Below, one piece after another: positions 1-64,000 of a DNA stretch of 64,000 nt. A model generated the notes under the pieces. It ran no database searches and had not been told where the DNA came from. It saw nothing but the letters and a program-made list of their open reading frames with translations. Location of the stretch: contig VBDU01000074.1 of NCBI GenBank assembly GCA_005883625.1, positions 1 to 64,000 on the forward strand, written 5' to 3'. How positions within the stretch are numbered: position 1 is the stretch's first letter; each line of letters opens with the position of its first letter. The translations under genes were made by a program, and so were the position numbers. The stretch comes from Chloroflexota bacterium. Its GTDB lineage: Bacteria > Chloroflexota > Limnocylindria > P2-11E.

Positions 1-846
1 CGTGTGGATGGAGAACGGCGCGGTCCCGTCGGACGCGGGGAGCAGGTCCGCGTACACGCGCAGCGTCGCGCCGGGCCGCACGTCGGCGTCTTTGTCGACA
101 CGGTGCGACCAGAAGATCTGTTCCGTCGAGGTCAGGCCGCGCGCTGTCCGCTCGTCGGGCCAGACGATCCGAGGTGTGGTGCGCACGGAGCCCGCGAACT
201 CGCGCCGACCGACCGCGATGATCCCGCCCGAGCGGCGGATCTGCTCCTCCTGCGGCGTGAGCGGCGCGGGCGCGTAGGTCTTGCCGCGCGTCTCGTTGGT
301 GAGCGTCCGCGTCGCGGGGTCGAAGCGGAACGTGTCACCCTCCTGCGCGTCTTCGACGGCCGCGCGGCTCTGGAGCACGTGCAGGCCGAGGTTGAGTGCG
401 TTGCGACGGAAGATGTCGCCCATCGCCGCCCCGCAGACGATGACGACCTCGTGGCCGGCCTCCTCGCCGACGCCCTTGAGCCCCGCGGGGCTCATCTCGC
501 GGGAGCTGCCGATCGCGAAGCGGTCGCCCGCGACGATGAAGTTCTGTCCCCGCGCGACGCGCTCACGGAAGTCGGGCATGAGGTACCGGAACGAGCCCGC
601 CTTCCAGCGCTCGTCAAGGCGTTCGAGGCTTTCCGAGATGCAGTCGGTGGACGGGGTGATCTGGTCGGTGTCGATCGCGTCGAGCTTGCGGCCAGGGACC
701 TTGGGATCCCAGAAGATGAGCGCCTGGCCGCGGATAACGCCGTCCGCCGCGCCTGGTCCTTCAGGCGAGGGGGCCGTCGGGAGTGCATCGACCGACGCGT
801 TCGGTCTGATACGCGCCGGCTGGATGGTCTGCACGCTACCCTTCAT
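1..846 (-). CDS. Aconitase / 3-isopropylmalate dehydratase family protein, 5' part (runs off the left edge)
   Basis: The reverse strand reads as 282 open codons from ATG at 846 to the window edge. Residues about 38-235 look like the aconitase swivel (small) domain: a GQALIFWDP start, a DTDQITPSTDCI stretch and, near residues 112-117, IGSSRE, the substrate-binding loop of LeuD/aconitase. From about residue 245 the text (VRPGATLRVYADLLPASDG) looks like the start of the large catalytic domain, so the swivel seems to be fused in front of the Fe-S domain, as in AcnB but without its N-terminal HEAT-like domain. Isomerisation of a hydroxy-dicarboxylic acid (leucine-type pathway or citrate) is known for the family. 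The substrate is not decided by the sequence; the isopropylmalate-synthase-like gene at 2825-4042 makes a leucine-type role attractive. Upstream of the ATG there is no good ribosome site. Confidence 0.8.
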   Translation of the reverse strand, partial: MKGSVQTIQPARIRPNASVDALPTAPSPEGPGAADGVIRGQALIFWDPKVPGRKLDAIDTDQITPSTDCISESLERLDERWKAGSFRYLMPDFRERVARGQNFIVAGDRFAIGSSREMSPAGLKGVGEEAGHEVVIVCGAAMGDIFRRNALNLGLHVLQSRAAVEDAQEGDTFRFDPATRTLTNETRGKTYAPAPLTPQEEQIRRSGGIIAVGRREFAGSVRTTPRIVWPDERTARGLTSTEQIFWSHRVDKDADVRPGATLRVYADLLPASDGTAPFSIHT

Positions 847-871
847 GCTCGCACGGGCAGGAGGTTCGGGA

Positions 872-1414
872 GTGGGGACGGGAAGGGCGGTCGAGGCGGT
901 CGCGCAGCCGCGCGCGGCGTCGCGTCGCGCGCTCGCGTCGCCCGACCTCAGCCTTTTGGTCTTCGGCGGCCTGACGCTCGCGAGCGTGCCGGTCCGCCTT
1001 CAGGGCGGCCCGGCATCGGCCCTCGGGTACTGGGTCGTCGCGGGCGTCCTCGGCTTCGTCGTCGTCGGGATCTACCACGTGCGCCGCGACCGCTCGCTCG
1101 CTCTCACCGCGCGACCTGGCCGCGGCAAGGCCTACGCGATCGTCGGGCTGACAACCCTCGTCCTGCTCGTGGCGGGCGCGGCGCTCGCGCTCGCGAACGG
1201 CATCGGCCCGCTCATCGCAGTGTCCCTCGGGCTGCTCTTCCTCGCGTCGCTCGAGCGCCGCCGCGAGTACGCCGCGCTGGCGATGCTGCTCGCCGTCGTC
1301 GCGGTCGCGCCGGTGACGCTCCTGCCGCAGCCGGAGGCGTTCGTGGTCTCGACGCTCGCGTTCGGCGCCGTCCTCACGGTGGCTGGCGCGCTGCTCTTCC
1401 GCTCGCGCGGCTAG
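872..1414 (+). CDS. Small multi-pass membrane protein, unknown function
   Basis: The product is about 180 residues with some five hydrophobic segments, for example LLVFGGLTLASVPV, GYWVVAGVLGFVVVGIY, AIVGLTTLVLLVAGAALAL and a C-terminal FVVSTLAFGAVLTVAGALLF. I chose GTG at 872 because a perfect AGGAGG lies at 859-864, seven bases upstream; an in-frame ATG at 845 exists but would overlap the start codon of the divergent aconitase-family gene at 846. I do not recognise the family and no catalytic motif is visible. It is divergent from the aconitase-family gene and convergent with the VapC gene. Confidence 0.7.
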   Translation: MGTGRAVEAVAQPRAASRRALASPDLSLLVFGGLTLASVPVRLQGGPASALGYWVVAGVLGFVVVGIYHVRRDRSLALTARPGRGKAYAIVGLTTLVLLVAGAALALANGIGPLIAVSLGLLFLASLERRREYAALAMLLAVVAVAPVTLLPQPEAFVVSTLAFGAVLTVAGALLFRSRG

Positions 1415-1434
1415 ACCGCGCTCGGCGACGGAGG

Positions 1435-1839
1435 TTACGCGAGCTCGACGTCGACCACTCGCGAGGCGCGGATCGCCCGCGCCAGCCGGAGGTCCTCCGT
1501 CAGCAGGGCCGCGCCAACCTGCTCGGCGAGCGCGACATACGCGGCGTCGTACGCCGAGAACACGTCTGGTAGGTCGAGCACGCGCTCGAGCAGCGGCTCA
1601 TGCGAATGGCGCTGGAGCGGGAGCGCCCGGTACGCCGCGATCCGCTCGCTCACCCGCGCGATCTCGGGCGGCCGTCCGCGGGCTGCCCTCCGCAAGGCCG
1701 ACGCGAACTCGAGGTCGACGACCGCTGGCGCGTGGAGGTCATCACCGCGCAGCAGCGCCTCCCTCAGCGGCGTGCCGGTCGGGTCCTCCAGGAGATAGCC
1801 GATCACGGCCGAGGCGTCGACGACGAGCGGCCTGGCTAT
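1435..1839 (-). CDS. vapC: VapC-type PIN-domain ribonuclease toxin
   Basis: The PIN fold is recognisable: an N-terminal LVVDASAVIGYLLED with the first catalytic Asp, a mid-protein DLEF with the conserved acid, DVFSAYDAAYVALAEQ with the third acid, and TEDLRLARA near the end. PIN toxins cut RNA and are neutralised by the preceding antitoxin. The normal start codons fail here: the first in-frame GTG (1806) lies after the essential DAS motif, and I find no ATG, GTG or TTG further upstream within the antitoxin frame. The codon overlapping the antitoxin stop is ATA (1837-1839, giving ATAG), placed where an ATGA-type coupling would be expected. I therefore annotate from 1839 and flag the start as unresolved. 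Confidence 0.8.
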   Translation of the reverse strand: MARPLVVDASAVIGYLLEDPTGTPLREALLRGDDLHAPAVVDLEFASALRRAARGRPPEIARVSERIAAYRALPLQRHSHEPLLERVLDLPDVFSAYDAAYVALAEQVGAALLTEDLRLARAIRASRVVDVELA

Positions 1840-2120
1840 CGGCGCTTCCGGCGCGTTCGCGATCCGCGGAGCGCCGTCGCGATCTGACGATCCCTCGCGC
1901 GCCGCTCCGCGCGGATCAGCTCCGCGGCTGGCAGCGGCAGCTCGACGGGTGGCAGCCGACCGATCCGTTCGACGAGCTCATTCACGGGAGGTCGCGATAC
2001 TTCCTTCTCCAGCACTCCCTGGATGTAATCGGTCAGCGCTTGCCGACGTGCTTTCGCCCGGCGCACGAGCTCGCGATGCAGTCCATCAGGGACGTTGCGG
2101 ACCTGGATCATCTTCGCCAT
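1836..2120 (-). CDS. vapB: Ribbon-helix-helix antitoxin (VapB/FitA-like)
   Basis: The protein is about 94 residues from ATG at 2120. The N-terminus MAKMIQVRNVPDGLHREL followed by RRAKARRQALTDYIQGVLEKE has the pattern of a FitA/VapB ribbon-helix-helix DNA-binding domain, and the C-terminal half is a charged toxin-binding tail ending in basic residues. Upstream ATGs would extend the frame into the palindromic operator, so 2120 is preferred. It overlaps the toxin gene by four bases (stop TAG inside ATAG), so the two are cotranslated. Autoregulation through the two palindromes at 2136-2156 is the expected mechanism. Confidence 0.82.
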   Translation of the reverse strand: MAKMIQVRNVPDGLHRELVRRAKARRQALTDYIQGVLEKEVSRPPVNELVERIGRLPPVELPLPAAELIRAERRARDRQIATALRGSRTRRKRR

Positions 2121-2135
2121 TTCCGGCCTAGGCTC

Positions 2136-2156
2136 GCACATGTGCAGCACATGTGC
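2136..2156. promoter_or_regulatory. Double palindromic operator upstream of the antitoxin gene
   Basis: Two identical copies of the self-complementary decamer GCACATGTGC (2136-2145 and 2147-2156) are separated by a single A. They start 15 bases upstream of the antitoxin ATG (2120). Paired palindromes here are what an RHH antitoxin dimer-of-dimers binds when it represses its own operon. The sequence is direct observation; the binding is inference. Confidence 0.7.
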
Positions 2157-2168
2157 AACAAAAGTCGC

Positions 2169-2828
2169 TCAGGCCCGCGCGACCGGCGCCCGGCGCCGCA
2201 GCACGGCACGGTCGTGCGAGAAGTGGATCCGCTCGGCCTCGAGCGCGCGCAGGCGCTTCACGCTCTGGTCGGCCTCGCCCGTGGCGAAGACACGCGCGTC
2301 CTGCGCGGCCTGTCCGACGATGAGCATGAGGCCGTCGTCGGTACGGACCACGACGGACTGATGTCCCGCGGTGTGACCGGGCGTCGCGAGCACGCTCACG
2401 CCCGGCGCGACCTCGCGGTCGCCTTCGACGAGCTCGTAGCGCGCACCAGGGAACTCGAGCCACTCGACGAACGGCTGGCCCTCGCGCCGGGCGAGCTCCC
2501 GCTCCGCGCGCTGGACCACGATCGGCACGCCGGCGAACGCGCGGTTCTGCCCGCAGTGGTCGAAGTGCAGATGGGTATTGACGATCGTCGCGACGCTCTC
2601 GGGCGCCAGGCCGGACGCGCGGAGAGCCTCGCGGACGTCGCGGCGGCGCGGCCGGTAGTGCTCGTCGATCCAGGCGTTCCCCTCGCCGATGCCGGTATCG
2701 ACCAGCACGACGCCGTCGGGGTGACGGATCGCGAACCCGAGGACGGGTCCGTCCTCGCCCGCGAGCGGATGCCCGTCGGGGTACGTGACGTCGGCGAGGT
2801 GCAGCGGGACGACGTCGCTCGCCTTCAC
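2169..2828 (-). CDS. Metallo-beta-lactamase fold hydrolase
   Basis: This 219-residue protein has the MBL metal signature THLHFDH near residues 85-91 (HxHxDH) and PGHTAGH near 150-156, with a leading LVDTGIGEGNAWID. Length and order match the lactonase-like branch of MBL hydrolases (N-acyl homoserine lactonase-like), but no substrate can be assigned. The GTG start at 2828 overlaps the stop of the upstream isopropylmalate-synthase-like gene (GTGA), so it is the last gene of the minus-strand operon that starts at 9761. The metal Asp of the C-terminal part is not obvious: residues 170-175 read MLIVGQAAQDA, where family members often have GD. Confidence 0.8.
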   Translation of the reverse strand: MKASDVVPLHLADVTYPDGHPLAGEDGPVLGFAIRHPDGVVLVDTGIGEGNAWIDEHYRPRRRDVREALRASGLAPESVATIVNTHLHFDHCGQNRAFAGVPIVVQRAERELARREGQPFVEWLEFPGARYELVEGDREVAPGVSVLATPGHTAGHQSVVVRTDDGLMLIVGQAAQDARVFATGEADQSVKRLRALEAERIHFSHDRAVLRRRAPVARA

Positions 2829-4042
2829 GGGAGTGCGAGCTTGGCGAGCTCCTCGTCGGTGAGCAGCCGATCGCTGTCCTTCGCGGCGTCGAACAGCCGC
2901 GCGATCCGTTCGCGCGTCGGCTCGAAGCCATGCGACTCGAGCCAGTACACGACGTTCGATTCGCCGCTCATGGGCCCGACCTCGATGCGCTGCGCGCGAC
3001 CGAGCACGGACGCGGGCACCGCGCTGTACACGCGGTCCGCGAGCGCGCGGTCCTTCTTCCGCAGCGCCTTGATCACCGCCGCCGCGTGCACGCCGGTCCC
3101 GGTGCGGAACGCGTCCGCGCCCATCGCGGGATAGTTCGGCGGGATCGGCACGCCGCAGTGCTCGGCGACGAGCGCGACGTACTCGGTCAGCGGCGTGAGA
3201 TCGCGGTCGATGAGGCCCCACAGCCGGAGGTTGACGAGGAGCTGGTCCATCGAGGTGTTGCCCACGCGCTCGCCGATGCCGAGCGCGCAGCCGTGCACGC
3301 GATCCGCGAGGGCTGTCGCGGTGAGCCCGTTGATCGTCCCGAGTCCGCGGTCGTTGTGGCCGTGGTAGTCGACCTTCACCGCGCGGCCGCGGACCACGTC
3401 GTCGCGAACGAAGGTGAGCAGGTTGCGCACGCCCTCGGGCGTCGCGTGACCGGTCGTGTCGGACACGCAGATCCGCTTCGCGCCGGCCCCGATCGCGACG
3501 TCGTACAGCGTGCGGAGCGTTTCGGGGTCCGCCCGCGTGGTGTCCTCGGTCACGAACATCACCGGCAGCCCGGCCTTCACGAGCGTGGTGACGCTCGTCT
3601 CGACGCTCCGCAGCATCGTGTCGAGCGACCAGTCCTCGGCGAAGCGGCGGATCGGCGAGCTGCCGATGAAGGCGCAGCACTCGATCGGGACGCCGGCGGC
3701 GACGGAGGCCTCGATGGCGCCGCGGACGTCGTCGGGATGGGTGCGGACCGCGCAGTTCGGCTTCAACGTCCGCAGCGTCGTCGTCTCCTTCGCGAGCGCG
3801 ACGATGGTCTCGCGCGCCTGCGGGGACGCTCCGGGCAGGCCGATGTCGGCGCTGTCGATGCCGAGCTGGTCCATGAGCTGGAGCAGCCGTTTCTTCACCG
3901 CGAGCGGCGGATTGCGTACCGAGGGGCTCTGCAGGCCGTCGCGGAGCGTCTCGTCGTCGAGCTCGACCGCGCGATAGTCCGCGCGCGCCGCGCGACCATC
4001 GCGGTTCCAGTCGTAGATGAGGTCCTCGAGCTCGCTCCGCAT
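2825..4042 (-). CDS. 2-Isopropylmalate synthase / homocitrate synthase-like (HMGL domain) enzyme
   Basis: The 405-residue product contains the pyruvate-carboxyltransferase (HMGL) TIM barrel: ELDDETLRDGLQSP near residue 27 with the catalytic Arg-Asp, CVSDTTGHATPEGV in the middle, and VDYHGHNDRGLG near 225 with the metal-binding His pair. These enzymes condense an acyl-CoA with a 2-oxo acid. The C-terminal regulatory LeuA domain appears to be reduced, as in short homocitrate- or citramalate-type enzymes, so the acyl acceptor is uncertain. It lies 17 bases downstream of the binding-protein gene and overlaps the MBL gene by four bases. With the aconitase-family gene at 1-846 it could make an alpha-keto-acid elongation step. 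Confidence 0.85.
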   Translation of the reverse strand: MRSELEDLIYDWNRDGRAARADYRAVELDDETLRDGLQSPSVRNPPLAVKKRLLQLMDQLGIDSADIGLPGASPQARETIVALAKETTTLRTLKPNCAVRTHPDDVRGAIEASVAAGVPIECCAFIGSSPIRRFAEDWSLDTMLRSVETSVTTLVKAGLPVMFVTEDTTRADPETLRTLYDVAIGAGAKRICVSDTTGHATPEGVRNLLTFVRDDVVRGRAVKVDYHGHNDRGLGTINGLTATALADRVHGCALGIGERVGNTSMDQLLVNLRLWGLIDRDLTPLTEYVALVAEHCGVPIPPNYPAMGADAFRTGTGVHAAAVIKALRKKDRALADRVYSAVPASVLGRAQRIEVGPMSGESNVVYWLESHGFEPTRERIARLFDAAKDSDRLLTDEELAKLALP

Positions 4043-4059
4043 CGCCTTCGTATGGTGAC

Positions 4060-5229
4060 CTATGGCGTAAAGCCGGGCTGATGCTCGAGGCGCGGATCCG
4101 GCGCGAGCATCGGGAACGAGCGCTGCGCGGTCCAGCGCAGGTAGACGAGATCGCCCGTGGCGAACCCCGCGTGGCGGGCGGGCGCGAACGTGAACGTCGT
4201 CGCGACGCCAGCGAACGGCGCCGCCTCCAGGGTGTTGCGGATGACGGCCGCGTCAACCCCGGTCCCGGCGAAGCCGGAAAGCATCGAGAGGGCGTCGTAC
4301 GCCACGGCGGCGTGCGTGCCCGGAGGCCCGTAGCGATCGGCGTAGCCGCGCACGAAGGCAGCGCGCGCCGGCGGGGCGTCGGGTGGCGGCGCGAGGGTCC
4401 GGCGAGATCCCGGCCAGGTCGCGAGGGCCGCGGCCTCGCGCAGCTCCCCGAGCGCGGCGGGCTCGACGAGGTACGAGAAATAAAGGAGCGGCCCGCTCGG
4501 CGACCCGATCGCGGGCCGCGCCGCCGCGGTGTATGCGGGGACGGCGCCGGCGAAGAACACGCTGCGTGCGGCCATGAGCGGCCCGGCGAGACGGGGCGCG
4601 ACGTCGGCCGCGGTCACCTTCGCGAGCGGCACGCCGAGGCCGCGTTTCGCGAGCTCCGCCTGCAGCGCGACGCGCTCGGCGACCGCGGGCCCCGACTCGT
4701 CGCTCACGATGAGCGACGGCACGAGCACCCCGCGCCGCGTGGCGTCGTCGACCGCGGCCTTCGCGAGCTGCGCGGGCGTGGGCGCGAGCGCGAACGCCCA
4801 GCGCCCTCCCGCGAGCGTCGCGGGATCGGGGATCGGGAGCGTGAAGAGGACCGGCAGACCGGCCAGCTCGACGATCCGCGCGAACGCGGCGTCGTAGTCG
4901 ACGGGCACGCCGACGATCACCGCGTCCGCGCGCCCCTCGGTGGCCGCGCGTTTGAGCTCGAGGATCGTGCGCGCCTCGCTTCCGGCCACGTCGACGAAGC
5001 GGACGCGCACCTGCGGCGTCCGCGTTCCCTGCTGGTCGAGCCAGAGCTGGAGCGCGTCGCGCTGCGACCCGCCGTTCGGCGTTCGGTCGCCCGAGAGGTC
5101 GAGGAGCGCGGTGACGTTGAGCGCGCCCGCCTCATGCGTCGGCGCGGGTGTCGCCGTGATCGGCGCCGGCCCCGCCGTGCATGCCGCGAGGCCCAGCGCG
5201 AGCGCGACCGCGGCGAGGCGCGCGCTCAC
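4060..5229 (-). CDS. ABC transporter substrate-binding lipoprotein, branched-chain amino-acid type
   Basis: The 389-residue protein starts with a lipoprotein signal (LAAVALALGLAAC, lipobox Cys at about residue 17) and has the periplasmic-binding-protein type 1 layout: ALNVTALLDLSGDRT, a central VPSLIVSDESGP hinge segment, and THAAVAYDALSML in the C-terminal lobe, as in LivJ/LivK-like proteins. No permease or ATPase gene for it is seen in the window. GTG at 5229 follows the E1 alpha stop by 13 bases. A role in delivering or sensing branched-chain or related amides or acids fits the leucine-like gene downstream but is inference. Confidence 0.75.
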   Translation of the reverse strand: MSARLAAVALALGLAACTAGPAPITATPAPTHEAGALNVTALLDLSGDRTPNGGSQRDALQLWLDQQGTRTPQVRVRFVDVAGSEARTILELKRAATEGRADAVIVGVPVDYDAAFARIVELAGLPVLFTLPIPDPATLAGGRWAFALAPTPAQLAKAAVDDATRRGVLVPSLIVSDESGPAVAERVALQAELAKRGLGVPLAKVTAADVAPRLAGPLMAARSVFFAGAVPAYTAAARPAIGSPSGPLLYFSYLVEPAALGELREAAALATWPGSRRTLAPPPDAPPARAAFVRGYADRYGPPGTHAAVAYDALSMLSGFAGTGVDAAVIRNTLEAAPFAGVATTFTFAPARHAGFATGDLVYLRWTAQRSFPMLAPDPRLEHQPGFTP

Positions 5230-5242
5230 GCCCGTGGCGACG

Positions 5243-6331
5243 CTAGGCGCGCGTTCCGTCGGGGCGCGGGGTGCCCTCCGCGTACACGTGGGTCAGCGCA
5301 TCCTCGGGCCGCGGGTCAGGCTCGCTCTCCGCCTGCGCGATGGCCTTCTCGATCTCGTTCGCGAGCTCCACGCGGATCGCCTCGAGGTCCGGCTCACTCG
5401 CGCCCGCGCCGAGGAGGTACTCGCGTCCCCGCTTCACCGGGTCGCGGGCCTTCCACTCCTCGACCTCCTGCTTGGTCCGGTAGCGGCTGTCGTCGTCGTC
5501 GGACGTATGCGGCTGGTAGCGGTAGCACTTCAGCTCGACGAGCGCGGGCCCTTTGCCCGCGCGCGCGTGGTCGGCGGCGAGCCTGGTCTTCTCGTAGCTG
5601 TCGAGGACGTCCATCCCGTCGGCGATGTGTCCCGGCATCGCGTACGCGGCGGCGCGGTCCGCGACGTTGGCCACGGCCATCTGCTTCTCGAAGCGCGTGG
5701 ATATCGCGAGAAGGTTGTTCTCGATGACGAAGACGACGGGCAGCTTGTGGATCGAGGCGAAGTTCGCGGCCTCGTGGAAGTCACCCGGGCTCGTCGAGGC
5801 CTCGCCGCCGAACGCGAAGACGACGCACTTGTCCTCCTTGCGGTTGCGGAGGGCGAGGGCGAGGCCCACCGCGTGGGGGAACTCGGTGCCGACGAGCACG
5901 GAGCGCGAGAGGACGCGGCGCTCAGGCGAGCTGAACATGTTGAGCATCGCGCGGCCCGCCGAGTTCGTGTCCGTCGCCTTCCCCAGGACCGCGCGGAACT
6001 CATCGAGCGCGGTGAAGCCGAGGACGAACGACACCCCCATGTCGCGGTAATACGGGACCGTCCAGTCCTTCCCCGGTCGGATGCACCACGCGGCGCCGAT
6101 CTGCGCCGCCTCGTGGCCGTCGGTCCCCGCACCGAACGGGGTGCGGCCCATGCGGTTGAGCTGGAGGATGCGCTCCGAGACAAGACGCGTCATGAGCATG
6201 AGGCGGTACATGCGCTTCACGTCGTCGAGCGAGAGCCCGAGCGCATCGTGCCGCGGCCCCGACGAGCGCGCGACCTCGTTCGCGTTGTCCGGCGTGCTGC
6301 CCTCGCGCGTGCGGACCGCCATCGGCGTCAT
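5243..6331 (-). CDS. 2-Oxoacid dehydrogenase E1 component, alpha subunit (pyruvate / branched-chain type)
   Basis: The product (362 residues) is a thiamine diphosphate E1 alpha subunit. Visible landmarks are YRLMLMTRLVSERI, the substrate-site region YYRDMGVSF, TEFPHAVGLALAL, and the ThDP/Mg motif GGEASTSPGDFHEAANFAS followed by PVVFVIENN; the phosphorylation-loop region HTSDDDDSRYR is also present. It would decarboxylate a 2-oxo acid and pass the acyl group to E2. No E1 beta, E2 or E3 gene lies next to it: the neighbours are a spermidine-synthase-like membrane protein and a binding lipoprotein. An alternative start is the ATG at 6322. Substrate choice (pyruvate or branched-chain) is not decidable. 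Confidence 0.9.
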   Translation of the reverse strand: MTPMAVRTREGSTPDNANEVARSSGPRHDALGLSLDDVKRMYRLMLMTRLVSERILQLNRMGRTPFGAGTDGHEAAQIGAAWCIRPGKDWTVPYYRDMGVSFVLGFTALDEFRAVLGKATDTNSAGRAMLNMFSSPERRVLSRSVLVGTEFPHAVGLALALRNRKEDKCVVFAFGGEASTSPGDFHEAANFASIHKLPVVFVIENNLLAISTRFEKQMAVANVADRAAAYAMPGHIADGMDVLDSYEKTRLAADHARAGKGPALVELKCYRYQPHTSDDDDSRYRTKQEVEEWKARDPVKRGREYLLGAGASEPDLEAIRVELANEIEKAIAQAESEPDPRPEDALTHVYAEGTPRPDGTRA

Positions 6332-6343
6332 GGTAGAAGACGG

Positions 6344-8374
6344 TCAGGTCGCGAGAGCGCGATCGGCGAGCCAACGGATCCGCGCGAAGAGCCAGGCGAG
6401 GACGTAGAGCGCCGCGACGACGAGCACGAGGTCCTGGTAGCCGATGACGAGCGCCGCGTATTCGAGCACGCCACCGCACATCGCGCCGAGGATGTTCGAT
6501 GCGAACGCGGCGTCGGCCTCCCGCGTCTCGCGGAAGGATCCGGTGAACACGAGGTTCGCGAAGAAGATCGGCGCGAACGCGATGGCCGACGCGAGCAGAT
6601 AGCGGAGCGCCGGCGGATCGACGAGCAGCGCGGCGGGCGGCAGCAGGAACGCGAGCGCGAGAGTCCCGAAGAGACCGGCGTAGGAGAACGCACGGGGCGC
6701 CCGCCAGCGGAACTGCACCGCGATCGCGAGGAGCACGCTCGCGAGGATCGCGGCGATGACCAGCGCGTTGACGTACCAGGTCGTGCCGAAGAGCAGGCTG
6801 AAGGTCACGAGGCTCCGCGTCTCGAGGAGCAGGAACGCGGCGCCGAGGACGAAGAAGTGGAGGCTGAAGCTCCCGGCGGGGACACGCGCGTAGCGCGCGC
6901 TTCCGGCGACGAGGACGAGCGCGAAAACGAGGAGCAGCGTGAGCGCGACGACGTACTGCGGCTTCACGCCCGGGTCGCGCAGGTACGGCAGCGGCCAGTC
7001 GTCCGTCGTCGGACGGGGAGCCGCGGCGACCGTGGCCGCGCTTGGCCGCGACCACCCCGACGGCGCTGGGTCGATGGCCGCCACGGGCTGCCCGCTCGCG
7101 ATGACGACCGACGCCACGGCGTGTCCCGGGAAGGAACGGATGAGGGGCGGTCGGCCGAAGACGTCATCGAGCATCCGCGAATACCGGTCGACGAGCCACT
7201 GCTCGCGGTAGTAGTTGTAGAGGACGAAGACGCCACCGGGCGCGAGATGGTCGCGCGCCGCCGCGAACGCCTCCTCCGTGAAGAGGAACGATTCCAGACG
7301 CAGGTTCGCCGTCGTCGTGACGAGGGTGAGGGAGTCGGTCTGCGCGAAGATGACGAGGTCGAATCGGTCGGTCGTGCGGCGAAGGAAGTTGCGACCGTCG
7401 TCGATCGTCACCGCGACGCGAGGATCCGCGTACGGCTGATCGGGATGCCGCGCCACGCCGATCCGCTGGATCTCCGGGTCGATCTCGACCGCGCGGACGC
7501 TTCCGACGTCGTGCGAGAGGGCGACCGCCGTGTCCGTCCCTGAGCCGGCGCCGATGATGAGCGCGCGATCGAAGCGCTTGCCGGGGAGCAGCTTGTAGAC
7601 CTCGTCGTAGTACGGCTCCATCGTCGGGTTCCGCTGAGCCACGGGCCACATCGCCTGGTGCGGGATCCCATTGACCGCGATCGCCTGCGCGCCGTTCTCG
7701 GGCGTGTACACCGTGATCCGGTAATACGGCGAATACAGATCGCCGCGGACCTGATCGAGCACCGCGAGGCCGATGACCGCGCCCAGGGCCGCGAAACCGA
7801 GGGCGGTGGCCAGCGTCGGCCGCCGTCGCTCCGTCTGGACGAGCAGCAGCGCCGCGAGAAGGGCGAACCACACGAGCGGCGGCGTGTCGAGCGCCGAGAG
7901 CGCGGCGAAGCCCGCCACACCCGCGATCGAGCCGAGGATGTCGAAGGAGTACGCGCGCAGCGGCGGCATGGAGGCGAGGAGCGGTCCGAGCGGGAGCGCG
8001 AAGCCGGCCATCGCCGCGGTCACGAGCAGGACGACGCCGCCGAGCACCGCGACGTCGACCTCGACCTGGCGGCCCTCGCTGAACCCGAGGAAGACCTCGC
8101 CGCCGCGCTGCACCGGTATCCAGGCGTTCAGCTGGTTCGAGAAGACGAGCGCGACGAGCGCGAGCAAGGGGATGGAGCCGACCCACGGACCGATATCGGG
8201 CCGGCGCCGGCTCAACAGGATCCCGACGCCGATCCCGAGGAAGCTCGCGATAAGGACGAAGTTGTTGAAGAAGCCCACGTAGACGAGCTGAGCGGGGATC
8301 CAGCGGATCAGGAGAAGCTCTGTGAAGAGGAGTGTCGCGCTCGTCAGGACGAGGCGCGTCTCGGGACGCGTCAC
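6344..8374 (-). CDS. Membrane-embedded spermidine-synthase-like methyltransferase-fold protein
   Basis: The 676-residue protein has an N-terminal bundle of about six membrane helices, a soluble Rossmann domain at residues about 205-420, and a C-terminal bundle of about six more helices. The soluble part resembles spermidine synthase: YSPYYRITVY, the nucleotide loop LIIGAGSGTDTAVAL, VRAVEIDPEI, DDGRNFL and FDLVIFAQTDSL. This fused membrane type is widespread and its chemistry is unproven. GTG at 8374 overlaps the stop of the upstream gene (GTGA). The longer open frame towards 8785 is the other-frame shadow of neighbouring genes. Confidence 0.85.
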   Translation of the reverse strand: MTRPETRLVLTSATLLFTELLLIRWIPAQLVYVGFFNNFVLIASFLGIGVGILLSRRRPDIGPWVGSIPLLALVALVFSNQLNAWIPVQRGGEVFLGFSEGRQVEVDVAVLGGVVLLVTAAMAGFALPLGPLLASMPPLRAYSFDILGSIAGVAGFAALSALDTPPLVWFALLAALLLVQTERRRPTLATALGFAALGAVIGLAVLDQVRGDLYSPYYRITVYTPENGAQAIAVNGIPHQAMWPVAQRNPTMEPYYDEVYKLLPGKRFDRALIIGAGSGTDTAVALSHDVGSVRAVEIDPEIQRIGVARHPDQPYADPRVAVTIDDGRNFLRRTTDRFDLVIFAQTDSLTLVTTTANLRLESFLFTEEAFAAARDHLAPGGVFVLYNYYREQWLVDRYSRMLDDVFGRPPLIRSFPGHAVASVVIASGQPVAAIDPAPSGWSRPSAATVAAAPRPTTDDWPLPYLRDPGVKPQYVVALTLLLVFALVLVAGSARYARVPAGSFSLHFFVLGAAFLLLETRSLVTFSLLFGTTWYVNALVIAAILASVLLAIAVQFRWRAPRAFSYAGLFGTLALAFLLPPAALLVDPPALRYLLASAIAFAPIFFANLVFTGSFRETREADAAFASNILGAMCGGVLEYAALVIGYQDLVLVVAALYVLAWLFARIRWLADRALAT

Positions 8375-8823
8375 TCGCCCCTTTGGAGCCACAGCGTTAC
8401 CGCGAGCACGATGAGCCACGCACCAAGCACGACCCGCAGCGGCAGGTCCGGGGGGCTCATCGGGATCCCGGTGAGCGCGTAGAAGCCGACGAGCGCGAAG
8501 CACGCGACCGCGAGGCCCATGGTCACTGCGCCGAGGACGCGCGGCAGGACCGCCGTCTCGACCCATATCTTCCCGACGGTCCACCACCAGATCGCGCGCA
8601 CGAACAGCGCGGCGGGGATGAGGTCGAAGCTCGCGCTCGCGCCGATGCCGATCGTGACGACCGCGGTGCCGGCGATGGTCCCGAGGACGGCGCCGGACTG
8701 CCGCACTGCGAGATGCCGGACGTGGAGCGTGGCGAGCACAGGCAGCAGCAGACCATAGGCGAGCGCGCTGAGCGAGAAGTACCAATTCGGGTAGAACCCG
8801 GGGCCGAATGCCGTGGTCGCCAC
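8371..8823 (-). CDS. Small integral membrane protein
   Basis: The frame codes for about 150 residues with four or five hydrophobic helices (WYFSLSALAYGLLLPVLATL, TAVVTIGIGASASFDLIPA, VTMGLAVACFALVGFYAL, LRVVLGAWLIVLAVTLWL). I could not assign a family. The GTG at 8823 is the first usual start codon after the upstream gene's stop. The frame is open and hydrophobic for some 20 more codons upstream (AAVWAAVAGVSHV), so the true start may lie nearer 8890 and use an unusual codon. It sits between the 3-hydroxyacyl-CoA dehydrogenase and the spermidine-synthase-like protein and is cotranscribed with them. Confidence 0.6.
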   Translation of the reverse strand: MATTAFGPGFYPNWYFSLSALAYGLLLPVLATLHVRHLAVRQSGAVLGTIAGTAVVTIGIGASASFDLIPAALFVRAIWWWTVGKIWVETAVLPRVLGAVTMGLAVACFALVGFYALTGIPMSPPDLPLRVVLGAWLIVLAVTLWLQRGE

Positions 8824-8888
8824 ATGGGATACACCCGCAACGGCGGCCCAGACCGCGGCCCGGCGCGTCGCGGCGCGCTCGTGCGCGT

Positions 8889-9761
8889 CTAGGACTTGCG
8901 CTTCCCCTGCTCGTCGTACTCGTAGAAGCCCTTGCCGCTCTTCGTGCCGAGGCGGCCCGCGAGGACCATGCGGCGGAGGAGCGACGGCGGCGCCATGTTC
9001 GGGTCGCGGAACTCGTCGAAGAAGATCTCCGCGACGTGGAGGTTGATGTCGAGGCCGGTGTAGTCGAGCAGCTCGAACGGTCCCATCGGGTGGCCGAGCC
9101 CGAGCTTCACCGCCTGGTCGATGTCTTCCTTCGTCGCCACACCCTGCTCGAGCGCGCGGATCGCACCGAGGAGGTAGGGGACCATGAGGCGGTTCACGAT
9201 GAAACCGGTCGTGTCCTTGCAGACGACCGGGGTCTTCCCGATCTTCGTCACGAATTCGCGCAGCGTGCCGATGGTCTCGTCGCTCGTCGTGAGCCCCTTG
9301 ACGATCTCGACGAGCTTCATGATCACCGGTGGGTTGAAGAAGTGGAGCCCGGCGAAGCGGTCGGGGCGCGTCGTCGCCGCGGCCATTTCCACGATCGTGA
9401 GGCTCGAGGTATTCGAGCAGAAGATCGTCGTCGGCGGGCAAGCCGCGTCGAGCTCCGCGAAGACCTTCTTCTTCGGGCCCATCTCCTCGACGATGGCCTC
9501 GATGACGAGGTCGCGGTCCCGAAAGTCGGCGAGCGAGAGCGTGCCGCGCATCCGGCCGCGAGCCGCTTTCGCGTCGGCCTCGCTGGCGCGCCCGCTCTTC
9601 ACGAGTCGCGCGAGCGAGCCGTCCACGCGCTGGAAGCCCTTGTCGATGAAGGCTTGGTCGACCTCTCGAACGAGCGTGTCGAGGCCGGCGTGCGCGCACA
9701 CCTGCGCGATCCCCGAGCCCATCTGACCGAAGCCCACGACACCGACGCGTTGGATCGACAC
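8889..9761 (-). CDS. 3-Hydroxyacyl-CoA dehydrogenase (PaaH/Hbd type)
   Basis: A 290-residue short-form 3-hydroxyacyl-CoA dehydrogenase. The NAD-binding Rossmann motif is VGVVGFGQMGSGIAQV at residues about 5-20, followed by the substrate domain with IFCSNTSSLTI, FAGLHFFNPPVIMKLVEIV, GFIVNRLMVPYL and the C-terminal KSGKGFYEYD. It oxidises 3-hydroxyacyl-CoA to 3-oxoacyl-CoA in fatty acid or aromatic degradation. GTG at 9761 is chosen because GGGAGGG lies just upstream; the longer frame to 9875 adds unrelated residues. It heads the seven-gene operon that ends at 2169. Confidence 0.92.
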   Translation of the reverse strand: MSIQRVGVVGFGQMGSGIAQVCAHAGLDTLVREVDQAFIDKGFQRVDGSLARLVKSGRASEADAKAARGRMRGTLSLADFRDRDLVIEAIVEEMGPKKKVFAELDAACPPTTIFCSNTSSLTIVEMAAATTRPDRFAGLHFFNPPVIMKLVEIVKGLTTSDETIGTLREFVTKIGKTPVVCKDTTGFIVNRLMVPYLLGAIRALEQGVATKEDIDQAVKLGLGHPMGPFELLDYTGLDINLHVAEIFFDEFRDPNMAPPSLLRRMVLAGRLGTKSGKGFYEYDEQGKRKS

Positions 9762-9788
9762 GCCCGTCCCTCCCGTTGAAGTCGGGAC

Positions 9789-9794
9789 AGCATA
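9789..9794 (-). promoter_or_regulatory. Candidate -10 box (TATGCT) for the 9761 operon
   Basis: TATGCT on the minus strand lies 27 bases upstream of GTG 9761, with GGGAGGG between. This would give a normal short leader with a Shine-Dalgarno site, unlike the leaderless pattern elsewhere. No convincing -35 was seen. Confidence 0.35.
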
Positions 9795-9798
9795 TGTC

Positions 9799-9848
9799 GA
9801 GGGGGCCTCGCCCCAGGTCGAGGTGGCTCCGCCCCCTCGGACCCCCGC
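9799..9848. repeat. Dispersed G-rich palindromic repeat, copy A (intergenic)
   Basis: GAGGGGGC at 9799-9806 pairs with GCCCCCTC at 9831-9838. Read on the minus strand, the element contains GGGGGTCCGAGGGGGC followed by GGAGCC, the core shared with copies at 17066, 31505, 35274, 36155 and 59948. It lies in the divergent promoter gap between the 9761 operon and molybdenum hydroxylase cluster 1. Confidence 0.55.
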
Positions 9849-9853
9849 GCGAC

Positions 9854-9859
9854 TAGCAT
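9854..9859 (+). promoter_or_regulatory. Probable leaderless -10 box (TAGCAT)
   Basis: TAGCAT ends six bases before the GTG start at 9866, leaving no room for a ribosome binding site. The same spacing is seen at a dozen other starts in this window. Confidence 0.45.
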
Positions 9860-9865
9860 TCGTCC

Positions 9866-10381
9866 GTGCCCCCAACGATCGACCGCCGCGGTGCCGCGTT
9901 GCGCGGCCCGAGCGCGGTCGATGTCGCGCTCGAGGTGAACGGTGAGCGCGTCGTCGTCCACGTGCCCCCGCGGCGGACGCTCCTGGACGCGCTCCGCGAG
10001 CAGCTCGGCCTCACGGGGACGAAGAAGGTGTGCGACGAGGGGACCTGCGGCGCGTGCACCGTCCTCGTCGACGGACGCCCGGTCTATTCGTGCCTGACGC
10101 TCGCGATCGCGTGCGAGAACAGGCGCGTGGAGACGATCGAGGGGCTCGCGAAGGACGGTGAGCTGCATCCGGTCCAACGCGCGTTCGTCGACACGGACGC
10201 GTTCCAGTGCGGGTTCTGCACCCCGGGGCAGGTCATGTCGATCGTCGCGCTGCTCCGCACGGTCCCTCAGCCGACGGAGGACGACGTGAAGCGCGCGGTC
10301 GCGGGGAACCTCTGCCGCTGCGGCGCCTACCCGAACATCGTCGCCGCGGGCGTCTCGGCCGGGAGGCGAAAGCGAACGTGA
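9866..10381 (+). CDS. Molybdenum hydroxylase cluster 1, [2Fe-2S] subunit
   Basis: A 171-residue (2Fe-2S) protein of the CoxS/XdhC-small/PaoA family. The plant-type ferredoxin cluster is ligated by CDEGTCGACTV and a following SCLTLA Cys (residues about 57-78), and the second cluster by CGFCTPGQVMS and NLCRCGAYPNI (about 113-155). It passes electrons from the Mo site to the FAD subunit. There is no Tat signal, so this enzyme is cytoplasmic, unlike cluster 2. Its stop overlaps the Mo-subunit start (GTGA). About 20 N-terminal residues precede the domain, and the start is supported by the TAGCAT box. Confidence 0.92.
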   Translation: MPPTIDRRGAALRGPSAVDVALEVNGERVVVHVPPRRTLLDALREQLGLTGTKKVCDEGTCGACTVLVDGRPVYSCLTLAIACENRRVETIEGLAKDGELHPVQRAFVDTDAFQCGFCTPGQVMSIVALLRTVPQPTEDDVKRAVAGNLCRCGAYPNIVAAGVSAGRRKRT

Positions 10382-12666
10382 CGCGGATCCTGAAGTCGAT
10401 CGAGGAGTTCGAGGGCGAGGTCAGCGAGTCCCTCGTCATCGTCGACGGCCACGACCTGCCACCGGCCCGCCACGACGGCGGATCGCCCGAGATCGGGCGG
10501 TCGCGGCGGCGCATCGACGCGACCCAGCGCGTGACCGGCCGCGCGCGCTACACCCAGGACCTCTACCTCGCGGGCATGCTCCACGCCCGCATCCTCCGCA
10601 GCCCGCACGCACGCGCGCGCGTGCGGCGCATCGACACCAAGCGCGCCGAAGCGCTCCCCGGGGTGCGCGGCGTCCTGCACCGCTTCAACACGCCGAAGAC
10701 GCCGTTCCGCGGCGACGACGTGATCTTCCGCGAGGAGGTGCGCTTCGTCGGCGAGGAGGTCTGCGCGGTCGCGGCGGACGACGAGGACACGGCGCGCGAG
10801 GCGCTCGCGCTCATCGAGGTCGACTACGAGCGGCTGCCGCACGTCGTGGACCTCGAGGAGGCGCTCGGGGACGTGGCGCCGCAGCTGGAGAGCGACGGCA
10901 ACGTGAGCGAGAGCGGCTCGCACAAGCGCGGTGACACGAAGCGCGCGCTGAAGGAGGCCGACGTCGCCGTCGACGTGACCTATCGCACGTCCACGCAGCT
11001 GCACAACGCGCTCGAGACGCACGGCGCGGTCGCGTTGTACGACGGCGAGATGCTGACGGTCTGGGAGTCGACGCAGCACGTCTTCGGCGTCCGGACCGGC
11101 CTCAAGAACGCGCTGAAGCTGCCGTACTCGCGGATCCGCGTCATCTGCGACTACATGGGCGGCGGCTTCGGGGCGAAGAACGGCGTGGGGAAGTACACGA
11201 TCGTCGCCTCGCTCTTCGCGATGCGCTTCGGAAAGGCGGTGCGCTGCGTCCTCACGCGCGACGAGGAGAATCTCGCCGCCGGCAACCGCTCGGCGACCCT
11301 GCAGCAGCTCAGGCTCGGCGCGAAGGGCGGCCGCATCACCGCGATCGAGCACACGTCGTGGTCGAACTCCGGCCAGGGAAAGTGGATCGCGAACCCGACC
11401 GGCCCGACGAACACGCTCTACGAGGTCGCGAACGTGAACACGCGCTCGTACAAGGTCGTGACGAACGCCGGCTCCCTCTCCGCGTTCCGCGCGCCCGGCT
11501 ACGTGGAGGGCGCGTTCGCGCTCGAGAGCGCGATCGACGAGCTCGCCGAAGCCGCGGGCGTCGATCCGCTCACGCTCCGCCGCCGGCACGCCGGCGCCGG
11601 TAAGGATCCGATCACCGGCAATCGGTACTCCGACAAGCATCTGCTGGAGTGCTACCGGATCGGGGCCAAGGAGATCGGCTGGGATCGCCGCCGTGCGGGC
11701 GGCACGCGCGGCTCGGCGCCTCATCGCCGGCGCGGCATCGGCATGGCGTCGCAGATCTGGGGCGGCGGCGGGGGCCCGCCGGCGTACGCGACCGTGCACG
11801 TCGACCCGGACGGCTCGGTCGTCCTCACCGCGGGAACGCAGGACATCGGCACCGGGACGCGCACCGTCCTCGCGCAGATCTGTGCCGACGAGCTCGGCGT
11901 CGAGCTCGACGACGTGCGCGTGCAGATCGGCGACAGCGCGGGGCCGTTCGGGCCGATGTCGGCCGGCTCGATGACCCTCGCGTCGGTCGGGCCCGCCGTG
12001 CGGCTCGCCGCACACGACGCGCGCGAGCAGCTGCTCGGCGCCGCGGCGGGCGTGCTCGAGACACCAAAGGCGGAGCTGCGGCTCGAGGCGGGCGCGATCG
12101 TCAGCAAGGGGGCGCGCACCCCGCTCGGCGAAGTGCTCGGCAAGGTGGACAACAACACAGTGATCGGCAAGGGGATCCGCTTCCCGAACGCCGACGACCT
12201 CGCGCAGAAGACGTTCAGCGCGCAGTTCGCCGAGGTCGAAGTCGACGTCAGGACGGGCGAGATATTCGTCGAGCGCATCGTCGCGGCGCTCGACGTCGGC
12301 CGAATCGTGAACCCGTTGACGGCGGCCTCGCAGGTCGAGGGCGGCGTCATCCAGGGGATCGGGTTCGCGCTGTCGGAGGAGCGGATCGTCGATCGCGCGC
12401 TCGGCCGCGTGATGAGCGGCAACCTCGAGGGCTACAAGGTGCCGACGGTGAAGGACGTCCCGACGATCGTCGTCAAGTTCGTGGACCGGCCCGACCGGCG
12501 CGCGAACAACCTCGGCGCGAAAGGCCTCGGCGAGCCGCCGATCATCCCCACGGCGGCCGCGATCGCGAACGCCGTCGCGAATGCGACGGGCGCGCGCGTA
12601 CGTCACTCGCCGCTCACGCGCGCCCGGGTGCTCGAGGCGCTGGCGCTCGCCGGGATCCGCGATTGA
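10378..12666 (+). CDS. Molybdenum hydroxylase cluster 1, molybdopterin-binding subunit
   Basis: The 762-residue protein is the large subunit of a xanthine dehydrogenase-superfamily enzyme. The Moco-binding glycine motif is GGGFGAKNGVGKY, the substrate-site loop is SAFRAPGYVEGAFALE, and the catalytic Glu lies in GLGEPPIIPTAAAIANA near the C-terminus. The loop lacks the Cys of CO dehydrogenase (AYxCSFR) and instead resembles the MRAPGE-type loop of YagR/PaoC aldehyde oxidoreductases, so it is a hydroxylase or aldehyde oxidase of unknown substrate rather than a CO dehydrogenase. GTG at 10378 overlaps the preceding stop by four bases; its own stop overlaps the FAD gene start (TTGA). Confidence 0.92.
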   Translation: MTRILKSIEEFEGEVSESLVIVDGHDLPPARHDGGSPEIGRSRRRIDATQRVTGRARYTQDLYLAGMLHARILRSPHARARVRRIDTKRAEALPGVRGVLHRFNTPKTPFRGDDVIFREEVRFVGEEVCAVAADDEDTAREALALIEVDYERLPHVVDLEEALGDVAPQLESDGNVSESGSHKRGDTKRALKEADVAVDVTYRTSTQLHNALETHGAVALYDGEMLTVWESTQHVFGVRTGLKNALKLPYSRIRVICDYMGGGFGAKNGVGKYTIVASLFAMRFGKAVRCVLTRDEENLAAGNRSATLQQLRLGAKGGRITAIEHTSWSNSGQGKWIANPTGPTNTLYEVANVNTRSYKVVTNAGSLSAFRAPGYVEGAFALESAIDELAEAAGVDPLTLRRRHAGAGKDPITGNRYSDKHLLECYRIGAKEIGWDRRRAGGTRGSAPHRRRGIGMASQIWGGGGGPPAYATVHVDPDGSVVLTAGTQDIGTGTRTVLAQICADELGVELDDVRVQIGDSAGPFGPMSAGSMTLASVGPAVRLAAHDAREQLLGAAAGVLETPKAELRLEAGAIVSKGARTPLGEVLGKVDNNTVIGKGIRFPNADDLAQKTFSAQFAEVEVDVRTGEIFVERIVAALDVGRIVNPLTAASQVEGGVIQGIGFALSEERIVDRALGRVMSGNLEGYKVPTVKDVPTIVVKFVDRPDRRANNLGAKGLGEPPIIPTAAAIANAVANATGARVRHSPLTRARVLEALALAGIRD

Positions 12667-13634
12667 ACGCGTTCTCGTACGTCCGGCCGCGCACCCTGTC
12701 GGACGGCCTGCGCCTGCTGCGCAGCGGTGCCTCGGCGCTCGCCGGGGGCACCGATCTCCTCGGGCTCATGAAGGACGGGCTCGCCAGGCCCGAGCTCCTC
12801 GTCGACCTCACCGGCATCGAGGGCCTGCGTGGCTGGTCGCGAGCGAAGGGGAAGGGCCTGCGCATCGGCGCGCTCACGCCGCTCGTCGAGCTCGAGGAGG
12901 CGGAGGAGCTCCATCGCGCGATGCCGATCCTCCGCGAATCGCTCCGCGACGCGGCGACGCTGCAGCTGCGGACGATGGGGACGGTCGGCGGCAACCTCCT
13001 GCAGCGCAACCGCTGCTGGTACTTCCGCGACCAGGCGACGGCGTGCTGGCTGAAGGGCGGGACGAAGTGCTTCGCCGTCGAGGGTGAGAACCGCCTTCAC
13101 GCGATCCTCGGCGCGCACGAATGCGTCGCGGTCGCTCCGTCGGATCTCGTGCCGGCGCTCATCGCGTACGACGCCGAGATCGCGCTGGCCAGCTCGCGCG
13201 GCCGGCGCACGATGAAGCTCGCCGACCTCTACGTCGCGCCGCACGGGCGCGAGCGGCGTGAGCACGTGCTCCGCCCCGGCGAGCTGATCACCGAGGTACG
13301 CGTGAGCGAGAGCGCGCTCGCGCGGAAGGGCGCGTTCCAGAAGGCGATGGAGCGCAAGGCCTGGAGCTTCGCGCTCGTGTCCGTCGCGGCGGCCGCGCGG
13401 ATCGAGCGCGGCGTCGCGCGCGACGTGCGGCTCGTCCTCGGCGGCGTCGCGCCCATCCCGTGGCGTGTCGTCGCCGCGGAGCGCGGGCTCGAGGGCTCGG
13501 GATTCGACGAGGCGGCCTGCGCCGAGGCCGCGGATCGCGCGCTGCAGGGCGCGGCCCCTCTTCGCGACAACGGCTACAAGCTCCCGCTCGCGCGCGAGCT
13601 CGTGCGCCGGACGTTGCGCTCGCTCGTCGTCTAA
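12663..13634 (+). CDS. Molybdenum hydroxylase cluster 1, FAD-binding subunit with Cys insertion
   Basis: The 323-residue protein begins NAFSYVRPRTLSDGLRLL and has the FAD pyrophosphate loop LAGGTDLLGLMKDG near residue 33 and TMGTVGGNLLQRN near 110. Directly after it comes a Cys-rich stretch with Cys at NRC, TAC, TKC and HEC, like the [4Fe-4S] insertion of PaoB and HcrB. This suggests an extra cluster in the electron path from FAD. The TTG start at 12663 overlaps the Mo-subunit stop (TTGA). A CO-dehydrogenase C-terminal domain follows (KAWSFALVSVAAAARI). Confidence 0.9.
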   Translation: MNAFSYVRPRTLSDGLRLLRSGASALAGGTDLLGLMKDGLARPELLVDLTGIEGLRGWSRAKGKGLRIGALTPLVELEEAEELHRAMPILRESLRDAATLQLRTMGTVGGNLLQRNRCWYFRDQATACWLKGGTKCFAVEGENRLHAILGAHECVAVAPSDLVPALIAYDAEIALASSRGRRTMKLADLYVAPHGRERREHVLRPGELITEVRVSESALARKGAFQKAMERKAWSFALVSVAAAARIERGVARDVRLVLGGVAPIPWRVVAAERGLEGSGFDEAACAEAADRALQGAAPLRDNGYKLPLARELVRRTLRSLVV

Positions 13635-14411
13635 GTGCCGACGAACGAGGAGCTCGTCCGCGCGATCGAGACCTCGTTCCACGTGTACGGGCCGCTCCCC
13701 GGGAAGGTCGAGCCGCTCCGCATCGCCGGCGTGCGCGGCCGGGTGACGCCGATCTCCCATCCGATCGCGAACCTCGTCGGCCTGGCCGACCTGGCGCCCG
13801 GCGCGGTCGAGACGACCGTCGACCAGGTGCGCGCCGCGTACGGCACGAAGGCGTTCGGCTGGGTCGTGGGTCCGCTCACGCGCCCGCGCGAGCTCGACGC
13901 GCGTCTCGCGTCCCGCGGCTTCTCAGGCCCAGAGGAGATCGCCGGAATGGCGCTCACCGACCTCGCGGCGCCGATCGCTGGCGGCGCCGCGAGCGTGCGC
14001 GAGGTCTCGCGCGAGGAGGCGCTCGCGCAATCCGAGATGGTCGGTCGGGCGTACGGCCTGTCGACCGAGGTCGCGCGGTTCTTTCTCGAGATCTATTTCG
14101 CGCCCGCGGGTCCACGCTGCCGGGGCTACTTCGCGTCCGTCGACGACCGGCCGGTGGCGTGGAGCTTTCTCGTGTACCTCGATCCGCCGCTCGTGCTGCT
14201 CGGTGGAGCGGGGACGCTTCCGGACCACCGCGGTCGCGGGCTCTACACGGCGCTCGTCGCGCGGCGACTGGCGGACGCGCGGGCCGATGGCCGGACCGCC
14301 GCGGTGATCCAGGCCGCCCGGGGAACGTCGGCGCCCATCTGCGCGAAGCTCGGCTTCAAGGAGCTCTGCGGCCTCGAGCTCTTCGTCGCGCCGAGCGCCC
14401 CGGAGACCTAG
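13635..14411 (+). CDS. GNAT-family N-acetyltransferase
   Basis: The 258-residue protein has an unrecognised N-terminal half and a C-terminal GNAT domain: LVLLGGAGTLPDHRGRGLYTALV contains the acetyl-CoA pyrophosphate loop (HRGRGL), and APICAKLGFKELCGLELF is the usual C-terminal strand. The start is GTG at 13635, immediately after the FAD-subunit stop, so it is the fourth gene of the cluster 1 operon. Its substrate is unknown; association with Mo hydroxylase genes may be only positional. Confidence 0.8.
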   Translation: MPTNEELVRAIETSFHVYGPLPGKVEPLRIAGVRGRVTPISHPIANLVGLADLAPGAVETTVDQVRAAYGTKAFGWVVGPLTRPRELDARLASRGFSGPEEIAGMALTDLAAPIAGGAASVREVSREEALAQSEMVGRAYGLSTEVARFFLEIYFAPAGPRCRGYFASVDDRPVAWSFLVYLDPPLVLLGGAGTLPDHRGRGLYTALVARRLADARADGRTAAVIQAARGTSAPICAKLGFKELCGLELFVAPSAPET

Positions 14412-14846
14412 ATGGCCGCGGTCCGACGGACGCCGCTCATGGTGGCGATCTGGCGCCTTCACCGCACGGCATTCCGCTTGAGCGGCGGTCGTCTCGGCGC
14501 GCGGATCAACGGGATGCCCGTCCTGCTCCTCACCACGCGCGGTCGCAAGAGCGGGCGTCCCAAGAGCGTCGCGCTGCAGTACGTGCCCGAGGGCGCCGGC
14601 TACGCGGTCATCGCGTCCTATGCGGGCGAGGATCGCGACCCGGCCTGGTGGCGCAACCTCAAGGTGCACCCTGAGGCGGAGGTGCTCATCGGAGGTAAGA
14701 CCGAGCGGATCCGAGCGCGCGAGATAGAGGGTCCGGATCGCGAGCGCCTCTGGCGGAAGGCCGCGGCGCTCTACCCCGGCTACGACGAATTCCGGAAGTG
14801 GACCGCGCGGCGGATCCCCGTCGTGCTGCTCGAACCGATCGCCTAG
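14412..14846 (+). CDS. Deazaflavin (F420)-dependent nitroreductase-family protein (DDN type)
   Basis: The 144-residue product matches the DDN/FDOR split-barrel pattern: VLLLTTRGRKSGRPKSVAL, YAVIASYAGEDRDPAWWRNL and HPEAEVLIGGKTERIRA. Family members reduce substrates with F420H2, or bind F420 or other flavins. It starts directly after the GNAT stop and ends four bases inside the convergent SRPBCC gene. Presence of an F420-type protein is a taxonomic hint (Actinomycetota, Chloroflexota and some others). Confidence 0.85.
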   Translation: MAAVRRTPLMVAIWRLHRTAFRLSGGRLGARINGMPVLLLTTRGRKSGRPKSVALQYVPEGAGYAVIASYAGEDRDPAWWRNLKVHPEAEVLIGGKTERIRAREIEGPDRERLWRKAAALYPGYDEFRKWTARRIPVVLLEPIA

Positions 14847-15394
14847 CGCTCCGCCGCGCGCTTGACGCGCGCGAGGATCTCGCGGCGGATGAGCCCGCTG
14901 CCCGCACGGACGGCGAGCCAGTAACGACCGAAGCCGCGCCGTGCGGCGTCGTCGGCGCAGAGGATCCGCGTCTCGGTCGAAAGCCGCGTCCGCCCGCCGG
15001 CGAGCGGCTCGAGCCGGAAGTCCATCGCCGCCTTCGCGGTCCCGGGCGTCGAGAAGGCGGCGAAGTCGGCGGCGCTCACGCGCATGCCGCCGCCGGTGAC
15101 GCGCCAGAAGCGGCCGGCGATGCCGAGCACGATCTCGCGGCCCGGCTCCTCGGCGAGGAGCGCGAATCCCGCTCCGAGGAGGCCGTCGAGCGTCACGTGC
15201 CGCCGCAGCGGGAGGCCGCGCCGCCCGAGGACGCGATCCGGCAGCGCGCGGACCGCCATGAGCACGCGCGTGAGCGGCAGGTCGGCGAGATCGAGCGTGC
15301 GGAGCGCGGCGTAGGTCCGCGCGGCGTCGGCGCGGACGACGATCGCGTGTCGCTCGCTCGCGTCGTAGCGAGGGAGGATGCGTTCGAGCGCCAT
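14843..15394 (-). CDS. SRPBCC-like (START/polyketide-cyclase fold) protein
   Basis: The 183-residue protein begins ERILPRYDASERHAIVV and has a central GFALLAEEPGREIVLGIAGRFWR, a pattern seen in SRPBCC proteins that enclose hydrophobic ligands. The C-terminus is basic (ARVKRAAER). I do not recognise a specific subfamily; DUF2867-like is possible. It ends by overlapping the DDN gene convergently by four bases. No signal peptide or membrane segment is visible. Confidence 0.65.
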   Translation of the reverse strand: MALERILPRYDASERHAIVVRADAARTYAALRTLDLADLPLTRVLMAVRALPDRVLGRRGLPLRRHVTLDGLLGAGFALLAEEPGREIVLGIAGRFWRVTGGGMRVSAADFAAFSTPGTAKAAMDFRLEPLAGGRTRLSTETRILCADDAARRGFGRYWLAVRAGSGLIRREILARVKRAAER

Positions 15395-15434
15395 CCATCA
15401 AGTGAGCACCGCCGAGGCCGCGTTCGTGACGGCG

Positions 15435-16136
15435 CTACGCCGGCGCGAGCGAGCGCTGGAACGCGGCGAGGTCGTTGCCGCCGTCCGCGAGCGCGGTGTC
15501 GAACTCAGAAGGAAACGGCGAGCCATCGATGAGCGGCGCGAAGTGGGCCGCGATCGGCGGCGGGAGCTGGTGCGCGTCGCGGAAGTTCGTGGGGATGTCG
15601 GCGAAGTACTCGACGACGTTCGCGTGGTCGCCCTGCCGCAGGAAAGAGCCGGTCACCCAATCGCGATAGCGAGGGAACGCGTCGACCAGCGCGCGGCTCT
15701 CGGCGACGACGCTTCGCAGGCGTGCGAAGCCGCGGCCCTCGTCGGCGCGGTAGCGGGGATGGTTCCAGCACACGAAGTGGAAGAGCTCGTGGCATGCCGA
15801 GAGACGCACCTGCCGCAGGCCCTCGTACGTCTCGACCCCCGCGGCGAGCCAGATCTCATTGCCGTCGGGCCAGAAGCCGCCGCCGCCCCGCGCGTCGTAG
15901 CGGTGGAACGGGCAGCGCGCGCAGAGCGCCCGCACCTCGGGCGGGAACCCCTCGAGGGCGCGCTCGATGAGCCGTGGCCCGGGCGTGACATATAGATAGG
16001 TACGACCCAGCCAGAGGCGCTCGCGAAGGCCGGCGAGATCGCGCGGCGCGAGGACACGCTCCGCGAAGGCCAGCACGACGTGACCCATCTCGTTCGGGAC
16101 CGCGGCGCGAGAGAGCTCCACGTGCGGCGCGGGCAT
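15435..16136 (-). CDS. Putative zinc metalloprotease of unknown family (HExxH)
   Basis: The 233-residue protein carries SACHELFHFVCW near residues 112-123, a HExxH motif, and about 65 residues later NVVEYFADIPTNF, whose Glu in ExFAD is a plausible third zinc ligand as in lethal-factor-like gluzincins. Two further Cys (LCARCPFHR) lie near residues 72-75. I do not recognise the family, and peptidase activity is inference. The start is ATG 16136 with TAATCT six bases upstream, so it probably has its own promoter although it lies only nine bases after the ECF42 sigma stop. Confidence 0.6.
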   Translation of the reverse strand: MPAPHVELSRAAVPNEMGHVVLAFAERVLAPRDLAGLRERLWLGRTYLYVTPGPRLIERALEGFPPEVRALCARCPFHRYDARGGGGFWPDGNEIWLAAGVETYEGLRQVRLSACHELFHFVCWNHPRYRADEGRGFARLRSVVAESRALVDAFPRYRDWVTGSFLRQGDHANVVEYFADIPTNFRDAHQLPPPIAAHFAPLIDGSPFPSEFDTALADGGNDLAAFQRSLAPA

Positions 16137-16142
16137 CGCCCG

Positions 16143-16148
16143 AGATTA
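16143..16148 (-). promoter_or_regulatory. Probable leaderless -10 box (TAATCT)
   Basis: TAATCT on the minus strand lies six bases upstream of ATG 16136. It overlaps the end of the ECF42 sigma gene. Confidence 0.4.
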
Positions 16149-17351
16149 GGCGAGTCGCGACTCCAGGAGCGCGCGCTCGGCGGGATTTTCGGTGAGCGCG
16201 AGCGCGCGCGCGTCCGCGGCGCGGGCTTCTCCGGGCCGGCCGAGATCGCGCAGGAGCTCGGCGCGCGTCGCGTGGAAGAGGTGATAGCGCTCGAGCGGCT
16301 CGGCGAGCGCGTCGACCGCCACGAGGGCCTCCGCCGGCCCGATCGCGTATCGCAGGGCGATCGCGCGGTTGAGGTCGACGACCGGCGATGGATCGATGAG
16401 CCGGAGGACCTCGTAGAGGCTGAGGATCTCGGGCCAGTCCGTCTGCCCCCAGGACGCGGCGCTCGCGTGCGTCGCCGCGATCGCGGCCTGCAGCTGATAT
16501 TTGCCGGGCCGCCGCATCCGCGCGGCACGCTCCACCAGCGCGGCGGCGTCCGCGATCGCCTCGCGATCCCAGAGCGAGCGGTCCTGCTCGCGTAGCAAGA
16601 CGAGCGCGCCGTCGACGCGGAAGCGCGCGCGCTGCCGGGCCCGATGCAGGCGCATGAGCGCGAGAAGGCCGAGCGCCTCGGGCTCGTCGGGCATGAGCCG
16701 GACCAGCAGCGACGCGAGCCATTCGGCGTCCTCGGCGAGGTCGCGCGAGGCGACGCGGCCGGGGCCGGCGCTGAGGTAGCCCTCGTTGAACGTGAGGTAG
16801 AGGACCGCGAGCACTTCTTCGAGCCGGTCGGGTAGCTCGCTCGCCTCGGGGACGCGGAACGGGATATGCGCGTCCACGATCTTCCGCTTTGCGCGCACCA
16901 GCCGTTGCGCGACCGTGGCTTCGGAGACCAGGAACGCGCGCGCGATCTCCGCCGTGGTGAGGCCGATGACGCTTCGCAGCGTGAGCGCGACCTGCGCCTC
17001 GCGCGAGAGCGCGGGGTGGCAGCACGTGAAGACGAGCTCGAGCCGCTCGTCCGGGACGTTCATGTCGGGGGTCCGAGGGGCCTCGTGGGGTCTGAGGGGG
17101 GCATCGCCCCCTTCAACGAGTGCGAGCTTCTCGCGATAGCGCGCGTCGCGGCGGAGGCGGTCGATCCCGTGGCGCTTCGCCACGACGAGGAGCCAGGCGC
17201 CGGGGTTGCGCGGGATCCCGTCCCGCGGCCAATGCTCGAGCGCGCTGATGAGCGCGTCCTGGACGCACTCCTCGGCGACGTCGAAGTCGCCGAGGGCGCG
17301 GACGAGCGCCGCGGTGAGCCGGCCGGCCTCCTCGCGGAAGACCTCGGCCAC
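16146..17351 (-). CDS. ECF42-type RNA polymerase sigma factor with C-terminal extension
   Basis: The 401-residue protein has sigma region 2 ([21 protein letters not shown], residues 18-38) and region 4 ([26 protein letters not shown], about 127-153), followed by a long TPR-like C-terminal domain containing YLTFNEGYL and [14 protein letters not shown]. That architecture is the ECF42 group, normally encoded beside YciI/DGPF proteins, as here. The gene has no anti-sigma neighbour, in keeping with the group, where the extension is the regulatory part. A repeat unit (copy B) is translated inside the linker at about residues 80-95. The frame is open upstream to a TAG at 17391; GTG 17351 is the best start. 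Confidence 0.9.
17066..17111. repeat. Dispersed G-rich palindromic repeat, copy B (inside the ECF42 sigma gene)
   Basis: The stretch reads GTCGGGGGTCCGAGGGGCC, then ends in GGGGGC-ATC-GCCCCC (17097-17111). It matches copy A in its GGGGGTCCGAGGGG core. It encodes the residues [16 protein letters not shown] in the linker between sigma regions 2 and 4, so the repeat has been tolerated in frame. Confidence 0.55.
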
Positions 17352-17390
17352 CGCGGCGTCGGTCGCCTCACGTACGGTCCCCGGGCTCGC

Positions 17391-17651
17391 CTAGCGCCCC
17401 TCGACGATAGGCCGTACCTCGACGCCGCCCGCCGGCCAGCCCTTCGCGATCTCGATGGCCGCCTGCTTGTCGGCGACGTCGACGATCGCGAAGCCACCGA
17501 TCCCCTCCTTGGCCTGCTCGCCACCGCGGAGATGCCGCCCGTTCTCGCTCCACCAGCGACCGACGGCGTCGTACTGCTTGCGCTTGGCCTCTTCGGGCAG
17601 CCGGTCGTAATCGGCGTACGACCCGAAGAAGAGAAGCATGAACTTGGGCAT
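17391..17651 (-). CDS. YciI-family protein lacking the DGPF segment
   Basis: The 86-residue product starts MPKFMLLFFGSYADYDRL and ends GGFAIVDVADKQAAIEIAKGWPAGG, clearly a sister of the gene at 17657. In the middle, where the sister has about 27 residues including TDGPF, this one joins GGEQ directly to AKEGIGGFA. The family is defined by the DGPF motif, so this copy is internally shortened; the DNA is continuous and in frame. A small ferredoxin-like fold could still form. It lies five bases after the sister gene and 39 bases before ECF42. Confidence 0.8.
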   Translation of the reverse strand: MPKFMLLFFGSYADYDRLPEEAKRKQYDAVGRWWSENGRHLRGGEQAKEGIGGFAIVDVADKQAAIEIAKGWPAGGVEVRPIVEGR

Positions 17652-17656
17652 CGCGC

Positions 17657-18046
17657 CTAGGCGTGCTGCGGCTGAGCGTTCTGTTCGCCGTGCTGGGGCT
17701 GCTCGTCGTGCTCGACGCACGGCCGGACCTCGACGCCGCCGCCGGGCCAGGTCTTCGCGAGCGCGATCGCGTCGTCCAGGTCCTTGGCCTCGACGACGGC
17801 GAACCCGCCCACGGACTCCTTCGCCTCGAGGAACGGGCCGTCGGTCACGAGGGCCTTGCCGTTCTGCTTCCGGATCGTCGTCGCCGTCCGCGTGGGCTGG
17901 AGCTCCTCGCCGCCCTTGAGGTAGCCGTTCTTCGAGTTCTCCTCCCACCACTTCCCGATCGCCTGGTAGGTGTCCATGGTCGCGGTCGAGCTGTGGGATT
18001 CGCCGAGGCGCTCGTCGTCGATGAACAGGAATACGTACTTGGGCAT
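17657..18046 (-). CDS. YciI/DGPF-domain protein
   Basis: This 129-residue protein has the complete YCII fold signature: YVFLFIDDERL at the N-terminus, YQAIGKWWEENSK, LVTDGPFLEAKESVGGFAVVEA and AIALAKTWPGGGVEVRP. Such proteins accompany ECF42 sigma factors and are thought to be part of its regulation or regulon. The C-terminal tail is Gln/His-rich (EHDEQPQHGEQNAQPQHA), which could bind metal. ATG 18046 has an AAAAGGGGAAG ribosome site. Confidence 0.9.
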   Translation of the reverse strand: MPKYVFLFIDDERLGESHSSTATMDTYQAIGKWWEENSKNGYLKGGEELQPTRTATTIRKQNGKALVTDGPFLEAKESVGGFAVVEAKDLDDAIALAKTWPGGGVEVRPCVEHDEQPQHGEQNAQPQHA

Positions 18047-18104
18047 TGGCTTCCCCTTTTGTTGGTTTTCAGTACGACGAACAGCGAAGACCGGTTTCGA
18101 CAGC

Positions 18105-18713
18105 CTAGCCACGCATTCGTGACGGTTGCCAGCCTCCTTGCGGCACCTCGCCCGCGCGTTCGAGCGCGAGCAGGCGCCGCTTCGCGGGCAGGCCCCCGGC
18201 GTAGCCGCCCAGGCTGCCGTCGCTGGCGACGACGCGGTGGCAGGGGACGACGATCGCGATCGGATTGGCCCCGAGCGCCCCGCCCGCCGCCCGCGAGGCG
18301 CGCTCGTTCCCGGCACGCCGCGCCACGGTCGCGTACGTCGTCAGCTCGCCATAGGGGACGCGCGCCGTCGCACCGAGGATGCGTCGCTGGAACGGCGTGA
18401 GGCCGGAGAGGTCCGCCGCGACGGCGAACGCCCGGCGCTTCCCGGCGAAGTACTCCTCGAGCTCGCGCGCGAGGCCGCTCGCGCGGCGCGGATCGGGCAC
18501 GAGGCCCGGGCCGTGGGCGCGCACCAGCCGCGCGAGATCGGAGGCCGTCGGCTCGTCGCCGTAGTGCAGCGCGGCGACGCCCGCGGGGCCGACCGCGACC
18601 CAGAGCGGGCCGAGGGGCGAGTCGAGAACGTCGTAGCCAAGCGTGGCGAGTCCCTCGCGCCGCGCGCGCCACACCAGGCGCTCCCGAGCGTCGGCGACGG
18701 CCTGTTCGATCAT
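18105..18713 (-). CDS. ogt: Methylated-DNA-protein cysteine methyltransferase (Ogt/MGMT)
   Basis: The 202-residue protein contains the catalytic PCHRVV motif near residues 145-150, preceded by GANPIAIV, and the DNA-binding region SGLTPFQRRILGATARVPYGELTTYATVA. It transfers the methyl group from O6-methylguanine to its own Cys. The N-terminal half is divergent (RARREGLATLGYDVLDSPLGPLWV). Its ATG at 18713 overlaps the stop of the ECF sigma gene (ATGA), so the two form an operon and repair may be part of the sigma regulon. Confidence 0.92.
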   Translation of the reverse strand: MIEQAVADARERLVWRARREGLATLGYDVLDSPLGPLWVAVGPAGVAALHYGDEPTASDLARLVRAHGPGLVPDPRRASGLARELEEYFAGKRRAFAVAADLSGLTPFQRRILGATARVPYGELTTYATVARRAGNERASRAAGGALGANPIAIVVPCHRVVASDGSLGGYAGGLPAKRRLLALERAGEVPQGGWQPSRMRG

Positions 18714-19174
18714 CGTGTTGCCTCCTTCACCTTCTTCATGGCTTCGGCGACGCGCGAGCGCGCGGCCTCCTCGCTGCAGCCGAGCGCCGCCGCGACCTCG
18801 CGGTAGGGGCGGCCTTCGACCTTGTGGAGCACGAACGCCGCGCGTTGCCCCGGCGGCAGCGTGCGGATCGACGCCGCGAGGTCGGCCAGCGTCACGCCGT
18901 CGCGCTCCGGGGCGGCGAGACGCAGCTCCGCGAGCGGCACGAGGCGGCGATCTCGCCGCGCCCGATCGATCGCTTTGTTCGTCGCGATCTTGTACAGCCA
19001 CGCGCGCTCGGCGCCGCGACGCGGCGGCGGCCACGCGCGGAAGGCCGCGAGGAAGGTCTCCTGATAGAGGTCGTCCGCGCCGTCGCGCGACCCGACGAGG
19101 CGCAGCGCGTACACGAAGATCTCGCGCTCGTGGCGCTCGATGAGCTCGCCGAAAGTGAGAGCACCTGTCGACAC
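18710..19174 (-). CDS. ECF-family RNA polymerase sigma factor
   Basis: The 154-residue protein carries region 2 (VYALRLVGSRDGADDLYQETFLAAFRAW with WLYKIATNKAIDRARR) and region 4 (LPPGQRAAFVLHKVEGRPYREVAAALGCSEEAARSRV). GTG 19174 was preferred over longer starts because TACCCT lies seven bases upstream and the extra N-terminal residues are not sigma-like. No anti-sigma is adjacent. It is cotranscribed with ogt, suggesting an alkylation- or stress-type regulon. Confidence 0.88.
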   Translation of the reverse strand: MSTGALTFGELIERHEREIFVYALRLVGSRDGADDLYQETFLAAFRAWPPPRRGAERAWLYKIATNKAIDRARRDRRLVPLAELRLAAPERDGVTLADLAASIRTLPPGQRAAFVLHKVEGRPYREVAAALGCSEEAARSRVAEAMKKVKEATR

Positions 19175-19181
19175 CGTCCGG

Positions 19182-19187
19182 AGGGTA
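19182..19187 (-). promoter_or_regulatory. Probable leaderless -10 box (TACCCT)
   Basis: TACCCT on the minus strand lies seven bases upstream of GTG 19174. Confidence 0.35.
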
Positions 19188-19235
19188 GAACGCGCAAGGA
19201 TCCGCCGATGTGAGATACGTGAGGTAGCGCACGGT

Positions 19236-19249
19236 GCGGGCGTGCCCGC
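19236..19249. promoter_or_regulatory. Palindrome in divergent gap
   Basis: GCGGGC-GT-GCCCGC lies in the 174-base divergent region between the ECF sigma gene and the large membrane protein gene. It may be an operator for either. The rest of this gap holds GGTCGCTC-type tandem repeats near 19310-19330 and nothing else I recognise. Confidence 0.3.
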
Positions 19250-19331
19250 GCGGACGGACCTGCCGCCGTGTAACGGCACGCTTGCGCTTCGGACCATGAT
19301 TGACGCCTTGGTCGCTCGGTCGCTCGCTCGG

Positions 19332-19347
19332 AGGCCGGCTTCGGCCT
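19332..19347 (+). promoter_or_regulatory. Hairpin abutting the start codon of the 19349 gene
   Basis: AGGCCG-GCTT-CGGCCT forms a perfect six-base stem with a four-base loop and ends two bases before ATG 19349. A stem here would cover the ribosome landing zone. Function is unknown. Confidence 0.35.
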
Positions 19348-19348
19348 A

Positions 19349-22300
19349 ATGGCCATGCGCTGCTACTTCTGCGGTCGTGAGCAAGGGCCGAAAGCGCCCG
19401 GCTTCTGTCTGTCGTGCGGTCGGCCCCTCACCGCGACGCCGGCCTCGGAGCTCTTCGGACGCCGGTACATCCTGAACCGGCTCGACGATCTCGCCCGTGG
19501 CGGCGTCCTGGACGCGGACTCGGCGGAGCGAGTCAGACGGGCGATGCTCCGGGAGCTCGGGGAGGCGCCCACGCCAGAGCCCGCGGCGCCGGTCGTGCCG
19601 TCGCCGGTGGACGCCGTGCCGGCCGTCGAAAGCCGGCCCGTGCCTTCCGTACGCCCGGCGGTCACCGCGGCGGTACGCCAGCGGCCTGCCGGACCGTCGC
19701 CGATCGAGAGCTTGTTCACGCCGGAACGCGCCCCGAGCCTGCTCCTCTACCTCGGCGCGTTCCTCGTCGTCGTCGCGGCTCTCATCTTCGTGAACGTCTC
19801 GCGCGAGCAGGTCTCGGACGCCGTACGTCTCGCGCTCATGATCGTTGGGACGCTCGGGTTCCTGGGTGCCGGCCTCCTGTGCCACCGTGTCCCGCGCGTC
19901 GAGGAGGCGGGGCGGACGTTCATCGTGATCGGGGCGCTGCTCGTCCCGGTCGACTTCGTCGCGTACTACGTGCTCGTGGCGCACGAGTCGCCGCTCACCT
20001 CGCCGGTCATGTGGATCGTCGGCTCGCTCTGGTCGGCTGGTCTCTACGGGGGGCTCGCAACGAACCGTTACGGCACGGCGTACGCGTACCTGTTCTTCGC
20101 CGCTTGTCTCAGCGCGATCGCGGGAATACTCGCGTGGTCCGACACCGTCGCCTGGGCGGGCGTGCTGTTCGCCGGTCTTGCCCTGGCGATCCAGCTGGTC
20201 GATGACCGCGCCGGGCGGACCGCGCTCGCACATCTGACCCGACCGCTGCTGCTGCCGGCGCGCGTTCTCGTGGCGGTCGCCCTCGTGGTCGGCTCGTCGA
20301 TCGCCCTCGCCGTCGGGCTCGGCGTCCCGGCCGGGGGGGACCGCTTCGCGCTGTCCGCGCTCGGCGTCGTCGGGCTCGCGTACTACGTGGTCAGAGCTCG
20401 CCTTGAGATCGGCTGGGAGCGATGGCTCGCGGTCGCCGGCCCTGCTGCCGTCGCCGAGGCCCTCGTGTTCGCGTTCGGCGCCCCGCTACAGACGTACGGC
20501 TTCGCGGCCGGGATCCTGGCCGTTTGCTACGCCCTCGCTGGAGAGCTCGGTGATCTCGCCGGCCAACCCACACCTCTTGCCGGATGGGTCCGTATCCGCG
20601 CGGTCCCGATCGCGTACGTCGCCGTCGGCGTCGCGCTCGTCCCGTTCGCCGCGTACTGGCGCGCGCCCGCCGTCGGCGCGCTCGTCTATCTCGGGATGAC
20701 CGTGCTCCTCGCGGTCCTCGTGGCGCGCCGCGCGCGCTCCGCGCGGGCCGCGCAGGCGTACCAGGGAGCGACGCTCGTCGCGGCCGCGGTGGCGCACGTC
20801 GGTGTGGTCTTCGCGCTCGTCGCGGCGGGTGTCCTGCACGCGGGGCCCGCGCCGATGTCCGGGCTCGTCTTCCGCGAGCTCGCGCTCGCCTTCAGCCCGC
20901 TCGCGGCAGGCCTCGCGGTGCTCGCGGCGCTCGCGCGGCGGCGACTCGCGCCGATCTCCCGCCCGCTCGCCATCGCGGCGGTGTCGAGCGCGGTGCTGGT
21001 GGTCGACTACGTGCTCGCGGACCCGCCGCTCGCCACGATCCTCGCCGCGCTCGCCGCCGCCGTGATCGTCGCGAGCGGCGTCGACGCCCGCCGCCCGGCC
21101 GCGCTCTGGCTGGCCGCCGCGTTCGCCGCGGTCGCCGCCTCGTCCGCCGTGCGCTGGCTCGACCCACCAGAGGCGACGCGGCCGGTGGCCGCGGCCCTCG
21201 CGGCGCTGGTCATCTTCGTGCCCGCGTACCTGCCGCGTTTCCGCGCGGATCCGTTCGCGCGCGTGGCGCGCGAGATCGCCGTCTCGCTGGCCGGCGTCGG
21301 CGTGCTCAGCGGGCTCGCGTTCGCGTTCGCACGATCGTTCGGCGCCGCGTCGCTCTTGCCCTGGGATACCGGCGTCTGGTGGGCGACCGTCCCGGTGGTC
21401 TCGGCCTTCGGCGCGATCGCGGTCGCCGAGGCGCTGCATCGTCGATCGCCGAGCCTCGTCCTCGCGGCCACGCTCTCGTTCCTCGGCTCAACGCTGATGA
21501 TCGTCGCGAGCCTGCATCCGGCGGCGGTCGAGGCCTACACACTGCCGGTCGCCCTGTACTTCGCGATCGTCGCCTGGGCGCTCTCTCGATTCGGCCCGGC
21601 CGAGCTGCGGTCCACACTCGCGACGCCGGCGCAGATCGCCGCGGCGCTCGCACTCATCGCGCCGACGTACCTCTGGAGCTGGCGGTCCGATGAGCCGGCG
21701 CGAACGGTCCTCGTCCTCGCCGAGGGGCTCCTGCTGCTCGGCGGCGCCGCGAACCGCGGGTCGGCCCCGCTCAGCGTCGTGTCGCTCGGTGCGCTCGCCG
21801 CCGCGGGCGTCCGCGCGACCGCCGCGCCGCTGGCCTTCGAATCCGTCGCGGGCATCGCGGGCGTCGCGACGATCGCGCTCACGCTGTTCGTGCCGGGCCG
21901 GATCGCCTGGCGCGTCGATCCGCGGCTGCGCGAGGCTGCCGAGGCGATGGGCGTCCTGCTGCTGCTCGCCCCACCGCTCGTCCGCGCGACGGCGTTCGGG
22001 TCCGACGCGCTGATGCAAGGAGGGAGCGTCCTCGCCGGCGGAACGGTCATCGTCGCGCTCGCGCTCTGGTCGGGCCGGAGGGCGCTCTTCGCGGCGGCCG
22101 CGACGATGCTTGGTTGCACCACGCTCGTCTCGCTCAACCGCACCGAGATGACCGAGCCGTATGTCGCCGCCGCCGGGGTGGCGATCGTCGCGCTGGCCCT
22201 CGCCATCCCGCGATATCTACCGCGCCGGCTGGCTGTCGAGCTCGAGTGGGCGCTGGAGATCCTCGGCGCCGCGATGATCGTCGCCAGCCCGCTCGTTCGC

Positions 22301-22900
22301 GCGTTCGGCGCTGCCGGGGCGGTCCCCGCGGCTCGCGCGCTCGCGGAGGGGATGGCGCTGCTCGCGATCGGTCTTCTCGTTCGCAGGCGGGCGCTCCCAG
22401 GCGCGGGATTCGCGGCGGTCGTCATCGTCGCGGCGTGGATCCTCGGCGATCCCTCCGCCCGGCAGTTCCACGCGATCGCGGCCGGCGCCGCGCTCGTCGC
22501 GCTGTCGCTCGCCGCGGTGCGTTATCGCGCGGACCTCCTCGACGAACGTGCGCTCATCGGAGCAGAGTGGCTCGGGGCCTTCCTCTTCGTCGGGCCCACG
22601 CTCCTCGCCTCGTGGAGCACCGATTTCTTCCCGGCGACGCCAATCGTCTTCTTCGAGATCGCCTTGATCCTCGGCACGGGGATCCTGCTTCGTCGCCGCT
22701 GGCTCGTCGTCGGGGCGCTCGCGGCCCTCGGCCTCGAGGCGCTGCGCGGAACGATCGACGTGGTGAACCGGCTCCCGAACTGGGCGCTGTTCGGCGTGAG
22801 CGGGGTCATCCTCCTCGCGGCAGGCTTCGTCCTCCTGCTGAAGCGCGAAGCCTGGAACCAGTGGTCGCATCGCGCGTACGGCTGGTGGGCCCGGCTCTGA
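19349..22900 (+). CDS. Very large polytopic membrane protein with N-terminal zinc ribbon (SCO7613 C-terminal-domain type)
   Basis: The protein has 1183 residues. It opens with a double-CxxC zinc ribbon (CYFCG ... CLSCG, residues 5-24), a soluble linker rich in Pro and Ala to about residue 125, and then continuous hydrophobic helices to the C-terminus, roughly thirty by eye. The layout fits the family annotated as SCO7613 C-terminal domain-containing membrane protein, whose function is unknown. Start alternatives are ATG 19349 and ATG 19355. No neighbour explains its role; it is divergent from the ECF sigma gene. Confidence 0.85.
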   Translation: MAMRCYFCGREQGPKAPGFCLSCGRPLTATPASELFGRRYILNRLDDLARGGVLDADSAERVRRAMLRELGEAPTPEPAAPVVPSPVDAVPAVESRPVPSVRPAVTAAVRQRPAGPSPIESLFTPERAPSLLLYLGAFLVVVAALIFVNVSREQVSDAVRLALMIVGTLGFLGAGLLCHRVPRVEEAGRTFIVIGALLVPVDFVAYYVLVAHESPLTSPVMWIVGSLWSAGLYGGLATNRYGTAYAYLFFAACLSAIAGILAWSDTVAWAGVLFAGLALAIQLVDDRAGRTALAHLTRPLLLPARVLVAVALVVGSSIALAVGLGVPAGGDRFALSALGVVGLAYYVVRARLEIGWERWLAVAGPAAVAEALVFAFGAPLQTYGFAAGILAVCYALAGELGDLAGQPTPLAGWVRIRAVPIAYVAVGVALVPFAAYWRAPAVGALVYLGMTVLLAVLVARRARSARAAQAYQGATLVAAAVAHVGVVFALVAAGVLHAGPAPMSGLVFRELALAFSPLAAGLAVLAALARRRLAPISRPLAIAAVSSAVLVVDYVLADPPLATILAALAAAVIVASGVDARRPAALWLAAAFAAVAASSAVRWLDPPEATRPVAAALAALVIFVPAYLPRFRADPFARVAREIAVSLAGVGVLSGLAFAFARSFGAASLLPWDTGVWWATVPVVSAFGAIAVAEALHRRSPSLVLAATLSFLGSTLMIVASLHPAAVEAYTLPVALYFAIVAWALSRFGPAELRSTLATPAQIAAALALIAPTYLWSWRSDEPARTVLVLAEGLLLLGGAANRGSAPLSVVSLGALAAAGVRATAAPLAFESVAGIAGVATIALTLFVPGRIAWRVDPRLREAAEAMGVLLLLAPPLVRATAFGSDALMQGGSVLAGGTVIVALALWSGRRALFAAAATMLGCTTLVSLNRTEMTEPYVAAAGVAIVALALAIPRYLPRRLAVELEWALEILGAAMIVASPLVRAFGAAGAVPAARALAEGMALLAIGLLVRRRALPGAGFAAVVIVAAWILGDPSARQFHAIAAGAALVALSLAAVRYRADLLDERALIGAEWLGAFLFVGPTLLASWSTDFFPATPIVFFEIALILGTGILLRRRWLVVGALAALGLEALRGTIDVVNRLPNWALFGVSGVILLAAGFVLLLKREAWNQWSHRAYGWWARL

Positions 22901-22934
22901 GCGCGGTGGCACGCGCGGTGCGGCGCAGCCGTGC

Positions 22935-23093
22935 ATGGAAAAAGAGAAGGCGAAGCAACTCGAGAACGAGCGTCCCGCGGAGCAGCGCGAGGGCATCACC
23001 GCCAAACGCCGTGGTAGCCCTGCCGCGCCGAGCGACCGGCCCGAGGAGGACGTCCCGCACCCGCAGGACGTCAACGAGATCGGCGAGCCTTAG
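22935..23093 (+). CDS. Small highly charged protein (52 residues)
   Basis: ATG 22935 opens a 52-codon frame: MEKEKAKQLENERPAEQ, a middle RRGSPAAPSDRPEED, and an end DVNEIGEP. Codon third positions are almost all G or C, typical of coding frames here, and the protein is hydrophilic and probably disordered. It ends overlapping the convergent GNAT gene by four bases. The family is not recognised. Confidence 0.6.
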   Translation: MEKEKAKQLENERPAEQREGITAKRRGSPAAPSDRPEEDVPHPQDVNEIGEP

Positions 23094-23608
23094 CGGCGCA
23101 GCTCGAAGATGAGCTCGCCGTCGACGATCTCGCCGGTCGCGACGAAGCCGAGCTTCTCGTGCACGCGCAGCGACGCGACGTTGTCCGGCGTGGTCGCGGA
23201 CACGAAGCGCCGCACCGCGTGCTCGCTGACGGCCCAGTCCATCAGCGCCCTCGCGACCTCGGTCGCGTAGCCCTGACGCCGGTAGGGCGGAAAGACCGTC
23301 CAGCCGAGCTCGGCCGCGTCCGGGTCGGCTACGTCGTTGCTGCCGGGCGGTCCGTGGAAGTTCACGAAGCCGACGACGACGCCGTCCGCGCGACGCACGA
23401 TCGCGCGCAGGAGCCACTCGAGATCGCCCGGGGACCGCGCGAGCTGGCGGCGGCGCAGCTGCAACAGCTCGTTGTCGCCGGCGGGGAACTCCGGCGGGAG
23501 CGTGACCCCGGCGAGCGCGGAAGCCTCGGCGCGCTCGCCCGCGATGAGCGCATCGAGGACGTCGCGACCGAGCGGGACGAGATCGAAACGCGCGCTGCGG
23601 ACGATCAG
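23090..23608 (-). CDS. GNAT-family acetyltransferase (RimJ/RimL-like), probable CTG start
   Basis: The 172-residue protein starts IVRSARFDLVPLGRDVLDALIAG and has the GNAT core ELGWTVFPPYRRQGYATEVARALMDWA (acetyl-CoA loop RRQGYA) and FVSATTPDNVASLRVHEKLGFVATGE, the classic ribosomal-protein-N-acetyltransferase ending. Between the XdhC gene stop (23605-23607) and the conserved start there is no ATG, GTG or TTG in frame, but CTG at 23608 overlaps that stop (CTGA), in the same geometry as the GTGA couplings elsewhere. I take CTG as the start. Confidence 0.85.
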   Translation of the reverse strand: MIVRSARFDLVPLGRDVLDALIAGERAEASALAGVTLPPEFPAGDNELLQLRRRQLARSPGDLEWLLRAIVRRADGVVVGFVNFHGPPGSNDVADPDAAELGWTVFPPYRRQGYATEVARALMDWAVSEHAVRRFVSATTPDNVASLRVHEKLGFVATGEIVDGELIFELRR

Positions 23609-24723
23609 CCCGTCTTGCGTGCGATCGTCCGCTCGAAGAGCTCGTCCGCGAGACGGAGGGGCTTGCCGCTGCCGCCGTGGCGCTCGAGCGACAGCTCGGC
23701 CATCACCGAGAGCGCGATCTCCGCGGGCGTGCGCCCGCCGAGGTCGAGGCCGATCGGCGCGTGGACCGCGCGGATCCGGTCCTCGTCCACCCCCTCGTCG
23801 CGGAGCATCTTCGCGATGAGGATCGTCTTGCGCTTGCTGCCGAGGAGCCCGACGTAACGGGCGGAGGTCTTCACCGCGGCGCGCAGGCAATGAGCGTCGA
23901 GCTTGTGTCCGCGCGTGGCGATCACGATGAACGTGTTCCAGCCGATGGGCATGGTCTCGAGCGCCTTGACCATGTCCATGTTCACGACCTCGTTCACGCC
24001 GCCGAAGCGCTCGCGGCTCGCGAACTCCGGCCGGTCGTCGACGACCGCGACCTCGTACTCGAGCTGCGTGGCGAGCTTGGCGATCGCCAGTCCGACGTGG
24101 CCGCCGCCCACGATGACGAGCCGCGGCTTGGCGATGACCGGCTCGATGAGCAGCTCGGTCTCTTCGTCGAGTGCGACCGTGCGCGCGGTCCCTCGGCGGA
24201 GCGCCTCGGCGGCCGCGGCCCGCGCCCGCGCGTCGAGGGCGGTGTCGCCGAGCGTGCCGCCGCCCTTGCCGCCGGTCTCGACGAAAAGCTTCCCCGCCGC
24301 CGTCAGGTCCTTGCCGCGCCTGCGCATGAGCGTGGCGAGCGCCACCGGCGCGCCGCCGGCCGACGCCGCGAGCACGTCGCCAAGGAGGTCCCGCCCTGCG
24401 AAACGGAGCGCCCGCTCGCCGGGCTCGATCTGGATCCACATCGTCCCGCCGCAGACGAGGCCGGTGTCCCACGCGAGCTCCTCGGTCAGCTCGTACTCGC
24501 GCAGGGAGGGGTCTCCGGTCTCGATGACCCGCTTCGCCTCGACGAAGGCGTCACCTTCGACGCAGCCCCCGCCGAGGGTGCCGACCAGGCGGCCGAGGTC
24601 GTCGACCAGGAGCTTCGCGCCCACGACCTGCGGGGTGCTGCCGACCGTCCGGACGACCGTCGCGATGGCGAATCGGCGGCCCTCCCGCTCGAGCTCGGCC
24701 ATCTTCGCGTAGATCTCGCGCAC
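23605..24723 (-). CDS. xdhC: XdhC/CoxI-family molybdoenzyme maturation factor
   Basis: The 372-residue protein has the N-terminal XdhC domain (VRTVGSTPQVVGAKLLV, VGTLGGGCVEGDAF, DTGLVCGGTMWIQIEP) and a C-terminal Rossmann domain (LVIVGGGHVGLAIAKLA, VDDRPEFA, VGLLGSKRK). XdhC proteins help insert sulfurated Moco into xanthine dehydrogenase-type enzymes, so this gene probably serves the three Mo hydroxylases of the window. GTG 24723 has TACAGT eight bases upstream (leaderless type). It is cotranslated with the downstream GNAT gene. Confidence 0.92.
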   Translation of the reverse strand: MREIYAKMAELEREGRRFAIATVVRTVGSTPQVVGAKLLVDDLGRLVGTLGGGCVEGDAFVEAKRVIETGDPSLREYELTEELAWDTGLVCGGTMWIQIEPGERALRFAGRDLLGDVLAASAGGAPVALATLMRRRGKDLTAAGKLFVETGGKGGGTLGDTALDARARAAAAEALRRGTARTVALDEETELLIEPVIAKPRLVIVGGGHVGLAIAKLATQLEYEVAVVDDRPEFASRERFGGVNEVVNMDMVKALETMPIGWNTFIVIATRGHKLDAHCLRAAVKTSARYVGLLGSKRKTILIAKMLRDEGVDEDRIRAVHAPIGLDLGGRTPAEIALSVMAELSLERHGGSGKPLRLADELFERTIARKTG

Positions 24724-24731
24724 CGCTTCTC

Positions 24732-24737
24732 ACTGTA
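24732..24737 (-). promoter_or_regulatory. Probable leaderless -10 box (TACAGT)
   Basis: TACAGT on the minus strand lies eight bases upstream of GTG 24723. Confidence 0.4.
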
Positions 24738-24743
24738 TCCGCG

Positions 24744-24773
24744 GAGAAAAGCGCCGGATGCCGGAAGCCGGCG
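24744..24773 (-). terminator. Weak intrinsic terminator after the XRE gene
   Basis: On the minus strand CGCCGG (24773-24768) pairs with CCGGCG (24757-24752) across a ten-base loop and is followed by CTTTTCT. Stem length is only six bases, so the call is tentative. Confidence 0.4.
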
Positions 24774-24792
24774 GTGCCGGCCGGACGTGCCT

Positions 24793-25179
24793 TTACACGG
24801 CGGGACCGCCGACCGCCAGGCCGAGGGCCATGAGCGCGGCGGACTTGGCGGCGATCAGCTTGCGCACGAATCGGATGATGGCTTCCTTGTCGTCGTCGGA
24901 CAGGCAGCTCGCCGGGATGGCGAGGAGCGCGCCCTCCCAATCTGGCAGGAGATTGGTCTCGCCGGCATACCAGCGTGGATCGGCGAGGTGGCGCATCGAG
25001 ACCTGGAGCGCGGACGAGAGCCGTTCGACCAGATCCACGCCCGGATCGGCGATCTCGCCTGCTTCGAGGCGGCTGATATAGCCCTTGTCGATCGCCGCCA
25101 GATCGGCGAGTGCCTGTTGTGTCAGGCCGCGGTGCCGCCGGAATCGCCTTACCCGGTCGCCGACGCCTTCGGAGATCAT
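24793..25179 (-). CDS. XRE-family helix-turn-helix regulator
   Basis: The 128-residue protein has an HTH domain at residues about 9-63 (RFRRHRGLTQQALADLAAID and KGYISRLEAGE) followed by a helical tail (WYAGETNLLPDWEGALLAIP, KEAIIRFVRKLIAAKSAAL). The fold is a Cro/CI-type repressor. ATG 25179 is preferred over an upstream start at 25218 because TACTTT lies eight bases before it. It is divergent from molybdenum hydroxylase cluster 2 and is a candidate regulator of that operon; no target is proven. Confidence 0.85.
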   Translation of the reverse strand: MISEGVGDRVRRFRRHRGLTQQALADLAAIDKGYISRLEAGEIADPGVDLVERLSSALQVSMRHLADPRWYAGETNLLPDWEGALLAIPASCLSDDDKEAIIRFVRKLIAAKSAALMALGLAVGGPAV

Positions 25180-25187
25180 GTGTCCCG

Positions 25188-25193
25188 AAAGTA
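25188..25193 (-). promoter_or_regulatory. Probable leaderless -10 box (TACTTT)
   Basis: TACTTT on the minus strand lies eight bases upstream of ATG 25179. Confidence 0.45.
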
Positions 25194-25287
25194 GTAGCTC
25201 GGAATCGGCGCGGCGCAAACCTCGACGCCCCCTGAACCTCAGCCATCAAGCAGCCAGGTGACCAACCCTCAACCTTGTTGTCTGATT

Positions 25288-25311
25288 CCTCGCTTAGCAC
25301 GGCGAGCGAGG
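25288..25311. promoter_or_regulatory. Inverted repeat upstream of molybdenum hydroxylase cluster 2
   Basis: CCTCGCT (25288-25294) and AGCGAGG (25305-25311) form a perfect seven-base inverted repeat with a ten-base spacer. It lies 62 bases upstream of ATG 25373 and 109 bases from the XRE gene start, a good place for an operator bound by a dimeric repressor such as that XRE protein. Confidence 0.4.
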
Positions 25312-25372
25312 CTCCCTTTACCAGACTGCTACTGTGGGCCCGCTTTCTCGACCGAATGCAGGGGGTGAACCT

Positions 25373-26344
25373 ATGGGGGAAGCGGGAGGACCGACTCCGT
25401 CCCAGCCCGAGCCGAAATCGATTTCCGAATCGCCCAAGTTGAGCCTCACGCGCAGAAGCTTTCTCATAGGAGCAGGTGCCGGCGCAGCCGCGGCCGGTGC
25501 GGTGCTCGGCGGAGCGGTCGTCGCGACCAAGGCGCTCAATCCGACTCCCACGACGACCACCACCACGGCGACGCAGCTCGGACCGACGATGCGTCGCGTC
25601 ACCCTCGACATCGACGGCGTCAAGCGCGACGTCATCGTCGACAACCGCGAGAGCCTCTGGGAGACGATGAACTTCCAGCTCGGACTCTCGAACTCGAACC
25701 TCGGCTGCGACCGCGCGCAGTGCGGCGCGTGCGCCGTCAACGTGGACGGCAAGGCGGTGAACGGCTGCACGATCCTGAGCGCGCGGATGGGGCGCGGCCA
25801 GAAGATTACGACGGTCGCCGGTCTCGCCACGGGGCCCGGGGTCAGCGGTCTCCACCCGGTGCAGCGCTCCTTCTGGCTCAACGGTGGCTTCCAGTGCGGG
25901 ATCTGCACCCGCGGCTTCATCATGTCGACCGTCGCGCTGCTGCGGACGATCCCGAATCCCACCGACGTGCAGATCGCCGAGGGGCTCTCGGGGAACATCT
26001 GCCGCTGCGGCGAGTACGCGAAGGTCTTTACCTCGGTGAAGACCGCGGCCGCCGAGCTGCGCGGCGAGAAGGTCACGTACCTGGCGAAGCCGATCTTCGT
26101 CGACGTGGTCGCTCCCGCCCAGCCGCCGCCGGCCGCTGCGGGCACGTCCAAGGCCTTCGACTTCGCGACGCCGTTCGCGACGATCGAGGACTTCGACACG
26201 TTCATCGAGCCGCTCAAGAAGCGCGACGGCATCCTCGACATCAGCGGCAGCGAGCGGACGATCACGGTCAAGTGGGACCCGGCCAAGCTCTCCGAGCAGC
26301 AGGTGCGTGACCTGCTCTCGAGCCTTGGCCGCGCGGTCAAGTAG
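25373..26344 (+). CDS. Molybdenum hydroxylase cluster 2, exported [2Fe-2S] subunit (Tat signal, C-terminal extension)
   Basis: The 323-residue protein begins with a Tat signal (LTRRSFLIGAGAGAAAAGAVLGG, twin Arg near residue 28), then a Pro/Thr-rich spacer. Two Fe-S domains follow: LGCDRAQCGACAV with NGCTI, and QCGICTRGFIMS with NICRCGEY. Residues about 258-323 form an extra domain whose pattern (ILDISGSERTITVKWDPAKL) resembles a ferredoxin-like HMA fold without CxxC. ATG 25373 follows GCAGGGGGTGAA; the upstream GTG 25334 is an alternative. The twin-Arg signal predicts folded export of the complex, like PaoA of E. coli. Confidence 0.9.
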   Translation: MGEAGGPTPSQPEPKSISESPKLSLTRRSFLIGAGAGAAAAGAVLGGAVVATKALNPTPTTTTTTATQLGPTMRRVTLDIDGVKRDVIVDNRESLWETMNFQLGLSNSNLGCDRAQCGACAVNVDGKAVNGCTILSARMGRGQKITTVAGLATGPGVSGLHPVQRSFWLNGGFQCGICTRGFIMSTVALLRTIPNPTDVQIAEGLSGNICRCGEYAKVFTSVKTAAAELRGEKVTYLAKPIFVDVVAPAQPPPAAAGTSKAFDFATPFATIEDFDTFIEPLKKRDGILDISGSERTITVKWDPAKLSEQQVRDLLSSLGRAVK

Positions 26345-26356
26345 GGGAGGGAAGAG

Positions 26357-28831
26357 ATGGCACGCCTTGAAGCCGTCCGGGTCGCGCAGGACGCGGCGTA
26401 CGCCGCCAGCCTCAGCGACGCCGACTGGTACGCGCTCTCCCAGGATCCCGACTGGCAGCAGCTCGTCGCCGAGCAGTCGGAACTGCTAACGAATGTCCTC
26501 GAGGTACACGGCCACAAGCTGCCCGGCGCGAGCCTGGCGGCATCCACGCAGAACGAGCTTCCCCCCGTCGGCCCCTTCAAGATCGTCGGGACAGACGTCG
26601 CGCGCCTGCAGGGCCTCGGGGTCGTCACCAGCCTCGGGCAGTACACCGAGAACATGCGCATGCCGGGCATGCTCTTCATGCGCACGCTGCGCAGCCGCTA
26701 CCCGCACGCGAAGATCAAGAGCGTCGACATCAGCAAGGCCGAGAAGCTCCCTGGCGTCCGCAAGATCCTCCACCGCGGCAACCTTCCCGACGTCTACAAG
26801 GACGTCTTCCTGGGCGCGGCCAACCCGACGCGGTTCCTCTTCAGCGAGGAGGTCTTCGAGGTCGGCGCGCCGATCGCGGTCATCGCCGCGGACAGCGAGC
26901 ACATCGCCGACGAGGCCATGCGCCAGATCGACGTGCAGTACGAAGTGCTCCCGGCGGCGCTCGACATGCTCGAGGCGATGAAGCCGTCGACCCAGAAGCA
27001 GTTCCCGAACCAGCTCGACGGCACGATCATCGCGGTGACGCCGCCCCTCGTGCGCGGCAATCCCAACGACACGCGGGCCGACGCGACGGTCGAGGCCGTC
27101 TTCCACAAGCCGATCGAGCAGCACGTCGCGCTCGAGCTCACGAACTCGCTCACCTACTGGGACAACGACAAGCTGAACATGACCTACACCGCGCAGCACG
27201 CGCACGGAACGCGGGCGAACCTGTCCCAGGCGCTCAAGATCCCGCAGAACAAGGTGCGCGTGTTCCAGCCCGGCTACATGGGCTCGGGCTACGGGTACCG
27301 GAGCGGCATCGACCTCGCCGAGGTGCACGCCGCGCTCCTCGCGAAGCTCACCGGCAGGCCCATCAAGCTCAACTACACGCGGTACGAGGACTTCGTGACC
27401 CGGACGCACCGGAACGAGTTCCGCGACGAGATGAAGATGGGCGTCAACAAGGACGGCACGATCGCCTTCGGGCAGTTCAAGGTCTTCGCGAACGTCGGCG
27501 CGCAGCGCGCCGGCGCCGCGAACGGGTCCTGGGTGAACATGCAGGACCTCTACAAGATCCCGAACCTGCGGCTCGAGGCGATCGACGTCATGACGAACAG
27601 CTACAAGTCGGGCCCGTACCGCTGCGTGAGCCATCCGAACGGGACGTTCGCGCTCGAAGTCACGATGGAGAAGGCGGCATACGCGATCGGGATGGACCCG
27701 GTCCAGTTCCGCCTCAAGAACCTCAACGAGACCGGGAACCCCGACACGAAGAAGCCGTTCAGCAACCCCGGCATGCGCGACTGCATCGACGCCGCGGCGA
27801 ACGCGATCGGCTGGACGGCGAAGTGGCACCAGCCGAAGGCGAAGGAGGTCCGGCCCGGGATCTTCCACGGGATCGGGCTCGCGGCGCACACCTGTAGCCA
27901 CGGCGCCGGCGGCAACCCGTCGACCGGCCAGATCGTCATCAACAACGACGGCAGCGTGCAGGCCATCTCCGCCTCGAACGACGTCGGCGGCGGCCAGCGC
28001 ACGACGATGCTGATGATCGCCGCCGAGTCGCTCGGCGTGCCGCTCGACCAGATCACGATCACCACGTACGTCGACACCGACAACACCACCGACACCGGCA
28101 CGACCGCAGGCAGCCAGCAGACCAACAACGGCGGCCGCGGCATGTACCAGGCCGGCCAGGACGCTCGCCGGCAGGTCCTCGACTGGGCCGCGCGGAAATT
28201 CAAGGACGACGCCGCCAAGAAGGGCGGGACGCTCGACGTCACCGCGGCGGACATCGAGCTCGTCGACGGCAACGTCTTCGTCAAGAGCAGCCCGAGCACG
28301 AAGGCGAAGCTCGCCGATGTCGTGCAGTTCAAGGGCGGCCCCATCCACGGCAAGTCCGAGTTCATCCAGGACACCATCTGGGAGCGGCTCGCCTGGGCCG
28401 CTCACGCCGCGGAGGTCGAGGTCGACACCGTCACCGGGACGGTGAAGATCACGAAGTACGTCGCGGTGCACGACCTCGGCAAGGCGATCAACCCGTTCGC
28501 CTCGAAGCAGCAGATCGAAGGCGGCGTGGTCATGGCGGTCGGGGCGGCCCTCACCGAGGAGCTGCTCATCGACAAGTCGACCGGCCTGCCGCTCAACCCG
28601 AACCTGCTCGACTACAAGCCGCTCTCGATCAAGGACGCGCCGCTCGCCGAGGTCATCATCGTCGAGAAGCCCAAGGCCTACGGCGTGTTCGGCTCGCACG
28701 GCCTCGGCGAACCACCGATGGGCCCGCCGGCCCCCACGATCGTGAACGCGGTCTACAACGCGGTCGGCGTCTGGGTCACGGACATGCCGTTGACGCGGTC
28801 CAAGCTCTTGGCCGCGCTCAAGGGCGGGTGA
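26357..28831 (+). CDS. Molybdenum hydroxylase cluster 2, molybdopterin-binding subunit with Cys in the active-site loop
   Basis: An 824-residue large subunit with an N-terminal extension of about 75 residues. Superfamily landmarks are KIVGTDVARLQGLGVV, the degenerate glycine motif YMGSGYGYRSG (normally GGGFGxK), SNDVGGGQRTT, and the catalytic Glu in HGLGEPPMGPPAPTIVNA. The active-site loop is SGPYRCVSHPNGTFALE; its Cys falls where the CO dehydrogenase loop (AYxCSFR) has the Cys that carries the CuS-Mo centre. The rest of the loop differs, so CO oxidation cannot be assumed. It has no signal of its own and is expected to be exported with the Tat-bearing Fe-S partner. GGGAGGGAAGAG precedes ATG. 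Confidence 0.9.
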   Translation: MARLEAVRVAQDAAYAASLSDADWYALSQDPDWQQLVAEQSELLTNVLEVHGHKLPGASLAASTQNELPPVGPFKIVGTDVARLQGLGVVTSLGQYTENMRMPGMLFMRTLRSRYPHAKIKSVDISKAEKLPGVRKILHRGNLPDVYKDVFLGAANPTRFLFSEEVFEVGAPIAVIAADSEHIADEAMRQIDVQYEVLPAALDMLEAMKPSTQKQFPNQLDGTIIAVTPPLVRGNPNDTRADATVEAVFHKPIEQHVALELTNSLTYWDNDKLNMTYTAQHAHGTRANLSQALKIPQNKVRVFQPGYMGSGYGYRSGIDLAEVHAALLAKLTGRPIKLNYTRYEDFVTRTHRNEFRDEMKMGVNKDGTIAFGQFKVFANVGAQRAGAANGSWVNMQDLYKIPNLRLEAIDVMTNSYKSGPYRCVSHPNGTFALEVTMEKAAYAIGMDPVQFRLKNLNETGNPDTKKPFSNPGMRDCIDAAANAIGWTAKWHQPKAKEVRPGIFHGIGLAAHTCSHGAGGNPSTGQIVINNDGSVQAISASNDVGGGQRTTMLMIAAESLGVPLDQITITTYVDTDNTTDTGTTAGSQQTNNGGRGMYQAGQDARRQVLDWAARKFKDDAAKKGGTLDVTAADIELVDGNVFVKSSPSTKAKLADVVQFKGGPIHGKSEFIQDTIWERLAWAAHAAEVEVDTVTGTVKITKYVAVHDLGKAINPFASKQQIEGGVVMAVGAALTEELLIDKSTGLPLNPNLLDYKPLSIKDAPLAEVIIVEKPKAYGVFGSHGLGEPPMGPPAPTIVNAVYNAVGVWVTDMPLTRSKLLAALKGG

Positions 28832-28848
28832 GAAGGAGGTAGGGACCA

Positions 28849-29847
28849 GTGAGAGGCTTTGAGCTCTACGACGCGGGCACTGTCAAAGAAGCGGTCGACC
28901 TCCTTCAGAAGCACGGCAGCCGGACCGTGAAAGTCCTCGGCGGCGGGAGCGATCTCGTCGGCGGCGTGATGAAGGACTGGGTCCAGGGCAAGGGCATGCC
29001 GCTCCCCGAGGTCCTCATCGACCTCACGACCATCAAGGACCTCGCGACCATCAAGCTCGACGGCGGCAGCACCACGATCGGCGCGGTCGTGACCCTTCAG
29101 GAGATCGTCGACAACGACGAGCTGAAGAAGCGGCTCCCGCTGCTCACGCAGGCCGCCGAGAGCGTCGCCTCGCCGCTCATCCGGAACTTCGGCACCCTGG
29201 GCGGCAACGTCAACCAGCGGCCGCGCTGCTGGTTCTTCCGCGGCGAGGATTTCAACTGCTACAAGAAGGGTGGCGACTTCTGCTACGCCGTCACCGGCGA
29301 CAACCGCTACCACGCGATCATCGGTGGCGAGCTCTGCTACATCGTCCATCCCTCGGACACGTCCGTCGCGCTCCTCGCCCTCAACGCGAAGGCGAAGATC
29401 GCCGGCGTCGGCGGCGACCGGGACGTCGCGTTCGACAATTACTTCATCGGGCCGCGCGAGGACGTCCTGCGCGAGAACGTCCTCAAGCCGAACGAGTTCA
29501 TGACCCACGTCGAGATCCCGAACCCGGCCTCAGGCACGAAGTTCGGCTGGACGAAGCTCAAGGACCGGCAGGTCTACGACTTCGCCCTCATCTCGGTCGC
29601 CGCGGCCTTCACGGTCGACGGCGGCACCTGGAAGGACGGGCGCGTCACGCTCGGTGGCGTCGCCCCGGTCCCGTACCGCGCCAAGGTCGTGGAGGACGCG
29701 CTCAAGGGCAAGAACATCAAGGACACGATCAAGACGGCCGCGGCGCAGATCCGCACCGTGGCACGCCCGATGAGCGTGAATGCGTACAAGGTCGACCTCG
29801 CGCAGGGGCTCATCGAGCGCACGATCATGGAGGCCCTCGGCAACTAG
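28849..29847 (+). CDS. Molybdenum hydroxylase cluster 2, FAD-binding subunit with four-Cys insertion
   Basis: The 332-residue protein has the FAD loop VLGGGSDLVGGVMKD near residue 26 and TLGGNVNQRPRC near 118. A four-Cys stretch follows (RPRC, FNC, DFC and GELC), as in PaoB, so a [4Fe-4S] centre is likely. The C-terminal domain is standard (YDFALISVAAAF). GTG 28849 is fixed by AAGGAGGT at 28833-28840, eight bases upstream. All three cluster 2 proteins are unusually Lys- and Asn-rich for this genome, with AAG/AAC codons, suggesting high expression. Confidence 0.92.
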   Translation: MRGFELYDAGTVKEAVDLLQKHGSRTVKVLGGGSDLVGGVMKDWVQGKGMPLPEVLIDLTTIKDLATIKLDGGSTTIGAVVTLQEIVDNDELKKRLPLLTQAAESVASPLIRNFGTLGGNVNQRPRCWFFRGEDFNCYKKGGDFCYAVTGDNRYHAIIGGELCYIVHPSDTSVALLALNAKAKIAGVGGDRDVAFDNYFIGPREDVLRENVLKPNEFMTHVEIPNPASGTKFGWTKLKDRQVYDFALISVAAAFTVDGGTWKDGRVTLGGVAPVPYRAKVVEDALKGKNIKDTIKTAAAQIRTVARPMSVNAYKVDLAQGLIERTIMEALGN

Positions 29848-29871
29848 CGGCACATCACGCAGGAGAGAGGG

Positions 29872-29907
29872 AAAGGGGCGGGGCCGCAAGGCCCCGCCCT
29901 TTCGTTT
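29872..29907 (+). terminator. Rho-independent terminator of cluster 2
   Basis: AAAGGGGCGGGGCC (29872-29885) pairs with GGCCCCGCCCTTT (29890-29902) across a GCAA tetraloop, with one bulged G, and is followed by CGTTT. It starts 25 bases after the FAD-subunit stop. Confidence 0.85.
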
Positions 29908-29934
29908 GGCCGTCCCGCGGCGATCTTTGCCAGC

Positions 29935-30147
29935 ATGGATACTTTCTCGGTGAGACGGAAAATTCAGAATCACGGCCAGACCGGAAAAGCCGCCACGATC
30001 TCGTCGAGGCGTGATGACGTCTGGCGCGCGGCGAGGTCTTTCATCCGACGGCGGATGCGGATGCGAGTCGAGCACGGCGGCCGCACGTGGCGGCGGCAGG
30101 AGCTCTATGAGGAGCGGCTCGGGCCGCCTCCACCAGGAACGTCCTAG
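29935..30147 (+). CDS. Doubtful small basic open frame
   Basis: The stretch 29848-30158 has no certain gene. Besides the terminator it holds this 70-codon frame (MDTFSVRRKIQNHGQ ... QELYEERLGPPPPGTS), rich in Arg, without a ribosome site, and with a mixed-composition start. It may be a real small protein or chance; the opposite strand is also open here. Confidence 0.25.
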   Translation: MDTFSVRRKIQNHGQTGKAATISSRRDDVWRAARSFIRRRMRMRVEHGGRTWRRQELYEERLGPPPPGTS

Positions 30148-30158
30148 CCGCTCACCTC

Positions 30159-30980
30159 CTAGTTCCTCGCGCGCTCGTGTTCCTGCACGCCCTTGATGCC
30201 GCGCAGCGCCCACTGGTGCGACGCCGGGTTCGCCGCGACGTAGCTGCCGTCCGAGTGGAGCCACGAGCCGCCGTCCGCGTCGGTGATGAGACCGCCGGCC
30301 GACGGCAGGATGACGCAGGCGGCGGCGACATCCCAGGGCTTCGCGTCGAGCGTCCAGTACGCGTGGATCCGCCCCGCCGCGACGTAGCAGAGGGCGAGCG
30401 CCGGTGAGCCCCAGACGTATTGCTGCAGGACCTCCCTCGCGAAGACGCCGAAGATCCGCAGCGCGATCTCGCGCCGCGGACCGCTCGGCGGCAGGTCCGT
30501 CGCGACCCAGGCCTGCTCCCAGAACTCCGGACCGAGCGCGGTGTTGAGCACCGTGATCGGCCGGTTGTTGAGCGTGGCGGGCGCGCCGAGCGTGGCCGCG
30601 AACGTCTCGTCCCGGATGGGGTCGTACACGACGCCGACGCGCAGCACTCCCTCGACGCGGAGCGCGATGGACACCGCGAAGAACGGGATGCCCTGGGCGA
30701 AGCTGAGCGTCCCGCAGATCGGGTCGACGATCCAGAGCCGCTCCGCGTCGACGGCGAGCGGCTCGTCCTCGGGGCCCTCTTCGACCAGAATGGCGTCGTC
30801 GGGACATTCGTTCTGGAGGACCGAGACGATCGCCTGCTGCACCTCGAGCGTCGCGCCGGTCACGACGTCACGCTGGCCCTTCCACGTGAGGTATCCGGGA
30901 TCGCCGAGCTTGGCGAGGGCGACCCGGCCGCCGCGGAACGCCGCGCGCTTCGCGAGCTCCAGAGCCGCCGCGTCGTCCAT
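30159..30980 (-). CDS. Inositol monophosphatase-family protein with altered metal motif
   Basis: The 273-residue protein has the IMPase layout: AILVEEGPED (metal Glu), WIVDPICGTLSFAQGIPFFAVSIAL and the C-terminal WDVAAACVILPSAGG. In the central motif the usual DPxDGT reads DPICGT: the second metal-binding Asp is replaced by Cys (codon TGC). Such a change would be expected to weaken or alter phosphatase activity on inositol phosphate, fructose bisphosphate or PAP-type substrates. The rest of the fold is intact. TATCCT six bases upstream of ATG 30980 suggests a leaderless mRNA. Confidence 0.88.
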   Translation of the reverse strand: MDDAAALELAKRAAFRGGRVALAKLGDPGYLTWKGQRDVVTGATLEVQQAIVSVLQNECPDDAILVEEGPEDEPLAVDAERLWIVDPICGTLSFAQGIPFFAVSIALRVEGVLRVGVVYDPIRDETFAATLGAPATLNNRPITVLNTALGPEFWEQAWVATDLPPSGPRREIALRIFGVFAREVLQQYVWGSPALALCYVAAGRIHAYWTLDAKPWDVAAACVILPSAGGLITDADGGSWLHSDGSYVAANPASHQWALRGIKGVQEHERARN

Positions 30981-30986
30981 GGCGGG

Positions 30987-30992
30987 AGGATA
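30987..30992 (-). promoter_or_regulatory. Probable leaderless -10 box (TATCCT)
   Basis: TATCCT on the minus strand lies six bases upstream of ATG 30980. Confidence 0.4.
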
Positions 30993-30995
30993 GCC

Positions 30996-31367
30996 ATGCC
31001 TTCGCCCACGCTCGTCCGGACGATCGTCTGCTCGTACACGCGCGACGAGCTGCCCGCCGCATGGCTTGCGGTCTTTCGCCGCTTCGAGCGAGTCATCGAG
31101 CGCGCCGGGCTGCGCGTACGCGTACGGCTCGATCCGCTCGAGGAGCTGCCCGAGCGCTTCGAGGTCCTCGTCGTCCCGGAGGAGCTTCGCGAGCGCGCGG
31201 AGTCGCTCGCGGGCGTCGCGCGCGTGATCGCGACGACTCGCACCGACGCCACGACCGCGGCGAACGACCTCGTGCGCGAGCTCCAGGCCGGGGCGACGCT
31301 CACCGCCGAGCGCCGCAGGCCGGGCGAGCCGAGGATCGTCGTCCATCGCGGAACGGAGATCCTGTGA
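30996..31367 (+). CDS. Hypothetical alpha/beta protein
   Basis: The 123-residue product starts PSPTLVRTIVCSYTRDELP and contains RFERVIERAGLRVRVRLDPLEELPERFEVLVV, alternating predicted helices and strands. I do not recognise a family. ATG 30996 is 15 bases from the divergent IMPase-family start, and the stop overlaps the start of the next gene (GTGA), so the two proteins are coupled. Confidence 0.6.
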   Translation: MPSPTLVRTIVCSYTRDELPAAWLAVFRRFERVIERAGLRVRVRLDPLEELPERFEVLVVPEELRERAESLAGVARVIATTRTDATTAANDLVRELQAGATLTAERRRPGEPRIVVHRGTEIL

Positions 31368-31669
31368 GCGAGAACACGGTCAACAGGAAGCTCCTCGAGC
31401 GCCTGCGCCGCGTGGAGCAGCAGATCCGCGCGTTCAAGGAGCTACACGCGAGCGAGCTCCAGATCGTCCTCGACGAGCTCGCCGACATCGCCGGCGAGGT
31501 CGAGGCTAGTCGGGGAGCTCCGCTCCCCGGCCCCGAGGCGCCGGTCGACGATCCCGCGGCGAATTCGCCGAAGCGCGCGAAGTGGCTGGCGGAGCAGGAG
31601 CGCAAGCAGCGTCCGCAGTCGCGGCGCGAGCTGCTCTTCGGGCGCGGCGAGGAGCCGCGCTCGGACTAG
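31364..31669 (+). CDS. Small coiled-coil protein
   Basis: The 101-residue protein starts SENTVNRKLLERLRRVEQQIRAFKELHASELQIVLDELADIAGEVE, a heptad-like helical stretch over about 45 residues, followed by a Pro-rich disordered tail that is partly encoded by repeat copy E and a basic C-terminus. GTG 31364 overlaps the preceding stop. Family and function are unknown; it probably partners the 30996 product. Confidence 0.6.
   Translation: MSENTVNRKLLERLRRVEQQIRAFKELHASELQIVLDELADIAGEVEASRGAPLPGPEAPVDDPAANSPKRAKWLAEQERKQRPQSRRELLFGRGEEPRSD
31505..31536. repeat. Dispersed G-rich palindromic repeat, copy E (inside a coding sequence)
   Basis: CGGGGAGC-TCC-GCTCCCCG (31511-31529) is a perfect 8-base stem with a TCC loop, preceded by CTAGT. 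The same CTAGTCGGGG lead and TCC centre occur in copies F (36155) and D (35274). It encodes SRGAPLPGPEAP in the tail of the coiled-coil protein. Confidence 0.55.
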
Positions 31670-32766
31670 GGCCGCGTCCTCCGCGCGCGGCTCACGAGCG
31701 CGAGCCCGCCAAGCATGAGCCCGATCGCCGCGAAGCCCACGACGTACACCGTGGGGTCGCGGAGCGGGTCGACGGAGGCGACGCGGCGCGTGGGCGGCTC
31801 GGTCGCATCGAACGGCTTCACCGGATCGGGTCGCGTCGCGAGCGCGGCCTTGCCCTCGTCGTCGAGCGTCACGGCGTAGATCTCGAAGTTGCCACTGCGC
31901 GGCGAGGCGAAGAGGAGCTGGCTGCCGTCGGCGCTCAGCTCGAACGGGCCCTGCGCGAGCACGCCCTTCGCCACCTCGGTGCGCAGATCGCCGGCGCGCG
32001 GATCGACGGACCAGAGGTCCGTGTAGCTGATGTCCGGCGTCACGAACTCGCTCACGTAGACGATCCGCCCGTCGGGCAGGTACACCGGGAAGTGGCTGCG
32101 CTCGTCCTTCGGCGAGATCGGCGACGGGGTCGCCCCGATCGCCGAGGCCATGAGCAGCACCCGCGAGTGATCGCCGTCCGAGAACGCAAGCTGTCGACCG
32201 TCGGGCGACCACGCCGGCGAGTGGCACGCGAACGTGCACTGGTTGTTGCGCTCGCTCGCAAGCTGGCGGGTGAGCTGGACGGTGTTCCCGCCGTCGGCCT
32301 CCGTTGTCCAGATGTCCATCGCGCCGTCGCGATAGACGTAATAGCTGATGCGCGTGCCGTCCGGACTCCAGCTCGGGAAGCTCGTGATCGCGCCGCTCCG
32401 CGTGAGCTGTGTCCGGGCGCGCGATGCCATGTCGATGACCCAGATGTCGCGCTTGATGTCGCTGCCGGAGTCGACCGCGATGCGTTTCCCGTCGGGACTC
32501 CAGGTCGGATGGCGGTCGTCCGCGTCGCCGCTCGTCAGCTGGCGGACGTTCCCACCATCGGCGTCCATGACGTAGATGTGGTACGGGCCGTCGCGGTTGG
32601 TCTGGAACGCGATGCGCTTCCCGTCGGGGCTCCACACCGGCCGCAGGTTCGACGCGCTCGTCTGCGTGAGCTGGCGGATCGGCGACGCGCCGACCGTGGT
32701 GCCGCCGCTCACGAACGCGACGCACGCCGCGAGGCACAGCACCCGGACGAGCAGCATGCGCGTCAT
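31666..32766 (-). CDS. PD40/TolB-like beta-propeller protein, exported and membrane-anchored
   Basis: The 366-residue protein starts with a signal sequence (LLVRVLCLAACVAFVSG) and has four or more PD40 repeats of the type RPVWSPDGKRIAF, HPTWSPDGKRIAV, FPSWSPDGTRISY and SPAWSPDGRQLAF, each about 45 residues, forming a propeller. A C-terminal hydrophobic helix (VYVVGFAAIGLMLGGLALV) and an RARR tail anchor it in the membrane. TolB-like propellers bind protein or sugar partners; this one is unassigned. The start lies just after the stop of the 74-residue membrane protein, so they are cotranscribed. Confidence 0.85.
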   Translation of the reverse strand: MTRMLLVRVLCLAACVAFVSGGTTVGASPIRQLTQTSASNLRPVWSPDGKRIAFQTNRDGPYHIYVMDADGGNVRQLTSGDADDRHPTWSPDGKRIAVDSGSDIKRDIWVIDMASRARTQLTRSGAITSFPSWSPDGTRISYYVYRDGAMDIWTTEADGGNTVQLTRQLASERNNQCTFACHSPAWSPDGRQLAFSDGDHSRVLLMASAIGATPSPISPKDERSHFPVYLPDGRIVYVSEFVTPDISYTDLWSVDPRAGDLRTEVAKGVLAQGPFELSADGSQLLFASPRSGNFEIYAVTLDDEGKAALATRPDPVKPFDATEPPTRRVASVDPLRDPTVYVVGFAAIGLMLGGLALVSRARRTRP

Positions 32767-32767
32767 T

Positions 32768-32992
32768 TCAGCCCCTGACCGCCGCGCTTTTCGTCACAAG
32801 CCGGTAGCACTCCCACGCCAGCAAGGCCGCGAACAGCCCTATGGTCAGACCACCCAGCAAGAGGGCTGCCTGCGCCGGAAGGCCCTCGTGCTGCGCGGTC
32901 TTCGCCACGAACGCGTTCACGACCATGAGGATCGCGAGCACGGCGTTCAGCGCGGCCCAGACGAGGGCCAGCAGCGCGGCGAACGCCTTCAC
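32768..32992 (-). CDS. Small two-helix membrane protein
   Basis: The 74-residue protein is two hydrophobic helices (ALVWAALNAVLAILMVVNAF and LLGGLTIGLFAALLAWECY) with a short polar loop. GTG 32992 overlaps the stop of the cytochrome b gene (GTGA), so it belongs to the 34634-31666 operon; an accessory role for the cytochrome b subunit is plausible. No family was recognised. Confidence 0.7.
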   Translation of the reverse strand: MKAFAALLALVWAALNAVLAILMVVNAFVAKTAQHEGLPAQAALLLGGLTIGLFAALLAWECYRLVTKSAAVRG

Positions 32993-33858
32993 TCATCGTC
33001 TCCGCCCGCGGCGCTCGCCGGGGCGACCCGCGGCGCGGGCGCGAGCGATGCGCTCGCGCGCCCGGTCGTCATCGCGACGACGAGCGACCAGCGCGCGAGC
33101 GTGTACCGCAGATGGTCGAGGACTTTGATGAGGATCAGCACCATCGCCGCGACGTGCAGGGTCGAGGCCCAGTACAGGAGCGGCCCCGGGACGGGGTAGA
33201 CGTAGCGCGCGGCCTTCGCGAGACCGGTGATCGTGATGAGTGTGAGCACGAACGTCCACGTGGGGAACGAGAACGCCGTCTCGTAGAACGAGAACTTCCC
33301 CGCAGTCGGTCGCTCGCCGCGCAGGTCGAGGCCGAGCCGCGAAGCGATCATCCGGCCGAGGCGCGGCGGCAGCTCGTGCGCGAGCCCTGTGAGGTGTCGC
33401 CGCCACTGGCCGCGCGGGACGAGCAGCGAGCGGTCCGTGCCGGCCCACCAGTACCCCAGGAACCACGCGAGCGTGAAGAGGATCAGCATCGCGCCGATGT
33501 AGTGGATGCGGTAGATGAGGTAGAGCGGGAGCGGCAGCGAGACGTCGAGGATGCCGCCCATGTACTGCCACACGCCGGTCGGGAGCGCGAGCAGGAAGCC
33601 CAACGCGAGGAGCCAGTGGCCGGCGATGGTCGCGGGCGCAAAGCGGCGAGACGCGTCGGCGCGCCGCGGGCCGCCGAGGGCGATCCCCAGCGCGAGCCCC
33701 AGCGCGAGGGCGAACGGGATGACCTTGACGAAGACGAAGTTGTCCGAGAGCTCCTCGTCCCAGGGCTGCGCGCCCGAGCCGGCCTGGCCGAGCGTCGCCA
33801 CCGCACCGGACACTGCGAGGGCGATCGCGACGAGCGCGACGAGCCAGCGGACGATCAC
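32989..33858 (-). CDS. Cytochrome b-type membrane anchor (formate dehydrogenase gamma / b561-like)
   Basis: The 289-residue protein has about six hydrophobic segments, including an N-terminal signal-like helix, GHWLLALGFLLALPTGVWQYMGG, YRIHYIGAMLILFTLAWFLGYWWAG and STLHVAAMVLILIKVLDHLRY. The His in GHW, RIHYIG and TLHVAA are candidate heme b ligands, in the pattern of FdnI/b561-type quinone-reactive anchors. It is cotranslated after the Tat-type 4Fe-4S protein (GTGA overlap), forming an electron-transfer module from a periplasmic enzyme to quinone. The longer frame to 34431 is a shadow. Confidence 0.82.
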   Translation of the reverse strand: MIVRWLVALVAIALAVSGAVATLGQAGSGAQPWDEELSDNFVFVKVIPFALALGLALGIALGGPRRADASRRFAPATIAGHWLLALGFLLALPTGVWQYMGGILDVSLPLPLYLIYRIHYIGAMLILFTLAWFLGYWWAGTDRSLLVPRGQWRRHLTGLAHELPPRLGRMIASRLGLDLRGERPTAGKFSFYETAFSFPTWTFVLTLITITGLAKAARYVYPVPGPLLYWASTLHVAAMVLILIKVLDHLRYTLARWSLVVAMTTGRASASLAPAPRVAPASAAGGDDE

Positions 33859-34634
33859 GCCTTGCCCTTGGCGGGGCTGCCCTCGAACGTCTGGAACGTG
33901 CGGAGCTGCGCCCAGGTCTGCCGGTCGCCCTTGGGGGCCTCGAGGCACAGGTGGTCGCTCTTGAGGACCCCCTGCCGTATGCGGATGTTCACCGGGCAGC
34001 GCTCGACGCACGCCGGGCCGCCCTCGCGCCAGAAGCAGAGATCGCACTTTGCGAACGTGTCCTTCTCCGGGTCGTAGGTGATGCGGCTGCGCTGGTGGAG
34101 CGTGAGCTGGTTCGTCGCGTGCGCCTCGTCGCTGATCGGGAACGGGCACGCCTCCGCGCACCGGCCGCAGGTGACGCAGGTGTCCTCGCGGATGAAGCGC
34201 GCGCCGGTACGTGGCTCGACCTGGAGCGCGTCGACCGGGCAGACGTAGAGGCACTCCGCGGTCGGGCACTGGAGGCACGGCTCCTGGTGGAACGAGCCGC
34301 GGTCGGGATAGGCCTCCTGGATGACCGGCGACACCTTCACCTCGGGGTCGTTGAAGATCCGGATCCGCGGGACGTCGGAGAGCCCGGCGCGGCGGTGCTC
34401 CTGAGAGCAGATGACCTCGCACGTGAGGCACCCGATGCAGAGCTGCGGGTCCGGGAAGATGACCGCGTCCGCGAGCGCGGTCGACCTTGGGCTCGCGCCG
34501 CTCGCGATGCCGACGCCGCCGATCGCCTCGAGCGCGATGAACGCGACGATCGGCGCCGCGCCTTTCAGGAGATCCCGGCGCGAGAGCTCGGGATCCGCCG
34601 CTCTTTCGTCGCGCCCGGTCCCTTGTTCGCTCAC
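33855..34634 (-). CDS. Tat-exported 4Fe-4S electron-transfer protein (FdhB/DmsB-like)
   Basis: The 259-residue protein starts with a Tat signal (LSRRDLLKGAAPIVAFIALEA, twin Arg at about residue 19). Four cluster-binding sets follow: CIGCLTCEVICS, CLQCPTAECLYVCP, CVTCGRCAEACP and a fourth CDLC ... CVERCP spread over about 18 residues, typical of the four-[4Fe-4S] subunit of Mo/W-bis-MGD enzymes. With the cytochrome b gene it makes a complete electron-transfer arm, but no molybdopterin catalytic subunit of that type is in the window. GTG 34634 has GAAAGGGG upstream. Confidence 0.92.
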   Translation of the reverse strand: MSEQGTGRDERAADPELSRRDLLKGAAPIVAFIALEAIGGVGIASGASPRSTALADAVIFPDPQLCIGCLTCEVICSQEHRRAGLSDVPRIRIFNDPEVKVSPVIQEAYPDRGSFHQEPCLQCPTAECLYVCPVDALQVEPRTGARFIREDTCVTCGRCAEACPFPISDEAHATNQLTLHQRSRITYDPEKDTFAKCDLCFWREGGPACVERCPVNIRIRQGVLKSDHLCLEAPKGDRQTWAQLRTFQTFEGSPAKGKA

Positions 34635-34674
34635 GGCGGACCCCTTTCTTGTCGGGCAGTCTCGGCGCGGTCGC

Positions 34675-35313
34675 CTACGACGTCAACGTGACGCCCGCGG
34701 CGAGGTCCTCCAGCGTGTCCACGTCGCGCAAGACGCCGCGATCCTCCACGTCGAGGTCCACGCGGATGTCGGTGTGGCGCTTGATGACCTCGTGGAGATT
34801 GGACCGCGGATCGGTCGCCGCGATCTCGTCGCGGAGCGACAGCGGGACCGCGACGGGATGCCCGCGCTTGCCGCGGTACCTCGGGGACACGATCGCCGGC
34901 CGGCGTTCGTACGTCTCGATCACAGCGCGTACGGTGTCCGGCCGGACGAAGGGCATGTCGCCGGGGAGCACGAGCACCGCGTCCCCGCGGGCCTGCGCGA
35001 CGCCTTCCTGGATCGAGGAGAACATCCCGCGGGAGGGATCGGGGTTCTCGATCGGGCGCACGCGCGGGTCGAGGAGCGAGTTCACGTCGCGCTCGAGCTC
35101 GGTGCGCGCGTCCTTTCCCACGACGACGATGACCTCGGCGGCGCCGCCATCCAGTAGCGCGCGGATCGTGCGGTCGAGCAGCGGCTCGCCGTCGATCGGG
35201 GTGAGCAGCTTGCGCCCGCCGAACCGCTCCGCGGATCCCGCGGCGGGGACGACCGCTACGGCCCGGATCGATCGCGGGGGCTCCGCCCCCGCCGCCCCCC
35301 GGCTAGCTGCCAT
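34675..35313 (-). CDS. mocA: Molybdenum cofactor cytidylyltransferase-like NTP transferase (MocA)
   Basis: The 212-residue protein has the nucleotidyltransferase signature VVPAAGSAERFGGRKLL near residue 21 and later VLVLPGDMPFVRPDTVRAV, as in MocA/MobA. MocA makes the MCD (cytosine) form of Moco used by this enzyme family, so it is the maturation partner of cluster 3 and perhaps of the others. About the first 18 residues (MAASRGAAGAEPPRS) are encoded by repeat copy D, so the functional start may be further in. It overlaps the broken FAD-subunit gene. Confidence 0.85.
   Translation of the reverse strand: MAASRGAAGAEPPRSIRAVAVVPAAGSAERFGGRKLLTPIDGEPLLDRTIRALLDGGAAEVIVVVGKDARTELERDVNSLLDPRVRPIENPDPSRGMFSSIQEGVAQARGDAVLVLPGDMPFVRPDTVRAVIETYERRPAIVSPRYRGKRGHPVAVPLSLRDEIAATDPRSNLHEVIKRHTDIRVDLDVEDRGVLRDVDTLEDLAAGVTLTS
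35274..35292. repeat. Dispersed G-rich palindromic repeat, copy D
   Basis: GCGGGGGC-TCC-GCCCCCGC is a perfect palindrome with TCC centre, at the 5' end of mocA (minus strand). It contributes SRGAAGAEPPRS to that protein. Confidence 0.55.
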
Positions 35314-36149
35314 CGCGCAGACTCCGGAGGGCGCGCTCGGCGAACACGCGCGAGGCGCGCTTGCGCTGCGAGATCGTCCCCGACGTGTTGTCCATCGGCC
35401 GCGCCGCCTTGTGCACCGCGTCCGCGGCGGCCGCGATGGCCTCGTCTTCGAGGCGCGTGCCGACGATCGCCTTCGCGGCGGCCGCGACGAGCATGGGCCG
35501 CGACGCCACCGCGGTGATCGCGATGCGCGCGTCGCGAACGGTCGCGCCCTCGAGACGCACGGCCGCGGCGAGGCCGACGATGGGGAAGTCGAACGAGTTG
35601 CGATCGCGCAGCTTGAGGTAGGCGCTGCGCCAGCCCTCCTCGAGAGGAAGCTCGACCGCCGTCACCACGTCGCCCCGCTCGAGGGTGAGATAGCTGATGC
35701 CGTCCTCGCGGTAGAGGTCGGCGATCGCGACGCGGCGCTCTCCCTGCGCGTTCGCGACGACGGCGGACGCGCCGAGCGCGATGAGCGCGGGCACCGTGTC
35801 AGCGCTCGCGACCGCGAGGCAGCGCGGGGACGACGTCGCAACACGGCAGACGACGCTCGCGTGCGTCTTCATGCAGTAGCCCTCGGCGGTCCGCCAGAAG
35901 AGCGACTGGTCGTACCAGTTGCACCGCGTGTCGAGGCAGATGTTCCCGCCGACCGTGCCCATGTTGCGGAGCTGCGGCGTGGACACGAGGCCGGCCGCGG
36001 TCGCAAGCGCGGCGTGGCGCTCGCGTACGAGCTCGTGCTCGGCGATCTCGGTGAGCGACGAGCATGGCTTTGGGGTCTTCGCGGAGCATGCGCGCGGCCT
36101 CCGCGTACGTCGCCGCGCGGACGAAGCGGAAGCGCGGAAGGCGCAGCAC
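35303..36149 (-). pseudogene. Molybdenum hydroxylase cluster 3, FAD-binding subunit, internally deleted and frameshifted
   Basis: From GTG 36149 the frame reads VLRLPRFRFVRAATYAEAARMLREDPKAMLV and then fails. The rest of a normal FAD subunit continues in a different frame from about 36058: SLTEIAEHELVRERHAAL, STPQLRNMGTVGGNICLDTRC, GYC, CRV, SPRC (four Cys, HcrB-like) and the C-terminal domain to 35303. The segment normally lying between the two parts, which carries the AGGTDL FAD loop and about 45 residues, is absent, and the two halves are off by one base. The break lies between 36056 and 36060. It may be a true decayed gene or an assembly gap. Confidence 0.85.
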
Positions 36150-36150
36150 G

Positions 36151-38577
36151 CTAGTCGGGGGCCGGGGGGCGGAGCCCGCCAACCGTCTTGCGCTCGCGCG
36201 CGTCGGTCGTTGCCCCCAGGCGCCGGAGCGCGCGCTTCGGATCGGCCTTGCCGTCGCCGAGGCCGTCGGGACCGATGCGGTCCTTCGTGACGCGCCGGTT
36301 GTCGCGCAGGCCGAGCGCGTCGAGGATCTTCTCCGCGGTGATGGGCGTCTCGTCGAAGCGCACGCCGATCGCGTCGTACACCGCGTTCGCGATCGCGGGG
36401 ATGACCGGGTTGAGCGGTCCCTCGCCCGCCTCCTTCGCGCCGAACGGCCCCTCCGCGTCGACCGACTCCACGACGATCGCCTCGAGCGCCGGCGTGTCGA
36501 GCGAGGTCGGCAGCTTGTAGTCGAGGAGCGACGGCTTCTTGTGCAGGCCGCCGCGGAAGACCTGTTCCTCCACGACGATCTCGCCGTACCCCATGTACGC
36601 GGAGCCTTCGACCTGGCCCTCGACGTTCGCGGGGTTGAGCGCGCGACCGCAATCGTGCGCCGTCGTGAGCTTGTCCACCGTGAGGGTGCCCGTCTCGACG
36701 TCGACGCTCACCTCGGCGACGGTCGCCTGGTACGAGTACGCCGGCGACGGCCCGACGCCCGCGCCTTTGAAGGTCCCGCCGATCCCCTTGGGGGGCTTGT
36801 AGCTCCCCGCGGCGACGAGCGTGCCGTGCCTCGACTCGGCGAGGACCGCGGCGTCGGTGAACGTCACGAACTTCGATGGATCGTCGTGGTCGTATACGCG
36901 GCGGTACGCCGTGAGCAGGCGCTCCGCTGGGACGCCGAGCTTCTCGGCCGCGGCCTCGACGACGAGCGCGCGCAGCTTCATCGCCGCATCCTTCGTCGCG
37001 TTGCCGGCCATGAACGTCACGCGGCTGGAGTAGCTGCCGAGGTCGACCGGCGCGAGCGAGGTGTCGCCCGAGACGACGTGCACGTCCTCGGGGAGCACGC
37101 CGAGCGCTTCCGCGGTGACTGACGCGAGCACCATGTCCGAGCCCTGGCCGATCTCGCTCGTACCGCACATGACCGTCACGCCGCCGCCGCGATCGATGCG
37201 GATCTCCGCGCCCGAGTGCGGCATCTCGTTCCAGTAGATGGGGAGGCCGGCGCCCGAGATGTACGCGCTGCCCGCGATGCCGATGCCCTTGCCCCGCGGC
37301 AGCTGCCCGTGCTTCTCGCTGAACTTCGTGGCGCGCTGCAGGGCGTCGAGGCATTCGCCAAGGCCCATCGACGTGATGCGCAGCTCGTTCACGGTCCGGC
37401 TGTTCGGCGGCTGGAGGATGCGCTTGCGGTACTCGAGCGGATCGAGCCCCAGGTCCACTGCGATCTTGTCGAGCTGGCACTCGAACCCGTACCGCGGCTG
37501 CGTCGTGCCGTGGCCGCGCTTGGGCCCGCAGGGCGGCTTGTTCGTGTACACGCGGACGCCGTCGAACTTGTACGCCGGGATGCGGTAGGTGACCGTGAGA
37601 AGCGCGCCGGTGTAATAGGTGGTCGCGATCCCGTAGGACGCGTACGCGCCGCCGTCGAGGAAGCTTTGGTAGTGGACCGCGGTGATCTCGCCATCCTTTT
37701 TCACGCCGGTCCTGATGCGCATCTTCACCGGGTGGCGCCCGCGGTGCGCGTAGAAGACCTCCTCCCGGTCGAGCGTGAACTTCACCGGGCGGCCCGTGCG
37801 CAGCGAGAGGAGCGCCGCCGCGAACTCGTGCGCGAACGGGTCGCTCTTGCCGCCGAAGGCGCCGCCGTTCGGCGTGGCGACGACGCGGATCCGCGAGCGC
37901 GGCAGGCCGAGCACCTTCTCGAGCTCGCGGTGCAGGTAGTGGGGGACCTGCGTCGCGGTCCAGAGCGTGAGCTTATCGTCGGCGCCGTAGCTGGCGACCG
38001 CGGAATGCGTCTCGATCGGCGCGTGCGTGTTGCCCTCGAAGAAGAACCAGTCGTCGCGGACGTGGTCGGCGGCGGCGAACCCGGCCTCGAGGTCGCCGAA
38101 GCTGAGATGGACCTCCTTGAAGACGTTCGCGCGCTTGGAGGTGTCGTGGATCTTCACGTCTTCGCGCTCGAGCGCCTCCTCGATCGTGAAGATCGGCTCG
38201 AGGTCCTCGTAGTCGACGTCGATGAGCGAGAGCGCGTCGAACGCCGCATCTTCGTCGGTCGCCGCGATCGCGGCGACCGGCTCGCCGACGTAGCGGACCT
38301 TGTCCACAGCGAGCGCGGTCTCGTCCTGCGTCGAGGGCATGATCCCCATCTTCTCGGGCATGTCCGCCCCGGTGACGATCGCGACGACGCCCGGATGCGC
38401 GAGCGCGCGCGTGACGTCGAGGCGCCTGATGCGCGCGTGCGGCCGCGTCGCGCGCAGCAACCGTCCATAGAGCATGCGCGGGAGGAAGAGGTCGTCGGCG
38501 TAGCGCGCCTGCCCGGTGAGGTGGGCCCACGCGTTGACCTTCGGCAGCCGCCTTCCGATGACCGAAAATTCAGACAC
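36151..38577 (-). CDS. Molybdenum hydroxylase cluster 3, molybdopterin-binding subunit (4-hydroxybenzoyl-CoA reductase alpha-like)
   Basis: The 808-residue protein has VIGRRLPKVNAWAHLTGQARY at the N-terminus, the glycine motif GGAFGGKSDPFAHEFAAAL, the active-site loop CGPKRGHGTTQPRYGFECQLD, CGTSEIGQGSDMV and the catalytic Glu in GAKEAGEGPLNPVIPAIANA. The glycine-motif region and the HcrB-like FAD partner suggest 4-hydroxybenzoyl-CoA reductase or a close aromatic-CoA relative, which removes the ring hydroxyl; this is inference. A C-terminal extension of about 45 residues ends in repeat copy F. ATG 38577 overlaps the Fe-S gene by eight bases. Confidence 0.88.
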   Translation of the reverse strand: MSEFSVIGRRLPKVNAWAHLTGQARYADDLFLPRMLYGRLLRATRPHARIRRLDVTRALAHPGVVAIVTGADMPEKMGIMPSTQDETALAVDKVRYVGEPVAAIAATDEDAAFDALSLIDVDYEDLEPIFTIEEALEREDVKIHDTSKRANVFKEVHLSFGDLEAGFAAADHVRDDWFFFEGNTHAPIETHSAVASYGADDKLTLWTATQVPHYLHRELEKVLGLPRSRIRVVATPNGGAFGGKSDPFAHEFAAALLSLRTGRPVKFTLDREEVFYAHRGRHPVKMRIRTGVKKDGEITAVHYQSFLDGGAYASYGIATTYYTGALLTVTYRIPAYKFDGVRVYTNKPPCGPKRGHGTTQPRYGFECQLDKIAVDLGLDPLEYRKRILQPPNSRTVNELRITSMGLGECLDALQRATKFSEKHGQLPRGKGIGIAGSAYISGAGLPIYWNEMPHSGAEIRIDRGGGVTVMCGTSEIGQGSDMVLASVTAEALGVLPEDVHVVSGDTSLAPVDLGSYSSRVTFMAGNATKDAAMKLRALVVEAAAEKLGVPAERLLTAYRRVYDHDDPSKFVTFTDAAVLAESRHGTLVAAGSYKPPKGIGGTFKGAGVGPSPAYSYQATVAEVSVDVETGTLTVDKLTTAHDCGRALNPANVEGQVEGSAYMGYGEIVVEEQVFRGGLHKKPSLLDYKLPTSLDTPALEAIVVESVDAEGPFGAKEAGEGPLNPVIPAIANAVYDAIGVRFDETPITAEKILDALGLRDNRRVTKDRIGPDGLGDGKADPKRALRRLGATTDARERKTVGGLRPPAPD
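36155..36180. repeat. Dispersed G-rich palindromic repeat, copy F
   Basis: CTAGTCGGGGGCCGGG leads to GGGGGGC-GGA-GCCCGCC, imperfectly palindromic with the GGA/TCC centre of copies D and E. It spans the stop region of the Mo subunit and encodes its last residues GLRPPAPD. Confidence 0.5.
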
Positions 38578-39037
38578 TCTTCGCGGCCTTCTCTACCGCT
38601 TCATAGATCGCGGTGTACCCGGTGCAGCGGCAGAGATTGCCGCTGATCGCCTGGGCGATCTCCGCGCGCGTAGGGTGCCCGTTCTCATCGAGCAGCGCCT
38701 TCGCCGCCATGAGCATCCCCGGCGTGCAGTAGCCGCACTGCGCGGCGCCCTCTTCGGCGAACGCGGTCTGCAGCGGATGAAGCTCGGCGCCGCGCGCGAG
38801 CCCTTCGACGGTCGTCACGTCGGCGTCGCCGATCGCCACCGGCAGCGTGAGGCACGAGAGCACCGGCGCGCCGTCGACGAGCACGGTGCACGCGCCGCAC
38901 TCGCCGAGCTCGCAGCCGTGCTTCGTGCCGGTGAGGCCGAGCTCCTCACGAAGGACTTCGAGGAGCGTGTGGTGAGGCTCCGCCGCGACGGTGCGCGCCT
39001 CGCCGTTCACGCGGAGCGTGAGGAGCTCCTTGGTCAC
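38570..39037 (-). CDS. Molybdenum hydroxylase cluster 3, [2Fe-2S] subunit
   Basis: The 155-residue protein has GCELGECGACTVLVDG with SCLTLPV for the first cluster and CGYCTPGMLMAAKALL with NLCRCTGYTAIYEAV for the second, the full CoxS/HcrC pattern. No signal peptide, so this enzyme is cytoplasmic. GTG 39037 overlaps the IclR gene stop (GTGA). The gene order is IclR, Fe-S, Mo, FAD, mocA, one operon. Confidence 0.93.
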   Translation of the reverse strand: MTKELLTLRVNGEARTVAAEPHHTLLEVLREELGLTGTKHGCELGECGACTVLVDGAPVLSCLTLPVAIGDADVTTVEGLARGAELHPLQTAFAEEGAAQCGYCTPGMLMAAKALLDENGHPTRAEIAQAISGNLCRCTGYTAIYEAVEKAAKSV

Positions 39038-39717
39038 GCCGGCCGCTCCACGCGCTGACCGCGCTGCGGCGCGCCGATGCGTCGCGACAGGTCCGCGGCC
39101 GCGCTCGCGCAGCGCTCGCCGATCCTGCGCAGGGTGCGTAGATCGACGCGCTCCTTGAACCCGACGACCATGAGCACGGCGATCCGTTTGCCGTTCGCGT
39201 CGGTGATCGGCGCGGCGACGGCGCGGACCCCGCGGAAGAGCTCCTGGTCGTCATAGCCGATGTCCTCGCGGCCGTCGAGGACCTTGGCGTGCGCGCCCGC
39301 GTCGAGCGGCAGGCGCCGGCCGAGCGGCGCGGTCATGTGCAGGTCGGTCGCGGGCTCCGCGCGCGCGGCGATCTCCACCGCGCCGTCGCTCACGATGCCG
39401 AGAATGGCGGTCTCGCCGCAAGCCTCCATCAGCGCGTTCAAGTGGGGCTGCGCGAGGGTACGGAGGTCGGGCTTCGACGCGTCGGCGAGCGCGCGCAGCT
39501 CGGGGCCGAGACGGAAGCGCGTGTCGGGATCGCGCACGACGAAGCCGTACGAGTCGAGGGTGAGGAGGATGTCGCGCAGCGTCCCCTTGGAGACGTTGAG
39601 CGAACGCGCGAGCTCACTGATGCCCATCGCGCGGCCCCCCTCGGCGATGGCGCGCAGGACGCGCGCGGCTTTGTCGATCGCCGGCACCGGCCGAAGACTT
39701 CCCGTACTCCCTGCCAT
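39034..39717 (-). CDS. IclR-family transcription regulator of cluster 3
   Basis: The 227-residue protein has an N-terminal winged HTH (PAIDKAARVLRAI, ISELARSLNVSKGTLRDIL) and an IclR effector domain (LGIVSDGAVEIAARAEPATDLHMT, GVRAVAAPITDANGKRIAVLMV). IclR proteins often respond to aromatic acids, aldehydes or acyl-CoA precursors, which suits a hydroxybenzoyl-CoA reductase operon. It is the first gene of that operon. Start ATG 39717 is 13 bases from the divergent 39731 frame; a TACGCGTA palindrome (39717-39724) covers the start. Confidence 0.9.
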   Translation of the reverse strand: MAGSTGSLRPVPAIDKAARVLRAIAEGGRAMGISELARSLNVSKGTLRDILLTLDSYGFVVRDPDTRFRLGPELRALADASKPDLRTLAQPHLNALMEACGETAILGIVSDGAVEIAARAEPATDLHMTAPLGRRLPLDAGAHAKVLDGREDIGYDDQELFRGVRAVAAPITDANGKRIAVLMVVGFKERVDLRTLRRIGERCASAAADLSRRIGAPQRGQRVERPA

Positions 39718-39730
39718 ACGCGTACTGCGG

Positions 39731-39904
39731 ATGATACGACGGTGGCAAGGCGGCGAGCAGCCGAGACTGCCAGACGTGCTCCGTTCGGTGGCAGTCACCC
39801 TCGTGCGCGCAGTAGCGCTCATCGTGGCGGGCGTCGTCGTCGCATTCGTCGGGATCGTGCTCTTCGCGATCCTCCTCGGCGGAGGGCTGGGCGACCACTT
39901 CTGA
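39731..39904 (+). CDS. Small single-pass membrane protein
   Basis: The frame gives 57 residues, ending VRAVALIVAGVVVAFVGIVLFAILLGGGLG, a single strong membrane helix, preceded by RRWQGGEQPRLPDVLRS. A GTG at 39776 is an alternative, shorter start. The family is not recognised. It is divergent from the IclR gene. Confidence 0.45.
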   Translation: MIRRWQGGEQPRLPDVLRSVAVTLVRAVALIVAGVVVAFVGIVLFAILLGGGLGDHF

Positions 39905-39946
39905 GCGATGACCTCGGAACGACGCCGTTCGCGGCGACGAGGCACG

Positions 39947-39952
39947 TAGACT
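39947..39952 (+). promoter_or_regulatory. Probable leaderless -10 box (TAGACT)
   Basis: TAGACT lies nine bases upstream of GTG 39962; the context TAGACTCGC also occurs at 43730. Confidence 0.4.
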
Positions 39953-39961
39953 CGCCGAGCG

Positions 39962-41254
39962 GTGGGTCGCACGTCCGATCCCTCAGAGACCTGGAGCGAT
40001 AGTGAGCGCCGCGTCGCGCAGTGGCAGCGGATCGCGGCGCACCTTCCAGAGCTCGTCGAGCGCAACCCCTTCTACCGGGCCAAGCTCGTCGCCGCGGGGA
40101 TCAGCGACGCGCGCGAGGTCCGTTCGATCGCGGACCTGCCGTTCACGACCAAGGCCGAGCTCTCCGAGGACCAGGCGGCGCACCCGCCGTTCGGGACGAA
40201 CCTCACGTATCCGCTCGACCGCTACGTCCGACTGCATCAAACGAGCGGCACGACCGGGCGGCCGCTGCGGCTGCTTGACACGGCGGAGTCGTGGCAGTGG
40301 TGGAAGGACGTCTGGGGGCTCATCTACCGCGGCGCCGGCGTCACCGCGGCGGACCGCATCTTCTTCTGCTTCTCCTTTGGCCCGTTCGTCGGCTTCTGGT
40401 CGGCATTCGCGGGTGCGGAACAGCTCGGCGCGCTCTGTCTCACCGGGGGCGCTATGACCACGGCGGAGCGCGTCGCCACCATCCAGGCGCTCGATGCAAC
40501 GGTGCTCATGTGCACGCCGACGTACGCGCTCCGTCTCGCCGAGGCCGCACGCGACGAGGGCGTCGACCTCTCACGCTCGTCGCTGCGTGTATCGATCCAC
40601 GCGGGGGAGCCGGGCGCCTCGATCCCGGCGACGCGCGACCGGATCGCGCAGGCATTCGGCGTGCGCGTCGTCGACCACACCGGCGCAACGGAGGTCGGGG
40701 CGACCGGCTTTTCGTGCGAGGCCGAGGACGGCGTCCATCTCATCGAGCGCGAGTTCGTCGCGGAGGTCCGCGACCTGGCGACCGGCGCCGTCGGCGAGCA
40801 GGGCGAGGGCGAGCTCGTCCTCTCGAACCTCGGCCGCTGGGGCATGCCCGTCCTCCGGTACCGCACGGGCGACCGAGTGACCGCGGTCCGCGGCAGCTGC
40901 GCATGCGGACGGACTCTGGTGAAGCTCGCGGGCGGTATCACCGGCCGCGTGGACGACATGGTCACGGTCCGCGGGGTCAACGTGTTCCCGAGCGCCATCG
41001 AGGCCATCGTCCGGCGGTTCGCGGAGATCGAGGAGTACCGCGTCGAGGTCACGCGCGTCCGCGAGATGGACGAGCTCCGCTGCGTGGTGGAGCCGCGCGC
41101 GGGCGCGCCGGCTGGCCTCGCCGAGCGCGTCGCCACGGCCATCCGCCGTGACCTTGGGATCCGCTGCGCCGTCGAGGCGGTCGCGCCGGGTACGCTCCCG
41201 CGGTTCGAGATGAAGGCGAAGCGGTTCAGCAGACGAGAGGAAGCGAGGACCTAA
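39962..41254 (+). CDS. PaaK-like acyl-CoA ligase (phenylacetate/aryl-CoA ligase family)
   Basis: The 430-residue protein has ERNPFYRAKL near residue 35, the AMP-binding loop HQTSGTTGRPLRL near 91-103, DHTGATEVGATGFSCEAE, LRYRTGDRVTAV and DDMVTVRGVNVFPSAIEAIV, the order seen in phenylacetate-CoA ligases. A Cys-rich patch (SCACGRTL) precedes the last domain. It activates an aromatic or other acid to its CoA thioester and would supply substrate for the hydroxybenzoyl-CoA reductase-like enzyme next door, though the pairing is inferred only from proximity. TAGACT lies upstream of GTG. Confidence 0.9.
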   Translation: MGRTSDPSETWSDSERRVAQWQRIAAHLPELVERNPFYRAKLVAAGISDAREVRSIADLPFTTKAELSEDQAAHPPFGTNLTYPLDRYVRLHQTSGTTGRPLRLLDTAESWQWWKDVWGLIYRGAGVTAADRIFFCFSFGPFVGFWSAFAGAEQLGALCLTGGAMTTAERVATIQALDATVLMCTPTYALRLAEAARDEGVDLSRSSLRVSIHAGEPGASIPATRDRIAQAFGVRVVDHTGATEVGATGFSCEAEDGVHLIEREFVAEVRDLATGAVGEQGEGELVLSNLGRWGMPVLRYRTGDRVTAVRGSCACGRTLVKLAGGITGRVDDMVTVRGVNVFPSAIEAIVRRFAEIEEYRVEVTRVREMDELRCVVEPRAGAPAGLAERVATAIRRDLGIRCAVEAVAPGTLPRFEMKAKRFSRREEART

Positions 41255-41256
41255 AG

Positions 41257-42003
41257 ATGCCGACGATCAGGATCCCCGAGGAATCGCAGCACAGCGACAT
41301 GGTCCGCAAGATCGACGCGATGATCCGCGAGCTCTCCAAGGCGCCCGCGATGACGCCGTCGACGCGCGCGCTCGGCCTGCGGCCGTCGCTCCTCATGATC
41401 AACCACCAGGAGCTCGCCTACGTCATGGCGACACGGAAGCTCATGAACCAGCAGAAGCGGATGATCGCCCTCGCGGTCGCCGCGGTCGCCGCCGCGCCCT
41501 ACGAGCTCGTCGCCCACACGCGCGGGCTGCAGCGCGAGTACGCGATGAGCGACTCGGAGATCGTCGAGGTCGTCGCGACGATCGCCCACGTGTCGAGCAT
41601 CAACCTGTTCGAGCAGGCGATCGCGGCGTTCAACGACGGCGCGCCGATGCGCGCGGGCGACCCTTCGCTGCCGATCCTCGTCGAGGTGAGGCAGCGCCTC
41701 GGCAACGTCCCGCGTTACTTCCTCTACATGGCGGCCGACGCGCAGTTCGCGAAGATCGTCCTCGATCGCGAGATCGCGACGATCCACGAAGGCGAGGTCT
41801 CGCGTCTCAACAAGGAGCTCGTGGCGTTCGCGACGAGCGTCATGAACGGCGGGCGGCTCTCGATGACCCACCGCGCGGAAACGCTCCGCCAGCTCGGCAT
41901 GACGAACGAGCAGCTTTTCGAGGCGACGACGGTCGTGAGCGTGTTCGGGAAGAACTCCGCGTTCTCGACGGCCCTGCAGCTCGAGCCGATGCCGGCGGCC
42001 TAG
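41257..42003 (+). CDS. Carboxymuconolactone decarboxylase-like protein without the Cys pair
   Basis: The 248-residue protein has two AhpD/CMD-type helical repeats. In the first, the usual EXXCXXCXXXHT motif reads ALAVAAVAAAPYELVAHTRG: His is kept, both Cys positions are Ala or another residue. The second repeat has VAFATSVMNGGRLSMTHRAE, also without Cys. A peroxidase role is therefore unlikely; a CMD-like or structural role is possible. It starts two bases after the ligase stop and ends on the LysE start. Confidence 0.82.
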   Translation: MPTIRIPEESQHSDMVRKIDAMIRELSKAPAMTPSTRALGLRPSLLMINHQELAYVMATRKLMNQQKRMIALAVAAVAAAPYELVAHTRGLQREYAMSDSEIVEVVATIAHVSSINLFEQAIAAFNDGAPMRAGDPSLPILVEVRQRLGNVPRYFLYMAADAQFAKIVLDREIATIHEGEVSRLNKELVAFATSVMNGGRLSMTHRAETLRQLGMTNEQLFEATTVVSVFGKNSAFSTALQLEPMPAA

Positions 42004-42590
42004 TGCCGGCCGCCTTCCTTATCGGCGTCGCCGCCGGCTACGCGATCGCGATCCCGATCGGGCCCATCGCGATCCTCATCCTGCGCACTGGGATGCGGAA
42101 CGGCGTTCGCGCGGCGGCGCTGGCCGGCGCCGGGACCGCGACCGCCGATCTCGTCTACGCGTCCGTCGCCATGCTGTTCGGCGCCGCCGCGGGCCGCGTC
42201 CTCGAGCCGTTCCTTCCAGCAGCGCGGATCGCCGCGGTCGTCGTGCTCGCGTGGATCGCGATCCGGACCCTGACCCAGGCGGCACGACTCGAGGACCGCG
42301 AGATCCGCGGGCCGACCTACCTGATCTTCCTCATGCTCACCCTTATGAACCCGCCGACGGTCTGGTACTTCGTGTCGCTCTCCGTCGGGCTCCCCGCGAT
42401 CTCGCGAGACGTCGCCTCGCTCGCGGCATTCATCGGCGGCGTCTTCCTCGCCTCGCTGTCATGGCAGACGCTCCTCGCCGTCGCCGGCGCGACCCTCAAG
42501 GATCGGCTCTCGCCCCGCGTGCAGCGCGTGACCGCCGTCGTGAGCGCGGTGATCATCCTCGGCCTCGCGGCGCGTATCGCGGTCGGCTAG
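42003..42590 (+). CDS. LysE/RhtB-type amino-acid exporter
   Basis: The 195-residue protein has about six membrane helices and the LysE signature FLIGVAAGYAIAIPIGPIAILI at the N-terminus, followed by GAGTATADLVYASVAMLFG and NPPTVWYFVSLSVGLP. These proteins export small polar metabolites such as amino acids. GTG 42003 overlaps the previous stop. Its substrate is unknown. Confidence 0.88.
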   Translation: MPAAFLIGVAAGYAIAIPIGPIAILILRTGMRNGVRAAALAGAGTATADLVYASVAMLFGAAAGRVLEPFLPAARIAAVVVLAWIAIRTLTQAARLEDREIRGPTYLIFLMLTLMNPPTVWYFVSLSVGLPAISRDVASLAAFIGGVFLASLSWQTLLAVAGATLKDRLSPRVQRVTAVVSAVIILGLAARIAVG

Positions 42591-43132
42591 ACGATCGTCG
42601 CGCCGAGCGTCTTCTCCAGCTCGCGCAGGGCGTCGCGGTGCGCCTCCTCGTCGAACGAGGTCACGCCGTCCCTCACGACCTCGACGGCGTAGCCGAGGTT
42701 GCGCGCGTCGGCGGCCGTGTACAGGACGCAGATGTTCGTGCAGTCGCCGACGAGGCGCAGCGTGTCTACCCCGCGCTCGCGGAGCGTGATGTCGAGGTCC
42801 GTGCCGAAGAAGCCGGAGTAGCGCCGTTTCGGGATGACGACGTCGTCGGGCGCCGGCGCCAGCTCGGAAACGATGCGTCCGCCCTTCGTGCCGGCGATCG
42901 CGTGCGGCGGAAACATCTGGAATTCGGCATCGCGGGGCAGATGCTCGTCCCGCAGGTACACGACCGGCTCCGCCGAGGACCGCGCGAGTGCGAGCTCGCG
43001 CTGGATCACCGGGACGATCTTCGCCATCGACGGGCCGCAGTAGAGCGCGCCGCCCTCATGGACGAAGTCCTCGATCATGTCGACGACGACGAGCGCCCGC
43101 TTCATCAGGCGCCCAGCCCGGTCGCGCGCCAT
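42587..43132 (-). CDS. Isochorismatase-family hydrolase (nicotinamidase-like)
   Basis: The 181-residue protein has the catalytic triad of cysteine hydrolases: Asp in ALVVVDMIEDFVHEGG, a Lys in VIPKRRYSGFFGTDLD and Cys in GDCTNICVLYTAADARNLGY. It hydrolyses an amide or ester such as nicotinamide. A downstream ATG at 43105 (MKRALVVVDM) is an alternative start. It converges with LysE by four bases and lies after the A-type carrier's terminator. Confidence 0.88.
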   Translation of the reverse strand: MARDRAGRLMKRALVVVDMIEDFVHEGGALYCGPSMAKIVPVIQRELALARSSAEPVVYLRDEHLPRDAEFQMFPPHAIAGTKGGRIVSELAPAPDDVVIPKRRYSGFFGTDLDITLRERGVDTLRLVGDCTNICVLYTAADARNLGYAVEVVRDGVTSFDEEAHRDALRELEKTLGATIV

Positions 43133-43158
43133 CGCACCTCTCCCAGGCGAGCCTAGCC

Positions 43159-43191
43159 GAGAAAGAAAGAAGACCGGCTCTCGCCGGTCTT
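43159..43191 (-). terminator. Rho-independent terminator of the A-type Fe-S carrier gene
   Basis: AAGACCGGC (43170-43178) pairs with GCCGGTCTT (43183-43191) around a TCTC loop; on the minus strand the stem is followed by CTTTCTTTC. Confidence 0.8.
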
Positions 43192-43217
43192 CGGTTCAAC
43201 CTCGCTCGAGGAGAGAT

Positions 43218-43640
43218 CTAGTGGTGGCAGGCCTGCGCGGTGCCGCTCCCGCCGGCGGTCTTGAAGGACTGGCCGCAGCCGCAGCTCGACACGGCGTTCG
43301 GATTACGCAGCGCGAACCCGCCGCCCATGAGCGCGTCCACGAAATCGATCTCGGAGCCCCGCAGGTACATGGCGCTCATCGGGTCGACGACGACGCGCAC
43401 GCCATCCTGGTTGACGACGGTGTCGTCCTCTTCCTGTCCTTCCGCGAAGGTCATCCCGTACGAGAAACCGGAGCAGCCACCCGGGGTGACGTACACGCGC
43501 AGCGCGAGATCGGTCCGACCCTGCTTGTCGAGGACCTCCTTGAGCTTGTCCGTGGCGCGCGCTGTCATCGTGACGATCGGCGTGTCCGTCGTGACGATGG
43601 GAGTCTCGATGGTCGTCGGGTCGGTTTGCTCGATCGCCAA
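43218..43640 (-). CDS. A-type Fe-S cluster carrier (HesB/IscA/ErpA)
   Basis: The 140-residue protein has the A-type fold: TARATDKLKEVLDKQG, LRVYVTPGGCSGFSYGM with the first Cys, and the C-terminal SSCGCGQSF with the CxC pair. It carries or inserts [Fe-S] clusters, plausibly into the many Fe-S enzymes of this window. The N-terminal 25 residues (Thr-rich, IVTTDTPIVTM) are an extension. The C-terminus QACHH is also unusual. TTG 43640 is preferred because CGGAGGTG lies eight bases upstream; ATG 43751 would add residues from the promoter gap. Confidence 0.9.
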   Translation of the reverse strand: MAIEQTDPTTIETPIVTTDTPIVTMTARATDKLKEVLDKQGRTDLALRVYVTPGGCSGFSYGMTFAEGQEEDDTVVNQDGVRVVVDPMSAMYLRGSEIDFVDALMGGGFALRNPNAVSSCGCGQSFKTAGGSGTAQACHH

Positions 43641-43672
43641 GGTTCGGCACCTCCGTCGCGTGTACGTCTGAA

Positions 43673-43678
43673 ATGATA
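43673..43678 (-). promoter_or_regulatory. Candidate -10 box (TATCAT) for the A-type carrier gene
   Basis: TATCAT on the minus strand lies 32 bases upstream of TTG 43640, giving a leader that contains the GGAGGTG ribosome site. Confidence 0.35.
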
Positions 43679-43691
43679 CCCGACATCGGCC

Positions 43692-43712
43692 CCGAAAACA
43701 CGCCATTTTCGG
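43692..43712. promoter_or_regulatory. Inverted repeat in divergent promoter gap
   Basis: CCGAAAA (43692-43698) and TTTTCGG (43706-43712) are a perfect seven-base inverted repeat with a seven-base spacer, between the A-type carrier and VOC genes. It lies just upstream of the candidate -10 at 43673, so it could be an operator for iron- or sulfur-responsive control. Speculative. Confidence 0.4.
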
Positions 43713-43729
43713 CCCGAAATAAGGCTCCC

Positions 43730-43735
43730 TAGACT
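43730..43735 (+). promoter_or_regulatory. Probable leaderless -10 box (TAGACT)
   Basis: TAGACT lies eight bases upstream of GTG 43744, in the same TAGACTCGC context as at 39947. Confidence 0.4.
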
Positions 43736-43743
43736 CGCTCGGG

Positions 43744-44106
43744 GTGGCCATCTCGCTTCACCACGCGCAAGTGTTCTATCCGCCTGGCGAGGAAGCGCGC
43801 GCCCGGCGGTTCTACACGGAGGCGCTCGGGCTCGAAGAGATCGAGCGGCCGAGCACGCTGCGCGACCGCGCGGGCCTCTGGTTCTCGGCGCCGCCGGGCC
43901 ACGTCCACCTGTCCGCCGACCGCGACCTCGGGCTCCATCCGAGGCGGCATTTCGCGCTTCGCGTGAGCGACCTGGACGCGGCGGTCCGCGCGCTGAAGGA
44001 GTCAGGTGCGCGCTTCGAGGAGGCGGACCCGATCCCGGGCTGGCGGCGCACCTACGTCTTCGACCCGTTCGGCAACAAGATCGAATTGGATGAGATCCGT
44101 GACTGA
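43744..44106 (+). CDS. VOC/glyoxalase-family protein
   Basis: The 120-residue protein has the paired beta-alpha-beta-beta-beta units: SLHHAQVFYPPGEEARARRFYTEALGLEEIERP, then HFALRVSDLDAAVRALKESGARF and RRTYVFDPFGNKIELDEI. His and Glu positions could bind metal, as in glyoxalases, but substrate is unknown. It overlaps the DUF255 gene by eight bases (GTG 44099). Confidence 0.85.
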   Translation: MAISLHHAQVFYPPGEEARARRFYTEALGLEEIERPSTLRDRAGLWFSAPPGHVHLSADRDLGLHPRRHFALRVSDLDAAVRALKESGARFEEADPIPGWRRTYVFDPFGNKIELDEIRD

Positions 44107-45913
44107 GCAGGCGGAACGGGCGACGGCCGAGGGCGAGTTCCACTTCTCGCCGCGCCCGAACCGCGCGGCGGAGATCGCGTGGCGCCCGTGGGGCGAGCGC
44201 GCGTTCCAGGAGGCACAGGTTACGGACAAGCCCGTGCTGCTCGCGATCAGCGCGGTCTGGTGCCACTGGTGCCACGTCATGGACGAGACGAGCTACAGCG
44301 ACCCCGAGGTCATCAAGCTCGTCAACGACCGCTACGTGGCGGTCCGCGTCGACAACGACCAGCGCCCCGACGTGAACCGCCGCTACAACATGGGCGGCTG
44401 GCCGACGACGGCGTTCCTCACGCCCGACGGCGAGGTCATCCACGGGGGCACCTACGTCCCACCCGAGGCGATGCGCTCCTACCTCGACGAGATCTCCGAC
44501 GTCTGGCGCGACCAGCGCGGCGACGTCGCCAAGCGGGTCGCCGAGATGCGCGAGAAGGAGCGTGAGGCCCGCGCCTCGCAGCCGGGTGACCTGAGCGCCG
44601 AGATCGTCGATGCCGTCGGGTCGATCATCCGCGGCCAGTACGACCCGCAGTTCGGCGGCTTCGGCCGCGAGCCCAAGTTCCCACAGCCCAAGATCCTCCG
44701 CTTCCTCCTCGACGAGCACCGCCGCCACGGCTACCCGGAGCTCGCGACGATGCTCCACAAGACGCTCGGCGCCATGGCGGGCGGCGGCATGTACGACCAG
44801 GTCGAGGGCGGGTTCTTCCGTTACTCGACGACGCGGCAATGGGAGGTGCCGCACTTCGAGAAGATGCTGGAGGACAACGCGGAGCTGCTCGCCGTGTTCG
44901 CCGAGGCGCACCGCTCGTTCCCGGGCGCGGGCTACGACCGCGTGGTGCGCGACGTCGTGCGCTGGATGGACGCGACGCTCTGGGACACGGACGGCGCGTA
45001 CTTCGCGGGGTCGCAGGACGCCGACGAGCACTACTACTCACTCGAGGCGGCGGAGCGCGCGAAGCACGGGGCGCCCTACGTCGACCGGACGCTGTACGCG
45101 AGCTGGAACGAGCTCGCGGCGTCCGCGTACTGGGCGGCGTTCAACGCGCTCGGGGACGCCCGGCTCGATGAGCGCGCGCAAGCCGTCGTGCGGACCGTCG
45201 GCACGCGCCTCTGGGACCGTGAAGCGAAGAGCCTCTACCACTACGACCGCGGCGAGGGCCGCCGGCTGCCCGACCTTCTCGGCGACCTCGCGGCCAGTCT
45301 CGCCGCGTATCTCGACGCCTACGAGACCGGGCTGCACCCGGGCGCGCTCGGAGGCGCGCGTCGCACCGCGCTCACGATGCGCGAGCGGCTCGAGGACGCC
45401 GAGACCGGCGGATTCTGGGACCGTCCCGCCGGGGGCGAGCCGGGGCGCCTCGGCACGCGGGAGAAGCCGATCGAGGAGAACGCGCTCGCCGCCGACGGGC
45501 TCCTCCGGCTCGCCGCGCTCACCGGTGACGACCGCTGGCGCGAGACCGCGGTGCGGGCCCTGCGCGCGTTCGTCGGCGAGTACCGCCGCTGGGGCCAGTT
45601 CGCCGCGGCGTACGCCGGCGCGGTCGCGCGGGCGCTCGCCGAGCCGCTCCTCATCACGGTCGTCGGTCCCGGCGACGACGAGACCGCGAACGCCCTCTGG
45701 CGTGCGGCGCGGGCCGCGGTCCATCCGGCGCGCGCGATCGAGCGGCTCGAGCCAGCGCGGGATGCCGACCGCATCGGCGCGCTCGCCCTCCCCAAGGACC
45801 GCGTGGCGGCGTACGTCTGCGTCGGCACGGTCTGCTCGGCGCCGCTCGCCGACGAGGCAGCGCTCGCCCTGGCGGTCGCCGAGGCGGCGGCGAAGGTGGC
45901 CGGCCGGGCGTAG
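44099..45913 (+). CDS. Thioredoxin-domain protein, DUF255 / Spata20 (YyaL) family
   Basis: The 604-residue protein has SAVWCHWCHVMDETSYSDPEV (thioredoxin CxxC, near residues 53-56), RVDNDQRPDVNRRYN and GGWPTTAFLTPDG, then an alpha/alpha-barrel domain with GGFGREPKFPQP, GGMYDQVEGGFFRYSTTRQWEVPHFEKMLEDN and SQDADE. This is the full-length family. Suggested roles involve glycan or redox chemistry; none is proven. GTG 44099 overlaps the VOC gene. The long plus-strand frame 44610-48884 is a shadow over this gene until 47628. Confidence 0.9.
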   Translation: MTEQAERATAEGEFHFSPRPNRAAEIAWRPWGERAFQEAQVTDKPVLLAISAVWCHWCHVMDETSYSDPEVIKLVNDRYVAVRVDNDQRPDVNRRYNMGGWPTTAFLTPDGEVIHGGTYVPPEAMRSYLDEISDVWRDQRGDVAKRVAEMREKEREARASQPGDLSAEIVDAVGSIIRGQYDPQFGGFGREPKFPQPKILRFLLDEHRRHGYPELATMLHKTLGAMAGGGMYDQVEGGFFRYSTTRQWEVPHFEKMLEDNAELLAVFAEAHRSFPGAGYDRVVRDVVRWMDATLWDTDGAYFAGSQDADEHYYSLEAAERAKHGAPYVDRTLYASWNELAASAYWAAFNALGDARLDERAQAVVRTVGTRLWDREAKSLYHYDRGEGRRLPDLLGDLAASLAAYLDAYETGLHPGALGGARRTALTMRERLEDAETGGFWDRPAGGEPGRLGTREKPIEENALAADGLLRLAALTGDDRWRETAVRALRAFVGEYRRWGQFAAAYAGAVARALAEPLLITVVGPGDDETANALWRAARAAVHPARAIERLEPARDADRIGALALPKDRVAAYVCVGTVCSAPLADEAALALAVAEAAAKVAGRA

Positions 45914-45939
45914 GCACGCGTCCTGCGCCGCGATCTCTC

Positions 45940-46434
45940 GTGGTCACGTCGGCCGAGAAAGGGACCCTCATCGCGGCTTTTCCGGATCAGGAACGCGCGA
46001 GCGAGGCCGCGCACGCGCTCGACGCGGCGGGCTTCCCGCCGGACCACGTCGGCCTCGTCGCCGGCAACGTCCGGCAGGCCCGCGAGGCGACCGGGGGCTT
46101 CAGCGTGCAGGGCGCGATCGCCGGCGCCATCGTCGGCGCCCTCTTCGCCGTGGCGCTCGTGGTCTTTGGCGGCGAGGCCATGCGCGCGAACCTCGTCGCG
46201 GTCTTCCTCGGAGCGCCCGCGCTCATCGTCGCGTTCGCCGCGATCGGCGCGCTCTTCGGGCGCGCGAAGCTCTTCAAGCCGCGGCGTTACGAACGCTACG
46301 AGCGCGTCGTCGGGATGGGCGATGCGCTCGTCACGGTGAGCGGGCCGAGCGCCGAGCTCGCTCGCGCGCGGACTCTTCTCGAGCGCCACGGCGCGACGGC
46401 GATCCGTCGCGAAGACACGGGCGAGGCCGTCTAG
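45940..46434 (+). CDS. General-stress-type small membrane protein
   Basis: The 164-residue protein starts GTLIAAFPDQERASEAAHALDAAGF, as in GSP17M/YflT-like proteins (ferredoxin-like fold), followed by a central glycine-rich helix pair (GAIAGAIVGALFAVALVVFGG, VAVFLGAPALIVAFAAIGALFG) and a second ferredoxin-like stretch at the C-terminus. The layout fits the stress-protein group. It converges with the amidohydrolase by four bases. Confidence 0.7.
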   Translation: MVTSAEKGTLIAAFPDQERASEAAHALDAAGFPPDHVGLVAGNVRQAREATGGFSVQGAIAGAIVGALFAVALVVFGGEAMRANLVAVFLGAPALIVAFAAIGALFGRAKLFKPRRYERYERVVGMGDALVTVSGPSAELARARTLLERHGATAIRREDTGEAV

Positions 46435-47606
46435 GAGACCGCCGCTCCCCGCACGTACACGCCCGCGGGCCGCTGGAGCAGCGCGAGGTCCTTGAGCGGA
46501 TCGCCGTTCACGAACACGAGATCGGCGTCGCAGCCGGCCCCGATGTGCCCTGCGTTCTCGCGGCCGATGACCGCGGCCGCGGTGCTCGTCGCCGCGGTGA
46601 GCACCTCTTCCTCCGACAGGCCGCACTCGGCGAGGAGCCGCAGCTCGACGGCGTAGCGCTCGTGCCGGTTGAAGGGCGAGCCCGCGTCGGTGCCGGCCGC
46701 GATCCGGACGCCGGCCTTGCGCGCCAGGCGCACTCCCTCGCGATGCCGCTCGCTCACGGCGCGCGTCCGCTCCACCACGACCGGCGGCAGCGTCGCCGCG
46801 TTCTCGAGGATGAAGTGCACCGCGCAGAGCGTGGGGACGATCGGGATGTCGCGCTCCTTGAGGTCGCGGACCGTCCGCTGGTCCATGAGCGTGGCGTGCT
46901 CGATGGAGTCGACGCCCGCCTCGGCCGCGATGCGCATGCCCCCGACGCCGTGCGCGTGCGTGGTGATCCGAAGGCCCGCCTTGTGCGCCTCCTCGACCGC
47001 GGCCGTGGTCTCGTCGAGCGTGAACTGCGAGACGTCGGGCGGGGCGCCCTCGCCGAGGATGCCGCCGGTCGAGAAGATCTTCACGACCTTCGCGCCCGCG
47101 TGCACCTGCTCGCGCACGGCCTTGCGCACTTCGTCAGGGCCGTCGGCGATCCGGCCGACCTCGAAGCCGTGACCGCCCGTCGAGGTGATGCCTCGTCCGG
47201 CCGCCACGAGACGCGGGCCCTCGACGAGACCCCGGTCGATCGCGCGCCCCAGGTCGATGACCATGGCGCCGTTCGCGCCGAGGTCGCGGATGGTCGTCAC
47301 CCCGGCGCGCAGCGCCGCGCGCGCGTTGCGGAAGGCCTTCAGCGCGGCGAGCGAATCGCTCTGGCGCACCTCCGCGGAGAAGTTCGGCTCGCCGTCGAGC
47401 GTGAGATGCGCGTGACAGTTGATGAGTCCGGGAAGCGCGAAGCGGCCCGGCGCCTTCCGCAGCTCGGAGCGCTCGCCGTGCGGGGTCTTGGGCACCGCGC
47501 CGCGCTTGCCGGCCCACGCGATCGTGCCGTCGGCGACGACGATCGCGGCGTTGCTCACGACGCGTTCGCCGTCGAAGAGACCGTCGACCTCGAGGACCGT
47601 CCGCAT
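46431..47606 (-). CDS. Amidohydrolase-family metal-dependent hydrolase
   Basis: The 391-residue protein has all metal ligands of the subtype I amidohydrolases: LINCHAHLTLDG near residue 63 (HxH), VKIFSTGGILGEG (Lys), THAHGVGG (His), SIEHATL (His) and AAGTDAGSPFN (Asp), followed by a C-terminal beta-sandwich (DADLVFVNGDPL). It resembles imidazolonepropionase and prolidase-like hydrolases, so it probably opens a cyclic amide or cuts a dipeptide-like bond. ATG 47606 sits back-to-back with the plus-strand phosphatase gene. Confidence 0.92.
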   Translation of the reverse strand: MRTVLEVDGLFDGERVVSNAAIVVADGTIAWAGKRGAVPKTPHGERSELRKAPGRFALPGLINCHAHLTLDGEPNFSAEVRQSDSLAALKAFRNARAALRAGVTTIRDLGANGAMVIDLGRAIDRGLVEGPRLVAAGRGITSTGGHGFEVGRIADGPDEVRKAVREQVHAGAKVVKIFSTGGILGEGAPPDVSQFTLDETTAAVEEAHKAGLRITTHAHGVGGMRIAAEAGVDSIEHATLMDQRTVRDLKERDIPIVPTLCAVHFILENAATLPPVVVERTRAVSERHREGVRLARKAGVRIAAGTDAGSPFNRHERYAVELRLLAECGLSEEEVLTAATSTAAAVIGRENAGHIGAGCDADLVFVNGDPLKDLALLQRPAGVYVRGAAVS

Positions 47607-47613
47607 CGCGCGC

Positions 47614-47621
47614 AGTATCGT
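47614..47621. promoter_or_regulatory. Overlapping divergent -10 boxes
   Basis: TATCGT (47616-47621, plus) lies six bases upstream of ATG 47628, and GATACT (47619-47614, minus) lies seven bases upstream of ATG 47606. The two boxes share four bases. Confidence 0.4.
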
Positions 47622-47627
47622 CCACCG

Positions 47628-48884
47628 ATGCCCCTGCCGCTCATCGAGCGTCTTCGCGCGCGCGGCTTCGTCCCGCCCGATTACGCCGGGCACGGCCTGC
47701 TGAACGTCGCCGCGACGGTGCTCGACATCCTCGGCGCGCGCGAGGGCGACGATCCCCCGCCGCTCGCCGACCTGGATCCGGCGCTGCGCGACGGCGTCAC
47801 GCACGTCGTCGTGATCCTCGCCGACGGTCTCGGCGCTCGTCAGCTCGAGCGGCTGTGCGCGAGCGGCGACACGCCGTTCCTCGCGTCGCTCGTCGAGCGC
47901 GCGAAGCGCCGCGACCGTGGCCAGCTCCTCCAGGCACGCACGATCTTTCCTTCGACCACGGCGGCGGCCATCACGACGCTGAACACCGCGCGCACGCCAC
48001 AGGAGCACGGCAACCTCGCCTACTTCGTGTGGCTCGAGGAGTTCGCGCAGGTCACGCAGATGCTCCGCTGGGGTCCGGGCATCACGCGCCGCGGCTCGTA
48101 CTTCGACGACCCCGCGCTCGATCCGGCCACGTACGCGAAGGTCGCCTCGATCCACGGCCGGCTGCGCGACCGTGGCGCGGCGTCGTATCTCATCGAGCCC
48201 GAGGCGTTCCGCCAGGAGGCGATGACGCGGATGCACGCCTCGGAGGCGACGTACTACGGTTACTTCCTCCCGTCGGCGATGGGCGTGCAGCTCCGGCGGA
48301 TCCTGGCGCAGCGTCCGCACGGGAGCGCCCCGGCCTACGTGTACGCGTACTGGGCGGGCATCGATACGGCCGCGCACCAGCACGGGCCACGCTCCGCGGA
48401 GCAGGCCGCCGAGGCGGCCATGTTCGATCTCGACCTGCAGCGCGCGTTCGCGGGAGACCAGTACGGCGACACGCTCGTGCTGCTCACCGCCGACCACGGC
48501 CACGCGGCGACGGACCCGAAGGATCTCGTGGATCTCGTCGGTGACCAGCAGCTCGGGGCGCTCCTGCGCAACCCGCCCGCCGGCGAGCCGCGCTGCGTCT
48601 TCCTCCACACGGATCAGCCGGACCGCGTGAAGCAGCATTTGGAGCGACGCTGGCCGGAGACGTTCTTCGTCTTCGACCGCGAGGAGGCGCTCGCCGCGGG
48701 CCTCTTCGGGCGCGGCGATCCGGACCTCGTCCGTCGCCGCGTCGGAGAGGTCTGCGCGCTGCTCGACGGCGATCGCGCGGCGGCGATCGTGAAGGTCGAC
48801 GGTCAGATCTTCCGGCACTACGGGTCGCACGGCGGGATGACACCGGACGAGATGGACATCCCGGTCCTGGCCTGGCGCGCCTAA
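47628..48884 (+). CDS. Alkaline phosphatase / nucleotide pyrophosphatase-superfamily protein
   Basis: The 418-residue protein carries the metal ligands of the NPP/type I phosphodiesterase superfamily: VVILADGLGARQL (Asp), RTIFPSTTAAAITTL (Thr nucleophile), AYWAGIDTAAHQHGP (Asp, His), LTADHGHAA (Asp, His) and FRHYGSHGGMTPDEMDIP (His). Catalysis on phosphodiesters or pyrophosphates is expected. Substrate is unknown. No signal peptide is visible, so it appears cytoplasmic. TATCGT is six bases upstream of ATG. Confidence 0.9.
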   Translation: MPLPLIERLRARGFVPPDYAGHGLLNVAATVLDILGAREGDDPPPLADLDPALRDGVTHVVVILADGLGARQLERLCASGDTPFLASLVERAKRRDRGQLLQARTIFPSTTAAAITTLNTARTPQEHGNLAYFVWLEEFAQVTQMLRWGPGITRRGSYFDDPALDPATYAKVASIHGRLRDRGAASYLIEPEAFRQEAMTRMHASEATYYGYFLPSAMGVQLRRILAQRPHGSAPAYVYAYWAGIDTAAHQHGPRSAEQAAEAAMFDLDLQRAFAGDQYGDTLVLLTADHGHAATDPKDLVDLVGDQQLGALLRNPPAGEPRCVFLHTDQPDRVKQHLERRWPETFFVFDREEALAAGLFGRGDPDLVRRRVGEVCALLDGDRAAAIVKVDGQIFRHYGSHGGMTPDEMDIPVLAWRA

Positions 48885-48887
48885 GAT
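48882..48887 (+). promoter_or_regulatory. Probable leaderless -10 box (TAAGAT)
   Basis: TAAGAT overlaps the stop codon of the preceding phosphatase gene and lies nine bases upstream of GTG 48897. Confidence 0.35.
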
Positions 48888-48896
48888 TCCGCGCGA

Positions 48897-49340
48897 GTGG
48901 CGACGACCTCCTACCTCACGGACGTGGCTGGCGGGCCCGTCGCGGCGGCCGCGTTCGAAGACGACGACGCCGCGGTGACCGCGGTGACGATGCTCCGCGA
49001 TTCCGGCGTCCGCGAGCAGGACATCTCGGTGGTCGCGGCCGATCCGCGGCGGGCTGCGAACGTCGCGGGCGACCGGGCCTGGCTTCCCGGAAAGGCCTGG
49101 AACGGCCTTGTCGATCGGCTTGCGCGCCTCGTGCCCGGCGGCCCGCTGCCCAAGGAGCTCCGTCAGCGCTACGGCGAAGCGCTGCGCAAAGGGAAGATCG
49201 TCGTGGTGGTCGCGGCGGACGGTCAGCCGCCCGACACGATCGCCGCGCTCCTCGCGCAGGCGCGCGGCGACGACGTCCAGCAGTGGTGGCAGAGCCCGAC
49301 GCGCCTCTTCGCGCCTCCCGAGCTCGCGGGACCGTTCTAG
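48897..49340 (+). CDS. Small ferredoxin-like-fold stress-type protein
   Basis: The 147-residue protein starts ATTSYLTDVAGGPVAAAAFEDDDAAVTAVTMLRDSGV, similar in style to the start of the 45940 product, and contains DISVVAADPRRAANVAG and KIVVVVAADGQPPDT. It lacks membrane helices. I do not recognise a named family beyond this general-stress-like pattern. It follows the phosphatase by 12 bases. Confidence 0.6.
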   Translation: MATTSYLTDVAGGPVAAAAFEDDDAAVTAVTMLRDSGVREQDISVVAADPRRAANVAGDRAWLPGKAWNGLVDRLARLVPGGPLPKELRQRYGEALRKGKIVVVVAADGQPPDTIAALLAQARGDDVQQWWQSPTRLFAPPELAGPF

Positions 49341-49347
49341 GCGAAGC

Positions 49348-49704
49348 GTGCGCGTCGTCCGTTTCGCGCCGAGCGGCAGGACCCGGAGCCACGCGCAGAT
49401 CTTCTCCGGCCACGTGGAGGCGCAGACCGCGGTCGGCGGCGAGATCAGCAAGGACCTGCGCGTCTCCGAGATCGCGTTCAAGGACGGCGCGCGCAACCGC
49501 TGGCACGTTCACACGACCGATCAGGTCCTCGTGGTGACGGAAGGCGAGGGGATCCTCGCGGGCGACGGCGAGCAGCACGACCTCGCGACCGGCGATGTCG
49601 CGTTCATCCCCGCGAACACGAGGCACTGGCATGGCGCGAAGCCGGGGAAGGACATGACGCACTGGTCCATCCTCGGCCCCGCGGACACGAAGATCGCGGA
49701 CTAA
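49348..49704 (+). CDS. Cupin-domain protein
   Basis: The 118-residue protein has the cupin motif pair: NRWHVHTTDQVLVVTEGEGI (metal His-x-His) and GDVAFIPANTRHWHGAKPGK. It is a single-domain cupin like those accompanying carboxymuconolactone decarboxylases. Ligand is unknown. GTG 49348 follows the previous stop by seven bases, so cotranscription is likely. Confidence 0.88.
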   Translation: MRVVRFAPSGRTRSHAQIFSGHVEAQTAVGGEISKDLRVSEIAFKDGARNRWHVHTTDQVLVVTEGEGILAGDGEQHDLATGDVAFIPANTRHWHGAKPGKDMTHWSILGPADTKIAD

Positions 49705-49738
49705 CCGCGGGAGCTAAACGGCCACCGTTCGGTGCGTG

Positions 49739-50326
49739 TCATCGTCGGAGGACGCGTCCGGTCCAGATCCAGAACGCCGGGCCGAGCACGACCGAGGCAA
49801 GCCCGCCCGAAACGAGGACGAGGTTCTCCGCGGCCGCGACGGTCGCGACGAAGAGGAGGACGAGGTCGACGCCGTCGACGATCGCGAGCGTCGCGAGCTC
49901 CCGCGGGAATCCGGGGACGTCGCCTGCGCGGATCACCAGGCCGAACGTGAACACCCAGAGGCCGGCGAGTCCGAACGTCGCGAACCCGCGCGGATCCGTG
50001 GGCGCGAGGTCGGGCACCTCGATCGCGCCGACCTCCGCGAGCGCCGAATACACGCCGTGCGTTGCCGACAGGAGCGCGTACCCGACGCCGAGCGCCGCGA
50101 GCCACCTGCCGTCGAGCGCCGCGATGCGGCCGGTGACACCCACGATCGCGATCGTCGCCGAGAGCCCGCCTGCCGCGATGAGCGCGTTCGCGAGCGCTGA
50201 CGCGCGGTGCGCCTCGGGATGGCCGTGGACGAGGCCGAGGAATACCGCGGCGTACGCGAGCGAGAAGAAGGCCACGAAATACGCCTGCAGCCCCGCGCGG
50301 CGGGAGAAGTCGCGGTCGCCCTGCAC
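49739..50326 (-). CDS. Multi-pass membrane protein
   Basis: The 195-residue protein has about six hydrophobic helices, e.g. AYFVAFFSLAYAAVFLGLV, NALIAAGGLSATIAIVGVTG, WLAALGVGYALLSATHGVY and LVLLFVATVAAAENLVLV. The family is not recognised; DUF4386-like is possible. GTG 50326 has TAGAAT eight bases upstream, so it has its own promoter behind the ABC permease gene. Confidence 0.75.
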   Translation of the reverse strand: MQGDRDFSRRAGLQAYFVAFFSLAYAAVFLGLVHGHPEAHRASALANALIAAGGLSATIAIVGVTGRIAALDGRWLAALGVGYALLSATHGVYSALAEVGAIEVPDLAPTDPRGFATFGLAGLWVFTFGLVIRAGDVPGFPRELATLAIVDGVDLVLLFVATVAAAENLVLVSGGLASVVLGPAFWIWTGRVLRR

Positions 50327-50334
50327 CGCGCGGG

Positions 50335-50340
50335 ATTCTA
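50335..50340 (-). promoter_or_regulatory. Probable leaderless -10 box (TAGAAT)
   Basis: TAGAAT on the minus strand lies eight bases upstream of GTG 50326 and 7 bases after the permease stop. Confidence 0.45.
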
Positions 50341-50347
50341 CGGAGGG

Positions 50348-51205
50348 CTAGACCTCGCGCGCGCGGAAGCTCCAGACGGCGAGCGCGAGGACCCCCGCGA
50401 TCCACGCGACCGACCACACCAGGTACGCGCTGGGCGGGGGCGTCGCCGCGAAGAATGGATTGCCTGCCGCGGCGGGTCCGGCGTTCGCGAAGCCGGCGAT
50501 GACGGCCGCGGGCTCGAGGCTCCAGACCGCGCCGCGCCAGAGCCCGTCGGTCGGAAGGATGAGCTTCGTCGCCGTCCCGACGTGCGTGATCGTGTCGTTC
50601 GCGAACGCGGTCCCGACGCCCTCGACGATGCCGCCGATCCACGCGATGCCCGACGCGATCACGGCGACGACGCCGCCGACGATCCCCGCGAGCCGCGTCG
50701 AGAGCGCGAGCGCCAGGGTGATGATCACCGCGCCCTCGCCGAGGACGAAGGCGAGGAACTCGATCGGATGCGGCGGCGCGTAGCCGGTGACGGCGCGTAC
50801 CGCGAGCAGCTCGACCACGCCGGCGCCGATCCCGTAGCCTGCGAGCAGTGCGACCAGCCCGAGCCACTTGCCGAGGACGTACTCGGCCCGCGCGATGGGC
50901 CGCGCCAGGAGCGCGAGCGAGATCCCGGACTCGACCTCGGCCGAGATCGCCGGCGCCGCGACGAACGCCGACGAGAGCATCACCGCCTGGCTGAACATGA
51001 ACATCACGAGGATGAGCAGCTGCGAGGTGATCGCGGTCTGTTGCACCGGCGGGAGTGGCTGACCGCCAGTCCGCAGATCCGCGATTCGCGAGAAGCCCCA
51101 GACCGTGAGCGCGATGACGACGAGCGTCAGCGCGACGAGCGCGAAGAGCAGCTTGCGCCGGGAGGCCTCGCGGAGGATCTCGCGCGCGACGACGAGGCTG
51201 GGCAT
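50348..51205 (-). CDS. ABC-2 type transporter permease
   Basis: The 285-residue protein has six or seven membrane helices and the ABC-2 pattern: SLVVAREILREASRRKLLFAL at the start, MLSSAFVAAPAISAEVESGISLALLARPIARAEYVLGKW (the conserved cytoplasmic element), and WIAGVLALAVWSFRAREV. It exports an unknown compound with the ATPase at 51205-52107. ATG 51205 overlaps the ATPase stop by one base (TGATG). Confidence 0.85.
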   Translation of the reverse strand: MPSLVVAREILREASRRKLLFALVALTLVVIALTVWGFSRIADLRTGGQPLPPVQQTAITSQLLILVMFMFSQAVMLSSAFVAAPAISAEVESGISLALLARPIARAEYVLGKWLGLVALLAGYGIGAGVVELLAVRAVTGYAPPHPIEFLAFVLGEGAVIITLALALSTRLAGIVGGVVAVIASGIAWIGGIVEGVGTAFANDTITHVGTATKLILPTDGLWRGAVWSLEPAAVIAGFANAGPAAAGNPFFAATPPPSAYLVWSVAWIAGVLALAVWSFRAREV

Positions 51206-52107
51206 CACTGGCCGAGGAGCCGGAGGAAGCGCTCCTCGAGCGATTCGTGCTGCGGCTCGACGCTGTACACCCGCGCGCCCGCGCGGACCGCGTCCGCCAC
51301 GAGCTCGGGGACGCGCTCGGGATCGATGCCCCGCACGAGGAGCTCGCCGTCGCCGCCGTCGAGCTCGCCGTAGCGCGCGAGGGCGGCGCGCCCCTCGCGC
51401 GTCAGTCCCGCGATGCGCAGGCGGACCGCGTTCGCGCGTAGCAGCTCGTCGAGCGTCCCCTCCGCGACGACGCGGCCGCGGTCGATGATCGCCACGCTGT
51501 CGCAGACCTGCTCGACCTCGGTGAGGAGGTGCGAGTTGAGGAACACGGTCGTCCCGAGCTGGCGCAGCCCGCGGATGATCTCGCGCACGTCGTGGCGGCC
51601 CACCGGATCGAGTGCGCTCGTGGGCTCGTCGAGCAGCACGAGCGCGGGCCGCCCGATGAGCGCGACGCCGAGGCCGAGGCGCTGCTGCATCCCCTTCGAG
51701 TAGGTCCCGACGCGGCTCGTCGCGCGGTCCGCCAGGCCGACGGTCGCGAGAACGTCCCCAATCTCGCGCTCCCAGCGCGCGCGCTCGACGCCCGCGAGCT
51801 CGCAGTGCAGGGCGAGGACCTCGCGCGCGCCGAGCCACGGCTGGTAGCGGAAGAGCTCGGGCAGGTAGCCGATGCGGCGGCGCGCCCCGCGGGACCCGAG
51901 CGGCTCTCCAAGGACAGCCCCGGTCCCCGACGTGCGCGTCGCGAGGCCGAGGAGGAGCTTCACCGCTGTCGTCTTGCCCGCGCCGTTCGGGCCGAGGAAG
52001 CCGTAGACCTGGCCGACGCGCACGGACATCGTGAGCCCCGCGAGCGCGACGACGCTCCCGTAGCGCTTCGCGAGGTCGCGCGTCTCGATCGCGAGCGATC
52101 CGCTCAC
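51205..52107 (-). CDS. ABC transporter ATPase
   Basis: The 300-residue protein has Walker A GPNGAGKTTAVKLL, the Q-loop area YLPELFRYQPW, the signature YSKGMQQRLGLGVAL, Walker B ALVLLDEPTSALDP and LNSHLLTEVEQ. It drives the ABC-2 permease encoded next. GTG 52107 overlaps the anti-sigma stop by one base. The pair resembles bacitracin- or lipid-type efflux systems. Confidence 0.93.
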   Translation of the reverse strand: MSGSLAIETRDLAKRYGSVVALAGLTMSVRVGQVYGFLGPNGAGKTTAVKLLLGLATRTSGTGAVLGEPLGSRGARRRIGYLPELFRYQPWLGAREVLALHCELAGVERARWEREIGDVLATVGLADRATSRVGTYSKGMQQRLGLGVALIGRPALVLLDEPTSALDPVGRHDVREIIRGLRQLGTTVFLNSHLLTEVEQVCDSVAIIDRGRVVAEGTLDELLRANAVRLRIAGLTREGRAALARYGELDGGDGELLVRGIDPERVPELVADAVRAGARVYSVEPQHESLEERFLRLLGQ

Positions 52108-53147
52108 TATTTGAGCGAGTTCGCGACCGCCAGCACCTGTGATTCCGTGAGCGTACCGAGCACCTCGAACATCATGCCGCCCTTCTGCCAGATGAGGGCG
52201 CTGCCGAGGCCCGTGGAGTCACCGATGAAGAGCCCGTCCACGCCCTGGACCTTCACCGGGTGGGAGATCGCGAGCTCGGCGGGCACCGGCACCGGCAGCG
52301 TCGACGAGGGATCGGTGATCGCGCGAAGTGCGGCCGCCAGCTGTGGCGAGATGCCCGGCTGCTGAAGGAGGTAGCCGCGCAGCTCGTCGACGGTGACGCC
52401 GTCGCTCGTGACCGTCGGCGCCTTGGCCTGACCGATGACGAGCGTCGGGATGCCGCCCAACGTGCCGCCCGCCGAGCCGGTCGGCCCGGTCGTCGTCGCG
52501 GTCGGATCCGTCGCGCCCCACACCTGGATCGCCGCGGGGCCGCCGGTGATCGTGAGCTTCGCGCCGTCCACGTCCTTGGGCAGCGGCGGGATGGTGCGAC
52601 CCGCCTTCGCGGCGGACGCACGCGCGGCCTCGGCGCTGAACGTGAAGGTCGCGGTCGACCGGTTGATCACGCCGTAGCGCGCGGTGCCCGTGACGCCCTG
52701 AGGGAGCGACGACGGAGCGAGCACGTCGAATCCGGCGGCCGCGGTCGCCGCGGGGAGCGAGCGGACCTCGCGCGGCTGCGGCGGGGTGGTCCAGGCGAAG
52801 GTCCCGTACGCGCCGATGCATTCCTCGAGGCGCTCGCCGCGGCACGCGCCGCCGAGCTGCGCGAGGTCGGCCTGGCTGACCGGGACGGCGGTGACGCTCT
52901 TGGGCTCGAAGATCGTGAGGACCGTCCCCGCGACGCCGGAGAGCGCGAGCGCGCTCGCCACGAGGACGACGGTCGCCGCCGCCGCGAGGCCCTGGACGCC
53001 GCGCGTGGAGATGCGCCGGCCTGGCGGCGCGACCACCGGGGTCAGGCCTTCGCGCGCGACGCTCGCGCGCAACCGCTCGAGCCCGCGCTCCGTGTCGGTG
53101 CGCGGCTCCTCGGTCCCCAGCGCTCGCTCGATCTCGTTCGCGTTCAT
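52107..53147 (-). CDS. Membrane-anchored anti-sigma-like protein (no zinc-ASD motif)
   Basis: The 346-residue protein has a short cytoplasmic N-terminus (NANEIERALGTEEP), one membrane helix at about 50-75 (GLAAAATVVLVASALALSG) and a large extracellular part ending GGMMFEVLGTLTESQVLAVANSL, a DUF4367-like motif. No HxxxCxxC zinc motif is seen in the N-terminal part. Position right after an ECF sigma gene (ATGA overlap) makes it the probable anti-sigma, sensing outside signals. A Gly/Pro-rich segment near residue 210-240 (DPTATTTGPTGSAGGTL) is low-complexity. Confidence 0.75.
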   Translation of the reverse strand: MNANEIERALGTEEPRTDTERGLERLRASVAREGLTPVVAPPGRRISTRGVQGLAAAATVVLVASALALSGVAGTVLTIFEPKSVTAVPVSQADLAQLGGACRGERLEECIGAYGTFAWTTPPQPREVRSLPAATAAAGFDVLAPSSLPQGVTGTARYGVINRSTATFTFSAEAARASAAKAGRTIPPLPKDVDGAKLTITGGPAAIQVWGATDPTATTTGPTGSAGGTLGGIPTLVIGQAKAPTVTSDGVTVDELRGYLLQQPGISPQLAAALRAITDPSSTLPVPVPAELAISHPVKVQGVDGLFIGDSTGLGSALIWQKGGMMFEVLGTLTESQVLAVANSLK

Positions 53148-53680
53148 CGCAGTTCCCTCCGGAAGGCCTCTTCCGCGCGTCGCAGGAGCGTGCCGACGCT
53201 CGACGCGCGGACGTCGACGGCGGCGGCGATCTCGGCGTAGCTGAGCCCGGCGTAGCGGAGCGCGAGGATCGTCGCGTCGCGCTCGGGGAGACGCGCGAGG
53301 ATCGCGCGCACCTCGTCCCGCGTCTCGGCGGCCTCCACGGAGTCCGCGGGATCGGGGGAGGCGGCGTCCTGCGGGATCGCCTGCGCCGCCTCGCGCGTCG
53401 TCCGCCGCGACCGCGAGCGCAGCGCGTTGAGCGCCGTGTGCGCGGCGGCGGCGTGGAGCCAGGCCGCGGCGTAGTCCGCGCTCGCCGGATGCGCGCGATA
53501 GAACGCGAGGAACACCTCTTGGGCGACGTCCTCCGCTTCGTCCTGGTCGGCCACCACGCGGAAGGCCACGCGGACGACGCGCGCGTACTCGGCGCGGAAG
53601 AGGCGCTCGAACGCGGCGGGCACCGCGGCCGCTCGGTCGCGGCCGTGCTCGGGCGCCGTCGCCTCCATCGCGGTGGCCAC
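53144..53680 (-). CDS. ECF-family RNA polymerase sigma factor
   Basis: The 178-residue protein has region 2 (YARVVRVAFRVVADQDEAEDVAQEVFLAFYRAH with AWLHAAAAHTALNALRSR) and region 4 (LPERDATILALRYAGLSYAEIAAAVDVRASSVGTLL). It is followed by an overlapping anti-sigma-like gene and an ABC exporter, so the operon is self-contained: sensor, sigma and transporter. It begins one base from the epimerase stop at 53681. Confidence 0.9.
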   Translation of the reverse strand: MATAMEATAPEHGRDRAAAVPAAFERLFRAEYARVVRVAFRVVADQDEAEDVAQEVFLAFYRAHPASADYAAAWLHAAAAHTALNALRSRSRRTTREAAQAIPQDAASPDPADSVEAAETRDEVRAILARLPERDATILALRYAGLSYAEIAAAVDVRASSVGTLLRRAEEAFRRELR

Positions 53681-54739
53681 CTATCCCTTGAGCACCGCGG
53701 AGCCGCGAAGTGTGACAAGGGCGGCGTCCTCGGCGGCGTATTCGGCCTTTTCGTCCCCTGGCGGGTCGGGAGCCGGCGCCTGCGCGTACCACTCGAACGC
53801 GCGCCGCAACCCTTCCTCTCGGCCGACCACCTCGGCGTACCCGAGCTCGCGCCGGATCCGTTCGGTCGAGCCGACGAGGTGCTGCTCGTACGTGGTGTGC
53901 GCGTCATCGCGCAGGTGCGCGGGGAGGCGCTCGTTCTCGGCGGCGACGAGCTCGCCCTTCCAGCCCATCACCTGTGCCATGAGCGCCGCCCACTCGCGGT
54001 ACGAGAGCGCCTGCTCCTCGGCGACGTTGTACACGCGGCCGACCGCGCGCTCGTTCGTCGCGGCGAGCACGATCGCGTGCGCGACGTTCGCGAGGTGTGT
54101 GCGCGAAGCGCGGAACGCCCACGCGCGCTCGGTCATGAGGATGGCGGGGCGGCCATCGGCCATCCGCTTCCATTCCCCGTAGAACCGGCGCTGGGTGTCG
54201 CGCTCGCCGTGGATCATCCCCAGGCGCACGACCGTGCCCGCGATTCCGGGCGTGCCGAGGACCGCGCGCTCGACGAGGATCTTGTCGTACGCGTCGAGCC
54301 AGGGCGGCCTTTGCCCGATGCCGGCCGGCGTGTGGTCGCGATAGGGATAGAGGTGCTCGCGAAGCGGCGAGTCCTCCGTCAGCGGTAGCTGCTCGAGCGG
54401 TCCCGGCTCGCTGCTCTGGAGACGGCCGTACGCGCGATACACGTCCATGCTGCTCACGGCGAGCACGCGCGCCGCGATCCCGCGGACCGCATCGACCGTC
54501 CCGCGGGCGTCGGCCTCGGTCATCGCGCGCATGTCGATGGCGACGTCCGGGCGGAAGCGCGCGAAGGCGTCGCGGTGGTCGCGGATCCGCGAGCGATCGC
54601 CGTGGACGTGCGCGACCTCTCCGAGCTCGAGCTCGTGCTCGCCACGGTGGAAGATCGCGACGTCGTGGCCGACCGCGAGCAGCCCGCGGACGACCGCCGG
54701 GCCGATGAAGCCTGTCCCGCCGACGACGAGCGACCGCAT
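53681..54739 (-). CDS. NAD-dependent epimerase/dehydratase (extended SDR)
   Basis: The 352-residue protein starts with the Rossmann motif SLVVGGTGFIGPAVVRGLL, then VLAVSSMDVYRAYG (Ser-active-site), a YDKILVERAVLG (Tyr/Lys pair) and TVVRLGMIHGERDTQRRFYG. It is an extended-SDR enzyme acting on a sugar or nucleotide-sugar like substrate; the reaction is not determined. ATG 54739 is divergent from the SRPBCC gene at 54747. Confidence 0.88.
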   Translation of the reverse strand: MRSLVVGGTGFIGPAVVRGLLAVGHDVAIFHRGEHELELGEVAHVHGDRSRIRDHRDAFARFRPDVAIDMRAMTEADARGTVDAVRGIAARVLAVSSMDVYRAYGRLQSSEPGPLEQLPLTEDSPLREHLYPYRDHTPAGIGQRPPWLDAYDKILVERAVLGTPGIAGTVVRLGMIHGERDTQRRFYGEWKRMADGRPAILMTERAWAFRASRTHLANVAHAIVLAATNERAVGRVYNVAEEQALSYREWAALMAQVMGWKGELVAAENERLPAHLRDDAHTTYEQHLVGSTERIRRELGYAEVVGREEGLRRAFEWYAQAPAPDPPGDEKAEYAAEDAALVTLRGSAVLKG

Positions 54740-54746
54740 ACGTCGA

Positions 54747-55208
54747 TTGTCCGCCAGGGCCGGCGGTACGCTCTGCGCCGCATGGAGCTCGCCGTCTGGG
54801 CCGTCGCGGCCCCTGATCGCGTTCGGCCTCATCGTGCTCGCCGTCGGCCTGGCCCTGCCGATCGACCACGTGGCCATCCGGACGGCGACGTTCCCCGCGG
54901 AGTCGCAGGCGCTCTGGGACGCGATCCACGATCCCGCGCTCGCGCGTGCGGCCGCGGGCGAGGTCGAGACAGAGGAGATCGAGTCCGTGCCGCCCAAGCT
55001 GCTCGTCACGAAGGTCGTGGGCGAAAAAGCATTCGGCGGGACCTGGACGTTCGAGATCGGACCGGCCGAGCGTGGCAGCACGCTCACGATCACGGAGCGG
55101 GGCGAGGCCTACAACCCGATATTCCGGTTCGTCTCGCGGTTCGTGATGGGCCATCACCGCACGATCGACGCGTACCTGTCGCGGCTGCGCAGGCGCTTCG
55201 CGGCGTAG
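54747..55208 (+). CDS. SRPBCC-fold protein with N-terminal membrane helix
   Basis: The frame gives about 153 residues, with a membrane helix (LIAFGLIVLAVGLALPI) followed by an SRPBCC-type domain (HVAIRTATFPAESQALWDAIHDP, GGTWTFEIGPAERGSTLTITERGEAYNPIFRF, MGHHRTIDAYLSRL). The start is poor: TTG 54747 is eight bases from the divergent epimerase start, and no better start precedes the helix. A frame to the left (ATG 54782) is not compatible. Function is unknown. Confidence 0.6.
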   Translation: MSARAGGTLCAAWSSPSGPSRPLIAFGLIVLAVGLALPIDHVAIRTATFPAESQALWDAIHDPALARAAAGEVETEEIESVPPKLLVTKVVGEKAFGGTWTFEIGPAERGSTLTITERGEAYNPIFRFVSRFVMGHHRTIDAYLSRLRRRFAA

Positions 55209-55210
55209 CT

Positions 55211-55242
55211 CGGACGCCCGTCCGACGACCGGACGCCCGTCC
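55211..55242. promoter_or_regulatory. Two tandem palindromic 13-mers upstream of the hemerythrin gene
   Basis: CGGACGCCCGTCC occurs at 55211-55223 and 55230-55242, 19 bases apart. Each contains the palindrome GGACG-CC-CGTCC. They lie 61-92 bases upstream of the hemerythrin ATG, where a regulator would act. Confidence 0.5.
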
Positions 55243-55302
55243 TGTTCTGGCATCCACCTTGCGTCCTCTCTGCCCTCGAGATCGCGGAGAAGAGGAGCTC
55301 GC

Positions 55303-55764
55303 ATGGATGGACTGAGCCTGCTCAAGGAGGACCACGACAAAGCGAAAGAGGCGATAAGGAAGATCGAGGGGACGAACGACCGGGCGACGAAGGAGCGAGA
55401 GGAGCTCTTTCAGGCGCTCGTCGACGACCTCGCGGTCCACGAGCGCATCGAAGAAGAGATCTTCTACCCCGCGCTCGAGGATCAGCCGAAGACGAAGGAC
55501 CTGATCCTCGAGTCGTACGTCGAGCACGACGTCGTCGACACGCTGACCGACGAGATCTCGACCATCGAGGCCGGCGACGAGAAATGGCTCCCGACCTTCA
55601 AAGTGTTCAAGGAGAACCTGGAGCACCACATCAAAGAGGAGGAAGAGGAGCTCTTCCCCAAGGTCAAGGACATTTTCTCCCGGGAGCAGCTCGAGGACCT
55701 CGGCAACAAGATGGCGGCCCTCAAAGAGGTCGCGCAGCAGGAGCTCATGGAAGAAGCGAGATAG
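55303..55764 (+). CDS. Hemerythrin-domain protein
   Basis: The 153-residue protein is a four-helix di-iron hemerythrin-like domain: His in LLKEDHDKAK (helix 1), HERIEEEIFYP (helix 2), ESYVEHDVVD (helix 3) and LEHHIKEEEEELFP (helix 4), giving the usual His and Glu ligand set. It binds oxygen, nitric oxide or iron. AGGAGCTCGC precedes ATG 55303. It is cotranscribed with the SRPBCC gene at 55776, and two 13-mer palindromes lie upstream. Confidence 0.9.
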   Translation: MDGLSLLKEDHDKAKEAIRKIEGTNDRATKEREELFQALVDDLAVHERIEEEIFYPALEDQPKTKDLILESYVEHDVVDTLTDEISTIEAGDEKWLPTFKVFKENLEHHIKEEEEELFPKVKDIFSREQLEDLGNKMAALKEVAQQELMEEAR

Positions 55765-55775
55765 GGAGGCCACAG

Positions 55776-56273
55776 ATGCCGAAGCTCAAGAAGTCGATCG
55801 AGGTGGCCGTGCCGGTGCGCGTCGCCTACGACCAGTGGACCCAGTTCGAGGAGTTCCCGCGCTTCATGGAAGGCGTCGAGTCCGTGAAGCAGCTCGATGA
55901 CAGGCGCCTGCGCTGGCGCGCCAACGTCGCCGGGAAGGTCGAGGAGTGGGACGCGGAGATCGTCGAGCAGACGCCCGATCGCGTGATCTCGTGGCGGAGC
56001 ACCTCGGGCGCGCGGAACGAGGGCATCGTGCTCTTCACACCGCTCGACTCGGGCAAGACGAAGATCGAGCTCGACCTCCACTGGGAGCCGAAGGACGTGA
56101 CCGAGCGCGTCGGCGACGTGCTCGGCGCGGACGACATGCGCGTTCAGGGCGACCTGCAGCGGTTCAAGGACTTCGTCGAGAAGCGCGGCGCTCCGACCGG
56201 GGCGTGGCGCGGCGAGATCCACGGCGAGCGAGTCGAGGCGGACGAGGAGGCCGGCACCGGCTCACGCGGCTGA
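55776..56273 (+). CDS. SRPBCC (cyclase/dehydrase-type) protein
   Basis: The 165-residue protein starts PKLKKSIEVAVPVRVAYDQW and has EEFPRFMEGVESVKQLDD, RANVAGKVEEWDAEIVEQTPD and FVEKRGAPTGAWRGEI, the pattern of coenzyme-Q-binding or cyclase/dehydrase SRPBCC proteins. ATG 55776 is fixed by AGGGAGG. The C-terminal residues are acidic. It follows the hemerythrin gene by 11 bases, suggesting a stress-type operon. Confidence 0.85.
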   Translation: MPKLKKSIEVAVPVRVAYDQWTQFEEFPRFMEGVESVKQLDDRRLRWRANVAGKVEEWDAEIVEQTPDRVISWRSTSGARNEGIVLFTPLDSGKTKIELDLHWEPKDVTERVGDVLGADDMRVQGDLQRFKDFVEKRGAPTGAWRGEIHGERVEADEEAGTGSRG

Positions 56274-56323
56274 CCCGGGGACGAGACTGCCTTGGCACGC
56301 CCGCTGCTCTAGCGGCTTGACCG

Positions 56324-57049
56324 ATGCTCGCCACAGCTGATGTCGCGACGGTCGACCGCTACTACCGGACGGTGGCGCCGTTCTACGCGGCGGAGATGCG
56401 GCTGCGGACCGATCTCGACGAGTGGCGCGGGCTCGCGTGGCGCCTCGCCGCGCGGCGCATCCTCGACCTCGGATGCGGCGACGGCCGCGTCGCGCGGGCT
56501 CTCCTCGCGGACGACCCGGATCGCGAGGTCGTTGGCGTCGACTGCGGCCGCGCGCTCCTGGGCGACGATCCGCCGTTCACGTTCGTTGAGGCGGACATGC
56601 GCGATCTTCCGCTCGACGAGGAGTTCGACCTCGTCCTCGCGGCGAACGATCCCTTCGTACACCTCCTGAGCGACGCCGACCGCGGGCGGGCGATCGCGGA
56701 GGCGCGGCGGCTCCTCGCGACGGGCGGTCTGCTCGTGATCGACGGCCTCTACGTACCGCCGCAGGACGACATCGTCGCCGCCGGCGACGGTCTCGTCCGC
56801 GAGCGGCATCTCGACGATGGCACGTACGTGCATGAGCTGTGGCGCGCAACGGGAGAGCACCGCTACGAGACGCTCTATCGCTACGAGCGCGATGGCGACG
56901 AGACCGAGGCGCGCGCCACGGTCCGCGCCTGGCATCCTGGCGAGAGCGCACTGCACGACAACGCGGCGCGCGTGGCGGGCGGCCTCGACGAGCGCGACTT
57001 CGATCCGTGGGAGGGACGCCTCGTCGCGGTCATCGCAGGCTGGTCGTGA
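56324..57049 (+). CDS. Class I SAM-dependent methyltransferase
   Basis: The 241-residue protein has the SAM motif RILDLGCGDGRVARALL near residue 45-61, VVGVDCGRALLG, EADMRDLP and DLVLAANDPFVHLLSDAD. The N-terminal TVDRYYRTVAPFYAAEM is typical of small-molecule methyltransferases. Substrate is unknown. It precedes and overlaps the DUF2231 gene (GTGA). Confidence 0.9.
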   Translation: MLATADVATVDRYYRTVAPFYAAEMRLRTDLDEWRGLAWRLAARRILDLGCGDGRVARALLADDPDREVVGVDCGRALLGDDPPFTFVEADMRDLPLDEEFDLVLAANDPFVHLLSDADRGRAIAEARRLLATGGLLVIDGLYVPPQDDIVAAGDGLVRERHLDDGTYVHELWRATGEHRYETLYRYERDGDETEARATVRAWHPGESALHDNAARVAGGLDERDFDPWEGRLVAVIAGWS

Positions 57050-57555
57050 AGCTCCGCCACCCGGTCGTGCGCGGGCATCCGCTGCACGCGATCGTCACGG
57101 ACGGACCCATCACCTTGATCCCGCTGGCGCTCGCCGCCTCCGTCGCGGCGCGCGCTCGGTCCTCGCGCGAGACCCGCTTCGCGGATGACGCCGCGCAGCG
57201 CCTCGCGCTGGCGTCGATCGTTCCGGCGGTGCTCCTCGGCTGGTGGGACTGGCTCACCATTCCCGGCGACCACGAGGCGCACTCGCCGGCGACGCTCCAC
57301 GGTCTGGTGAACAGCGCGGCCGCGGCCTGCGTGGTCGGGGCGCTCTGGCGTCCGCGGCGTGCGGAGCTCCTCGCCCTCGCGGCGGCGACGATCGCCGTCG
57401 GCGGCTGGCTCGGTGGGGACCTCGTGTACGCGCTCGGATGGCGCGTCCGCAAGGCCGAGCTGTTCGAGCAGATCGAGGAGGGGCGCTCGCGCGCGGAGGC
57501 TGAGGAGATCATCCGCGAGCACGAGCGGAACGACACCTTCCTCGCGAGCGCCTAG
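57046..57555 (+). CDS. DUF2231-like membrane protein
   Basis: The 169-residue protein has about four helices and the pattern HPVVRGHPLHAIVTDGPITLIPLALAASVAARARS and LGWWDWLTIPGDHEAHSPATLHGLV. The HPLHAI and D-W-x(4)-PGDH motifs are typical of DUF2231. Two later helices end in a basic/acidic tail. GTG 57046 overlaps the methyltransferase stop. It converges with the glycosyltransferase gene. Confidence 0.85.
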   Translation: MKLRHPVVRGHPLHAIVTDGPITLIPLALAASVAARARSSRETRFADDAAQRLALASIVPAVLLGWWDWLTIPGDHEAHSPATLHGLVNSAAAACVVGALWRPRRAELLALAAATIAVGGWLGGDLVYALGWRVRKAELFEQIEEGRSRAEAEEIIREHERNDTFLASA

Positions 57556-58640
57556 ACCCCGCGCGGCTCCCCGGCAAGCACGGCTTCGTAGCCGTCCAGC
57601 ATCGCGGCGAGCGTGAATTCCTCGGCGCGCCGCCGGCAGGCCGCCCGCTCGACCGAAGCGGTGCGGTGAAGCGCCAGCGTGAACGCGAGGACCGCCTCCT
57701 CCTCGACGAGGACCCCGACCGTGTCGTCGACGAGCTCGCGAAGGCCGCCGCGCGCCGAAGCCACGACGGGCGTCCCGGCAGCCAGCGATTCGAGCGCGAC
57801 GATCCCGAACGGCTCCTCCCAGCGCACCGGCATGCAGGTCGCGCGCGCGGCGCCGAAGATACGGTGCAGCTCGGAGCGCGGGCGCGGGCCCACGTACATG
57901 GCCCCCACGACACCGTCGCCGAGCCGCCAGTCGGGCGCCTCGTGGACGTGCGGTGCGACCGCGCGGTCGTAGAACTCGCGGTCGTAGATGCCACCGACGA
58001 TGAGGAGCGGCATCCCGGCCGCGCGCGCGGCCTCGATCGCGAGGTCCGTTCCTTTCTCCGGTGAGACCCGTCCCGCGGCGACGACGAACCGGCCGCCGTC
58101 GCCGAAGGGGACGGCCGAGACGTCGATGCCGTTCGGGATCACGACGTCCACGTCCACGCCCGCCGCCTGCCAGGCCTCCGCGTTCGCGCGCGACACGGTC
58201 GTGAAGCGCGCGTCCGTCGAGCGTCGGGCGGCGGCAACCACGCCGCGATCGACCGGCGGCAGGTGCAGCGTGTGCACGACGCGGCAGCGCGCCCCTATGA
58301 GCGCCTCGAACGCGGGCGCGTCGTAGGCGTGCGCGTGCGCGACGTCGACCTCGTGCTCGTCGAGCCACCGGCGCGCCCGGCCGAACGCCGCGTGCTGCGC
58401 GGGCTCGTCCGCGCGCTCCTGCGCGAGCAGCGCGGCTGGCCGCAGCGTCCGCGCGTCGACGCCGAGATCGAGCACGCGCACGCTGGGCAGGTAGGACCCC
58501 GTCGCGGCCGCGAGCGACACCTCGTGACCGCGTGCCGCGAGCCCCCGCGCGATGTCGGCCAGGATCGCCTGGGCGCCGCCGATATGGACCTGCCGCTCGT
58601 CGATCGGGGCGACGAACGGCGCGAGCTCGAGGATCCTCAG
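57552..58640 (-). CDS. GT4-family glycosyltransferase, probable CTG start
   Basis: The 362-residue protein has RILELAPFVAPIDERQVHIGGAQAILADIARGL at the N-terminus (acceptor domain), VIPNGIDVSAVPFG, AAGRVSPEKGTDLAIEAARAAGMP and EEPFGIVALESLAAGTPVVASARGGLREL (donor-binding E-x7-E). It transfers a sugar from an activated donor; the acceptor is unknown. No ATG, GTG or TTG is in frame near the conserved N-terminus; CTG 58640 overlaps the folE stop (CTGA), so it is taken as start. Confidence 0.88.
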   Translation of the reverse strand: MRILELAPFVAPIDERQVHIGGAQAILADIARGLAARGHEVSLAAATGSYLPSVRVLDLGVDARTLRPAALLAQERADEPAQHAAFGRARRWLDEHEVDVAHAHAYDAPAFEALIGARCRVVHTLHLPPVDRGVVAAARRSTDARFTTVSRANAEAWQAAGVDVDVVIPNGIDVSAVPFGDGGRFVVAAGRVSPEKGTDLAIEAARAAGMPLLIVGGIYDREFYDRAVAPHVHEAPDWRLGDGVVGAMYVGPRPRSELHRIFGAARATCMPVRWEEPFGIVALESLAAGTPVVASARGGLRELVDDTVGVLVEEEAVLAFTLALHRTASVERAACRRRAEEFTLAAMLDGYEAVLAGEPRGV

Positions 58641-59248
58641 GCGGGCTTCTGAGCGGGCAGGAGCGAGAGGAACTCCTGCCGGACCTTGTCGTCCTCGAAC
58701 GCGCCGAAGAGCGCGCTCGTCGTCGTGACCACGCCCGGCTTGCTGACGCCGCGCATCTCCACACAGAGGTGTCGGGCCTGCAGCACGACCATCGCGCCGG
58801 CCGGCGTGAGTCGATCGCGCAGGAGGGCGAGGATCTGCTCGGTCATCCGTTCCTGGATCTGCGGTCGCCGCGCGTAGTGCTCGACCGTCCGCGCGAGCTT
58901 GCTCAGGCCGACGATGCGCTCGCGCGGGATGTAGCCGACGTGCGCCGAGCCGAAGAAGGGAAGGAAGTGATGCGCGCAGAGAGAGTAGAACGGGACGTCG
59001 AGCACCGTGACCATCTCCGAGTAGCCCTCGCGGTTCGGGAACGTCCGCAGGCGCGGCTCCTCGGTCATCAGGCCCGCGAAGAGCTCGCGGTACGAGCGCG
59101 CGACGCGCAGATGCGTGCCGGCGAGGTTCGGATCGTCGAGGTCGAGGTCCAGGGCCTCGAGCACCTTGCGGAAGGCGTCCGCGACCCGGCGCGTCTTCGC
59201 GTCGAGGCGGCCGGACTCGTCGTCGAGCTCGAGGCGATGGATCGCCAC
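58637..59248 (-). CDS. folE: GTP cyclohydrolase I (FolE)
   Basis: The 203-residue protein has FYSLCAHHFLPF near residue 88 and RHLCVEMRGVSKPG near 160 (zinc Cys, His, Cys) and GSAHVGYIPRERIVGLSKLARTVEHYARRPQIQERM, all standard FolE signatures. It converts GTP to dihydroneopterin triphosphate, precursor of folate, biopterin and deazapurines. GTG 59248 overlaps the SDR stop. It sits between an SDR and a glycosyltransferase and shares the operon with a PTPS gene, which suggests a pterin pathway rather than folate alone. Confidence 0.95.
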   Translation of the reverse strand: MAIHRLELDDESGRLDAKTRRVADAFRKVLEALDLDLDDPNLAGTHLRVARSYRELFAGLMTEEPRLRTFPNREGYSEMVTVLDVPFYSLCAHHFLPFFGSAHVGYIPRERIVGLSKLARTVEHYARRPQIQERMTEQILALLRDRLTPAGAMVVLQARHLCVEMRGVSKPGVVTTTSALFGAFEDDKVRQEFLSLLPAQKPA

Positions 59249-60018
59249 TAGAGCACTCCCTCCGCGGGCATGACGACGATCTCGTCGATGCTCGTGGTCT
59301 CTGGCTCGGCGGCCGCGCGCAGGATCGCGCGCGCGACGTCGTCGGGCCGCAGCATCCGCGAGCGGTCGAGCTCGGTGCCGCCCGCGCGGTCCCAGAAGGG
59401 CGTGTCGACCGCCCCGGGGATGATCGTCGTGACGCGCACGCCCTCGCGCCGCACCTCCTCGGCGACGACCGCCGCCAGCGCGCGCACGCCGGCCTTCGAC
59501 GCGGAGTACGCGGCGCTCTGGGCGAATGGTCGCGTCGCGGCGATCGAGGCGATCGCGAAGAGGTGACCCCGCGCGCGGCGGACGTGCGGCAGGGTCTCGC
59601 GGAACACGAGGAACGTACCGGTGAGGTTGGTGTCGAGGATCTCGCGCCACTCGTCGGGCGGCGTGTCCTCGACCGCCGCGAACCGGCCGAGCCCCGCGGC
59701 GGAGACGACGAGGTCGATGCCGCCCATCGCCTCCGCCGCGTCGCGCACGGCGCGCGCGACCTGGCGCTCGTCGCGGACGTCGCAGGCGTGGCTCGTGGCG
59801 CGGCCGTCGAGGCGCCGCGCGACATCCGCGAGGCCTTCGCCGTTCCGAGCCACGAGCGCAACGCGCGCTCCGGCTTCGACGAGCGCGCGCGCAGTCGCGG
59901 CACCGATCCCGCTGGAGGCGCCGGTGACGAACGCCCTTCTTTGTTGCAGGGGACGCATCCCCTGCCACCCCTCTGGCGAAGGGGCTACGCCCCCTCGCGA
60001 CCCCCGCAGCCTCGTCAT
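59248..60018 (-). CDS. Short-chain dehydrogenase (SDR), possible sepiapterin-reductase-like role
   Basis: The protein has TGASSGIGAATARALVEAGARVALVARN near residue 33, VVSAAGLGRF, IASIAATRPFAQSAAYSASKAGVRAL (Ser-Tyr-Lys set) and IIPGAVDTPFW. That is a classical SDR. Its position between folE and the PTPS gene is what sepiapterin reductase would need, but the sequence alone does not show the substrate. Start is ATG 60018 (ATGA overlap with the PTPS stop); the first 20 residues are encoded by repeat copy C, so ATG 59958 (MRPLQQRRAFVTG) may be used. Confidence 0.88.
   Translation of the reverse strand: MTRLRGSRGGVAPSPEGWQGMRPLQQRRAFVTGASSGIGAATARALVEAGARVALVARNGEGLADVARRLDGRATSHACDVRDERQVARAVRDAAEAMGGIDLVVSAAGLGRFAAVEDTPPDEWREILDTNLTGTFLVFRETLPHVRRARGHLFAIASIAATRPFAQSAAYSASKAGVRALAAVVAEEVRREGVRVTTIIPGAVDTPFWDRAGGTELDRSRMLRPDDVARAILRAAAEPETTSIDEIVVMPAEGVL
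59948..60010. repeat. Dispersed G-rich palindromic repeat, copy C
   Basis: AGGGGA-CGCA-TCCCCT (59948-59963) and AGGGGC-TAC-GCCCCCT (59980-59995) lie in tandem, followed on the plus strand by CGCGACCCCCGC. On the minus strand the repeat reads GCGGGGGTCGCGAGGGGGC followed by GTAGCCCC. It lies at the N-terminus of the SDR gene. Confidence 0.55.
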
Positions 60019-60866
60019 CGGGAGGGTCCCGCGTACGCGAACGCGGAGCGCGGCGTTTCGTAGACGACCACTCGCGCGAGGCCGACGACGTCCGGTGCGA
60101 TGAGCTCCCAGATCCGCTCGGCGATCCGCTCCGCGGTCGGCTGCACGCGGTCGAACGGCGGGACCTCGGCGTTGAGGTAGCGGTGATCGAAGAGCCGCAG
60201 CACCCGCGCAGCGACGGCCTCGTCGAGCGCCTTCACGTCGGCGACGAGGCCGGTCCGCGGGTCGGGCTCGCCCGCCACCGTCACCTCGAAGCGGTAGTCG
60301 TGCCCGTGCGGCTGCGGGTTCGCGCACTTGCCGTAGATCCGTCGATTCTCGGCGTCGTCCCGCTGCGGATCGGCGAGCCGGTGGGCCGCGGAGAACGCGT
60401 AGGCGCGCGTGACCTCCACGGCACCCCCTTCGCGGCGGTCGGCCCAGAGACCGTCGTTCTCGGCGACGCGGACGCCGAGGAGCCGCGCCTGTTCGAGGCG
60501 TGAACGCACGTGGGGTGCCAGCGCGCCGAACAGCGCGACCGCCAGCGCCTCGGTCGACGGCTCGCGGTCCCCCAGCGCGGTGTACTCGACGTCGAGCCGG
60601 CGGTGGTCGAGCGGGGCCACCGCCTCGCGCAGCAGGTCGTCGAGGCTGCGGAAGTCGACGAGGAAGTGCGTGCAGGGGTCGATCGACCCGGCGATCGTCG
60701 CCGATACGACGTAGTTGTGCCCGTGGAGCCGCGAGGCGTGCCCGTAGCGGTCCGCGGGCGTCCCCTCTCGTCCGAAGCGATGCGACGCCTCGAACCCCCG
60801 CGACCGGGTGACGGCGACCTCGCCGGGGGCGACGAGCGCGAGGAAGGCGGGGACAGGCTCGGCCAT
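60015..60866 (-). CDS. Double-domain 6-pyruvoyl-tetrahydropterin synthase/QueD-like protein
   Basis: The 283-residue protein has two PTPS domains in tandem. Domain 1 (about 15-140): FEASHRFG, YGHASRLHGHNYVVS, LVDFRSLDDLL, PSTEALAVALF. Domain 2 (about 145-283): YAFSAAHRL, GKCANPQPHGHDYRFEV, DVKALDEAVAA, QPTAERIAERIWEL and VVVYETPRSAF. Both keep the zinc His residues, but the catalytic Cys before HGH is present only in domain 2 (GKC); domain 1 has Ala at that place. PTPS makes 6-pyruvoyl- or 6-carboxy-tetrahydropterin from the FolE product. The fused arrangement with folE and an SDR is suggestive of a tetrahydropterin pathway. Confidence 0.9.
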   Translation of the reverse strand: MAEPVPAFLALVAPGEVAVTRSRGFEASHRFGREGTPADRYGHASRLHGHNYVVSATIAGSIDPCTHFLVDFRSLDDLLREAVAPLDHRRLDVEYTALGDREPSTEALAVALFGALAPHVRSRLEQARLLGVRVAENDGLWADRREGGAVEVTRAYAFSAAHRLADPQRDDAENRRIYGKCANPQPHGHDYRFEVTVAGEPDPRTGLVADVKALDEAVAARVLRLFDHRYLNAEVPPFDRVQPTAERIAERIWELIAPDVVGLARVVVYETPRSAFAYAGPSR

Positions 60867-61017
60867 CCCTGACAGTGCCAGCAGGTGACATGCCCTGCGC
60901 ATGCCTGCGAGCGCCGGCTCGCTCGGCCACCGCGATCCCCATCTGAGACGCGGGGCTCCCCCGTACGCGGGAGGGCGGGGGATATGAGTAAAGTCGGCGT
61001 CGCTGTTCTCTTGACAC

Positions 61018-61218
61018 GTGGACCGCACGACCGTCGAGCGCATCTTCCGGGACCGTATCGAGCTCGAGCGCAAGGCGCTGGAGCAGCGGTCCATCGCTCT
61101 CGACACGCTCGCCGAGGAGGTCGCGCGGGCACGCGTGCTCGCGAAGTCGTGGCGATCGCTCCTCGAGGCCTCCCATGACGTTCGCCGCATCGCCGAGGGG
61201 CTTCGCGGGTCCGACTAG
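61018..61218 (+). CDS. Small helical (coiled-coil-like) protein
   Basis: The 66-residue product DRTTVERIFRDRIELERKALEQRSIALDTLAEEVARARVLAKSW is strongly helical and charged, with heptad-like Leu/Ala spacing. GTG 61018 lies just after TTGACA, which would be a -35 if transcription began inside the gene. The family is not known. Confidence 0.5.
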   Translation: MDRTTVERIFRDRIELERKALEQRSIALDTLAEEVARARVLAKSWRSLLEASHDVRRIAEGLRGSD

Positions 61219-61287
61219 GGCGCTCGGTGGGCTCCCCAGGAGCTCCTCGATCACCCACGGCGCCTTCTGTCGACGCGCAGCAGAGGC

Positions 61288-62220
61288 CTAGTCTGACGCG
61301 GCCCCGGCACCCGTCGTCGGCACGTGCACGCGCCGCCCGGCCGGAAGGAGTCCGTTCACCAGAGAGACGCCGAGCAGGATGAGGGCGAGCCCGGCGAGCA
61401 GGCCCGGCCCGACCGGCTCGCCGAGCACGAGGTGACCGAGGAGCACGCCGAAGATCGGGATCAGTAGCGTCACGGTGATGGCGCGCGTCGGACCCGTCCG
61501 TTCGATGAGCCGGAAGTAGATGAGATAGCCGACGGACGTCCCGAGGAGCGCGAGCGCGACCGCCGAGGCTAGCGCCGCGGGATCGAGCGGTGCCGCAGTG
61601 CGCGTGGCGATCGCCGGCAGCAGCAGGATGGTGCCGGACACGATGAGCTGGTTGACGGCGAGGGAGATCGGGGGCAGCCGGAGGAACGTCCGGCCCGTGT
61701 AGACCGCCGCGACCGCGTACGAGAACGCCCCGACGAGCGCGAGCGCGATGCCACCGAGGACGCCGGGCCCGAGCTCGAGCGAGCCGACGCCGGTGAGGAC
61801 CGCGACACCCGCGAACCCGATGACCGTGCCTGCGACCTGCGCCGCGCTCGGCCGCGCCCGGGCCCAGATCGCGGCGACGATCACGGTGAAGAACGGCGAG
61901 GTCGCGTTGAGGATCGCGCCGAGCGACGCGGTGAGGACGAGCTCGGCCGTGGCGATCGTCACGAACGGGATCGCGTTGTTGAGCGTGCCGAGCACGACGA
62001 AGTCGCGCCAGCGGTGCGGCAGCAGCGGATTCCGCCGGCGCGCGGCGCTGTAGAGGAGGAGCGCGGCGGCCGCGACGATGACGCGCAGATCCATGAGCGG
62101 GATCGGCCCCAGCACCGGCGCCGCCACGCGGATGAACAGGAAGCTTGCTCCCCAGATCGCGCCGAGGAGGACGAGCAGGAGGAGATCGAACGCGGACACG
62201 CACGCGATACTTTGCGTCAT
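61288..62220 (-). CDS. EamA/DMT-family transporter
   Basis: The 310-residue protein has ten membrane helices in two EamA repeats. The first repeat contains AFDLLLLVLLGAIWGASFLFIRVAAPVLG and FVTIATAELVLTASLGAILNATSPFFTVIVAAI, the second ALLGTSVGYLIYFRLIERTGPTRAITVTLLIPIFGVLLGHLVLGEPVGP. Such proteins export or import metabolites. Its ATG (62218-62220) shares the CATG tetramer with the plus-strand gene; a GTG at 62199 is an alternative start. Confidence 0.9.
   Translation of the reverse strand: MTQSIACVSAFDLLLLVLLGAIWGASFLFIRVAAPVLGPIPLMDLRVIVAAAALLLYSAARRRNPLLPHRWRDFVVLGTLNNAIPFVTIATAELVLTASLGAILNATSPFFTVIVAAIWARARPSAAQVAGTVIGFAGVAVLTGVGSLELGPGVLGGIALALVGAFSYAVAAVYTGRTFLRLPPISLAVNQLIVSGTILLLPAIATRTAAPLDPAALASAVALALLGTSVGYLIYFRLIERTGPTRAITVTLLIPIFGVLLGHLVLGEPVGPGLLAGLALILLGVSLVNGLLPAGRRVHVPTTGAGAASD
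62208..62213 (+). promoter_or_regulatory. Probable leaderless -10 box (TACTTT)
   Basis: TACTTT lies five bases upstream of ATG 62219; the context GATACTTT overlaps the start region of the divergent EamA gene. Confidence 0.4.
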
Positions 62221-62704
62221 GCGCTACTTCCACGAGGAGCAGCGTTTCGCCCGGTCGTGGAGCTGGCTCCTCGTGTTGCTCGTCGTCGTGGCGCTCGTCG
62301 CTGTCGCGACCGCGGGCCTCTCCCCGCGTCCCACGCCGGCTGCGGCGATCGCGGCGGCCGCCCTCGTCTTCGCCGTGGTATTCGTCGTCCTGTTCGTGGC
62401 CCGCCTCGAAACGGAGGTCACCGCGGACGACCTCGTCATCCGGTTCCACGGCCTGTGGCCCACGCGGCGCGTGAAGCTCGCCGACGTCGTGGAGCATGTC
62501 GCGCGCGACTACTCGATCTTCGACTCCGGCGGCTGGGGCGTGCACTGGGGCCTCGCGGGGCTGACGTACAACGTCAGCGGCAACCGCGGCGTGCAGGTCC
62601 GCCTTCGCGACGGGAAGCGCCTGCTCGTCGGCTCGCAGCGGGCCGTCGAGTTGAACGCCGCCATCGCGGAGGCTCGTGCCGCGCGTGGCGGCGTGGGACG
62701 GTAA
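62219..62704 (+). CDS. Membrane protein with PH-like C-terminal domain
   Basis: The 161-residue protein has two membrane helices (WLLVLLVVVALVAVATAG and AAAIAAAALVFAVVFVVLFVA), followed by a soluble domain (TADDLVIRFHGLWPTRRVKLADVVEHVAR, GVQVRLRDGKRLLVGSQRA) that resembles bacterial PH (YdbS/DUF304-like) domains. No named function. Its stop (TAA 62702-62704) overlaps the -10 box of the M24 gene. Confidence 0.75.
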   Translation: MRYFHEEQRFARSWSWLLVLLVVVALVAVATAGLSPRPTPAAAIAAAALVFAVVFVVLFVARLETEVTADDLVIRFHGLWPTRRVKLADVVEHVARDYSIFDSGGWGVHWGLAGLTYNVSGNRGVQVRLRDGKRLLVGSQRAVELNAAIAEARAARGGVGR

Positions 62705-62707
62705 CGT
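62702..62707 (+). promoter_or_regulatory. Probable leaderless -10 box (TAACGT)
   Basis: TAACGT lies six bases upstream of GTG 62714. Confidence 0.35.
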
Positions 62708-62713
62708 TGCGGC

Positions 62714-63871
62714 GTGAACGAGGCTCTCCCGCTGCTCTTCTGCGCGGACGGCTACCGCTTCCCGGACGTGTACCACACCACGCGGTTCCTCTCGCCTGAC
62801 CCGATCATCGCGCTCGAGGAGGTCGAGGAGCTCATCATCGTCACGAGCTCGCTCGAAGAGGGTCGCGCGAAGAAAGAGTCACGTGCGACGAGCGTGATCA
62901 ATTGGGACCGCTACGGCGCGCAGGAGCTCGCCGCCCAGGGCGTCCAGGGCCCGGAGCTCACGGCCACGGTGATCAAGCGGTTCCTCGACGAGCGCGAGCT
63001 CGCCCGCGTCGCCCTCCCGGCGTACTTCTCGGTCGGGATCGCCGACCGTCTGCGCGAGATGGGCGTCGAGCTCGTCGTGCTGAACGACCTCGGCGAGCGC
63101 CGGCGTGCGAAGCGGCCGGACGAGCTCGAAGCCATCGAGGCGACCCAGCGCGCGACGGAGGAGGCGTGGCAGCTCGGCGTCGATGCGCTCCGCCGCGCGT
63201 CGGTCCGCAAGGATCGCGTGCTCGAGCTCGACGGCGCTCCGTTCACCGCCGAGCGGCTGCGCGCGATCGTCGAGGTCGCGCTCCTCGAGCGCGGCTGCGC
63301 GTCGGATGGAGCGATCTGCGCGCCCGGCGCGCAGGCCGCCGATCCACACAAGATCGGGGAAGGCCCGCTCCACGCGGGCGAACCGATCGTCATGGACATC
63401 TTCCCGCAGCACAAAGCCACGCGGTACTGGGCGGACATGACGCGCACCGTCTCCAAGGGCGAGCCGCCGAAGGAGATCCGGCGGATGTACGACGTCGTCC
63501 GGCGCGCGCAGGACGCGGGGATCGAGGCGCTCCGCCCTGGGATCATCGGCCGTGCGGTGCACGAGCTCGTCGAGGACATCATCTGGGAGGCCGGCTACGA
63601 CACGCTACGTCCCGGCCAGAAAAAGGACCCCGCGAACCCGACGCCGCACGGTTTCATCCATTCGACAGGGCACGGCGTTGGGCTGGAGATCCATGAGGCG
63701 CCCGGTATTGGGCGAGGCGGCACGAAGCCGCTCATCGTCGGGGACGTCGTGACGATCGAGCCCGGTGTGTACGACCCCGCGATCGGCGGCGTGCGCCTGG
63801 AGGACATGCTCGTCATCACCGAGCACGGCGCGCGCAACCTCACCAAGGCCCCGCGCCAGCTCGTGGTCTGA
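62714..63871 (+). CDS. M24-family metallopeptidase (Xaa-Pro aminopeptidase-like)
   Basis: The 385-residue protein has an N-terminal creatinase-like domain and a pita-bread domain with all metal ligands: IVMDIFPQHK (Asp), ADMTRTVSKGEPP (Asp), GFIHSTGHGVGLEIHEAPG (His), VVTIEPGVY (Glu) and VRLEDMLVITE (Glu). It removes N-terminal residues preceding proline or cleaves related substrates. GTG 62714 is preceded by TAACGT. Full length for the family. Confidence 0.93.
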   Translation: MNEALPLLFCADGYRFPDVYHTTRFLSPDPIIALEEVEELIIVTSSLEEGRAKKESRATSVINWDRYGAQELAAQGVQGPELTATVIKRFLDERELARVALPAYFSVGIADRLREMGVELVVLNDLGERRRAKRPDELEAIEATQRATEEAWQLGVDALRRASVRKDRVLELDGAPFTAERLRAIVEVALLERGCASDGAICAPGAQAADPHKIGEGPLHAGEPIVMDIFPQHKATRYWADMTRTVSKGEPPKEIRRMYDVVRRAQDAGIEALRPGIIGRAVHELVEDIIWEAGYDTLRPGQKKDPANPTPHGFIHSTGHGVGLEIHEAPGIGRGGTKPLIVGDVVTIEPGVYDPAIGGVRLEDMLVITEHGARNLTKAPRQLVV

Positions 63872-63878
63872 TACCTAG

Positions 63879-64000
63879 CTGGAAGCACTTCTCTTCGGAG
63901 TCGGCGCGGCGGTCGTGTGGGGCTTCGCCGACTATGCGGCGGCGCTCTCCGCGCGGCGTGTCGGCGCGGTCCGGACCGCGTTCGGCATGCAGGCCACCGG
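63879..64000 (+). CDS. EamA/DMT-family transporter, N-terminal part (runs off the right edge), probable CTG start
   Basis: In the frame after an in-frame TAG (63876-63878), CTG 63879 opens EALLFGVGAAVVWGFADYAAALSARRVGAVR, with the typical first helix and WGFADY of an EamA transporter. The next ATG/GTG (GTG at 63915) would cut the helix in half. Only about 41 residues are visible. Confidence 0.65.
   Translation, partial: MEALLFGVGAAVVWGFADYAAALSARRVGAVRTAFGMQAT

Follow-up and report, generated by a model that had tools for sequence, protein, structure and literature searches.

The described molybdenum hydroxylases closest to the system reported here are the cytoplasmic 4-hydroxybenzoyl-CoA reductase (4-HBCR) HcrABC (1rm6), the periplasmic aldehyde oxidoreductase PaoABC (5g5g/5g5h) and the Mo-Cu CO dehydrogenase (CODH), which is not known to be exported by the Tat pathway and is, to our knowledge, the sole xanthine-oxidase-family enzyme with a protein cysteine at its Mo center. 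PaoABC combines an alpha-beta-gamma subunit plan with a Tat signal on the Fe-S subunit and a [4Fe-4S] cluster in the FAD subunit, and we know of no HMA-like domain, four-[4Fe-4S] protein or cytochrome b partner in that system; HcrABC likewise has a [4Fe-4S] insert in its FAD subunit. The active-site loops differ, with R-G-H-G in HcrABC, MRAPGE in PaoABC and AYxCSFR in CoxL, the Mo subunit of CODH (1n5w, 8uem). CODH also has its own maturation by CoxD, CoxE and CoxF, in which copper insertion needs CoxE and CoxF mobilizes copper through phytase activity (PMC4240915).

Here, we describe a locus in a 64,000-nucleotide stretch of a Chloroflexota genome assembly (GCA_005883625.1, contig VBDU01000074.1, positions 1 to 64,000; hereafter the window) that, on our best reading, encodes an exported Mo hydroxylase that belongs to a new subfamily, has dedicated partners and is probably not a CODH. 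The genes for the Fe-S, Mo and FAD subunits follow one another in that order (Table 1), and we found no description in the literature of either the Cys423 loop of the Mo subunit or the gene set. A promoter and terminator scan gave no signal above chance.

Table 1. Features of the Mo hydroxylase locus, with positions in the window.
Feature	Position	Strand	Evidence and remarks
XdhC/CoxI-type Moco sulfuration/insertion factor	23605..24723	-	XdhC_C 1.2e-42, XdhC_CoxI 5.6e-26
Tat-signal-bearing 2x[2Fe-2S] subunit (TRRSFLIGAGAG)	25334..26344	+	Fer2_2 3.8e-23; 8 Cys; C-terminal HMA-like domain
Mo (Moco) subunit	26357..28831	+	824 aa; Cys423 loop SGPYRCVSHPNG; H511-x-C513-x-H515 loop; GSGYGYRSG; E785
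FAD subunit with 4-Cys [4Fe-4S] insert, 4-HBCR/PaoB type	28849..29847	+	FAD_binding_5 7.5e-37
IMPase-family protein with Cys for the second metal-ligand Asp (DPICGT)	30159..30980	-	PF00459 6.3e-51
Small conserved cluster protein c7	30996..31367	+	No Pfam match; homologues in matching positions at 6 loci
Small conserved coiled-coil-like cluster protein c8	31364..31669	+	No significant Pfam match; homologues in 4 other loci
Cytochrome b561/FdhGamma-like membrane protein	32989..33861	-	Ni_hydr_CYTB 3.5e-10; conserved His in TM segments
Tat-exported FdhB/HybA-like protein	33855..34634	-	Fer4 families; 16 Cys, four [4Fe-4S] motifs; SRRDLL motif

The open reading frame of the Mo subunit begins with ATG and contains the loop SGPYRCVSHPNG and the glycine motif GSGYGYRSG (residues 309-317), as a preliminary description of this DNA had stated. 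MoCoBD_1, MoCoBD_2 and Ald_Xan_dh_C all matched well above their Pfam cut-offs, and these three domains together with the catalytic Glu, E785 within GLGEPP, identify the protein as a member of the xanthine oxidase family. An AF2 model (pLDDT 87.5, pTM 0.88) has a predicted fold that is ordinary for this family, with Foldseek matches to 4-HBCR (1rm6), PaoC and CoxL at a TM of about 0.8 (0.80 for CoxL, which likewise has a Cys-bearing loop on its Mo side); HcrABC was the best solved match in both sequence and fold. Scores against the equivalog models for CODH, PaoC, 4-HBCR and XdhA were far under every cut-off (TIGR02416 for CODH, 191.5 versus 991; PaoC, 298.8 versus 1180; HcrA, 346.8 versus 994.55). 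The claim that the loop departs from the AYxCSFR, AYRGAGR and MRAPGE forms held: RCVSH replaces the MRAPGE loop of PaoC, which lacks the Cys pair, while HcrABC has no counterpart of H511, C513 and H515 and CoxL has no HxCxHG segment.

The complex follows the PaoABC-type plan of three subunits, a Tat signal and a FAD subunit with [4Fe-4S], which aligned to 5y6q_B, 1rm6_B and 5g5g_B across the insert (Cys 127, 137, 145 and 163). A Tat motif, TRRSFL, lies on the 2Fe-2S subunit directly upstream of the Mo subunit, and TRR was present in all 15 Fe-S-subunit orthologues having complete N-termini. Since the Mo and FAD subunits carry no Tat signal and the Fe-S subunit does, they would be exported along with it. 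At its C-terminus the Fe-S subunit has an HMA-like domain (about 26102-26341) whose profile matches are copper ATPases (best 4.3e-7). No CxxC occurs in this domain and no Cys in any of 12 aligned copies; the domain is missing in the loci L076 and L078, and we rejected it as a classical copper chaperone for want of the CxxC.

Conservation of Cys423 in close homologues had been named beforehand as one of the points on which the preliminary description would stand or fall, and Cys423 was present in 27 of the 27 distinct homologues spanning that position (34-85% identity, two phyla), an invariance that is not due to chance. Ala or Gly occupied the position in all 15 scored outgroup Mo hydroxylases, and in a maximum-likelihood tree all homologues, including the distant L032, formed one clade (support 100/98). 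Homologues came from genus, family and phylum samples and one scan of public genomes, a sampling that covers Chloroflexota and Acidobacteriota and includes several incomplete metagenome-assembled genomes. Within the family of the source genome the enzyme occurred in 13 further genomes; elsewhere in Chloroflexota it was found in other families (G143, G229, G306 and G250, the last as a contig fragment only), and in the Acidobacteriota group in 5 of 396 genomes sampled, with one copy (L026) labelled Candidatus Sulfopaludibacter. In a plasmid collection all matches were below 60% identity, the best among the matches listed being 33%. Two enzymes within the clade with an RCTxHPN-type loop (L041 and L030) retain C423 and C513. 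Locus L078 also holds a distant paralogue operon (7147-13259) with the Cys loop QRCVGNPQG, the motif HACAHG, a normal GGGFGDK and 4Fe-4S and cytochrome b genes within its single run; Mo subunits resembling this paralogue occur in G017 and G021 as well.

The preliminary description had overlooked the HMA-like domain, the 4Fe-4S and cytochrome b partners and the co-inherited IMPase-like protein with its Cys, and also a second invariant Cys that lies between His residues in an AHxCxHG segment: H511, C513 and H515 were present in 23 of 23 scored clade members, with HACAHG in two further members. The Mo subunit has three Cys in total (423, 476 and 513), two of which belong to the set of residues that are constant within the clade and not beyond it (C423, H504, H511, C513, H515, D579, H351, W490, H491, Q718 and a few more). 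Two fixed Cys with flanking His in the active-site loops are absent from the relatives compared. C423 aligned with Gly913 of bovine XDH, the neighbor of Phe914, and C513 with Phe1005, in an XDH stretch whose numbering is consistent with residue labels in the literature. The Phe1005 equivalent of nicotinate dehydrogenase, Tyr13M, has a modelled hydrogen bond to the substrate (PMC5746545), and XDH docking lists include both Gly913 and Phe1005 as close to ligands (PMC10742721). From these correspondences, C423 and C513 both very probably face the pocket.

The four-cluster protein, an orthologue of which matches HybA/NrfC/FdhB families, and the cytochrome b form a pair resembling the Tat-exported four-cluster ferredoxin and b-type membrane cytochrome of formate dehydrogenase-N (FdnHI) and HybA, although there the catalytic partner is a formate dehydrogenase or hydrogenase and here it is a xanthine-oxidase-family enzyme. 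In L078 the Fe-S, Mo, FAD, four-[4Fe-4S] and cytochrome b genes form a same-strand run of five, and L072 has the same order on one strand. All 14 genomes of the family that carry the enzyme also had the cytochrome b gene, against 0 of 14 genomes from the same order that lack the enzyme (Fisher p 5e-8, a value that ignores relatedness and linkage between neighbors), and neighbors may also be co-inherited through transfer as a block, with no function in common. This linkage, in which the enzyme is accompanied in Chloroflexota by the Tat-exported four-cluster protein and the cytochrome b, is new, and from it we infer quinone-linked respiration of the enzyme in that phylum. Two observations count against our best reading: cytochrome b was not found in the five enzyme-bearing Acidobacteriota genomes, and in the window the 4Fe-4S/cytochrome b pair lies on the strand opposite the enzyme and is also near a second Mo hydroxylase. 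No multihaem cytochrome c was found in the compared stretches of the Acidobacteriota loci, where a lone protein with a single CxxCH was seen, close to the L026 copy.

The other recurrent neighbor belongs to the IMPase family, whose metal-site motif is DPxDG[ST]. In 22 of 24 copies, that of the window included, this motif is replaced by DPICG[ST]; the two exceptions (L141 and L142), with DPIDGS, lie beside the RCTxHPN-type enzymes L041 and L030, respectively. The gene was present in 22 of 23 enzyme-bearing genomes (the exception being G250); 14 genomes without the enzyme lacked it, as did G023, in which the L032 type is the sole one. This linkage of the IMPase-like protein to the enzyme, seen in both phyla, is new. 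The protein would be a dedicated partner of the enzyme, with maturation as our guess for its role. The adjoining genes c7 and c8, which overlap at start and stop, belong to no known family, and a PD40 beta-propeller protein whose N-terminus resembles a signal (31666-32766, minus strand) is conserved next to the Mo enzyme at seven loci, the window included.

The preliminary description had put Cys423 at the position of the Cu-S-Mo cysteine, which stood in part: within PYRCVSH it follows the conserved Arg, as in CoxL, and a HMMER alignment sets it opposite the CoxL Cys, but a MAFFT fragment alignment places it one position off. By hand count from a conserved TN to the Glu that follows the loop, the length equals that of XDH and 4-HBCR and is two residues short of CoxL, whose surplus, also hand counted from the TN, is a single residue on each side of the Cys; the correspondence is approximate, given the longer CoxL loop and the disagreement by one between alignments. 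A CO dehydrogenase of the Cu-S-Mo type placed in a novel sequence context would account for the R-C pair and agrees with CoxL being among the good fold matches. We nevertheless consider it highly improbable: PYRCVSH is not an AYxCSFR loop of CoxL length, 4-HBCR and PaoC are the nearest solved relatives and score above CoxL, CoxE was under the cut-off in this genome (92.5% complete; PF05762 best 20.2 versus 26.4 bits), and the TIGR02416 score is low. Membership in CODH was rejected on loop length, CoxE and the equivalog score, and the proposed copper-sulfur-molybdenum site has found no support so far. The more general suggestion, that the protein is an exported family member with an invariant Cys next to the conserved Arg in the loop on the Mo side, was in contrast borne out.

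We regard as probable a heterotrimeric, Tat-exported respiratory Mo hydroxylase with a Cys/His-lined pocket, matured by XdhC and accompanied by the IMPase-like partner. The trimer would fold in the cytoplasm, be matured by XdhC and leave through the Tat signal of the Fe-S subunit, with the cytoplasmic IMPase-like protein, Cys at its metal-ligand position, assisting most likely in maturation. Outside the membrane a small substrate would be oxidized at the Moco, with C423 and H511-x-C513-x-H515 in the pocket and E785 as the usual base, and electrons may pass from Mo through 2x[2Fe-2S], FAD and the [4Fe-4S] of the FAD subunit to the four-cluster protein, cytochrome b and quinone; in Acidobacteriota a different last carrier would be required. 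That the enzyme is instead an ordinary PaoABC-like exported aldehyde oxidoreductase, in which the Cys and His merely tune the pocket, is a realistic if unlikely alternative: the subunit plan, Tat-bearing Fe-S subunit and [4Fe-4S] in the FAD subunit are shared, and XdhC matches an AOR maturation-factor model (under cut-off), but the PaoC model score, R-C in place of R-A-P-G, the strict co-fixation of four residues and the special partners all speak against it.

The co-fixed C423, C513 and flanking His could alternatively bind another metal, which may be Cu, Zn or Fe, next to Mo, in a heterobimetallic site that parallels the CODH CuSMo site but differs from it, with the IMPase-like protein helping to load the metal. 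The clade-specific Cys2His2 set (plus H426/D579), the co-inherited partner with Asp replaced by Cys at a metal ligand, the HMA-like domain and, as a loose parallel, the phytase-type copper mobilization by CoxF (PMC4240915) are consistent with this, yet we think it unlikely, as the HMA-like domain is without CxxC and missing in two loci, CoxE is under cut-off and the loop shorter than that of CoxL, and the IMPase Asp is kept beside two RCTxHPN-type enzymes that have both Cys. A bolder combination, in which an exported, quinone-linked Mo hydroxylase acquired a Cys2His2 second metal by Mo independently of CODH and an IMPase-derived cytoplasmic protein became its assembly factor by exchanging a metal ligand for Cys, seems to us rather unlikely. 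Quite doubtful is a C423-C513 disulfide formed across the pocket after export, structural or redox gating and with no second metal; it would fit the constant co-presence of both Cys in scored clade members and a Tat signal that implies function outside the cytoplasm, but leaves the invariant H511 and H515 unexplained. Under the respiratory Mo hydroxylase that we favor, a separate clade whose active-site loops contain two fixed Cys together with His would offer a test of how this scaffold acquires new chemistry, a likely respiratory, exported Mo hydroxylase is added to uncultured soil Chloroflexota, and strict co-inheritance makes the Cys-bearing IMPase-like protein a concrete candidate partner.

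The window encodes further Mo hydroxylases. A second complete FAD/Mo/Fe-S enzyme (35306-39037, minus strand) has a PKRGHG loop and an adjoining MobA-like gene (34675-35313), and may share the nearby 4Fe-4S and cytochrome b proteins. Another xanthine-oxidase-family pair of Fe-S and Mo subunits, with an AFRAPG loop, lies at 9866-12666 (plus strand), and a hydrophobic membrane-like protein of 1183 aa and no Pfam match is encoded at 19349-22900 (plus strand).
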